Assembly: GCF_000003815.2 (NCBI RefSeq) | Contig: NC_049981.1 | Location: 28,694,379-28,758,378, forward strand | Length of the DNA: 64,000 nucleotides | Reading direction: 5' to 3' | Origin: Branchiostoma floridae | Lineage: Eukaryota; Chordata; Leptocardii; Amphioxiformes; Branchiostomatidae | In this document: positions 1-64,000 of the stretch, one piece after another | Position numbering within the stretch: position 1 is the stretch's first letter | Layout: each line of letters begins with the position of its first letter | Made by a program: the position numbers and the translations under genes | The notes under the pieces: generated by a model | Told to the model about the DNA's origin: nothing | Seen by the model: the letters and a program-made list of their open reading frames with translations, nothing else | Database searches by the model: none

Positions 1-1415
1 ACACCAGAAACACCCCCACCTCACACATATGTATGTATACAGCCTATTTGATGACTTGAATTAGCTTGTGAACGTGAAGTACTACTTGTAAACAGTTTGC
101 CAGATACCTGTTGTTGGGGCTGTCCTAATACTAATACTATAGATTGAGAGAACCGGTTTTGTGTTGTCTTTATAATGAATATTTTCGTAACCTAAATAAG
201 GGTCGTTGACATTTAAGGCACACCTGCTGCTGTATGTTGTAAGAGTTTCGTAAATCTTCATTGCAAAGGTTTCAGTTTTTGACATGAAATTCGCAAAGGT
301 TGACAATGTTGAATACTAGTAGTCCAATACTATTGTTTCCAATAGAGCATAACATCTACATGCGTACTAACAACATGATGTCACATGGGCTTACCAATCT
401 GGTGTGCCTAAATGTGCCTGTTGGGCACATGATTCACTGGGGAGTATGTGTTCACCTGATAATTAGATAATTATCCTGTCAAACTGGTATTGTGTTGGGG
501 AGGAAACGTAAAAGTTGGACTATTCATTGTGACAAATATGCCATAAGGTGAAAGGGCAATCATGTGGAGATCCGCACTTGTATATAGTAATATTCCAGGA
601 AGTATGATCATGATGAGGGCTGGTCGATAAAGTTTTTAACATCTAGGTAATTATATACTGTCACTAATGCCCCTTTGCTTCCCGCCACGATGGCCCTCTC
701 GTCGCGCATGAGCTCTCCCTGTGACCTAAAATCTGAGTTCGCTAAACGAATTGTATACCAAAAAAATAATTTTGTCACACCTTGTGTGTTTTGTTGTCTT
801 TTCCGTTACATGTTTCCATTTTGTATGATATACCCAATATGAAATCGAAGGTTTCAAGTCGCAATGAGAGCGCAGAGCGATCGTCGTATGGTGGAAATGG
901 GTGAAATGCCTGACTGTTCTCAATTATCCATGTATTCATCTGGATAATGGACTACTCATCCGGATACTTGTGGAACTATTGCAATGAGCGCGGTAACTGT
1001 TACTAGTTATTAGTGACAGAAAATCACAAACACGGATACAATGCTGGTTGCTATAGTATGTAGTCATACATAAGCTTCTGCTCAACTATGTCTTCTACGA
1101 ATTGTGATGGATTTGGTATCCACTGATACTGTCCTCCATTGTTCTCTACTTATCGTGTTTATTTCATACATACGGTGTGATAAGCCGATGATGTGAATCC
1201 ATCTTAATAGATAGTTCGGTGAATAGTTTGTAGAACTCATTTTTTACAATCGATCATCAAAGCTTTTTATTTTGACATGCAAATAGTCTAAAGATGTAAG
1301 TTTTGAATTACAGGACAATTTCCAATTCCTGTATAGGATATCAACAACAAAGTAGTCAAGTAACATTTATATCAAAATCAAGACGCAACATATCTGCTCT
1401 GTTCCATACACGTCA
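1..1415. other. intergenic sequence, no gene seen
   Basis: AT-rich sequence downstream of the minus-strand protease at 1557-7729. I see no open frame with a recognisable domain or splice pattern. The stretch 728-850 contains a TTCGCTAAACGAA palindrome and a TTTTGTTGTCTTTT tract that recur near 4065 and 17050-17170, so part of it is a dispersed repeat. Confidence 0.6.
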
Positions 1416-1421
1416 TTTATT
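1416..1421 (-). terminator. polyadenylation signal AATAAA
   Basis: Canonical AATAAA on the minus strand about 135 bases after the TAG stop at 1557-1559 of the CUB-CUB-LDLa-trypsin gene. It is the first canonical signal after that stop. Confidence 0.6.
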
Positions 1422-1556
1422 GTTCATCAAGAAAACATCTCGATTAACTTGTGTAATACACAGGCTTTTCATGATCTTGAAACTTTTTGCTGACGCCTCA
1501 GGGGCGAGCCTAATGGCAAACTCGTATTCAAAGTTGTGTCGCTATATAATACATCT

Positions 1557-7729
<6,173 letters not shown>

Positions 7730-7881
7730 GCTTCTTTCAGATACCCTACAAGAGAGAACACCTGAGTCGCTTCTGCTTCTTAAATCTTAGTCCTTATCTT
7801 AACAACTCAAGCCTAGTTGCGTCAGTAGTAGCCCCTAATGGATAGAATATTGATATTATCTCGTCCTGTCAATTTACTCAC

Positions 7882-7945
7882 CGTCTCTTCAAACAGAAGT
7901 GTCGAGAAAACAGCATCTGCTGCGCGGGCGTCCGTATGATGAGCA
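7882..7945 (-). other. probable 5' non-coding exon of paralogue B
   Basis: Minus-strand sequence ending in a strong donor (GAGACG then GTGAGTAAATT, boundary at 7882). A matching acceptor TCTTGTAG lies just before GGTATCTGAAAGAAGC and the ATG at 7729. Splicing them leaves an open in-frame ATG in this exon (MLFSRHFCLKRR...), which would add 17 residues before the signal peptide. The outer boundary is a guess because no TATA box is evident. Confidence 0.5.
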
Positions 7946-9473
7946 ACGTGGTTTGAGATTTACTGATTGCTGGGAAAGAACACGTCACTCCTTACCAACC
8001 CATCTCAAATAATGGCATAAGTAGTCATTTCCTTAAGATAGACAGCCGGCGTAGTGAACTGTAGCATGCTTTCTTCGCAAAACGTAAAGCTGTCAAGTCG
8101 CTGACTTTTAAAAGCCACAAAAATGCACCCTTGTGTAGGTTACAAGGTTTTATTGAAGACATACTCATACACGCAGACAGTGTTACTTATAGTAACTTAT
8201 TAATATAGATGAATACTTCTTTCCATAGTTTTGTTCATCACGTCTTAATCAATAACTCATGAATACGAGTCTTCCAGTATAGGTCGTCATAGGTCTCTAT
8301 AGGTGATTTTTGGGATGATACAACAATTGCTGTACCATATATTCATGTATGGATAAGTATCAGTTTCTTTTTATGTACAATAAAAGGACGTTTGATTCAA
8401 TTATATGGCGGACTTCTTGCAATTCTTGCAATGGGATTCTACATTCTAAATAGTCTTGCTCCTCTTATAGTATTGCTCCAGATTTTGCCTCTGGATTTGA
8501 GTTTCCCTGGTTGTGTTGTAAGTGGTGGATAATGACAGAGGACTACTCGTTATCGCTAGGTCGGCATATTTTTTTCTTTGTACGACTCTTAAGCGGTCGA
8601 CTGGTCTCGCCGATGTAACGTTAGTTCACCTTTATCTGCGGGATAACCTTTATCCGTTGTTTTTAAAAAAAACTGAATATTTCGGGATGTCAATGCGGCG
8701 GACGGTGGTTTGAATTGGTAAACAAGCTGTATTTTAAAAAATATTGCACTCTTCTAAAACCACTGTCCATTCACTTGATATCCCTAAACACCCCCTGGTT
8801 TTAAACCAACGGATATTGGTTACTCCACGGATAAAGGCGAACTAGCGTTATGTGTTGTTGCAGTTGGGTTCTATTTTGCAATTGGTGCATTCAAAATATC
8901 GGTCCTTTGAATGCACTAGTTTTTAACGGAGAGTTGAGTGAAAAATTGAAGTTTGTTGGCAGTGTTGGCAAAATTGGTGGCAATGTTGAAGATGGGGAAG
9001 ATCCGCGGGATGAAACTTCCTGGACATATGAAATGGTTATGTTGACCTCGTTTCTTGTCTTATTGTCTTCATCTCGTTTTCATGTCGACTCATTGTTATG
9101 GTATAAAACCTGCTCTTCTAAAGATCTGCACAGTGTCACAGACGAAAGGAAGTGGATGCTACCTGAATTGGCCGTTTCCAATGTCATATCCAGTTGCTTA
9201 ACTAACTGCTATTTAACGTATCTTGTTACCTGAATGTCTAACACTTATCGACAAAACATCATATGGTAATTCACGTTGCCAGCCCGCCCCAGTTCTCGTA
9301 TATTATTAGAATGCTTCCACCATTGCCCTGTCACACGAACTTTAATAGCTACAAACATACTTTTATTTCCCAGACTGCCCGGCCAGACCCAGGACTGATT
9401 TGTGACCTCACTATAAGACAGACCAGGAATATCCAGAAACAACTAGGAAACATGGCATGTGTAAGATAGATGC
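7946..9473. other. intergenic spacer between the two tandem proteases
   Basis: About 1.5 kb between the 3' end of paralogue A and the 5' end of paralogue B. No coding exon with recognisable domain is seen; a 127-codon open frame at 8850-9233 has no domain and no splice context. A segment at 9184-9240 (CCAGTTGCTTAACTAACTGC) recurs at 39104-39165 and marks a dispersed repeat. Confidence 0.55.
9184..9240. repeat. dispersed repeat, copy 1
   Basis: The segment reads TATCCAGTTGCTTAACTAAC and then a conserved CGTATCTT.TTACCTG.ATGTCTAA block. A second copy with scattered differences lies at 39104-39165. No terminal repeats were found, so the parent element is unknown. Confidence 0.5.
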
Positions 9474-9479
9474 TTTATT
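9474..9479 (-). terminator. polyadenylation signal AATAAA
   Basis: Canonical AATAAA on the minus strand about 95 bases after the TAA stop at 9572-9574 of paralogue A. Confidence 0.65.
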
Positions 9480-9571
9480 TCTTTCGACGAAAGTCAGAAT
9501 GTTGTTTCACGTTGGTACGGTTTAGACATTGCTTGTTAAACTCTTGGTGTTGGGGCGAAACGGTACATCGT

Positions 9572-17623
<8,052 letters not shown>

Positions 17624-17672
17624 CTTGTTTATCAGAGAAACAAAAATTGAGGGAGAATGAGAGAATTCTCCT

Positions 17673-17680
17673 GCTTTTAT
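17673..17680 (-). promoter_or_regulatory. TATA-like box of paralogue A
   Basis: ATAAAAGC on the minus strand, about 50 bases before the ATG at 17623. Its position would give a short untranslated leader; no other core promoter motif was seen. Confidence 0.5.
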
Positions 17681-17951
17681 GTCTAACCTTATCTCCCAGG
17701 TTTCGGTCTACCTACGTCAGTGGGAGTCTCTTATCAAGAAGAACCAGTTATAATCAGATGTGATGTCTTCTGAATCATCAAAACGTTTTTCCAACAAACA
17801 CAAGAGATCCTGTTTGCGGACACCACAACCGAGAAAAGAACATCTGGACAAAGGGAAAATGCTGTGCAATGGATTTTACCCTCTTATTTATAGGGCGAGC
17901 ACGTTTAAAAACATGCTTTCTGAAAACGTTACATAATACATGTTATATAAT

Positions 17952-18068
17952 ATGTTGTATAATATATAATCATTATCATTGCCAACAAATATGTTGCATA
18001 ATACATTATTATTATTTTTGCTTAAAAACATGTTGTATAATACATCATTATTATTTTTGCCAAAAATT
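17952..18068. repeat. 39-bp tandem repeat, three copies
   Basis: Units start at 17952, 17991 and 18030 with ATGTTG(T/C)ATAATA and end in TTTTTGC(C/T)(A/T)AAAA-like sequence. Copies 2 and 3 are the most alike. Confidence 0.8.
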
Positions 18069-18599
18069 CGAGCATACAATTTTTGCTGGGAGAATATTCG
18101 AGGAATCAGTCACAGGTCACGCTAGTGAGTAATATTAATGATCGATATTGAAAGCTTTTGACATAAAGCGTCTGACATCAGGAAGAGAGGAGATTAAGTT
18201 CAGAATTCCATACGTTTGCTTTGCAAGTGTGACAATACTGAAAAAGACCAATCATGTAATGTTTCCCAAAACGTTTGCTCTAATGACTCACAATTTGCTA
18301 TGATTTGCGTAATGTGAAGATGCTACGCACGACGTCAGGCCTTTGTCCACAAAGGTACGTCATCCTGTCACTAGTTATCAGCAGAAACTGGACAGGTATG
18401 AATATGGGAAAGCTTAATTATTTTGTAATCAGCTTTATTTTCCTAAGTGATCAGGAAGCGCGTTATGTCGTGTGTACACAGCCTCTATTTTAGGACCATC
18501 TCACCCACGCGGACTGTCATGCGAATTTGTTGACTTTTCGTCCCGGTACTAATTTAGGTGACGCACAGTCAGCAGTTAGGAGTGCTCCTGTATCTCAAC

Positions 18600-18680
18600 T
18601 AGTTGGTTCCAACATGGCAAGGTCATCACGGTTGGGCCTGAACCCGTCTTTCGGAAGGGACGTAAAATGATTTGCGTTTG
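18600..18680 (+). repeat. SINE-tail-like dispersed repeat
   Basis: TCACGGTTGGGCCTGAACCC followed by GTCTTTCGGAAGGGACGTAAAAT. A near-identical GTCTTTCGGAAGGGACGTAA is found at 35892-35911, and AGGACGTTAAATGGAGGTCC is in the full SINE at 16.0-16.3 kb, so these look like tails of related SINEs. Confidence 0.5.
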
Positions 18681-19137
18681 AAGAGGTACTTCGAGTACGT
18701 TATATTATATAGGAAGGATAAGCAATCACTCCGTACGAGAATACATACCCTACTACATGCCCTGTAGGGAAACTTGCTGCCTATGTGCCATTGGAAGGGT
18801 CCGAACGAATGAAAGAACGGACTGTCAGCAATCTGGTCTTCGGAAAATCTGGTCTCGAAAATCCAAGAAATGAAGATGAATCTGGATCATACCCCATCCT
18901 CCTGACTGTTTTTTGATCATGATGACAAACAGAATCTCTTTTGATACAGTTGATCACAGCTGTATGAACAATTTTTTTTTTCACCGAGGACAACCTGGAT
19001 TGGTGCATTTTGTGGGACGCATTTCCGATTGTGCTAATTTTATTGCAGAAAATTTGTCGTAACACATACAAGCAATTCATGAACAAGAAAACGGTACAGC
19101 CCCCCCCCCCCCAAATAAAAGCGCTGTAAACTGCGCA

Positions 19138-19140
<3 letters not shown>

Positions 19141-19216
<76 letters not shown>
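19141..19216. repeat. (TA)n microsatellite
   Basis: Pure alternating AT over 76 bases. Confidence 0.97.
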
Positions 19217-19218
<2 letters not shown>

Positions 19219-20706
19219 TGTATTATGACTCCGAAGAATACAAGCCATATCAAAGAAACCAGCAGGTTTAGGGACTAGCTACGTATACGTATGCAAAGCT
19301 CCGAGACCAGCTACTCTTGTGCCTGCGTTAAAATAGGCCAATGTTCGCAGGCGTGAGGCTTGATCATGAGTATGTCTACGTGAGTCAGGTCTGTTATCAA
19401 CCTACTTTTTTCACTACGCAGGTTGTTTGCGATTGTAGCCCTTTGTCGATTATAATGTCTGCTTCAAATTCCCTGAAGTGTGTAGTTTGGAGAGTTAACG
19501 CTAGATGGTATGTGTGCGATGATTTCGACGAACACATCGTCTATTTAACCTGGGACGACAGCCAGCATCACGTGGTAGTTGTGGAGTTGTATGAGAGGGC
19601 ACTTTCACATATTCACACCGTCAATAAAGTGATATTGTACATCATAGAAATGCCTTTCCAAAATGTGCAGCCATACGAGATTGTCATTTTTCTCTTGGTT
19701 CACATGACGGGGTGCCTGTGACAAAATAGTCGTCTATACTGGACACATGCTTGGAGACATTGGTGTGCATTTTCAACATACGCTCGATACGGGTTTGCAG
19801 TATTTCATTCCCATTGCTTCAAACTCTCAAGATATTTCTGATTAATATTCATTTATGCGTTGATGCATCGATGCCCATGTTTATATCATACATACAAATG
19901 AACGAACAGTGGCGGTAAAGGCGAAACTTGTTAAAGAGAAGGCTGACGATGGCGGCCATGTTGAAGCCTAAAACATAATTATTATGGTTTATCTTTTCTA
20001 GTGTTTTAAAAGCCTGAAATATTATCCCAAATATATGTAACATCTGGACATATTTCAAAAAGTGCTCACTTACTTTAAACTTTAATGTCCTGTAAATATA
20101 TAAGCATTGACAAGTTGGGACTGCATACCCCGCCAAAACCTCATCTGCAGTACCGGCCAGAAATGTGGCAAATCGCCAAATTTCTCTTTTTCGTTACTGG
20201 CAAAATCGCCAAAGCCTTGCAGCGGATTTGTAAATTAGCTGCTTATTTTACCTGCTTATCGAAAATATGGCTATTTTAAAGACATGTCAACGAATGCTCA
20301 TAACAGTTTTCACGAATGTATCACCAACTAAAAGCCTTGAAAGTACGTTGACCGGCCACATTTGAAGGAAGGTAGCCATCCTTACACATATTTGTACTGT
20401 CAATAATTGAGAAATCTATATTTAGGAAATGACGCACGTCTTACGTCTTTTGAGTGACTGTGTCAAAAATAGCATCAGACCATGTCTATCACTGCAGTGG
20501 ATTGCGTCAGAGTTTGGTCCTTTTTTGTCGCACACGGTATCAGTACTTTTTAGTTAGATCCACCCAACCACTCCTAAAATTGTCTTGCTTTTCTTTCGCA
20601 TAATGTAGATATACGCTGGGTGCGGTAGATTTGGTCCGCACTTTCTAAAGAGAAGACATGTGGTTCTCCTCACATACCTCGCGCAAAATGTTCAAAGTTT
20701 ATACAA

Positions 20707-20722
20707 GATAAGGTCCGGAAGA
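20707..20722 (+). promoter_or_regulatory. conserved upstream motif of peptide gene 1 (GATAAGGTCCGGAAGA)
   Basis: The same motif lies at 29139 (upstream of gene 3) and 31482 (upstream of gene 4, as GATAAGGTCCGGAACA). Here it is about 615 bases from the ATG, against about 200-230 in the other two, so something was probably inserted between. It contains a GATA core. Function is inferred only from conservation. Confidence 0.45.
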
Positions 20723-21253
20723 CGGCCCTCCGTTAGCCATGTATGGCAACTCGGATGTTAATATGTACTACCATGATAGCTGAGCCACGTTTACTGAAAT
20801 GCTATCGGTGACTAAAAAGCATTTGCGAGCAAACGCTGGAAATTTCACCCACCATCCTCCAACAAAGGACTAGTCCAAATAGGCTCATATCGGTGTGGAA
20901 AATGAACATTCCGAAATTGTGAAAAAGAACTATTCCAAAGCTAGAAAACGACTTAAAAATGTCTCACACCAACAACCGTGGTGAAAACCACTCCAATATC
21001 AAAGTACATTTCATTTCATATTACGACACAGGAGCCATAAAGAATAAGCTATTGGGTGAAGAAAATAACAAACCAAAATCCATTTAATGCAGTGTATCCC
21101 ATAAAATCATCCTTTGGCTTAAGATCGTAATGTGCGGTGTCTTTTTGGAATTTATTTGATTTATATAGGAAACCGTTACTAAAATAATTCCCTCCCAGCG
21201 GTATTGGGGATAAAATATAACATTCTTTATCTCACGTTTATGTCCAAAGGCTA

Positions 21254-21260
21254 ATAAATA
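21254..21260 (+). promoter_or_regulatory. TATA box of peptide gene 1
   Basis: ATAAATA in the context ATAAATACAGG, 68 bases before the ATG. The same ATAAATAC(A/G)GG occurs 62-68 bases before the ATG of genes 2, 3 and 4. Confidence 0.7.
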
Positions 21261-21321
21261 CAGGGCATTGGAGCATAGGATCCCTTTGTTCACCGACTAA
21301 CTGTGCTTAAACTACATCGCC

Positions 21322-23675
21322 ATGAAAATTGTTCTTCTTCTTGCCTTTGTGGCAGCCGCCAGCGTAAGTAATATCTAGATATCAACTATATCTTTAATAC
21401 AGGAAAATATTAGGCCATACTTTTACACTGAATATGCTTAGAACTTTTCACAGAAAGAACAATAACTTTATTATATCCGCCAATGACCATGACTCAATTA
21501 CAATCTATGGAGAAAATAGTAGCCAGGTGAATCATTTAAGTCACAAACATGTCCGTAATTTCTGTTACCTGGTCCACAATTCAAAATTGGCTAAATGTTT
21601 TCTATGATTACGATGCTTGGTGTAAGAATTGCTGTTATGTTCTTGTCCGCCAGGCGGCGTGGCTGTGCCCTAACGGTGACTCCGACTGTGATCCCGGCCA
21701 ATGCTGTGTCAGGTCCCTCTTCGTCAACTCCTGCCAGTTCTTGGTTAGTAATGGTTTCGACTATCGTCGAAGTCGTCGTTAAATCTAGAAAATCTTTTCG
21801 TGTATGCAAAGTTCAAGTCCACGTTTGTGCTGAAAAGCTAATACCAAATTTTGATAATGATACAATTTTGAAGACTTTATATCCGTACACAAAATAAAGC
21901 GCTTACCAACAAGCTTTTGTACGGATATAAAGTCTTGAAAATTGTATCATTATGTTAACTACCGTCACAGATGAACTTACATTCAAACCAAATTTTGATA
22001 TTTGTTCCTTAGAAAAGTACTGTAGATACTGTTTATTTTGTGCCAACTAAGTTTCTCAGAGAGGCTCGAGGGGCCCCACACCCATTAGAAGTATCCTTAT
22101 GTGACAATAGAACCCTTTTGCTTAAGGAGGGTCTGCATGGGGGGTCCTGACAAAGCTTTACGCTAAATTCGGGACGGTCGACAACGCTTTACGTTAAATT
22201 CACGAAGGTAGGCAACGTTTTACGCTAAATTCAGACAGGCTGACAACGGTTTACGCTAAATTCTGGAAGGCTGGCAACACTCGACAGAGGCGGGGTCGTG
22301 CTCCGCAAGAAAGATTGAAATTTTGACTCTCTGAAACACTATTCCCTGCATTTTGAAGGGAAATTTTCGCTGGCAAACAAAGCTAAGTTAAATGGCATTT
22401 CTAATTAAAGAGTCCCAGGGGTTCAGCGTAAGCTTATGAGGGTGACGCCAGCCAACTTATTTTTACAACGTCGAGCGCCGAAGGAGAGTCCGGGAAAATT
22501 TTGAAATCCTGCCCCCCTAAAACGCCAGTTTTTTTGGCTATTATAGAAAACTAAGTGAAATTACATTTCTATCAGTAAAAAATGTGTTTGAGGTTGACAC
22601 GTCACATCCCCCAGCCATGATACATATTTTTTACGAAGTCGATGACCGAAGGTGAATAGAGTGGCAAAGAAGATCCGGCTAAATTTTGAAATCTTGACCC
22701 TCTATAAAACGATATTTTGTGCATTTTGATGGGCAAATTTCTATTAGCAAAACAGATCTTTGAGGTTGACACACATCCCCAACATATTTTCAGAATTTCG
22801 AGTTCCAAAGGCGCGAGGCGGCACAAGGAGGACCATGGAAATTTTGAAATCTTGACCCTCTAAAATGACATTTCCTGCATTCTGATGGGCAAATTTTGCT
22901 GGCAGACTAAGCTAACTTCAATGACATTTCTATTTGCAAAAAAAAGAAGATTTTTGAGGGTACATACCATATTTTTACCATGTAGATGACCGAAGGTGAA
23001 AGGAGTCGCAAGTGAGGTCCGGCGAAATTTTGAAATCTTGATCCTCTGAAACGCAATTTCCTGTGTTTTGAAGGACTAAATTTACTGGTAGACTACGTTT
23101 CGACTTACGAAATTTGGGAGGCCAGCTACGATTTACGGGTAATTTTTAGGCTTAATTACGCTTTACGTGAAATTTTTAGGCTAGATTACGCCTTACGTGA
23201 AATACACTGGCTACGCTTTACGGTAAATTTTCCATCCTCACTACGAATTACGTGAAATAAAATAGCTTACCCTACGAATTACGGGAATTAAAAAGGCCTG
23301 CCTACGCCTTACGGAAAAGAGCATGCAGACCCTCCTTAAGGCTATGATGAGTTTATAGAAATAGAAATATCTCAACAATCGTTTCTTCTGTACACTGATT
23401 CTTCTTACCTTTTAATCTCCTGTCTGTCTCTGTTTAACATTTGACGTTTTGTATCCTCCTAGGGGTTTCTTGAATTCATTAATGTTTAATAGTAATCATT
23501 ATTCTTCTCTCTCTCGACTCAGGGGCGCTTGTACGACAACTGTAACAACGACGCCCTCGCCGTCACCGGATACTGCCCCTGTGAGGACGGCTTGGTCTGT
23601 GTAGACTACGGCACCAGCTCCTTCTCAGACTTCTTCAGCGGGGACGGCTGGTGTGTCACCGCGCCCACCGCTTAA
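21322..23675 (+). CDS. secreted ten-cysteine colipase/Dickkopf-C-like peptide, gene 1
   Basis: Predicted 94-aa secreted protein from three phase-0 exons: 21322-21363 (signal peptide MKIVLLLAFVAAAS), 21654-21743 (Cys 1-5), 23523-23675 (Cys 6-10). Cysteine spacing is C-x6-C-x4-CC-x8-C-x9-C-x10-C-x-C-x5-C-x17-C. Apart from the x6 and x10 gaps this equals the spacing of the C-terminal (colipase-fold) domain of Dickkopf proteins, and it is also close to prokineticin (where the x9 gap likewise holds). There is no Dickkopf N-terminal domain. The three-exon plan also recalls prokineticin and colipase genes. AATAAA follows at 23768. Intron 2 carries a palindrome and a 1.2-kb TTAA-flanked element. Function unknown: Wnt modulation, receptor ligand and digestive cofactor are all open. 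Confidence 0.85.
21854..21953. mobile_element. palindromic MITE, 100 bp
   Basis: Arms beginning ATAATGATACAATTTT and ending AAAATTGTATCATTAT are near-perfect reverse complements, with a short AT-rich loop. A shorter relative with the same core (GATATAAAGTCTT) is at 42779-42858 in the kringle-protease gene. Confidence 0.75.
22126..23335. mobile_element. TTAA-flanked non-autonomous DNA transposon with internal repeats
   Basis: In intron 2 of peptide gene 1. Flanked by TTAA (22122-22125 and 23336-23339), with 14-bp perfect inverted ends GGAGGGTCTGCATG / CATGCAGACCCTCC. TTAA targets point to the piggyBac or Kolobok groups. The outer parts hold repeated TTTACG(C/T)(T/G)AAATT-like motifs. The middle carries about five diverged copies of a 160-190-bp unit with AAATTTTGAAATCTTGACCC (near 22316, 22497, 22684, 22843, 23026). 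No transposase frame is seen. Confidence 0.85.
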
Positions 23676-23767
23676 TACGACGCATAACTGACCAAAACTG
23701 TTGTTTTATGACAGTAGCTACAAGAATCAAACTTTCAAGTTCATATACAACTCAATGATGTAAACCA

Positions 23768-23773
23768 AATAAA
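23768..23773 (+). terminator. polyadenylation signal of peptide gene 1
   Basis: AATAAA about 95 bases after the stop codon at 23673-23675. Confidence 0.7.
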
Positions 23774-24740
23774 GAAACACCAAGCAAAGACAGACTAGTG
23801 TTTGTGTCATTCGTAACAAGAAAGTGCTTCCGAAACATGAAGTTACGCCAAATTTTGTCAATTTTCCTATAAATTTATAAATTGACAGGTTTACAGTTCT
23901 ACGAAAAATGTAACATGTGTAAAGAATAAGCTTCTGTACCCGTTCGCTATGATGAATATTGATAATTCTCTAAGTCCCGACTGCCCTCTTATCAATAAGA
24001 TTTCTCTTACATTTTCTAAGAAAAGTCATTCTACTATAGTACTAGTCGTACTAGATTCATAGGCTTGAACACTGTGAGTGACATAAAAGTAGACCTGAAC
24101 ACATGGATATACAACAGACAGGCAGACAAATAGACAGACTAGCAGACGTCCCTTAGAGGTAAAATATCTGCCTACTATTTACTCGGCAGATTGTGTTGTA
24201 ACACACTGTACATATTTCGACATGTGGAAAACCTTTAAAAAAGCACATTCACTCACGGCCACAAGAGGAAGATAGTTAGTCTGTGGTATTTGCAGGTGTT
24301 AACCTCAAAATCGATCATCTGGAAATGACGTAGGCAAACAGAATCGTGGCCATTTGAACTGCACAAAAAAGTGACGTCAAGGACACATTTAATAATTTTC
24401 ACCACGCAAGATAAACCAAATTTGTAGGTCACTCCTAGTCAGTACCGTCACTTGCTCTCTTCTGACTTCCACAAAGTCTAAATCTACCTTGTTTGTACAT
24501 ATATTACATTTGTACCATATCGAACGGGAAAATACGTGGCTCTGTTCACGTACTGCACTCAAAAGTTGCACAATATTTTACCACGGAGTGTCAGGAGGAT
24601 AACCTCATAGAAACTATGCCGTCAGGATGTTTGAAGTCCAATACCAACCGGACAAGACTGTTTGCACACACATAAACTGTACTACTATGATTACAATCTT
24701 CACTGTGGGGTCGGCAGGTCCGTGAGGTGATTCGAAGTGC
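23774..24740. other. spacer upstream of peptide gene 2
   Basis: No gene seen. It contains the conserved promoter-distal motif at 24301-24332 and, near 24619-24675, GTCAGGATGTTTGAAGTCCA and CCGGACAAGACTGTTT, which resemble sequence upstream of genes 3 and 4. Confidence 0.5.
24301..24332 (+). promoter_or_regulatory. conserved distal module upstream of peptide gene 2
   Basis: AACCTCAAAATCGATCA followed by GGAAATGACGTA. Nearly the same string lies at 28848-28880. Distance to the ATG is about 500 bases here and 520 there. ATGACGTA resembles a CRE/bZIP site; the role is inferred from conservation only. Confidence 0.5.
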
Positions 24741-24747
24741 ATAAATA
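24741..24747 (+). promoter_or_regulatory. TATA box of peptide gene 2
   Basis: ATAAATA in ATAAATACAGG, 62 bases before the ATG at 24803. Confidence 0.7.
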
Positions 24748-24802
24748 CAGGCCCTCTCGCCTGGGATCCGTCTATTCGCTGACGACCCCTAACTACATCA
24801 CC

Positions 24803-26085
24803 ATGAAAACCGTTCTTCTTCTTGCTTTTGTGGCAGCCGCCAATGTGAGTAACAATATCTAGATACCATCTATATCTCACGTATACTTACAGAATAAGCA
24901 TGGATATTTTCACATAAAGACCATTTACAATATCCAACAACGGCAGCGGGTCTATTGCAATCTAAGCCAGAGGAGATAGAAAGTAGTAGCTACTAAATTT
25001 ATATGTGTAAAATCTTTAATTCGCAACTCTTGAACCGGAGTGTTGCCTTTTGCACGACGAGAAAACAGGCCAAGGAAAGATAACACGAATTTTCTGAAAA
25101 TCGACTTGAAAGTAAATTATTCAAAGGCTGCCAGTAGAAGATATCCATTGCATATAAACACTTCAAACTACATGAAGTTAGACTTCTGACCCCCTTTTCA
25201 ATTGAGTAATATGCCAGTCGTTATTAATGCAAACCGTTCCATGGTGTCTACATTTATGCTTATGGCAATGTCGTAGTTGATCAAATGTTTCCTAGTATGC
25301 TTGAATATCACACTGGCGTAAGCATTGCTGTTATGTTCTTGTCCGGCAGGCGGCGTGGCTGTGTCCTAACGGTGTGGTGGACTGTGATCCCGGCGAGTGC
25401 TGTGTCAGATCCTTTGTGGTCAACAGCTGTCAGCCCATGGTTCGTAATACGAGACCTTGGTCTAGATTCGTAAAAATCATACTCGTGTCTTAAAGTCTGT
25501 TTGATTTTATTTCCACGTCTGTATTGAAAAGCTAATAAAAAATGGCTAAATCTTAATTGTTTAAAGAAGTCCTAAACTTGGCCGAAAAAGTTGGCTGATC
25601 GTGTATTCATTGATACATAATCTATTGGAAAATAACATACCTTCTGAAGTTAAGTTAAGGTTTTATGGCAGTAAAAAACATTCTCAGACAAGCCATTTTG
25701 AGTATAATGAAAGTGTTTTGACTGTGCTGATAGGAAAACTGCGGTGAAAATAAAAAGTTCACTTTAGCTGTCTAGAAAAAAAAAACAATCACAAAGTCAC
25801 ACAGTGATATTTTTTTACTCTTCTCATTCTTCTTATCTTGGGTCTCTTGGCGAGGGTTTCCTGGCAGTGGTAGCTAACATGCCTCTTTTTCCCAATTCCC
25901 AGGGACAACTATACGACGCATGCAACAACGAGGGCCTCTCCATCACCGGCTACTGCGACTGCGCGGATGGCTTGACCTGCGTCGACTACGGCACCAGCGC
26001 CTTCACTGACTTCTTCGTCGGCGACGGCTGGTGTGTCACCGCGGCCACTGGCGCCACTAGAGTTGCAGCTGGAAACGACGCATAA
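24803..26085 (+). CDS. secreted ten-cysteine colipase/Dickkopf-C-like peptide, gene 2
   Basis: Predicted 104 aa. Exons 24803-24844 (signal peptide MKTVLLLAFVAAAN), 25350-25439 and 25903-26085, all phase 0 with GT/AG borders. Exon 2 gives C-x6-C-x4-CC-x8-C and exon 3 gives the remaining five cysteines with the same C-x-C-x5-C-x17-C ending as gene 1. The C-terminal tail after the last Cys is the longest of the cluster (about 20 residues, Ala/Gly/Thr-rich). AATAAA lies at 26151-26156. Clearly a tandem duplicate of genes 1, 3 and 4; function unknown. Confidence 0.85.
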
Positions 26086-26150
26086 CGGTCCAAAAGTGTC
26101 CTCCAGTAGATCTGAGAAAGCTCGATCTTTTGGTCTGAAGATGAGAACCA

Positions 26151-26156
26151 AATAAA
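26151..26156 (+). terminator. polyadenylation signal of peptide gene 2
   Basis: AATAAA 66 bases after the stop codon at 26083-26085. Confidence 0.7.
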
Positions 26157-26466
26157 ACAGCATGTTGTACGACTGGACTTTTGTTTGTCTTATTTCTGGT
26201 CAGGAAGCGGTTTCAATATATGAAAAACAGGCCACACGTAGCGTGGTCTATTTTTGCCAATGTGTCATTTTAGGGGTGGGTACCGGTACAGCAAATTCAG
26301 GTACAGGTACGGTCCAGGTTCAGATGATCAGGTCCAGGTCAGGGCCTGAACATGAACATGAACCTGGACCTAATTATCTGCATGTTAACTTATTATAATC
26401 AAAACAATGGTCCATCCCGCTACCAATGTATTCTGTAAAGTTGAGTATCCGACGTCCATTGGCGTT

Positions 26467-26892
26467 TTAAAATCCTATCTTCATGTAAACAACTTGACTA
26501 ACTCCCTCTGTTTCAGACCAAGTTTTACTGTGGAAACATAGTATTAAAGAGTTAAACATAGGAGTTTTCAATATGAACATGTTATCAGATGTTCTGTAGT
26601 TTTTGTGAAATCCTGCTTGGTTTGGTTTTCTGGTGCCTTTATCCTCGAAGAAGGTTGATAGTCTTGTACTATGGTACTGCAGCTGAGGTTTAAAGTTGGT
26701 GGTGAAATTTCCCTCAAGTGCCAGGTTCATGATTTTTTGTAGTGGATACGTCTTTGGACAGGGAGTCAGTTGTGTAAATTTGGCCCCCCTGGCAGCTCGT
26801 TTTGAATTGCAGCAAGCGATTTTGTTGTTATCTTTGGAAGAGAATAAGTCAAGCAGGGATTGGTGGATTTGCATTATTTTTAGTATGAACAT
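26467..26892 (-). pseudogene. LINE reverse-transcriptase fragment, inverted part
   Basis: Minus-strand open frame with the motif NQAGFHKNYRTSDNMFILKT, the conserved QxGFRKxxxTxDN segment of non-LTR reverse transcriptases. It lies in the opposite orientation to the downstream part of the same kind of protein at 27050-27960. There is no intact reverse-transcriptase catalytic motif; it is a dead fragment. Confidence 0.65.
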
Positions 26893-26914
26893 ACCCTAGG
26901 TGATGATTAAAATA

Positions 26915-27062
26915 CTGCAATGTATTGAATTAAAATCTGGGATTTTTGTATTCAACAAAAGGGGCCACTTATTTTCTAACTTTTAAGTTAGAAAATAAGT
27001 GGCCCCTTTTGTTGAAGTTAGAAAATAAGTGGCCCCTTTTGTTGAATGCAAAAATCCCAGAT
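26915..27062. repeat. inverted duplication at the LINE junction
   Basis: The string GGCCACTTATTTTCTAAC and its reverse complement occur three times within 100 bases: plus at 26963, minus at 26986-27009 and again at 27018-27042. The flanks (AAAATCTGGGATTTTTG / CAAAAATCCCAGATTTT) are also inverted. The plus copy translates as FNKRGHLFSN, a LINE protein segment, so the palindrome arose within LINE sequence. Confidence 0.75.
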
Positions 27063-28275
27063 TTTAATACAATACTTCTCTTTATACAATAAAACGATAG
27101 AGATAGTTCCAACTTACTGTTACCTAGGCATTATGTTTACAGCAAGTTGTACATTTAGCACTGCTGTAAAGAAGGCCCAAAGAGCATTATTTAGTATTAG
27201 AAGTACACTAGGAGAAACTAGATCTTCTGTATCACTACATTGTAAACTGTTCGACCGATTTTATTGTATGGATCTGAAGTCTGGTGCAGTAGCAAATTGA
27301 ACGACAAATCATCATTAGAGTTCATCTGAAATTCTGTAAGTACATCCTTGGTGTTCGAAGGCACGCCAGTAATTTTGCAAGTATAGCGGAACTGGGGCGT
27401 TTCCCCTTGTGGATTGAAGCTCAATGCAGATGTATATTTATTATTTTAGATTAGCCAACGAAGTGCGCACAAGTAGTCATGAAGCTTACATGGTACAGCA
27501 GGATCTAGATCGCCGTAAAACACCCTGCTGGTTATCTGATGTAAGGAAACTCTTAGAGGAGTCCGGTTTTGCCTACCTGTATAAAAACGGCCACTCCAAC
27601 GTTCCCTCTCATCTAAATCAACTAAAGCAATGGTTGAAAGATCTTTATCCAAATATTTAATTCAGAACTACAAGCTTAAGCAAAGGGACGGAAAGAAACC
27701 CAAGGAAACAAATTGAGGACATACAAAACATTCAAAGAGACATATGAAAAAGAAACATATAGTAGAATCTCAAGCTTTGAACATCGCAGAGCTATGTGTA
27801 AATTTCGCATAAGTGACCATCCGTTACATATAGAATCCGACAGGCATAATCGTACTCCTTTAGGTGATAGAACATGTAAATTATGTGACCACTTATATCT
27901 TGAAGACGAGACACATTTTTTACTAGATTGTACATTATATGAATACGAACAATAGACAATGATTACAAGAAAATGTCAAAACATGACTTATTCAAATACT
28001 TGATGTCATGCACGAACGGTCATGCGATTGACGCAATATGTAAATATATCTCCACGTGTTTCAAAAAGAGAGAAGAACATGTTAGATGCAGACATTAGCG
28101 ATAGTACGATATGTTACCCGTTGTAACACATAAGTTCTCTTTCCATGTAGCCTAGTTTAGAATCACTGTATAAGTTTAGTTTTGCCTTTGCATCCATAAG
28201 ACCACATGTGGTCCTTCTGTGCATTTAGCCTTCGGGCATGAATATGCAATAAAGAATATGAATTATTATTATTAT
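27046..28275 (+). pseudogene. LINE (non-LTR retrotransposon) 3' part, dead
   Basis: Broken coding frames on the plus strand: VPTYCYLGIMFTASCTFSTA and IRSTLGETRSS (after the polymerase domain), ELGRFPLWIEAQ, and CKLCDHLYLEDETHFLLDC, the C-terminal zinc-knuckle-like segment of many L2/CR1/RTE-related elements. Frameshifts separate them. The 3' end has AATAAAGAATATGAATT followed by (ATT)n, a usual non-LTR tail. Confidence 0.8.
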
Positions 28276-28847
28276 ATAAAGTAAAATGACTATCAACTCT
28301 CCTCTACTTCGCGCTTGTTATTTGCTTGGACACATAAGCCCGAAAACACGTAAACGTATCCCGCCGTAGTGCCGGTGTATAATTTGTTCATTTTCTAATC
28401 GGTCCGAAATCCGGTCTGCTGATTTTTTTCGGACCGGTCCAACAAAGAAAAACGGTCTGTACCGGTGCCCACCCCTAGTGTCATTGCTTTCAATCACAGT
28501 GTTATGAGTACACAATTTATGCTATCAATTACAATATATAGGATGTATAATGTATATGTATATTCTTTATAGTGACATTGATGCTATGAACCACAGTAAT
28601 AATTCTATATGACGAGGTCACTTTGGCCCTTCACTCAAAGAGAGAGGACAGAGGGAGAAGAGAGAGAGAGAGACAGTTAGACAATCCCCAATGCAATACG
28701 TCATTCTCTTCGGATGAAGTAAAAACGTTAAGTAAACAGACTGTCACGTTTTTTTTGTGTGCATATTTCATCATCTTGAAAGCAATGAAAGCACGCTGGC
28801 TCAATAAGATAAAAGAAAGAGGGTCATTCTGTGATATTTGCAGGTAA

Positions 28848-28880
28848 TGACCTCAAAATCGATCACGGGAAATGACGTAA
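28848..28880 (+). promoter_or_regulatory. conserved distal module upstream of peptide gene 3
   Basis: GACCTCAAAATCGATCACGG followed by GAAATGACGTAAATGACC. It matches the module at 24301-24332 upstream of gene 2, at a similar distance from the ATG. Confidence 0.5.
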
Positions 28881-29299
28881 ATGACCATAGTGGGTTTGAC
28901 TATAAAGACAAGCTAACAGATGTATAATGTTATGATACTGCTAATATTAAATAATTTCCATCTTATATCGTAAGATATAATGATCAGAACCCACTCCTAG
29001 AACTTGAGTACCGTCCTTTGTATTGTTTAGGGTTCTGCATGGTAAAAAGAAAGGTTTTTATGTCCCTATATTTGAAAAGAGAAAACTTGGCTCCTTCACG
29101 TACAATGTACCTATGTCAAAATTTACACATTTTCGCCAGATAAGGTCCGGAAGATGGCCCATCCCGTTTCCATGGAAACCCTGGCAGTAGGATGTTTGAA
29201 CTACCATACGAACCGGACTAGACTGTTTACACACATAATCATGGCGTACTCTTTATTTGCAGGGTCAGCAAGTTCATGTAGTATGATAATTCCAAGTCC
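28881..29299. other. promoter region of peptide gene 3
   Basis: Holds the conserved motif GATAAGGTCCGGAAGATGG at 29139-29157 and, after it, GTAGGATGTTTGAACTACC and ACCGGACTAGACTGTTTACA, similar to sequences upstream of genes 2 and 4. No coding sequence. Confidence 0.5.
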
Positions 29300-29306
29300 A
29301 TAAATA
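29300..29306 (+). promoter_or_regulatory. TATA box of peptide gene 3
   Basis: ATAAATA in ATAAATACAGG, 68 bases before the ATG at 29368. Confidence 0.7.
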
Positions 29307-29367
29307 CAGGACCGTGTAGTCTGGATCCCCCTATTCGCTGATAGGCCTTCTCTTTAACCACATCATC

Positions 29368-30911
29368 ATGAAAATCGTTCTTCTTCTCGCCTTTGTGGCA
29401 GCCGCCAACGTGAGTATTGATATCTAGATATGAACTTTATCTTACAAGGAACTGAAACATTTTCTATATAGTACATTTGTGTCCATTGTACAGGTAGATT
29501 ATCATACTTGGCGTATACTAGCTTGTTCTTTAACTCAATGATTACTTTTCTGTATCCATATTGCATTTTCATGTATGGTGAATTGTGCTTATATTCTTGT
29601 TCTGCATTTATGTTTTGAGAAGAGAGTTCGCATAAGTATTTTGCATCCTGACCAATCCTTATGAAATACATGTGAATAGAATTGAATTAGATAAGTTAAG
29701 CTATGATTTTAATATTAATTGCGAAAGAGGCAACGTTCAGCGAGAACCATGGTTTGATAGATACATTAGAATTTGCATATTAAAAACTGGAAGTCACTGC
29801 CGTCACGACGCTTGACTTTTGATGCTTGGACGCTTGACATTTCCTTTATACAAAAGTCGTATCATGGCGCCTTACTGAAGCCAGACTATTCTTCTGATAG
29901 AAAAAGTTCTAACTAACGTAAGACTTGCTGGTATGTTCTTATCCGCTAGGCGGCGTGGTTGTGTCCTAACGGTGACGTGGACTGCGACCCCGGCGAGTGC
30001 TGTGTCAGATCTTTCCTCATCAACACCTGCCATGACAGGGTACGTAAACTTGAGCCCAGTATGAGCCAAATTGTATTGATATATCTTAACAGTCACAACG
30101 TCTTATTCTTACCCATCTTCTTTTTAATCGGCTCATTTCTATTCCTATTTCCCGGCGATCTCTACCCAACGTTAACGCGTTGACAATGATCTTTCCGTGA
30201 AGTCCTGTCAGATGGGACTCTCCATCCCCGCCATACACATGGGAATATCAGCTCTGTCTATCCGTCTTAAGCTGTCTTAAGAAGCGAGAAGAAGTTGAAC
30301 ATATACATACTAGTATGCATGTAGTAAGATACAAAATTGCTATATCACTTTTGTTGTACTCAGTATCTTTATCACCATGTACCTGTATGAATGAATGAAT
30401 GCCTTAAAGTGCAATACGTACAATAAAGGTATTTCCTTCTTTCCCTAGTTCCTTCATTCCCTCCTTCCATCCTTCCTTTCTTCCTTCCTTCATTCATTCC
30501 TTCCTTCCTTTCTCCATTCATTCATTCATTCACTCTCATTTCTTCCTTCCTTCCTTCCTTCCTTCCTTCTTTCCTTCCTTCCTTCCTTCCTTCCTTCCTT
30601 CCTTCCTTCCTTCCTTCCTTCCTTCCTTCCTTCCTTCCTTCCTTCCTTCCTTCCTTCCTTCCTTCCTTCCTTCCTTCCTTCCTTCCTTCCTTCCTTCCTT
30701 CCTTCCTTCCTTCATTCATCCCTCCATCATATTTCCCCCCCAGCCCGGACTGTACGACAACTGCAACAACGACGCCCTTTCCGTCACCGGCTACTGCGAC
30801 TGCGCGGACGGTTACGTCTGTGCTGACTACGGCACCAGCTCCTTCTCCGACTTCTTCAACGGTGACGGCTGGTGTGTCCACGACGTCGGCAGCGGAAATG
30901 GCGCAAACTAA
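29368..30911 (+). CDS. secreted ten-cysteine colipase/Dickkopf-C-like peptide, gene 3
   Basis: Predicted 99 aa. Exons 29368-29409 (signal peptide MKIVLLLAFVAAAN), 29950-30039 and 30744-30911, phase 0 throughout. Ten cysteines with the cluster's spacing; exon 3 contains TGYCDCADGYVC and SDFFNGDGWC. The residue after the usual Gly is Tyr instead of Leu (GYVC for GLVC). The tail after the last Cys is short and Gly/Asn-rich. Intron 2 ends in a long CTTC repeat close to the acceptor, which could affect splicing. AATAAA at 30964-30969. Confidence 0.85.
30433..30740. repeat. (CTTC)n microsatellite region
   Basis: An imperfect stretch from 30433, then nearly pure TTCC repeats over about 30541-30713, with a single interruption. 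It forms an extreme polypyrimidine tract ending about 30 bases before the acceptor of exon 3 of peptide gene 3. Confidence 0.95.
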
Positions 30912-30969
30912 TGCCACCTGATCCTGTAATCTTCAGTTCAAGGCAGCTGACTGCTGAGGACTAAATAAA

Positions 30970-31613
30970 TTAACACGTCATACGCATAGATTTGTGTTTG
31001 TGTCATGTCATTTGTGAATATATAGTACATCTTGCTTGGCAGCACTGAAATAACCTCAGAACCACGCGGACTGACTGTCGCGTTTGATATCTCTCTCATC
31101 ACCTATAAAGCCTTGAAAGTATATTGACCGAACAAACTAAAAGTAAGATAGCATAGCCAGTCCGTGCTGTCTGCAGGTGTTGCCACTGTTGCCAAGGTCT
31201 TCTGAGAATGATATACGATATAGCCTTTAGTTCGAGTTGTAGTTTTAACTAACATAGCAAAGGTCAGTGACCAAAAGGGCATACCTGGAGGTTGAGACGT
31301 TTCTGACTAAAGCCCATTTTAGGCCACTGACTCTTTGGAATTCTCTTCTTCTTTTCCTCCAGCATTCCGCTAGCTGTAAATTCGAAATTTATTTTGATGC
31401 TAGATTTTCTTCCCTCTTTTAAACGAAAATATGTTTGACATACTTGTATACCTTGCGTATAGTTACACATAGTCTTTTCCTGATAAGGTCCGGAACATGG
31501 CCCCTCCCTTACCCACGGAAAACGTGGAATTAGGATGTTTGTGCAACCAACAGAAGCCGGACAAGAATGTTTACAAACATACATTGAGTAACGTAAAATA
31601 TAGACACACAATA
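30970..31613. other. spacer and promoter region of peptide gene 4
   Basis: No gene seen. Contains GATAAGGTCCGGAACATGG at 31482-31500, the shared cluster motif, and GGATGTTTGTGCAACCAAC with CCGGACAAGAATGTTTAC downstream. TGCAGGTGTTGCC near 31173 weakly matches sequence beside the distal modules of genes 2 and 3. Confidence 0.5.
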
Positions 31614-31620
31614 ATAAATA
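31614..31620 (+). promoter_or_regulatory. TATA box of peptide gene 4
   Basis: ATAAATA in ATAAATACGGG, 68 bases before the ATG at 31682. Confidence 0.7.
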
Positions 31621-31681
31621 CGGGGCCTTGTCTTCTGGGCTCTCTCCACACACTGACTGACCCTCCACTATCCACATCATC

Positions 31682-33699
31682 ATGAAAGTTGTCCTTCTTC
31701 TCGCCTTTGTGGCCGCCGCTAACGTGAGTAGTCATGATATCCTGTTATGTGTAACCACGAGTTCAAACTATTTCTACATATTCCTACAACTGTTCCACAA
31801 TTGTCAAAAGATGATGTCTTAAATCAAGGACGTTACTCAAATCTACTGTCACTAACGCTCTGGAAAAAAAAACAATTATCTCAGAAACGTATTACGTATG
31901 ACTGAAGTGGTAAAGCTTGTCTTGCTTCAGACCAATATTGTGGCAGTAATTTTATATCCGGATCATCATCATCGTCGCCGCATTTCTAGTGTTTCAAGTG
32001 AGGTGGGCCGTTATCCAAACTTTCATCTAGTTTTAAATTTGTAATAAAATTTAAAAGTCATATGGAACATCTTTTTACATGATGCCACCTACATCCAACC
32101 TTCTTTTGAAAAAAGACATTGCTGCACTTGGCAATCCGATTGTCATGAGAGTATTCAATACGATTGATTGAACAGACTACATAAGTTATAGGCATTGGCA
32201 AAATGTGCTATGGTTTAACTACCATCTGTAACGTTACATTTTGTTGGTAACGTGTACATTGTTTCCCCCCAGGCGGCGTGGCTGTGTCCTAACGGGGACT
32301 CCGACTGTGATCCCGGCGAGTGCTGCGTCAGGTCCTTCATCATTAACACCTGCCAGGACAGGGTAAGGAGTACTTCAGTAATATCCAAGCAGATCCTATG
32401 GTGCCATAAGATAGTATCAAAACTGGCATAGGAGTCTAGCCGGCTAAGGGAGTCAAACGGGCAGCTTGATACTATACATTACGCACCGTTGATCTGGTTG
32501 TAGATTAGTACTTCAGACCTGAAACTTTACCAAGATTCTTCTCATCCTCTACTACATCCAGACAAGAAATCATTATCATGCTTTTAGTTTGTGTAAGCAA
32601 AGTTAGGTTCCACAGCAAAATTAAATAGCTATTATCTTTTTTACCTGCTACTAAGTGTTTAGTACTGTGTAAATGTGCTTTGCGATACTCTTCTCTCAAA
32701 CTAACAGTAACTTATGGTAACGGCAATTATCTAACTGTAAGTAACGTTATGTCTTGGAGTTCTGTCCTGTTAGGAAAGGAATATGACCCTAGTTGAAGTT
32801 CGGCGGTAATGAGAATTTTATTACATGGGCCGGGGGGTTCATATTATTTGTGTAGACACATCTTTTATGTTTCTAAAGCCTAATATTTTTTTTACTTTGT
32901 CCTACTCCTTTTTCACATCTTTCTCTTGGTGATACAGAATGGAAAGCCGCCATTTTCTTAATCTTTTTATGCTAATTTGCCCCACCACACATCCCACTGA
33001 GGTAACAGGTTGTTTCGCAACAATGTCAATTCGCAACCGTCAGTTCGCAACAAGGCAAGTCTTTTCGCAACAAGGTACAAGTCGTTTCGCAACATTTTAA
33101 TGTTATTAAACTTGATAGCCTGATAGTATTAGAAATCGTATTCCTAACATAATTGTACTGCTTCCACGTAAAAATCTTACCGGGTGCGAAAGACAACCCC
33201 GGCGGCAGAGGAACATGGGGCCGCATGGACCTGACAGCCCGATGATTTTCATGCGCCGGGTGGTATAGTTTCATACGTGTCGTGCACAGGAAGGAGTCTT
33301 CCTAACATAATTGTACTATGTTAGGGATACTATTTCTAATACTATTAGGGTATCAAGATTAATAACATTAAAATGTTGTGAAACGACTTGTACCTTGTTG
33401 CGAAAAGACTTGCCTTGTTGCGAACTGACGGTTGCGAACTGACATTGTTGCGAAACAACCTGTACCCCCCACTGACATCATCTGAAATGAATTAGCATTC
33501 TCAACTGTTGTGTCTCTCTCCCCAGCCCGGCCTGTACGACTCCTGCAACAACGACGCCCTCTCCGTCACCGGCTACTGCGACTGCGCAGAAGGCTTGAGG
33601 TGTGCCGACTACGGCACCAGCGCCTTCTCCGACTTCTTCAGCGGCGACGGCTGGTGCGTCACCGCGCCCGCGGAGCCCGGCAGCGGGAACGGGGTCTAA
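31682..33699 (+). CDS. secreted ten-cysteine colipase/Dickkopf-C-like peptide, gene 4
   Basis: Predicted 101 aa. Exons 31682-31723 (signal peptide MKVVLLLAFVAAAN), 32273-32362 and 33526-33699, phase 0 with GT/AG borders. Ten cysteines with the same spacing as genes 1-3: exon 2 has DCDPGECCVRSF, exon 3 TGYCDCAEGLRC and DFFSGDGWC. The tail is Pro/Gly-rich. Intron 2 holds half of a palindromic MITE (32383-32476) and a 467-bp inverted-repeat element (33001-33467). AATAAA at 33757-33762. Confidence 0.85.
32383..32476. mobile_element. palindromic MITE, degraded copy
   Basis: ATCCAAGCAGATCCTATGGT and TAGTATCAAAAC match the left arm of the palindrome at 59041-59203; CAGCTTGATACTATA is what remains of the right arm. 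Confidence 0.65.
33001..33467. mobile_element. long inverted-repeat element with TTCGCAAC subrepeats
   Basis: In intron 2 of peptide gene 4. Two arms of about 165 bp are near-identical reverse complements (ACAGGTTGTTTCGCAACAAT / ATTGTTGCGAAACAACCTGT), separated by about 140 unique bases. Flanking CCCACTGA (32993-33000 and 33468-33475) fits an 8-bp target duplication. Each arm carries five TTCGCAAC-type motifs. No coding capacity. Confidence 0.8.
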
Positions 33700-33762
33700 T
33701 CTGAGGAAAATTGCCGTCCGATCTCTCTGAGAAAGTTCTTTAGATGTTGCGGACCAAATAAA

Positions 33763-36180
33763 GCAACTTGTCATGTAGATTGACTTTCGTATGTGTCGTT
33801 GATTGTCAGAGAGTTGAATTCAAATAGGCGTCCAGCGAGACGAAGAACATCGAATAGCTGGACCTTTTCATTCTATAGTTGGTCACTCTTTACTGTCTTT
33901 AGGATTATTGTCGACTAGGTACAAAATGCCTTGCATGCATGTCAATGAAATAGAATCTAGTTCAGATATAACAATGTTTGTGACCCGATATGTTCTCTCA
34001 TGGCTTTTTGAATGTTGTGTCGTTCACTTCAAGGTCAGAAGTTTCCTCGTAATGTCCTACATTGAAAAATATCGGAATACCAAAAAGATGTTTCTATGTC
34101 CTACGTCATTGCAAAATGTCGGAATTAAAATTGATAAGGAGTTATGAATTTTGTGAGTCTTAAGAGTTGAGGGTCCTAACTTGATTACGTCTTTTTTGCG
34201 TATATCAGTACATTAGACCTATGGGTGAAAGAGCTCAATGACAGTTTACCTTGAATATATATAAATGCACATACACACTTCGAGTTCCTAGCACAGCTAT
34301 ATGCAGCTCTTACCGAAAAGTCCCTCCCGAAAAAGCAATAGGATTATCCAAACAAATATATATATAATGGGAGCCTAATGAATACAGTCCATCTGGGTCC
34401 GTTGCGTTGATATACATAGAAAAGTATGTGTCCTTTTCCGTGACTAAATGCATTCCAAAGCAACTCCACAACTTATGTCAGGCCAGGCAAAAATGGCAGC
34501 TTCGCAATCCAGTTTATCATTTTACTCCCGTGCTATCTTCTTTCTATCGTCTTCCAACATTGACGACACTTAGTCTGATGACAAGTCTCAGTGAGACGTG
34601 CCGGATACCATGCGAGCTCCTTTCGCGATATCTCGTGAGACCGTTGACAGCTGACGCTCAAACTTTGCAGATAGCCGTATCTCAGCTGAATACAGCTAGC
34701 GACTTTTTCAAACCTCTGCCGGTAATGTTGACTCTATTGACCTTGCCAGGACAAGTGAACGGTAACTCAGAATCTTGCCTGGTGAAGTGCTATTGCGCAC
34801 GCGCAGTGTACTGGGCAAGATATTAACTATATTATAAAGGTTGTTTTATGAATATGGTGAACAAATTCGGATTTTTTGCCTTTGTTTGTAATTTGTCAAA
34901 AATGCATATTGTCATAGATTGCTCATGTGTACATAAGGCCCTTTTTATTTGATTTTATGGATGACATCCACTCAAAAACGTCTGTTTCCAGAAAAAGTTT
35001 TGACGGTACTGTAAACCGTATAAAGCAGCTAGAAAATAAGCAAATACACGTCATCAATTGACAAAAATATATATAAACGATGGTTACTTAATGTCGCAGA
35101 ATGGCAGTCAGTCCCCAAGTCAATGAAAAAGATGTGAAAGAAAAAAAAAGAATATATTGTTCGGTTTACCAAGCTGTGTGTGTTCAGTCGTTAGTTCAAC
35201 AACGACTTCGCAACAAATAAGATCTCATAAGGAAGGCAACCGTTTTTGTTAAACTTTTTTTTATTCCCACACTCGCACCAGTTTGGGGAGTATGCCATCC
35301 ATATAATCAAATCAACATGGCCTAATCGTGTTACAGAATAAAACTGTACCTTTTTGAAAGTCATTTTTGACGTTACCGAGCAGCAAAATATTTTAGGCAA
35401 GAGAAATCAGCAACCAATGCGTAAAATTTGTTTGAATGTGGACAGCTTGCTCCCCCCGACAGCAAGAAAAAAAATCGTCATCGTTTTTACTATGAATCGA
35501 GCAAAAACGGTAACGTGTATACATGCGTCTTCAAATATCTTGAATGGCCTATCAGGTGTTTCATATTTGCATTTCTTGTGCCTTTCGGATGCCACACCCC
35601 ATAAGGTCACGATACCAAGTCCTTGAATGTCGTCATATGCAGAGGGGACGGATCGTTATATCTCTGACATATGGCAATTCATTGAGTCTCCACCATTCTC
35701 GCTTATTTCTTATTTCTTACATTGTATGATAATAATGATATTCGTGATTGCTATTAGTGACAATTTATGCCCTGATCATGATACTATGGGAAAGGGGTGT
35801 CCCTCACGGTCAAGCTCATGATTTCAATTGGTTGGTAACTGCGAGATCTCAGTTCCACCCTGGGAAGGGCATCTCGGTTGGGGCTGCATCAGTCTTTCGG
35901 AAGGGACGTAAAATTTGGGTCCAATGTTTGAGGATGTGTCTCGAGCGAGTTTAAGGGGACGGACTAGCAACCCCTCCCTAAAAATAAGGATAGTTGCTGT
36001 CCTGTGTTCCTCTGGGACTACAAGTATCCGAAGGAACTCTGAGAAAATGATAATGCAATGGTTTCCAGTGCCTTTCAGAATGATAATAATACCCCTTGTG
36101 TTACCTGAATCGTCCCTTAACTCTCTCCTTATTAGGTGGGTCAGTATGATGGTAGATGTTTCGTCATCCTGAAACGGCAC
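33763..36180. other. spacer between peptide genes 4 and 5
   Basis: About 2.4 kb with no convincing gene. The 139-codon frame at 34407-34826 has no domain. A SINE-tail-like repeat sits at 35852-35990. Upstream of gene 5 there is no ATAAATACAGG box like that of genes 1-4; TACAAAAG at about 36185 is the only TATA-like string. Confidence 0.5.
35852..35990 (+). repeat. SINE-tail-like dispersed repeat
   Basis: GTCTTTCGGAAGGGACGTAA at 35892, followed by GGACTAGCAACCCCTCCCTA. The first part is shared with 18640-18660. Confidence 0.5.
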
Positions 36181-36242
36181 ACGGTACAAAAGCAATTCTA
36201 GACAGAAGGTTCTTTCCCGTTTGATCTGACCTCACCGGCTCA

Positions 36243-37374
36243 ATGATGAAGTCTTTCCTGGCTTTCCTGGCCTTCGCCGCCATCTTCTACACCACAGAGG
36301 TGTGTTGAATTTTGCAATCTTTTTACTTGACTGCATACGTACATATTACTGTACTATTATTGTGAGAAATGTTATAAAAATTGACTATGTTTGACAAACT
36401 GCAAAGTGTGGTAGCAAACGACGATGACTTGCCGCCACAGCTTGTGTCTCAGTGTGTAGTTGCGTTAAATCATTGTTATTCACCATTGTCATCTAGCTAC
36501 TTCGTATATTTTGTTTCTGCTATTGTATTTTGCTTGTAGTATTCATGATCTGGGCTCCTAAGTTTATATTCTGCTAACATTCAGGAGTTCCCTTGGAAAT
36601 CGGCGCTTTTCGAAATGAAGGGACTACGTTCTTATTGTCAATCCGTCCCTGAATGATTCTTGTGTGCTGTAGCAATATATAACGCCATAGTAGAGTTCCT
36701 GCGTACTATAACGTAACCCTTCACATTTACTTCTTACTACAGGGTCTGATATTCGAGCCTTTCTGCTCCACGGATGCGGACTGTGAACCCAACGAATGCT
36801 GTGAGCGGAGCATCGTCCTGAACAGCTGCAAGCCCAGGGTAAGGACATAACGTTCTTAAAGGACACGAAAGCCTTACAAAACAGTATGTTATGACGGAGA
36901 CTTCTACTGTGTATAGGCTAGTGCATGTACGAATAGCCAAGGCTAGATCTCTAAACAGATCATGCTGTTGTTCCCCTGGCAAAACGTCGTATAACAGGCG
37001 GCCATGGCCAGTGACAATCCTGCCAAAGGGTCTCCTTTGACTGGGTTCTTTAGCGTTTTATCTGGTCTAAAAGGGTCGAATTCGTAGAAAACTATCCAAT
37101 GCGCCAGTATGATATCTACCCCTAAAACTACAGACAGCCCTATTTTAATCATATGCTACAAACATTTGTCCAATGTTTGCGTACACACTGACGTGGAGGC
37201 TATACTGTGTATTTCCCCAAGCCCGGCCTGTACGACTACTGCAACTCCAACAGCCTAACCCTGACTGGGCTCTGTCCCTGCGACGAGGGGCTAGAGTGTG
37301 TCGACTACAACCAAAACTTCGTCTTCGACGTTGTGACCGGGGACAGTTGGTGTGTGGCCCTGCCGGACGTCTAG
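36243..37374 (+). CDS. secreted ten-cysteine colipase/Dickkopf-C-like peptide, gene 5 (divergent)
   Basis: Predicted 101 aa. Exons 36243-36299 (signal peptide MMKSFLAFLAFAAIFYTTE), 36743-36838 and 37222-37374, all phase 0. Spacing is C-x5-C-x4-CC-x8-C-x9-C-x10-C-x-C-x5-C-x17-C; here the first gap is x5, exactly as in the Dickkopf C-terminal domain. Sequence is a second subfamily: DCEPNECCERS in exon 2, and LTGLCPCDEGLEC with VDYNQNFVFDVV in exon 3, in place of TGYCDC and DYGTSSFSDFF. AATAAA follows at 37424. A second, similar last exon lies 0.66 kb downstream (38032-38205) and may be an alternative end of this gene. Confidence 0.85.
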
Positions 37375-38031
37375 TCGGCCCGTCCGAGAACCTACGCTTC
37401 CCCCGTTCGTCGTTTTTGACGTGAATAAAATTCATGATGAAAACTTTGTCCGAATCTTTCATACATAACATTACATTTGTACGGTAATTGCAACCAGTTC
37501 ATTCCACCATTTGAAAGGAGTATATCGCCGTAACGTAAGCTTAAAATTCGTGTCCTTGCATGTAGGATTGATATATACTATTAGGTACGTATATGTATAG
37601 TTATGTCCAAAGCTAGAGGTCGTTTGCAGCGGTCGCTACTCTGACTCCGATGCAACCTTGACCAAAAAGGACGAAAGAGGCTCGGCAGCTATGATGCGTT
37701 CGGGCTCCAGGCTACATGTATGTATGTATATATACACTATTCCCACTCTATTGGGAATATCGACGCAACGTCAAAGGACAGCAATCAGAAAAGATGCTAA
37801 GGGAAAGATATCTGGATGTACTTAAAGCCTACAGGTATGTCCGTGACTAGTTTCATCAGATCGAGACATTGCAGATGTACCTGGGGGAGAGAAGGTAGCT
37901 GCATGATCATGGCCTTGAGGACGGTAGCTGACGGACTACCGGGACGTTCAATGGAAGGTAAAATGTGTGTAGAGGAACATGTTGTGTGGAGACAAATATC
38001 TTCTCAATTTTGTGTATTTCTCACCCTGCAG

Positions 38032-38205
38032 CCCGGCCTGTACGAGTACTGTAACGTGGACAGCCTGACGCTGACCGGTCTGTGCTCCTGTGACGAGGGG
38101 CTGGAGTGTGTGGACTACAACCAGAACTTCGTCTTCGACGTCTTCACCGGAGACAGCTGGTGCGTGCCCATCCCAGACGTGGTGGGATCTGGTGGCGGAT
38201 TTTGA
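38032..38205 (+). CDS. orphan or alternative last exon of peptide gene 5
   Basis: Strong acceptor (CACCCTGCAG) and an open frame of 57 codons to TGA: LTGLCSCDEGLEC and NFVFDVFTGDSWC, closest to exon 3 of gene 5 (identical NQNFVFDV). All five second-half cysteines are kept and the frame (phase 0) is compatible with splicing from exon 2 of gene 5. AATAAA at 38240-38245. No signal-peptide exon or first-half cysteine exon is seen between 37375 and 38031. So it is either an alternative terminal exon or the remnant of a partial duplication. Confidence 0.7.
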   Translation, partial: PGLYEYCNVDSLTLTGLCSCDEGLECVDYNQNFVFDVFTGDSWCVPIPDVVGSGGGF

Positions 38206-38245
38206 GGTCGCTGGGCCGTCACTCCATAACTATGGCCAGAATAAA

Positions 38246-39950
38246 GAATATTGCAGCCAAACCCTTGCAAATTGATAAGAATTGAAATAAAATTGATCCG
38301 AGAAAAAGGCTTGGCCGTCTTGTCTACGCTTTAGTAAATGTGGAATCTTCTATACTATTAAATAGCACTCGATAACGTATGTTTTTGATTCCGTAAATGT
38401 AGTTTTAGTAGATACTCAATGACCTTCCCTTGGCCTTTCTATTTTTCTTTTCTATCTCACCACCCGGGCACCATCCCCTATTTGTGTACCAGGTAAAATA
38501 GATAGTAGAACCGCATGAAATGCCTCACAGCAGTGTCAACAAGAGCAAAACGAGCATTTCAACGTCTACCCACATACCAAATATCAAAACGATCCATCAA
38601 GGAGTTCTCTATTTATCTTGCGGAAAGACATCTCCATCACAGTCGCTACAATATCTCCATTTCACGTAGGTAACAACCCCGACCGACTTATGTGCTAGGA
38701 TATTAGATAGGGGTAGTACAGCTTGGATTCACTGCGAGGAACAAAAGGGAGGGAAGTCATAGAGGGAATTGGATTACTGTCATGTGCACTGAAATATCAA
38801 CTTCCTTGACTCTTTTTGGTTATAAGCACATTTCAAAAAGCCATCCTGACACACATATTGTGATGGCTATGGAATCTAAACATGCGAAACTAGACACTTA
38901 TATCCCTTGACGATAGGCTATCCATATATGCATGAGCCTGCCGTGGATTATGGGTAAAGGAGCGGTCACATTCGTAGTATCAGTATGCTGTCGTATGATT
39001 TTAATGTCGTGGAATTTTCAAGCAGGCTGTGGCAGAACCAACCACTAACAAGGCTTTTTTTTTCTAACAAGACAGTTGAATTTCTATGACATGTTCACGA
39101 CTCATATCCAGTTGCTTGAGTAACTACTTTTTGGCGTATCTTACTACCTGGATGTCTAAATAACCTATATGATCGACAACCAAGTATAAATTTTAGTAAC
39201 AACCCGCACAGCATACATTACATCAGACTGTCAACTTTAACCTGTTGGGCAAACATTTCCCAACCAGGTACGGTTGCATAAGAAGAACGATACTGGTGTC
39301 GGACATCTCGGTATTTGGGGCAACTCTATCTTATCAAGTCCTACCGGTCTTTGTATTTGCCAAAGGGGTCGAGTAGGTTTGTTTTTTAATTTCCCCTGAC
39401 GCATATCGGTATCAGATCAGGCCCACTCCCTCCAGAACACCGTCAAACAGTTCGAGAAGGTGGCTATCACCTGGTGTGTGTTCTCGCACTGCGTGAGACT
39501 CGGTGCACCTGCTCATCGCGTCACATCTAACGGTATTTGCGCTTCTACGCCGTGCGCTTCTCTAGTGGCGCGGCCGTATTCATCGTAGGTTGCCGTACAA
39601 TTTTCAAGCAGGCTGTGAAACAACCACTGACAAGGACATAAGACAAACTATTCCGTATGAAGACAGCCTGATACGACATGCGCACGACTATCCCAAGAAT
39701 ACCCAAGTTTTCTACACATTCCCTAAATTTCCATCAGTTATGAATGACACCTATGAACGACCATCCTTTGAGAGTCTATGATGTGGGTTTTAGGAGGGGC
39801 TTAAATAATAGTTTTCATTTTCCTACATGTATTTTATATAACGTCTACGTAATTGTATTTTTCACCTTTTACCTACATCTCTTGTTTTCATGTTTTTGAA
39901 AGATAACGTTATTGAATCTCATGCGCTGGCATCCGTTCGTAATAGACGTC
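38246..39950. other. intergenic spacer before the kringle protease
   Basis: No gene recognised. It carries the second copy of a dispersed repeat (39104-39165) and an imperfect direct repeat, ATTTTCAAGCAGGCTGTG at about 39013 and again at 39599, 585 bases apart. A GC-richer stretch at 39400-39600 has no open frame of note. Confidence 0.5.
39104..39165. repeat. dispersed repeat, copy 2
   Basis: TATCCAGTTGCTTGAGTAAC and CGTATCTTACTACCTGGATG; matches 9184-9240. Confidence 0.5.
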
Positions 39951-39960
39951 ATATTATATA
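39951..39960 (+). promoter_or_regulatory. TATA-like box of the kringle protease
   Basis: ATATTATATA about 85 bases before the ATG at 40042. Confidence 0.45.
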
Positions 39961-40041
39961 GAGCCACCTGATCCCGTCTCCAGTGTAGGAGCAAACGGAT
40001 AAAATTGCTCGGACAGTTTCGCACAAACAGACGACAAAATC

Positions 40042-42890
40042 ATGAGGACAGCTCTAGCGCTTCTGAGCCTTTTGGCCTTGTCAGCTGCTCAAGGTTCGTC
40101 CTTCCAAACTCGCATCTCTTTGTCCACACATGTGGTCTGTTTGTTCCTTCGCAGGCGTAAGATATCTATCCTAAACACTGAAGATAGTGTTGTATAAATA
40201 GCGTATGTTATAGGCGGGCATGTCACGCTGCCATATCAGACCGCCATATGCTACTGTGTTGTCTATAATGTCTTTTTAAAAAGATGACTCTGTGGAAACA
40301 CTGGTGCTCTACAGTTTTGTGTCCATTTGTAATAAATATCTAAAGCAAATACTAACACTTAATGAAGTATGGTATGATATTTATGTTCTTGAAATTTCCT
40401 CTGACGTTTTTTTAATGTAATTCTAATTTTGAGACATGGTGTTCAATGTCCCAAGTTCCCAACGCATTGTCCGAACGATTTAGCTACTTATACTGGATCC
40501 CGGTGCACGAATATTATAAAAGCTATAGAGATTGATAGCAGTACAGTCAAACCTGTATTAGGGGCCACCTCTACAGAGGGGCCACCTGTCCATAGTGGCC
40601 ACTTTCTGTCAGTCCCTTGGGTATTTTATCTACAAGTTGCCACCTCTATACAGAGGCCACCTGTCTATAGTGGCCAAATGTGTCCGGTCCCTTGAGTGGC
40701 CGCTATAGACAGGTTTGACTGTACATATCCTGCGCAGAAACTTTGACGCACTTTTATTTCCTAAGTTAGCGTTTATTGTGTACACCGTTCGCCTCTCCCA
40801 TTAGACTGCTATGTCGGTAGGGGCAGTGCCTACCGTGGGGATGTAAACGTCACTTCTAACGGGCTAGAGTGCCAACCTTGGTCCGTCCAGGCCCCGAACG
40901 GACATGCCTTCACCCCCACCAACTACCCAGACGCCGGGCTGGACGGGAACTACTGCCGCAACCCGGACAGCGACGTCAGGCCCTGGTGCTACACCATGGA
41001 CCCGAACGTGCGGTACGGCTACTGTGACGCTCCGCAATGTGGTACGTTTAGAGTCAAAGGAGTTGAAATTTTGAAGAAAAAAAAAGTAACTGTTATCATC
41101 TGCTACTTCGTTGTCGGGCATTTTCCCTACCTTTTAGGTCATCATATGTATCGTAGTTTGTTGTTTACCGTTTTGTGCCCTGATCGTATTTGAAAATTTG
41201 AAATAGAATAACTGATAATGAAAATAGAACAGCCGCACATGCTGTAGCCTGTGTTTACACAAGCTCTCGCCGGCTGGGCTTAATGACCCCCTCCCCCCGA
41301 GAGGTGGCGGCAATTGTCGGGCCGGCCGCTAGGGGCTTGATTTTAGTCAGGCTACACATGCTGTGATTGCCCTACAATGTTTTGAAGCTGCAACTTTGTT
41401 GTTTACTTAAACTTATGTCGTTAATATATGTATCGTTGTTTGCTAGTTACTACATTGTGTCCTGGTCTTTCTGGAATTTTTTAATACAAATTGAAAATGC
41501 AAATGCTGAAGCAAATGAAATCCCTCACAACTCAAGACTTGTGGAGAATTACAAGACAACATAGTGACCGCAAAACGAGATGAATACGGGACTTCTTGTT
41601 TAATATGACAAAACCATAATGTATAACGTTAGTATAAGACAATCAATTTGGGAGCTCCAAGAATAGCATGACTTTTGTTAATTCTAGAATGTTAGTATCA
41701 CAGTGATAAGACAATAATGCCATTATTCCAGACTGCATGTTCAACACCGGCGAGTTTTACAAGGGTTCAAAGGCCACCTCCATTTCCGGTCTGACCTGTC
41801 AGCGGTGGGACTCTCAGTCCCCTCACCAACATGACAGGTGAATGAAATATTTAAATTTTAATCGTGACGTGTGTTAGCCTGGTAACCATACCTATGGGTT
41901 TAGGGATGTCTTTTACCGGTCACTACCCGGAAATTAAATCATATGCCTTTTTTCTTCCGACCGGCCTTTGTACAAGGGACGACGTGTGCTAATGTGCATG
42001 GGCGAGGTGTCCCCGATGGTTCGGTTACCAGGCCAGACTGTCCACACAATTTCGATCCTTTTCAGTTTTCTTCAATAGAAAAATCCCCCACCCCTCTACT
42101 GTGACAATATGGGTTCTTGTACTTTGTCTATGTCGTGCGCACCTTGGTCCCAGTTCCAGATTTCTCCTTTATGATACGTATAGTTTTTATTTTATATTCC
42201 CTTCTTCTGTGTGAAGAACTCCACAAAACTACCCTGAAAATGACCTTCGTGAGAACTACTGCCGTAACCCGGATGGAGAACCTCGTACCTGGTGTTACAC
42301 TACGGACCCAAATGTGCGCTGGGAACACTGTGATGTCCCGAAATGTGGTAAGTTTGCTTTACTACGCAATGTGCAGTATCACATACATCCGTATCGGGTG
42401 AGAATGGAATGGCAGAGCAAACTTGAATATTCAAATATCTTAAACTATTGGATGTTCAATAGCTTAAACCAATGCGCTTTCTTAAACTATTGAATTTCCC
42501 AATAGCTTAAAACCAAGGAGCCTGATTAAACTATTGGATATGAATTAGATATCATTTCAAAAGGTGAACGTCTGGAGACCAGTGCGAAAATGGTCTGGAA
42601 TCATCATACAACGCAAATCGTGGCCACGTCAGTTTTGAAACATTCGTTGACCATCTTAATATCAAGTCTCATGTAAACAACGCTGCATTGAGACCAGAAA
42701 TCTTTTACCTTAGGAAAATGTTAAAGTATGCATCTGTAACTAGGCTTGAATGTAAATTCATCTGTGACGGTAGTCAACATTATGTTACAATTTTTAAGAC
42801 TCTAGGTAAGTGCTTTACTTTGTGTATGGATATAAAGTCTTAAAAATTGTAGCATAATCTGTAACTAAGGGAGCGATAGAAGAATTGCGT

Positions 42891-42940
<50 letters not shown>

Positions 42941-45900
42941 CTTGATGTTCCATGCAACGTTACACCTTCCAGACAATGCAGACCTGGGCTCGTGCGGTGA
43001 GCAGGCCATCCAGCCCACGTTCTCCCGGATAGTGGTCGGGTCTGTGGCCACGCCGGGGTCCTGGCCATGGCAGGTTTCCCTCGGGGTGAGTACAACAGTT
43101 GGATTATTCTTCAAGGCTTGTGATGGGGACAGGCACAGTTCAACGTGAATCCACACCTCATCACGTTAATGGTAGTGTTATAGAGGTAGAACAGATATGA
43201 ATGTATGGGTGTGTGTAGCTGGTCGTCTCCAGCTCCATCATCCGGGACTCTACATGTACGGTCCATCCTTGGATTGTCCTGAATGGTACTTCCCAAAGAG
43301 CACATCTGATTATGTATGTGCATAATATGTATTCATCTCCTGATGGTATGTAATCTAAAGTTGAGAAGTTCTGTATCTGTATCTGTATCTATATAGCCGG
43401 TATAACCGCCGTTCGACGTAACACACCAGCTTCGCAGGCACGCGGCGCGGCAGTAGCTGGTTATATTACACCGAACGACCCGTCACACCTAACTTTTGCA
43501 CATCTATCTGCAAGCGTTCTTTGAAGCTATTCAGAGAAGATGCCCCTACTGTGCTTGGTGATAACAAATTCCACTCTACGATAGTTCTGGGAAAATTTTT
43601 TGAACACATCAATCCTAGGTTGGTAACTCTTGTATTTGAAGTCATGGCTGTTTCTTGTTCGTTTTTGGGTATTAGATACTTATCAGTCGGTACGTCCACC
43701 AGTTTATTGGTCATTTTGTACACCATGCAAAGTCTAGACCTTTTCCTTCTGTCTTCAAGTGATGTCCACTGCAGATCTGTTTTCATTTTGGTAACACTAG
43801 CATCCCTAAGTTCGGTTCACACTTCCGACAATGATCGTCCATTCTGTTGAAATGTTGTTCCACAGTACGGCTCCAATGGGCAGCACGTGTGTGGGGCCAC
43901 GCTTATCGCCCCTGACTGGGTTCTGTCCGCGGCGCACTGCTTCGCACAACTCTCGTGAGTATTCGTGTCATTTGAAATTCGGTTGTCTCCTAGTTTTATC
44001 GTTGAACCTTGCTCACAATATAAAGTCGGTCAAACAATTGTCTCAGTTCCTCGTCGACTTAACAACGATCCTAAATCAAGAAAGTCGTCTCGACACAAAT
44101 CGCGACGAGTTCAGTTACTACTTCTGGGCAACAGTCTGTGATAACTACTATGGTGTGTATACTTTTCCACCACATGTAGCACAAACCCAGGTTCGTTCGT
44201 TGTGAAAGTGGGGAAGCACAACAAGGCCTCCACCGACTCCACGGAGCAGAGCATGCAAGTCGCACAGATCATCGTCCACCCGCGGTACCAGCAGGAGGGA
44301 CAGTGAGTTTAAATTGTCGTCTTAAAAAAATTCACTTTTAACTTATAAAGAGTCCCGTTATTGAAGGTTTTGTCGAGCCCATAGCAAATCGGGGAGGCAG
44401 AGATGAAAATTATCACTTGATAATGCAATGAGATATGAGTATCTGTGAACTGCTATGTTTGACAGTACAACTATTCATAAGCTTCCTGTGCAATATTGAA
44501 ATGAAACACTTTCCAATACTATATAGGGCAAATACGACCTCTGTATGGAAGCATACTACCGATCGACTTGATCTTGATGGGTATCCGTATGAAAGACAGA
44601 AGGGTATCGCGGTTTTGATTTTACTTTTCTCGCTTTTCTTGTCAGGAACACCAATGACATCGCCCTGCTGAAGTTGGTCGGGCGGGTCCAACTGAACGAT
44701 TACGTCATGCAGGCCTGCATCACGGAGACAGAGGCGCCAGAGGGCGCTATGTGCGTGGCGACAGGTTTCGGAAACACGGAAGGTGGGAAAGCATTTCCGA
44801 CTTTAATGTGCAGACTGAGATTTCCTTCTGCATCAAGCAAAAAAATATAATCAGGATGCATCCAAGGCTTCTCGAGTTATGCTGCTCACACACACACACA
44901 CACACACATACACACACAGAGAGAGAGAGAGAGAGAGAAACACGCTCGAAACATAACCTTGTGGCGTAGGTAAATAGTATAGAGCAGAAGCCCGTCTATT
45001 CAATACAAGTATTAACTCGACCTTCTCCCTGAACGTAGGTACTGGTGGCGACAACTACCTAAAACAGGTACAACTACCGTTGCTTAGCAACACCCAGTGC
45101 AGGAGCTGGCTTGGAAGCGTCATCCAAAGCACTATGGTGTGCGCTGGGTACGAGGGCGGCGGCTCCGACACGTGCCAGGTAAGATTGTACTATCACAGAT
45201 ACGGATGTTGTTTCTTGTATAGATAAGCTTAGCAGCTGGGTTGTCAGTTACTACATGACAGGGCGCTGTCGTACAGCAATGATCGAAGTTAGGGCGAGGC
45301 GATGCTACCCAACGGGGCTGAAACGCAAGGGTCTGAAGCAGCTACGGCTCGGCGCGCTTAGGAAACATAATATTCACGGCCCAAGATGCGAACAAAGATG
45401 TTATAATAATTTGGAGTTAGGGTTTGGTGACAGATCGCGCCGCATCAAAACATTGGGTGATATTACATATCTAGTCTAAATAAGACTTGTTAAACATGTA
45501 CATGCACTGCAGTTGTACTTCCCTGGAAATTTAAAAAAACGTGTTGACTCAATGGCACTACCTGTGATAGGGCTGCAAAGTTTACACCACACATTATTGG
45601 CACGACAAGAGAGATTTCGACTTTTGTTTAATTACAATAAATCAACAATGGATAAAGGTATCGGGTGTGTGTTATCAATGCCTATGTGTTGGCTTATTAG
45701 TAGCCAATGTAGTCCTAACTACAATTCAATGAGCCTGTGCTCAAATATTTTAATTGGAGAAGAACTGACTTTGAATATCACTTGAGTGCATCCTCACCAT
45801 TATATGTTACATTTTCAGGGAGACAGCGGCGGCCCGCTGACGTGTCCTCGCCTGGGCAAGTGGTTCGTGTCAGGGGTCACCAGTTTCGGCCAAGGGTGTG

Positions 45901-45980
45901 CGGACCCGCGCAAGCCGGGGGTGTACACCCGTGTGGGATACTACATCGACTGGATCCTGAAGTACACAGCTAACAACTAA
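40042..45980 (+). CDS. secreted kringle-kringle-trypsin serine protease
   Basis: Predicted 429 aa. Exons 40042-40093, 40805-41041, 41732-41837, 42217-42347, 42973-43085, 43866-43954, 44180-44302, 44646-44782, 45039-45178, 45819-45980; phases close at every junction. Signal peptide ([16 protein letters not shown]), kringle 1 (one exon), kringle 2 (two exons), linker [12 protein letters not shown], then activation at R/IVVG. Catalytic His in LSAAHC, Asp in NDIALLKL, Ser in GDSGGPL; SDTCQ gives Asp189, so trypsin-like. Kringle 1 keeps the acidic pair (NPDSDV) and RY pair used for lysine binding in plasminogen kringles; kringle 2 has NPDGEP and RW. Two kringles plus protease recalls prothrombin and plasminogen, but there is no Gla or PAN domain, so no vertebrate name is given. 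For exon 7 the acceptor CATGTAG/C was chosen because a nearer AG breaks the frame. ATTAAA at 46066. Confidence 0.9.
40544..40721. mobile_element. TA-flanked mariner-like MITE, 178 bp
   Basis: In intron 1 of the kringle protease. TA on both sides (40542-40543, 40722-40723) and inverted ends CAGTCAAACCTG / CAGGTTTGACTG. Inside are repeats of GGCCACCTCTATAC-like sequence. It shares its terminal 12 bases with the larger element at 48530-49438. Confidence 0.85.
42779..42858. mobile_element. palindromic MITE, 80 bp
   Basis: ATTATGTTACAATTTTTAAG and its near reverse complement ending TGTAGCATAAT. Related to the palindrome at 21854-21953 by the core GGATATAAAGTCTT(A/G)AAAATT. Confidence 0.7.
42894..42939. 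repeat. (AT)n microsatellite
   Basis: Pure AT repeat, ending about 33 bases before the acceptor of protease exon 5 of the kringle gene. Confidence 0.95.
43375..43800 (-). pseudogene. LINE 3' fragment (reverse-transcriptase C-terminal tail)
   Basis: Minus strand in the intron before the His57 exon of the kringle protease. The frame contains [19 protein letters not shown], then [12 protein letters not shown] and SFKERL, the conserved tail of many non-LTR retrotransposon ORF2 proteins (RxxxRLxxxYKI...FFPRTIxEWNxLP). The 3' end runs into (GATACA)n on the minus strand (plus-strand TGTATC, 43373-43395). Only the last part of the element is present, as expected for 5'-truncated insertions. Confidence 0.85.
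44888..44939. repeat. (CA)n(GA)n compound microsatellite
   Basis: CACACA run with one TA interruption, followed by GAGAGA, in the intron before exon 9 of the kringle protease. Confidence 0.95.
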
Positions 45981-46065
45981 GGCGGCAACACACCGCATTC
46001 ATGGAGAACTCACATTGAACTTAATTAGGATGTAAAACGTTATTTTGAAAGACTATCTATAAAAC

Positions 46066-46071
46066 ATTAAA
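46066..46071 (+). terminator. variant polyadenylation signal ATTAAA
   Basis: ATTAAA 86 bases after the stop of the kringle protease. No canonical AATAAA lies nearer. The convergent TSP1 protease gene ends only about 360 bases away. Confidence 0.5.
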
Positions 46072-46339
46072 TGCAATGTTCTTCGGACCCCAATGCTCTC
46101 GTGTCATTCTTTCAAGTGTTTCTATTTCAGGATTATTACTGAGCTCAAAAGAGTAAATTTTCAATTATTCTATACCCGGGTACCCAAAAGCTCGTACAGC
46201 ATTGTATCTTTGAATTACATTCTAACTACTTATGTTTCCTTTTTGTTAATTCACAACAATCTCGCCTTAACCATAAGAGTATCAGTATTAGAATGTTTCG
46301 TCAACGATGATCAGCGATGTCTCCCAAACTCCAGCCCGC

Positions 46340-49300
46340 TCACTCGCCGCCATGTTCCGCCATGACCCACCGGATCCAGTCCACGTAGTGGCTGACCTTG
46401 GTGTAGACTCCATAACTTCCGGGTCGGCCGCACTCGTCATCACCAAAGCTGGTCACGCCAACCATCGTCCAGCTGGGTGGAGCAAAAATAATGCAATCTT
46501 ATTAATGGTATGATGAAACAAAGATAACAAGTTCGTGATACGAAACAATACAGTGTGTCAATACATCTACTGATATATGTAATCTACACAGGGGCATGAG
46601 AATGAGAGTATGAACTTATCTGTTCTATATGAGCATCAAGGGTAAGTAAAAAGCCACGAATATCATGTTAAGTTCACTGGAAAACAAAGAGACAAGGACT
46701 AGCTATTCTTAAAACACTGATATATAGGCTAAATAAAAGTTTGCGCCTTGTCTTACCTATCGCCTTGTTGACATGACATGGGTCCCCCGCTGTCCCCGCC
46801 ACAAGAGTCCCTGCCGCCCTCCTCGTACCCTGCGCAGTACATGCCGGGTCCGATGGCGTAATCACCGTACTCTGCGTACGTCTCACGGCACGTGACGTCA
46901 TCAATAATGGGGACCTGGACCTGTTAACGCAAGAAAACAATGCTCCTATGATATCGCAAATTCTGTATAAGACATATGGTACTCGAGGCGAACTCCATTC
47001 AGCACCAAGGACATTCAGCACCAAGGACAGGGTAGGTATGTAGATCATTATTACATGTTATTGCGCATCACTTAACGTTGCTGTTGATCTCTCGTTTCTT
47101 TTCTTTTTTAGGTTGTACAATGTATTCTTTATCTACAGGAAGCATTCCAGATATGTTGCTCTTGAGCCTGTGATATTTGTATAACTACAAAACATGGGTT
47201 TGACAAATCATTGTTTCTTCTTTACTATCAATTGTGTCCAGATGCAGTGTACTTCTCTATGTAAAGATTATATTTGCTCATCAAAATGAACTCACCTCTC
47301 TTAGAATGTTACTCCCTACCAATGAAGGCTGCACGTATTTGCCCCATCCCGTGACGTAACATCCGGTCCCGACCGGCGGGAAGTCTCCTGGTTCCGGTAG
47401 ACAGATGGGGTAGACGGCAGGGCTCAGTTTGACCGGTTTCTTCAGCTTGAGGAGCGCTATATCGTGGTGATCAGTCTCGCGTGTGTAGTCTGGGTGGAGA
47501 ATTACTTTGGCAATCTGAAGGAACAGAAAAATTTTAATGTAGGCCATGTTGAAAAATCCACGACTTGACTTCAGGATTTTTTCGACGATTATACTGTGCT
47601 TCAATCAATGTGTGCGTGCGTGAGTGCGTGTGTGTGTGTGTAAAAAAAAGGTGGGCACAATCCTGCTTTCCCTGTAGCTAGTCCCTTTCCATTTTTCTTA
47701 CTTGAGCATTTTTCTGTGTGTCCTCTCGCGTCATGAAGTCATGTTCCCCAACTCTGACCAGAGACTTCCGCTGAGTGGACTTCCGCCGGAAGCAGTGAGC
47801 CGCCGTCAGAACCCACTGCGGAGAAATGAGTGTTCCTCCGCAGAAGTGTCCGAAGTAGTCCTTGTCCAACATGGCGACCTAAAGTAAAGTACACATGTAC
47901 ATTGTCATACAAATGATTCGTTGCTTCAGTAGCTAGTGCCAATGGGGTTTGAAACAGTTACGTTTTTTATCTTGTGTCTAAGTTGACTTTTAACCGGCAC
48001 ACGAGATGTCAAAATCAGAAGCTCCCATGTTATTCCATAGAAATCCGCTAGGAGGGATTGTACATCGAACACGAGCTTCGTTTGCCCGGTCCACTAATAT
48101 CATACGGATCCATACACATTTTCTTGAGTCATGCATACATGTACACAACAAACAAATAACATTAACTTGCACGCACCCCACACACCCAACAAACAAACAA
48201 ATAAGCGACACTGAAAACATAACCTTCATGTCGAGGGTAATTATCATAAGTTGTTTAATTACAGAATATCGCCAAAACTTATTAAATATTACAGCGTTCC
48301 CTGGTGACACCTGCTTGGAAATGAATAAGCTATAGTTTACCTGCCACGGCCAGCTCCCCTGTCTGGCCGGCCGACCCCCCACGATCCTGAAGCGAGGTAA
48401 CTGTGGTTTGACACCGCAGCCAGACGAGTTGAACTTGCCCTCCGACTGTTCGGGATAAGGATCTTCATCTGTGGTGACGTAGCATGTTGGTAACTATATC
48501 GCGATGTCAAATTTGTTTCATCTTATCTACAGTCAAACCTGCCCAAGTCGACCACCCGTGGGACCGGAAAAAAACAGTCGATTTGGACAGGTGGTCGCTG
48601 AGAAGAGTATCAACTCAAAACATGCCCGATGCAAAGTATGAATGGTTTCCGCTGTGTTTGATGGCAAATAGCAAGCACACTGCACGCACGCACACTGTAA
48701 ACTGTAAATTTAACCCCAAGCTTTCATCGAGCTTTTATTCGATACAGTGTTCTAAAGCTCAATATTCGTACACTAACGTTTTAGACAGTAAGGGAACTTT
48801 GATGCTGTCTGTTACCATACAAGCCTTTATTCGACGCTGTGTTCTTGATCGCCGTATCTGAAATAACTACGGTGCACCTTTCGAATTCGATGCCCGGTAC
48901 GTCCCGATAGCGTACTTTCCCACGGGTGAATGTACAATACAGTTGAACAAAAGCACGCACACAGATCTTTCTTAAAAAGGTATGAGCTACACAGATCTTT
49001 CTTGAAAAAGTATCAGGCTATATACGTTTCAGTATTCGTTCACCTTATGATGATATGGATTGAAAAAAAAAAAAACTTCTGTAACAACTAAATTCGGATT
49101 TTCTTACAACGAAATTTCCTCCCATATTACAGTAGACTGACCCATCGACCCACCCATTGACCTGCGTAAAAGCAGTCAAAATCCGTCGCAAACTGGCCGA
49201 TTTCGGCACAAAATCGCGCTAGTTATCATCAAAAATCGATGAAAACCTCAATTTTGAAAATGATGCGGTCGTTATGGGTCCCAATTTGGGCCGGTCGCGG

Positions 49301-51194
49301 TCGCGTTGGCCAGGTGATCGTTGAGAAAATGTCACTTAATGCTTGCGTCAATGGGAAAAAAATTCGGCACCGAGAAAAAGCGGTCGAAATGGCCAGGTGG
49401 TCGCTGAGAAGAGGTGGTCGCTCGGGCAGGTTTGACTGTATATCAAATCAAAACGACATACATCATCTATGAAACAATAGAAAATGGACTCCAATAGGTC
49501 ATACCTTCTTCTCCGTTGTTTTCCTCGATGTACTCCTCAGAGACGACCTCGTCAGAAGCCCCCTGTGTGACAGGCTCCTGGTGCCGGGTGGTCGGTGGGA
49601 CAGGAGGGGCAGCAGTGGTGGCTGTCTCCTGCTGCTCGCACGCCGTTCCCGGGATGGAACAAAACCTCGCCTGGGTTTGAATTTCATCTCCGCATTGCAG
49701 AAACCTCTTGCACTCACGGTACCTGCAGGTTGATACAATAGATGAGTCTCTAGGGCTAGGACGACCCCGCCCCGTCCATGATGAATGAGGCATAGCGAGA
49801 TATATCTTTGAGGGCGAATATTGGTTTCAATTTTTAGTTTGTTTGGTCAAGTATTCTTCATGCCAGTATGATATTTGAAAAGATTACCAGTTCATGACTT
49901 ACAAACAGACAACACACAAAAGGCCAGTGGCACCAAGACTACCTCCTGAGCAGCGATCGTAAGGCCGGGGAAGAAGTATGATAAAAGAAAAAAATTCTGT
50001 GAGAAAGAATTGCAATTTACATACCGTTTTTGAACGCAAGACCTTGTACACCGAGACCATGTGGACCATTGACGAAAAGCGGAGTCAGGGACCCTTCCCC
50101 TGGAAGAGCGGTAACGTTGGTATTCCTCTAGTGAGTCGGGCAGCAGTTCAGAGCTGTCCCCACTACCGTCTCCGGACTCTTCGGAGGAGGAGGAGTAGTA
50201 GTGGACAAATGATGATGTCTGCAAGGAAGATAAAGATATCAGAATTGTCATGATTACAACGCCTTTAATATTCACATTCCTGCACTTAGCCCGATATGGA
50301 ATAAATGTACAATAATGCTATTAACGCATTATTTGCAATGTTCAAAATTGGTCCCATTGTGGGTACTAATTCAGCAAACTATTTTTCTGAGCAAGTCTGT
50401 TTGCGTACGCTGCATTTCAAATGAACATCGCTAGGAGTACAGGAATGAGACGCATAATCAACACAACCTCCAACGGCTGGTAAACAATATCGTAAAATAT
50501 GACATCATCAATAACAAAGTGACTCATTGACATCCGGTGCCCCCCTCCACATCATCTCCCATACGTAGTTCGTCGTTGCTGCTTGCCCATAGATGTTTTT
50601 TTTTTATCTCGTTACAACATGAGTTCGTAGACTCTAACATAAAACAATGGCTGAACGAAGAACTTATCACGACCACCACCGAGTACAATTAGATGTTGTT
50701 TAACTTCCATTGATATAATGGTGGAACTCCTTCATCCATACAGAATATAATTCAGCTTTCAGCATTTGGTTACCTTGGAAAACGTTAAATAAGATACATA
50801 CGATACATAAGATACACATCTGATAAATATAACAAGAAGATTTGTTGAAAAAAAATTAAAGAGCAGCTTCATTTATTGGACTACGGACTTTGTACGCATG
50901 TCAACTTTAATTCAATTGCGAATACACTGTAATACATGACAGAGAGAAGACCGTTCTGAAAGCGAACCCTGTAAATGATACAACTTTACACAAAGGCATC
51001 TCAGACAAAGCACAGTTTATCTTGCGTCTGCGTCCATGACAAAGAAGTCACCAGCCATAACATGTTTGTAGTCTGTTGTGTCAGTGATGTAAACATTACT
51101 AACCCTAGACTGAGGATCTTACCTGCAACACAAGTTGAAGCATCACAGACACCACAAGAAGGGCGAAAATCGTGCCGCTGTTTCGAGTCACCAT
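46340..51194 (-). CDS. secreted TSP1-trypsin serine protease
   Basis: Predicted 434 aa. Exons, 5' to 3': 51194-51123, 50218-50025, 49722-49505, 48468-48341, 47878-47702, 47514-47296, 46920-46757, 46472-46340, all phase-consistent. Signal peptide ([18 protein letters not shown]), an acidic Ser/Glu/Gly stretch ([12 protein letters not shown]), a thrombospondin type 1 domain split by an intron ([11 protein letters not shown], then [10 protein letters not shown] and [10 protein letters not shown]), a Thr/Pro/Glu-rich linker, activation at FR/IVGG, and protease. His in LTAAHC, Asp in HDIALLKL, Ser in [15 protein letters not shown] gives Asp189 with Gly at 192 in place of the usual Gln. Intron positions differ from the other three proteases here: the last intron lies after GDSGGP, not before it, so this is a separate lineage. 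TSP1 plus trypsin is an uncommon pairing. Confidence 0.88.
48530..49438. mobile_element. TA-flanked mariner-like element, 909 bp
   Basis: In the intron between the linker exon and the activation exon of the TSP1 protease. TA duplications at 48528-48529 and 49439-49440, inverted ends CAGTCAAACCTGCC / GGCAGGTTTGACTG. The subterminal parts repeat CAGGTGGTCGCTGAGAAGAG. Inside is a tandem duplication of ACACAGATCTTTCTT (about 48960 and 48990). No transposase frame. Confidence 0.85.
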
Positions 51195-52171
51195 CTCGTT
51201 GGGGAAATGAGCTAAGATAATGGTCCGAGTTTCCTGTCCTATGTCTAAGGTAACTTCTTTTGTGTGATGACGCCGGTGTGTGACGCATCCACAGAGGAAT
51301 AATTACAAGCAAAGCTCGGCGATCAAGGGTCAAGTGTTTATGCAAACAGACGGGAAAACAAGACGATTCACCCCTTGACCCTCTCAATTATGCACATTAG
51401 GCGCAAGCTTTGAAACTTCTGACTGAGGAGACTGCAATGTTTTTCCAGACAAAGGGTCCCGACAGTCGACTTCAGATAAAAGCGCGGGTTATTCTGAGAA
51501 ACAGTCTCCCTTGCCAATGTGCCGTGAACTCATTCACATGTCGTAAGCGTTATGGACTTGAATCGGGAAAAACAAAATTTGTTCTGACATTCTAGAAAAT
51601 AAACTGCTTGACCTTGATGGCTTACATTTGGATTCTGCCATCGCGCAAGATACTCCGTGTCAGTCATGAATGGGTGAAGAATTATGGCGATAGCTGTACT
51701 TCTTAGTTTTACCGCTAGAAAGCGCTTTTATCGTACTGTATTGACATTATACAGTTTTCAATCGGATAAGATACATGTATTTTCATTCGAGTCATGTCAT
51801 GATTGTGAATTTTACAAATGAAAACCGCATGTATGTTTGTGCCTTCCCAGGGTTAACCTCCTTGACCTTCCAAACCTATGTAATGCCATCGTCCAAACAA
51901 TAAGGTTCATATTAAAGAATAACTTTTCATCAAACATCAGTAGTGATCACCATACATAACGTTATAACGAACACGAGAAGAAGGAGAAGAAGAAAGTGTT
52001 ACATATCTGGCGAAAGAATATGCACATATTCTTGCTATTTTCTTGTTTGTTTTTAACGTTTATCCAGAAGTTCAGCAATAGCATACTTGTGGCCTTTTGT
52101 TCCAGTCAGTATGCATATTCTAACGTACACCGAACGCGAAGGGAGTGAGCGCATAGCTTGGCACGGCCGGA
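51195..52171. other. divergent intergenic region
   Basis: About 1 kb between the start of the TSP1 protease (minus) and the start of the next gene (plus), so it should contain two promoters. No coding sequence. GATAAAAGCG at 51475 is TATA-like but far from both starts. Confidence 0.5.
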
Positions 52172-52179
52172 TGACGTCA
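52172..52179. promoter_or_regulatory. palindromic CRE-like site TGACGTCA
   Basis: Perfect TGACGTCA, 31 bases before the ATG of the signal-peptide exon at 52210, inside a locally GC-rich stretch. It is the consensus site of CREB/ATF factors. Confidence 0.55.
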
Positions 52180-52209
52180 CGACCAGCCAGACCTCCACAG
52201 CCAGCCGTC

Positions 52210-52300
52210 ATGGCGGACCTGTGCAAGCTCGTGTGGAGACTCGGCGTCTTTCTCGCCGTCTGGTGCAGCTTGATCGGCCTGCTGTCAGCCGTCGGAGCCG
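52210..52300 (+). CDS. first coding exon of an unidentified secreted or membrane protein (partial)
   Basis: ATG in good context (GCCGTCATGG) followed by 30 codons, MADLCKLVWRLGVFLAVW and a further hydrophobic stretch ending SAVGAG, a typical signal peptide or anchor. It ends at a strong donor (GCCG/GTAAGTC) in phase 1, the phase most often used to join a signal peptide to extracellular modules. A CRE-like site and GC-rich sequence lie just upstream, as for a promoter. No continuing exon could be recognised in the next 11.7 kb, so the rest of the gene is presumably outside the window and the family cannot be named. Confidence 0.65.
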
Positions 52301-55300
52301 GTAAGTCACAGATAACAATCCCTGCTCCATACGAGTGTTCATTCGTAGTCGATAGACTGTCTGGATGCTGCAGAATGCAGAGCCAAAGTTGGCGATGCGG
52401 TGGTATCGTGCCAACCCTTGGCTGGTAATTTGTTCGGTATTTTGACCTCAGAGTCTGAGCTGGCTTCAGCAGGATCGTCTCGGGCAGGGTGAAAATAGGC
52501 CTAAGTCCAGCCTAAAATAGATAGCGTGTAATATCAATAGACTGGCTGTTGGATGAATTAGGTTGGAGATGAGTCTGGAAGTGACGCTGCCGATGCCGAT
52601 GTGAAGGTTTTCAGTAGCGGCGTGTGTTTTCAGGATCCCCCGTATCCGGCCCCTCGGTCCATTCGGAAGCTACCAGGGTGTCAGATGCCTGCTCAGATCG
52701 CCCCCTTCACACCGATATATCTCCACATCACGCGTGTTTCTAGCCATGTGTGAATGTGGAACGTTATTATGTAGCTTGTGCGTCATATAGATGGTCCTCG
52801 ATCCCAGAGAAAATATCTCAAAATCGAGTTGTGTTTTGTTTTGATTTGTTTGTGCAATCGACACTTGCGCCCTCCCCGACTTCACTTCAAAGGGTTTCCC
52901 GTCAAGGCGAGAAATCATCAGAAATAAAACAGAGCCTGGAAAAATTGCAAATCCATCAAAATAGCATTACTATTGTAGCATCTTTGTAAACGTGGTGTAA
53001 CGGTTTTCTTATTATGGACAGAATGTCATTTGTAGGCTAAAGGGAGAGAAAGGTTTTTCAGCCCCCCTCCCCCATATGAGGTTCTGAGAAGGTACTTTGT
53101 TTACTGGGAGATATAACCAAGAGCTTGCATAAGTAGACAACGCAAGAGTCATGAATATGTCCTAGGGACTGGCTGGATTTTACTTAGAAGTTGTACTTAT
53201 TAGTTGATTTTTGTTCGTATCATATCATATGTGCTTGAAAACTGTCACTTGACTGTGTAATATCATGCTGACAAGTAAATGGCTAGATTTTGTCAACATG
53301 TGTTAGAAAGAAATGATAAGAGAACTTGCAAATGAAAAATGTCCCTTTCAAAACAAACTTGTAAAAACATTTGAGAGCTTAGCTGCTCATGCTCATTCTC
53401 ATTCTACGGCAAATATATGAGGAGATAAACAAGGGCAATGAATTTCCAAAAGTTTTTTTCAGCATGCCAGCTTTTAGTTTTACTCTTATCTGCTAATTCT
53501 TGTGGATGTGGTGCATGTAAGTTTATTTACAATGGACAGACATCACAAATTTTTTGTTAGATCTATATTATTTGTTATTGTCAGTGACCAAAGTAGTAAT
53601 GCTCATCAACTCTCATAATTCATCACACAAGTGACTAGAGCTTGGAAATGATATTCAAAACTGACTGATTTTCATTTTTTTTGCTCATTGACATCACCAA
53701 CTTGGCCTACTTCTGACTAAATAAGTTTCCTCTCAGAGTATTGGAAATTTGGATATTAAGTTACATTTGAGGGATATTATCAAAATCTTTACGTAAAAAA
53801 TAGTCTTTCTGATAACGTGCATACCAGACTACATCCTCTTTGGCAGAATGATTTCATATCAACCAGCAATAACTTAAACTACTTTCAGAGTATTTCAAAG
53901 GGGCACAATTCTGATAAAGAATGTTCTCTGTTTGTACATCATGTAATCCCATTGCTTGTATAGTACAGACAGGTCGTTTAGGGAAGAATGTGCGCATACT
54001 GTTGCCTGGTGACTTGGTATCTAGGAGATCGACTCTTATTCCGCACCTGAACACACCACAGATATGTTAATGACTGCAGAAATCTGGCCATGCCCCTAGG
54101 CTCTGATGCTATCCAAACCTGACATTCATCCTCAGAGCACTGAAGAGTGGCTATTCTATGGGGAGACCAATCATCACTGCTATTGTGTCCGTAATAGTTT
54201 GGTTGCACAAGGATACAGATTACATTAAATTTATCTAAGCAACAGAGGAGTCCCTGTCCAGAACATTTTACCCGTTATATTTATCGGATACTAACTTCAG
54301 TCTTTGTTGATTTGTATGTAGGTTGAATATTGTAACCACAGAAGTCGTGTTTGGAATTTTATAATTTTCTATTGGTGGGTAGGCTATCTTGGTCCAAGGA
54401 AAATGAAAATAAGTCTGCTTTACAGTTTGCATTATGTATTATCATATTAGTCATCATGTGAAAATATACATTTAATTTGAATTGCTGTAGCACAATTTCA
54501 AGCTGATAATGAAGGGGTTTAAAATCTCAATAAAACAATTATTTTCTTGCCTTCCACTTACACAGTGTCGTTAAGTCCTTTTCAAGTTTTTTCTTAACTG
54601 TGGCAAACAAATTGTGCTTACTGCAAATTACAGTGAATAAATGGCTTCGTTGCTTCATGATCTGTTAGAGTCAAGCAGTGATAGAATTAATCTATAAACT
54701 GGTAATTTCCGAGGTGCCAAGCAGGGTAGTAATTAGATTTGCCATACCAGGAAGCTAAATAAAATATGTTCATGTTGGACAGAGGTTTTGTTTCTAGTCA
54801 AGAGAGCAAGAGAACATATGGTGGGATAAATCACAGAATAGATAACTGGATTGTCAGAATACTCATGAATATAAACAACAAATTCTTCTTCTTGTAGCTC
54901 AAAAGAGACTTGATTAATGTTACTAAGCTATGTTTTGATTCTTTTCTAAGATTTCCTTAACTGCAAAAATATGTAGAATAATGTTAACTTTGTTAACAAT
55001 ATTGTAAAGTGACAAATGTTTAGATGCCTCTAAAAGGAACGTAATATATGATATAGAAAACACGTATATTGAGTACCGTTCGGTATGTGCATGTGTCTTT
55101 CTAATAGCCGCTCTTCACACTCAAGTGGTAATCCTGACAATGAAGTAAGTGGTTTATGCAAAAATACTCCATAAAACTCTATTTGAATATGTAATCAGTA
55201 ATTACAGGATGGGCAGCTGTTACTAGTGTTAGCATAGGCGCTAGGCCAATGAATTCTTGTTGATTCGCCCGTACACTATGATTCTGTGCCGAGTTGCCGG

Positions 55301-55341
55301 GTTGGAAAGTACTGGGGATTACCCGAAGGTCGGGGATGTCG

Positions 55342-55448
55342 GCGAAGCCGACCAATCAGCGTTGGAGTTTCTGCACCCGAAGGTCGGCGAAGCCGACCAA
55401 TCGGCGTAGCCGATTGTGTGCTCGGCGAAGCCGAGCAGCGAGCGAAGC
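55342..55448. repeat. GCGAAGC mini-hairpin array
   Basis: GCGAAGC occurs at 55342, 55387, 55425 and 55442, and GCGTAGC at 55404. Three are framed by perfect 7-8-bp stems: GGTCGGC-GAA-GCCGACC, CAATCGGC-GTA-GCCGATTG and GCTCGGC-GAA-GCCGAGC. GCGAAGC is known as an exceptionally stable DNA mini-hairpin. Local GC content is far above the surrounding intron. Confidence 0.8.
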
Positions 55449-55934
55449 GAGCTAGGTGGGAAAGGCCTTTTCTACTATCGCCGTTTTCTGCAAAATTCTA
55501 ATATGTAAGTCAAAATTTCGAAGTGATTTATGTTCGTCGAGTTATTTGGAGGCCATTCAGCGTACAAAGTGCACATAATAGTTGTTTCAAATCAAAATAA
55601 ACGCCACTGAAATTTGGCCGATTTCCGGGACACTGCGTTACCAGCACAAATAAAACGCATCGGTAGTATATTTACCAAAACGATGCCACTAAACAACATG
55701 TAATCGTTATAATCATTTACTCATTCTTGTAGAACGGTCCATACTCAAATAATCGCTATAATGGCATCTGTTTCACGAAATCTGTATTCCTAAGGAGGTT
55801 GGTATTCCTATCTCAGTTCTTACTTCCGGGTTGGCGACGTTACCGACCCCAAAAATCAGACGAAAAAATCAGACGAAAGCAGTGGGAAAGACACGGTCAA
55901 AATGTATCTGCAATGCAGCGTAGCTTTTGTCAGC

Positions 55935-56037
55935 ATGTTGAAACCCTCAAACTTTTCAAACAGTCCCACGAAAGCCGACAAGGCGCCTAAACGGGCCCGC
56001 CGTACGATCCCACACCACAACACAGATCGAAAACACG
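55935..56037 (+). CDS. possible first exon of a second transcript (low confidence)
   Basis: ATG at 55935 opens 34 codons, MLKPSNFSNSPTKADKAPKR followed by a basic stretch, and ends at a good donor (ACACG/GTAAGTGG), phase 1. An ETS-type site ACTTCCGG lies at 55822-55829 and the area is CpG-richer than its neighbours, as for a housekeeping promoter. It could be an alternative start of the gene at 52210, a separate gene, or chance. No downstream exon was found. Confidence 0.3.
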
Positions 56038-56544
56038 GTAAGTGGTAACGCAGATCAGGGAGATCGGTTTCTTACCCATCGAATATTTAAACTTAGGGGA
56101 AAGGCGGCGCAAAGGATGACGGGAGCATCAGACGAGGTACTTCCGGATAGGCGGTAAACGGCGCACTCACAAATGTTACCGCGGCAGACAGCGCGCACGG
56201 TAGGGTTCCTGTTACTCAACAAAAACTATTTCCTCTTTGTTGCAAGACAACAACAACAACAATTCCGAGGCCTATTGCCCATGGTGTTAGGGGCAGGGCA
56301 GGAAGGGTGGGGTGTGAAAATGTCAGTTTTTGTGGGTTGATGTCCTTTTTTCGGCAAGAAGTGGCTGAAACTTGTTAATTTACTCTGACACTCCCTTTCC
56401 ACAAGAGGCTTTGGACAAAACTTTGATCGTGTTGACTTTGCTCCATGCTTTTCTTAGACAAAGTGCACTGTGTATTTTTTGTAGGTGCTTTTTAAATCAT
56501 ACTTCTTGTGCACCATGCGTTACATTTCAGTAATAAAATCCAGG

Positions 56545-57029
56545 CAGGGATCGAAATACTTTTTTTTTTTGCTACATGCAAAATTGCAAGTTGGCAAAAA
56601 TTTTACATGCAATTTGAAAAATTTACATGCAAAATACAACTGGTGTATACTGCAATGTTCTAGCGAGCATCCATCACTCTGTCCTTTGGCGGAATTTTGC
56701 TGCTCAGGACAAATAAGAATCTTGCGCAGTCTGTCACTTTTGGCAGACAGAAATTGGTGCATGAAAATATAGACAGAACTTGAAATTTTGGAAAGATATT
56801 CACATAATCAGCATGTAAGTTTGCAGCAAAGCCAAATTTGATTATCTATAACACCTACTGACAACCGTTGACGATCCCCGTCAGACAAACAAAGGCACCG
56901 TGGCCTCAGTATTTTTACTATAGGCCAGGTATTTTCAACATGCAAAATTGCAAGTTCAGAATATTTTTACGTGCAAATCTCAAAAGTTACATGCAGATTG
57001 CAAGTTAAGTATGTGTATTTCGAACCCTG
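56545..57029. mobile_element. hAT-like non-autonomous element, 485 bp
   Basis: Ends CAGGGATCGAAATAC / GTATTTCGAACCCTG match common hAT termini. Flanked by a perfect 8-bp duplication AATCCAGG (56537-56544, 57030-57037). The inside repeats TACATGCAAAATTGCAAGTT-like strings near both ends. No transposase. Confidence 0.9.
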
Positions 57030-58552
57030 AATCCAGGGCTACACAAATCCAATTTTGAGGGCCCCAATGGTAGGGGACCAGATCTTGGCTGATGTAAAAG
57101 CCATGTGCTAACCTACTGCTGTATATTGACATTCTGGCTGTCTACATTTTACACATTTTGGGTGGGAAGGTCAGCATGTGCGTACGTGAATCACCAGTTC
57201 ACGGCTGGGACAAAACTATGATTACATTTCCAAATGTCCACACGTTATCCTCCTGCTTCTGGCTCCTGAATCATACACTGTTTGTCGCACCCCAGCTTTC
57301 GTCTCGGGAAATGAATTCTTTTCGCAAGGCTCGTTGTTCACAGCTACGTTCAAAGCATGTAGCAAATACGTGAACTTCACCTTTCACTGTATGAAACCAA
57401 CCGTCAGGCTTTGATGCATCTTATTTATGGATTCAATTCTTTGTGGTGGACTAGTGAACTAAGAAGAAAGTGCTTTCCTGGATGGATCATGCGATATAGC
57501 AAATTCAGGCAAAAAGGGTTGACGGCAAATTTTGTACCAGTCATTGAGTCAAGAAAGGCTCCGGTTTGCCTTCGCTGGTCAAATTTTGCACCGCAGATTT
57601 CTATCTGAAAAATACAATTTAGATATTGCTAAGATGTAGTAACCACTTGCAAAAGCCATTTTCTAAAGCAATGTGTAGTCCAATGTTTTAAAAAGTATTA
57701 AAAAAAGCAATATTTGTCAGTCTGTGGGTCTAAACTGAAAACAGAACAACAAAAATAAAAAGATGCCTGTTATTGTATGTGTACAAGTAATGTATTGACT
57801 AATATTGGCCACAACAGGAATAGCACTGTCACCCTAAACTTTAGGCTAAAGACAAAAATCAAGGGAAGACAGACACCACTGGGTGTTGAAGTTGGGCTGT
57901 CCGGGTATGCAGGTCGGCAGCTATGTCCAGGAGAGATGGGAGGAATGTAAAGTGAGCAGTACAATCACTGCAGAGAATTCTAAGTTTGTAAATGGGTCCG
58001 AGACGAATACTAATAACCTGCCTGGAAGTAATCCAGGCAATACTATGCTGTGATAGACGTCTTCATACTATTTAAAGGCTCCAAAGCATCCCAGTTGCAT
58101 AGAGTTACAGTATGTCTGTAGACATGTATTATTCAATATTCTGATTGAGCACCAAGGACAGTTTTACATGTTAGTTTAAAACCACTGTTTGTGATTGTAT
58201 GGCACTACTGAATTAACCATCTTCTCCATGAAGAAAATTTTGTGAAACAATAGAAGTCTTTTTTTCAAATTCTATTTCAGACAGCCCTGTTGTTTTTTTG
58301 CTTTGTCTTTTGATGAATTGCGCTATACCATGGGGCACACCACCTAGAATTCACATAACACTAGAACTCTGCAGGAGGTAAAGAAATTTACAGGACTGCA
58401 CAAGTTCGCCACTTTCTTTCAAAATGGATGGAAAGTGCTTGAGCAGTTCGGACATCTGTTTCAGTGCGGTTACCATGGTGACGGGCGACCTGTCCCATCA
58501 AGACAAGGTCTGGGAATGTGGGCTGTTTGTTTATATGGGACTGTAGAAGTTC

Positions 58553-58828
58553 CTACAGGTGGCAGGGGTTACTTTGGATAGTAGTCACAACACCACTCCC
58601 TGCCAGCAATAACAAGGCAAAGTCTCCAGATTTCCACAGCAAAAAGTGCTTATCCACAAGGGGGTCAGTTCTGGGGCAGTTCTCCAGCCATGCCTTCTCA
58701 TTGGTTAGTTCAGCCTGGATGAAGCTTTGGATCAGCCAATCAGGTTCACATGATTCTCCTTCAGCAGTAGCAACTTGTCTCATCTTTTTGACAGTGTGTT
58801 GGTTGGCACCTGATGTTCCGTTGGTCAA
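58553..58828 (-). other. unidentified minus-strand open frame
   Basis: 91 codons without an ATG at its start (it begins after a stop with TTG). It includes KKMRQVATAEGESCEPDWLI and LWKSGDFALLLLAGSGVV, which read like real protein rather than repeat. A possible acceptor (AACATCAG/GTGCC) has a poor pyrimidine tract. It may be a last exon or a processed remnant of an unrelated gene inside the intron; no family was recognised. Confidence 0.25.
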
Positions 58829-59040
58829 TTTAGTTTAAAGAACCAATCAGGTTATATTATAAATATTTAAAAAAAAAATACAGATGGCAGAAGATAGTAG
58901 AAACTGATGAAATTCAATTCTGTTACATTTTGCTTCTAACTTTCTTGCTCTTAGAACAAACATACATGTATTAACAAATTTGAACTGTGATATGTCTTCT
59001 TCCAGTGCTTATAAAAAAAAGTTTATTGCATGTCTATTCT

Positions 59041-59203
59041 AATCTCCAAGCAGATCCTACGGTAGCATAAGACAGTATCAAAAGCTGCTAGAGGAGTGAG
59101 GCCGGCTTAGGAGTGTGGTAGCAAAACACACTCCTAAGCCGGCTTCACTTCTCTGGCAGCTTTTGATACTGTCTTATGCTACCGTAGGATCTGCTTGGAG
59201 ATT
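59041..59203. mobile_element. near-perfect palindromic MITE, 163 bp
   Basis: Arms AATCTCCAAGCAGATCCTAC and GTAGGATCTGCTTGGAGATT are exact reverse complements and the pairing continues to the centre (GCCGGCTTAGGAGTGTG / CACACTCCTAAGCCGGC). A degraded relative lies at 32383-32476. Confidence 0.85.
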
Positions 59204-59739
59204 ATGTCTATTCATCCTGTAGTTTTTCACCAAACATTTGAGTAGCTAAAGGTTTTCTGCCTCTTGAGAATCAGAGCTAGACCATTCTTGTGTGATGCAT
59301 TACATTGAAGAAATTGGAAGCTTTCATATTCACTGATTCCGGAATGAAGACTTGTACCTAGCAGACCTTAAAGATGTGGTGAACTTGGCTTAGACATCTA
59401 GCCGCCACATTCCTCAAGGCTTTGTGACAGTGTGCCTGGGATGCCTGGCTGTCAGCATGGAGCCCTTTTTCATTCATCGTAACTTTTCACATTTGGTTGG
59501 CCCATTCCTGACATGCTTTGTGCCATATGTACTTTGATGGTTGGGCATGTCTGTGAGCCTCTTCCTTTTACAATCGGTCACTACAGTACACAGGTAAAAA
59601 TCTACAGTCTCGGGTTTTCACAATATTGATAGCTTTGTGTGTGTCACCATGTTGAGGAGAGGCACATCTCTGTCATATTAAGAACTTACGACACATGGCT
59701 ATGGAGGTCTTACCTCATAGTGCCTAATACTATATATGT

Positions 59740-60220
59740 GTCACAGTAGAGATCACGATCCAGTAGAATCGCCGATCCTCCTAGGAGAGATCGCGATCGG
59801 AGTTTCTCCTAGGAGAAATCCCGATCCCAATCTATACTAGTAGAATCGCCGATCCTCCTAGGAGAGATTGCGATCGGGATCATTGTTTACAAAAAAAAAT
59901 ATTGCTGTTTTCTACATCTTAGCATCATTTGAGTTTTGATCGGACTTTCTCCTAGGAGAGATCCTGATTGCAATCTGTACTAGTAGAATCGCCGATTGTC
60001 CTAGGACAGATCCTGATCGCAGTCTGTTTCCTATATCTTAGCATCATTTGAGTTTGGATTGGAGTTTCTCCTAGGAGAGATCCCGATGGCAATCTATACT
60101 AGGACAATCGGCGATTCTACTAGTATAGATTGCGATCGGGATTTCTCCTAGGAGAAACTCCGATCGAGATCTCTCCTAGGAGGATCGGCGATTCTACTGG
60201 ATCGTGATCTCTACTGTGAC
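59740..60220. mobile_element. 481-bp inverted-repeat element made of CCTAGG-centred palindromes
   Basis: Ends GTCACAGTAGAGATCACGAT / ATCGTGATCTCTACTGTGAC are exact reverse complements, with complementarity over roughly 140 bp per side. Inside, the palindrome CCTAGG occurs eight times, nearly always as CTCCTAGGAG, alternating with GATCGCGATC-like, ACTAGTAGAATCGCCGAT and TAGCATCATTTGAGTTT blocks. Flanks are ATATAT-rich, so the target duplication is unclear. No coding capacity. Confidence 0.8.
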
Positions 60221-62794
60221 ATATATACACTTCCTTGCCATGCCAACTTGTTGATACCAACTTTAAATGCTGAACTGATCAAACACAATGAGGCAGTTTA
60301 TTGGTTAATCATCACTGACACAGAAACATGTATCCTCCCTGTTTTGGCGGTTCATCCACAAGAGCCTCTCTCATGTTCCACTTGGATTGCTGGCCTAATT
60401 AGTTAGCTCCCCCACTCCCTGCACCTGTGTGGTGCTAGACCAGAACAAATATTGTTGTTCCATTGTTGCCCCTGACAGCTAGCACACCTGTGTGATCATG
60501 CCTGGCAAATAACCGCACTGAAACGTCCCTTTCTCGTACCTGTTTACCTGTACTGGTCGACCACCTGTTCTGTGGGCTGAAGACGTGTCCTACAGGCAGG
60601 AACTATGTCTTAGCAAGAAGTGTTCCACACAAAGGAAAGCTGACATGCCTGAGTGTTACCGGATAGATATGATTTGTTCTACCTCCTACATGTACAAATG
60701 TAGACTGTGCTGCAGCTGACTACATCCTGAATGCTCATCTGTTTACCTCATCAGGGCTGTCTCCAGCTTTAGATTGTTCCTGTCCCACTTATTGTACAGG
60801 AGCCCATTTTATGCTTACAAAAATACCTTTTCATCAATTGTACACTGTATGTCACAGAAGTTCAGATTTTTTGGACAGATAGCGTGAAATTATGTCCACC
60901 TCCCAAGAAGCAAATTTCTTTCCAGCAACCAAATGACAGGTCCTGCAGACAGCACTGCACATTGTTCTACTAAAGAGACATGAGCAGCAAACCTTCTCTT
61001 GAATCTCTGTTCTACTCACAACTAGTCACTAAAAGGTGTGTGGCCAAAGGCAAAGATAAATTCCAGCTCTCTCAAACTATTGGAGCATAAAATGAAGTGG
61101 CCATATCAATTTCTTAAACATGTGCATGGGTTGGTTGGAAGGATTTGTGGGTAGAGAGCCCCTAGGGATTGTTGGCAAAGGAGTGGTTTGTACTGAATAG
61201 AAAACCACTGGCTCTGTGGGATCTGGATGTGGAAAAGTGAAAATTGTCAGGGAATCACATAGGTTTAAAAACTTCAGTACATCACCAAGTCCATCTGGTC
61301 TAGAAATAGATATTATTGAGCACGATCTCATCAATAGAAAATAGGTCATTACACCATCAGTGAGCACAAATATGACGATATTTGATCAACCAAATGTAGA
61401 ATGGAGTAGTAAGTAGGTACATTTGCTGTAAGATATCTTGTTTTGTTGTTACATGGCATTTTCCTTGACTGTCATACTCAGGGCCATCCTTCAGGATGTG
61501 TTGACATTGAGCCATGTGAGAGCCATGGCTGAAGTCCACACCTGTGATTTCTGGACAAATTACACCCAATCCCTGAGGAATGTCCCAGATTGTGGCTCAG
61601 GGAAATGAAAACAGAGTTTATTTTGATTGGTGGCATGTTAGGTCAAAGGTTGACAGGATGCAAAGAGGCAGGTGGTTGCCAGGTGTGTGTGAGAAAAGCC
61701 CTCCCCAAAGTTTTTACCAGGTTTCATAAAAACTGTGTTCTTTACCCTTTTAAAACAAATGAAAACAGATGTAAAATCGACCTCTCACTGCCAACATTGA
61801 TTTTGCCACTGAAGCTTGTGAAAATGTCGTTTTTACTTCCTGTATACAAATGTACAAGAGACCCTTCATGTCTTTCAAGAGCCTGTCCGCCTTTCAGTCA
61901 GAACAGGCAAGGTTACAATATTACATCATTCAAGCAGGTACTCTTAACCCGTCATGGCTGCTTGTCCTTCTTGCTATTGAACCACCAGATACAATCGCTA
62001 CAAAAGGCAACGTTCGCCTGTCTACATGTTTATCCCACCTTTCACTCGTTGTCACGTTGTGTTCTTATACTTCATTTCTTTTACTCTACAGGGCTGCCAT
62101 TGAATACCAAATCCTAGAACCAAGGTCACATATGGGGTATAAAGGAAACATATCCCTTGGCATTTGTGCCACAGTCTGGATGGAAACTCATCTTGTTTCC
62201 TAAGTAGGGTATATTGGAAATTCTAACCCGTTCTTTTGTGATCACAACATAATAACGTTCTGAAGCCTTGGCTCACAAAACGTGTTCTTCCCACACGGCT
62301 TTGGGGCACGACATAAGCAAGGTGTCGGGGGCTTCTGTTCTGATGAGTATTGGAAGCCTGTGGTTGTGTAGATTCTCTCCGGCATTTTTAGCGTGAATGG
62401 AAACGTTCATCCAATTTCAACCTGGCCCCTGAAAGCGAAATATAAGCTCCCGTCTTTGTGACAGCAGCATAGCTGTGTTATTAAGTTAGACATGCAGAGT
62501 ATTTGTGTGGCCAGGGTTGGCTCCAATACTGGTCGGCCCAGGTAACAGAGAACTACTTATCACTTGCAGTGAAATGATGCTATCCACTTTCATGCAAGCT
62601 GAATGCTGTTTCCGTGTCAAGGTGCAATTCTAGATCGTGCACACGTTACCTCTACAAAAGTAAACCATCTACAAATGGTCCTTACATAGTACATGTCTGC
62701 AGTCATGACATAGAGACAGAAGAAATATACCATGTTACTGGTAGTTACCATGTTCCTGTACCACACATTTGGAATGATACATACACTAACCAAC

Positions 62795-62824
62795 CTAACC
62801 TTACCAACCCAACCCAACCCAACT
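62795..62824. repeat. (CCAAC)n short tandem repeat
   Basis: Run of CCAACC(T)AACC then ACCCAACCCAACCCAACTTT; telomere-like only superficially. Confidence 0.7.
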
Positions 62825-64000
62825 TTATTTTCCTACCGTGATTATTTCCTATATGAAGGCAATGTGATAGTTGGTTTGTGGCTAGATGTACAACTTGGCA
62901 TATGACTGTTGCAAATGTTTGTGATGAAAGTCGACGTAACTGTGATACATATTTCTAGTCCAGTATCGAGAGACCATGATAAACATTTACTGTCATATTA
63001 ATTTGATGAGAATGAATGTTGTAAGATATGTCTGAAACATGTTTCATGGAATTTATTGGTAGCCTCATTATGACAACTGCAAGAAACTCCAGAGACTGCT
63101 GGCCTACTTAGAAAAAGCTTGGCAGATCATATGGCAAAATGATAGGCAGGGATAGAATTCACATTTCACGCCACACACAAAGAATACTTCCCTTTTTGGG
63201 GGGAGTGTATGGCAGAACAAGCAGGCCTTTCTGATGCAGTGTCAGCTTTGTGTGTCATGTGGTTTTCCCTTGTGTTGCCTCCTCTCACCTTGTCATTCAT
63301 TTCATACAGACAACAAGACATTGTGTTGTGAAAAGATTCTCTTATAAATGTAATAAACCAGTGATTGCGCTGTGTCACTAATACATTGAACATCTGTTTG
63401 TTGTTCACAGCAGTAAAACATATTGGGTATGAGTTTTATAATAATTTATAGTGCAACATTGCCAACAATTGTACAAGGTACTAAGCATGACATTTTCTGA
63501 TTCATTTATATTCAGATCGATGTAAGATGGATAACTTCAGAATCATGTGATTACAGGTATCATGGTGGGATTGATCCATAGCCTAAAAGTCAACATTAAC
63601 TTTATTAAGGGAGTGCTAATCTTAGAAATGTTAACTTAAAAGCTAAAGCTGTGAAATTTTCCTTCCGTGCCTCACCAGTTGAGTTTCTTCCTCCCCTCCC
63701 CTCACCAGTCCTGTAGCCTGTGTTGAGTGTCTTTGCAAGGGGTCAAATGCACACTGATATAATCCTTGATATATGCTGGTACAAGACTTAATTAAAGGCT
63801 ATTTTATGCATCACAAAAAGCTTTTCACAGCCTGAGACAGAGAACAAAAGTGTCTGGTGTGGGGACAAAGGAATACAGGAGACACAAAACACATGGACAA
63901 AGTACTCAGGGGGTAGGTTTTCTGGAGGGAGGGGGGCATGCCCAGGTCACTGTATGAAACATGCTAGGAGAGGAGCAAAGAATAAGTGCTATCGCTCCCG

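Follow-up and report, generated by a model that had tools for sequence, protein, structure and literature searches.

Tandem genes in Branchiostoma floridae encode a family of small secreted proteins that most likely forms a separate branch of the colipase-fold superfamily

INTRODUCTION

The closest described systems to the proteins considered here are pancreatic colipase, the prokineticin/MIT1/astakine group, and the C-terminal domain (CRD2) of the Dickkopf proteins DKK1/2/4. The colipase-fold domain itself has been proposed to come from the doubling of one subdomain (PMC6078440). Free-standing, ten-cysteine peptides with this fold are already known, among them Hydra Dkk1/2/4, in which the first domain is reported absent (PMC6425005), and Hydra NDA-1, described as a ten-cysteine, colipase-like secreted antimicrobial (PMC5614986); the anthozoan colipase-fold peptides are likewise described as short and free-standing (PMC11896702). 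For prokineticins, the AVIT sequence at the mature N terminus is called required in chordates (PMC11521371), and twenty prokineticin-receptor-like genes have been reported in amphioxus (PMC2246102).

We analyzed a 64,000-nucleotide stretch of the B. floridae genome (here, the window; NC_049981.1, 28,694,379 to 28,758,378) in which an initial annotation, made from the letters alone, had described a tandem cluster of Dickkopf-C/colipase-like secreted peptides whose exact cysteine pattern matched no described group known to it. Within the literature searched, the exact cysteine pattern is indeed new, but free-standing secreted peptides of this general kind are not, as the Hydra and anthozoan examples demonstrate. 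Positions below are those of the window unless a contig is named.

RESULTS

Spliced models and a motif scan place five genes of three exons each, plus an additional exon 3, on the forward strand between 21322 and 38205, bearing out all six loci of the initial annotation at their coordinates. In each gene a signal-peptide-like first exon is followed by an exon 2 that encodes the first half-domain (C1 to C5) and an exon 3 that encodes the second (C6 to C10) and the stop codon. The three exons lie at 21322..21363, 21654..21743, and 23523..23675 in gene 1; 24803..24844, 25350..25439, and 25903..26085 in gene 2; 29368..29409, 29950..30039, and 30744..30911 in gene 3; 31682..31723, 32273..32362, and 33526..33699 in gene 4; and 36243..36299, 36743..36838, and 37222..37374 in gene 5. 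All 10 introns are GT-AG and phase 0, an AATAAA follows the stop codon in 5/5 genes, and a TAAATA box lies 61 to 67 bases upstream of the ATG in four of the five. The products are 94, 104, 99, 101, and 101 amino acids long with ten cysteines each, as had been claimed. The extra exon 3 (38032..38205, C6 to C10 and stop) also has an AATAAA downstream, spotted by eye, and no exon 1 or exon 2 of its own was found; it may serve gene 5 as an alternative last exon, in which case a second isoform would arise by splicing exons 1 and 2 of that gene to it.

The proposed spacing, C-x5/6-C-x4-CC-x8-C-x9-C-x10-C-x-C-x5-C-x17-C, is found in all five genes, with gaps of 6,4,0,8,9,10,1,5,17 in genes 1 to 4 and 5,4,0,8,9,10,1,5,17 in gene 5, while the extra exon holds the second half (10,1,5,17). 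Strict six-frame motifs for exon 3 and exon 2 occur six and five times in the window and in none of 100 first-order Markov simulations of it (0 and 0), which rules out a chance origin of the pattern. A looser version of the cysteine pattern also matched a few unrelated places.

A genome-wide query with exon 3 returned seven matches at an E value of ≤10, comprising the six cluster exons and a seventh, more diverged member that lies 67 kb downstream of the cluster (C3:28799891-28800028), beyond the region covered by the initial annotation. In 140 kb of flanking sequence (∼6 kb of it N), a tblastn search and a motif scan added only this seventh member, the other matches having E values of 0.009 or worse or being unconvincing motif hits; the count of seven is thus defined by that single genome-wide query and the flank scan. 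As spliced here, member 7 has a colipase-like x10 between C4 and C5; a search for its exon 1 found none, and runs of N lie upstream.

Membership of the cluster proteins in the colipase-fold superfamily, as the initial annotation had proposed, is supported at the sequence level. The domains combine ten cysteines and the CC and C-x-C pattern with a residue context resembling that of solved members. A six-member profile searched against 177,635 PDB sequences gave 11 matches at an E value of ≤10, of which 10 have the colipase fold (DKK1/2, Bv8, MIT1, a theraphotoxin, and colipase), and in a separate PDB profile search all seven matches did. The best match is the DKK2 C domain (E value of 0.00064), and colipase itself matches weakly (0.075 to 0.14). 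Two control profiles, with cysteines kept and the other columns scrambled, both lost every colipase-fold match, which excludes cysteine spacing alone as the source of the signal. The eleventh match, a tick salivary protein (E value of 0.07), was not counted as colipase fold. A designed repeat protein that gave the best whole-sequence E value in the PDB (2.1e-07) aligns with the signal peptide rather than the domain and was set aside; that search gave six PDB matches, among them Draxin (E value of 8.9). Outside the cysteines, genes 4 and 5 and member 7 share 4 to 12 of 52 to 60 positions with aligned known relatives. A tree of 15 domains supported 0 of its 12 inner branches, and AlphaFold2 run on the exon-3 half alone gave a pLDDT of 53.9, too low to inform on the fold. 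Taken at the level of profiles and residue context, the cluster is most likely a branch of its own within an established superfamily and appears to have a common origin with colipase, the prokineticins, and the C-terminal domain of Dickkopf.

All six cluster-family domains are strongly acidic between C1 and C10 (net charge of −8 to −12), compared with +3 in DKK1/2/4 of the same genome and −1 to +6 in seven of its prokineticin-like domains; locus L005, whose frame departs from the pattern after C6, was left out of this comparison and of the tree.

One alternative is that the cluster codes for diverged ligands of prokineticin type that act on the expanded set of prokineticin-receptor-like GPCRs reported in amphioxus. 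Like prokineticins, these are free-standing secreted ten-cysteine domains, the PDB matches include Bv8 and MIT1, and gene 1, the best in the cluster, scores 20.4 bits against the Pfam Prokineticin model, close to the cut-off of 21.6; its best Pfam E value (0.00036) is to the related family MIT_LIKE_ACTX, at 21.5 bits against a cut-off of 27.5. All six domains tested nevertheless fall below every Pfam cut-off, whereas 14/14 prokineticin-like matches in the genome exceed theirs, and plain prokineticin membership was rejected. Eight of those 14 were read, and the seven with a complete domain have gaps of 5,8,0,11-14,9,19,1,5,10-11 within a single open stretch, so that the cluster differs from them in loop length at four places. 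The AVIT sequence is absent from the mature N termini of the gene models, and the cluster is far more acidic. We regard this explanation as improbable.

The proteins could also be mucosal or hemolymph defense peptides comparable to Hydra NDA-1, which shares with them a short, free-standing, colipase-like form; NDA-1 and the anthozoan peptides are set beside the cluster here by description only. Tandem duplication, as seen in this cluster, is common among defense genes. NDA-1, however, is a cationic peptide whose C-terminal portion is presumed to be cleaved off (PMC5614986), and the cluster is strongly acidic. The family is under purifying selection on average: pairwise dN/dS ranges from 0.06 (extra exon 3 versus gene 5 exon 3) to 0.47 in 15/15 pairs, and these averages carry no sign of diversifying selection, which could still act at single sites. 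A defense role therefore strikes us as doubtful, about on a par with the prokineticin explanation.

The initial annotation compared the cluster with the Dickkopf C-terminal domain, which it described as sharing the x4, x8, x9, x1, x5, and x17 gaps and differing in a longer sixth gap of about 16. All of this stood except x17, which is not visible in DKK1/2 alignments; pig colipase has a last gap of 17 and the B. floridae DKK1/2/4 one of 16, and the C6-C7 gap is 10 in the cluster versus 15 to 16 in Dickkopf. The claim that the Dickkopf N-terminal domain is missing also holds, since a genome search places Dickkopf_N at three sites, none in the cluster and the nearest on the same contig >9 Mb away. 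Genes 1 to 5 have no match to that Pfam model, and member 7 reaches 10.7 bits against a cut-off of 25. A specifically Dickkopf-like reading was not upheld. Against the Pfam Dickkopf C models (cut-off of 27), genes 1 to 4 score 8.2 to 15.9 bits and gene 5 has no match, unlike the genome's own DKK1/2/4 (52.6 and 46.3 bits), and plain Dickkopf membership was rejected. Of the LRP6 contact residues of Dickkopf named in PMC5325476, placed by hand on alignments, H204, W206, E232, and R236 are each found in 0/5 of genes 1 to 5, S228 in 1/5, and F205 in 3/5; by the same placement the genome's DKK1/2/4 largely retains them. The basic C6-C7 loop of Dickkopf is missing, the charge is opposite, and an intron splits the domain in the cluster genes, unlike in DKK1/2/4 (L001). 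That the cluster encodes stand-alone Dickkopf C domains that antagonize Wnt signaling, like Hydra Dkk1/2/4, is thus very unlikely despite the DKK2 match, the mostly identical gaps, and the Hydra precedent for loss of the first domain.

DISCUSSION

We propose that this is a small secreted tandem family forming its own branch of the colipase fold, whose members act as extracellular binders in the manner of colipase, and we assign this reading a rough probability of 0.4. Each protein would consist of a signal peptide and one colipase-fold domain, with five disulfides expected by analogy, and would leave the cell to serve as a stable extracellular binding protein that is neither a Wnt ligand nor a ligand of prokineticin receptors. 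In colipase the disulfides pair C1-C4, C2-C5, C3-C7, C6-C9, and C8-C10.

The comparison with pancreatic colipase makes a colipase-like binding protein our preferred, if weakly supported, guess. Both are free-standing secreted domains, and their later gaps are nearly equal (9,10,1,5,17 in the cluster versus 9,11,1,5,17 in colipase). The sequence match is weak, however, and the Pfam models Colipase and Colipase_C gave no match up to an E value of 10 for genes 1 to 5 and member 7, in a search where HMMER's filters discard the majority of weak hits; Colipase_C does give weak matches to DKK1/2/4 of this genome (E value of 0.042) and to one prokineticin-like domain (0.11). The hydrophobic C4-C5 and C9-C10 loops might bind to lipid surfaces or to an enzyme partner, as in colipase, which anchors pancreatic-type lipase at lipid interfaces, although the lipid-surface step is a guess because pig colipase is not acidic (C1-C10 net charge of +1) and its C6-C7 loop is more hydrophobic (six hydrophobic residues versus three to four in the cluster). 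A narrower version, in which an acidic, non-vertebrate colipase-fold branch with spacing between those of the Dickkopf C domain and colipase supplies a lipase cofactor or lipid-interface protein, with a half-domain per exon and two gene 5 isoforms, we consider unlikely as a whole.

Should this reading of the family hold, a single chordate genome would contain colipase-fold proteins of a third kind, next to Dickkopf and the prokineticins. With loop lengths between those of Dickkopf and colipase, the family would then make it easier to test how vertebrate colipase originated, and the encoding of the half-domains on separate exons bears on the subdomain-doubling idea put forward in PMC6078440.

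Organization and conservation of the gene cluster

Five three-exon genes (genes 1-5) lie head to tail on the forward strand at positions 21322-37374, with an extra third exon at 38032-38205 (+). In each gene, exon 1 codes for a hydrophobic, signal-peptide-like stretch, behind which exons 2 and 3 encode a small, acidic, cysteine-rich domain (C1-C5 and C6-C10, respectively), and in the spliced models all 10 introns are GT-AG and phase 0. The gene models bear out the spacing claimed in the initial annotation (C-x5/6-C-x4-CC-x8-C-x9-C-x10-C-x-C-x5-C-x17-C), and scanning the window for the strict cysteine patterns gave 6 occurrences of one and 5 of the other, versus none in 100 simulated windows.

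We searched the assembly (513,431,437 bases, 431 contigs; window at G000:C3:28694379-28758378, where C3 is NC_049981.1) with exon 3 of gene 4, which gave 7 matches at E<=10, six in the cluster and one 67 kb downstream of it, at C3:28799891-28800028. This divergent copy (member 7), if spliced at the obvious sites, has cysteine gaps of 5,4,0,10,9,10,1,5,17 and an intron before rather than after C5, indicating that the exon boundary is imperfectly conserved; no exon 1 could be located for this copy.

Simple Nei-Gojobori counts over the aligned core (exon 3 only for pairs with the extra exon) gave dN/dS values of 0.06 to 0.47 in 15 of 15 pairs; three of the dS values exceed 1 and are rough. By these ratios the copies look maintained, on average under purifying selection. 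Between the extra exon and exon 3 of gene 5 we count ∼16.3 silent differences against 6.7 that change the residue (dN/dS 0.06). The extra exon ends in a stop of its own, with an AATAAA spotted by eye downstream, but a tblastn search turned up no credible first or second exon belonging to it. Most simply, it would serve gene 5 as an alternative last exon; the other reading is a separate gene that has lost its first exons or in which they escaped detection.

Repeats occur within and between the genes. Intron 2 of gene 4 holds an inverted repeat (33005-33463; 147-nt arms, 95% complementary) that looks like a small mobile element, and in intron 2 of gene 1 perfect 19-nt inverted ends flank 1.2 kb with tandem units of 30-31 nt (22121-23340). 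Between genes 2 and 3, 21-nt inverted ends (95%) flank 2.2 kb (26271-28477), parts of which, judged by eye, may derive from the end of a retroelement, and ∼70 copies of TTCC (30433-30717) stop ∼27 bases upstream of exon 3 of gene 3. Adjoining open frames at 3225-17483 (-), 40765-41190 (+) and 47281-47601 (-) contain trypsin, CUB, LDL-receptor A and kringle domains, with domain matches in 7 of 9 neighboring frames tested.

Relationship to colipase-fold families

No domain of genes 1-5 or member 7 exceeded any Pfam cutoff. The closest approach was Prokineticin on gene 1 (20.4 of 21.6 bits) and the best E value was 0.00036 (MIT_LIKE_ACTX, also gene 1); gene 3 had no match better than E 3.5. Against the PDB, gene 4 alone matched the DKK2 C domain (E 0.0034), and a profile of the five domains plus the extra exon gave 7 matches at E<=10, namely, DKK1 (three), DKK2, Bv8, MIT1, and a theraphotoxin. 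Adding member 7 and omitting the extra exon yielded 11 matches, three of them now colipase sequences; 10 are what we take to be colipase-fold proteins, and the remaining one is a tick salivary protein. Two of two scrambled control profiles, with cysteines fixed and non-cysteine columns shuffled, gave no match at E<=10, which rules out cysteine spacing as the sole cause of these matches.

Plain membership in the Dickkopf or prokineticin family was rejected on the Pfam misses, charge, receptor contacts, and contrast with the genome's own members. Between C1 and C10 the six domains (genes 1-5 and member 7) carry a net charge of -8 to -12, compared with +3 for the amphioxus DKK1/2/4, -1 to +6 for seven prokineticin-like domains, and +1 for pig colipase.

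Genome-wide, 14 prokineticin-like matches exceed the Pfam cutoff (loci L004-L011 and six further places), spread over C2, C9, C10, C13, and C19 with the majority on C2, C10, and C13. Eight were read, and in seven of these an uninterrupted open stretch holds the whole domain, the gaps being 5,8,0,11-14,9,19,1,5,10-11; one of the seven (L006), taken as protein, passes the Prokineticin cutoff at 41.8 bits. Activation of prokineticin receptors by the cluster proteins is possible, but they lack the AVIT start and look different from these exons of the same genome. A defense role like that of NDA-1, itself a free-standing ten-cysteine colipase-fold peptide according to PMC5614986, fits poorly, NDA-1 being cationic and the cluster acidic.

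The genome's own DKK1/2/4 (L001) has a Dickkopf N exon and, behind it, a C domain lying in a single open frame, the C domain passing the DKK C models with scores of 52.6 and 46.3 bits. We took DKK1-LRP6 contact residues from PMC5325476 and assigned them by hand on alignments. In genes 1-5, F205 is present in 3/5 and S228 in 1/5, with H204, W206, E232, and R236 in 0/5 each, whereas L001 keeps H204, E232, and R236 and has aromatics at 205 and 206. This loss of most LRP6 contacts that DKK1/2/4 largely retains, together with the charge, makes Wnt antagonism unlikely. Elsewhere, Dickkopf_N exceeds its cutoff within a 1139-aa open frame (C19:10382954-10383121), an unusual context for this domain.

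Possible function and significance

With Wnt, prokineticin, and defense roles disfavored, we are left with binding or service as a cofactor, in which the proteins would act through hydrophobic loops in a colipase-like manner. Relative to pig colipase, the C9-C10 loop is of comparable hydropathy, C4-C5 is somewhat higher, and C6-C7 is less hydrophobic. We infer any function here from what the sequence shows, namely, a small, acidic, cysteine-rich domain behind a signal-peptide-like exon and, on average, purifying selection, and give this colipase-like reading, including its better-supported structural part, a probability of about 0.4; contact with lipid taken singly is less probable still.

Free-standing ten-cysteine colipase-fold peptides are a known kind: besides NDA-1, they include Hydra dkk1/2/4 lacking the first domain (PMC6425005), anthozoan peptides (PMC11896702), and the likewise free-standing prokineticins of many animals (PMC11521371, PMC6188537). 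Titles and abstract openings from part of the literature on amphioxus, colipase, Dickkopf, and prokineticin yielded no description of this family, and the cluster is best called a variant within that kind. The 14 prokineticin-like matches, as an expanded set of possible ligands, would suit the twenty prokineticin-receptor-like genes of amphioxus reported in PMC2246102.
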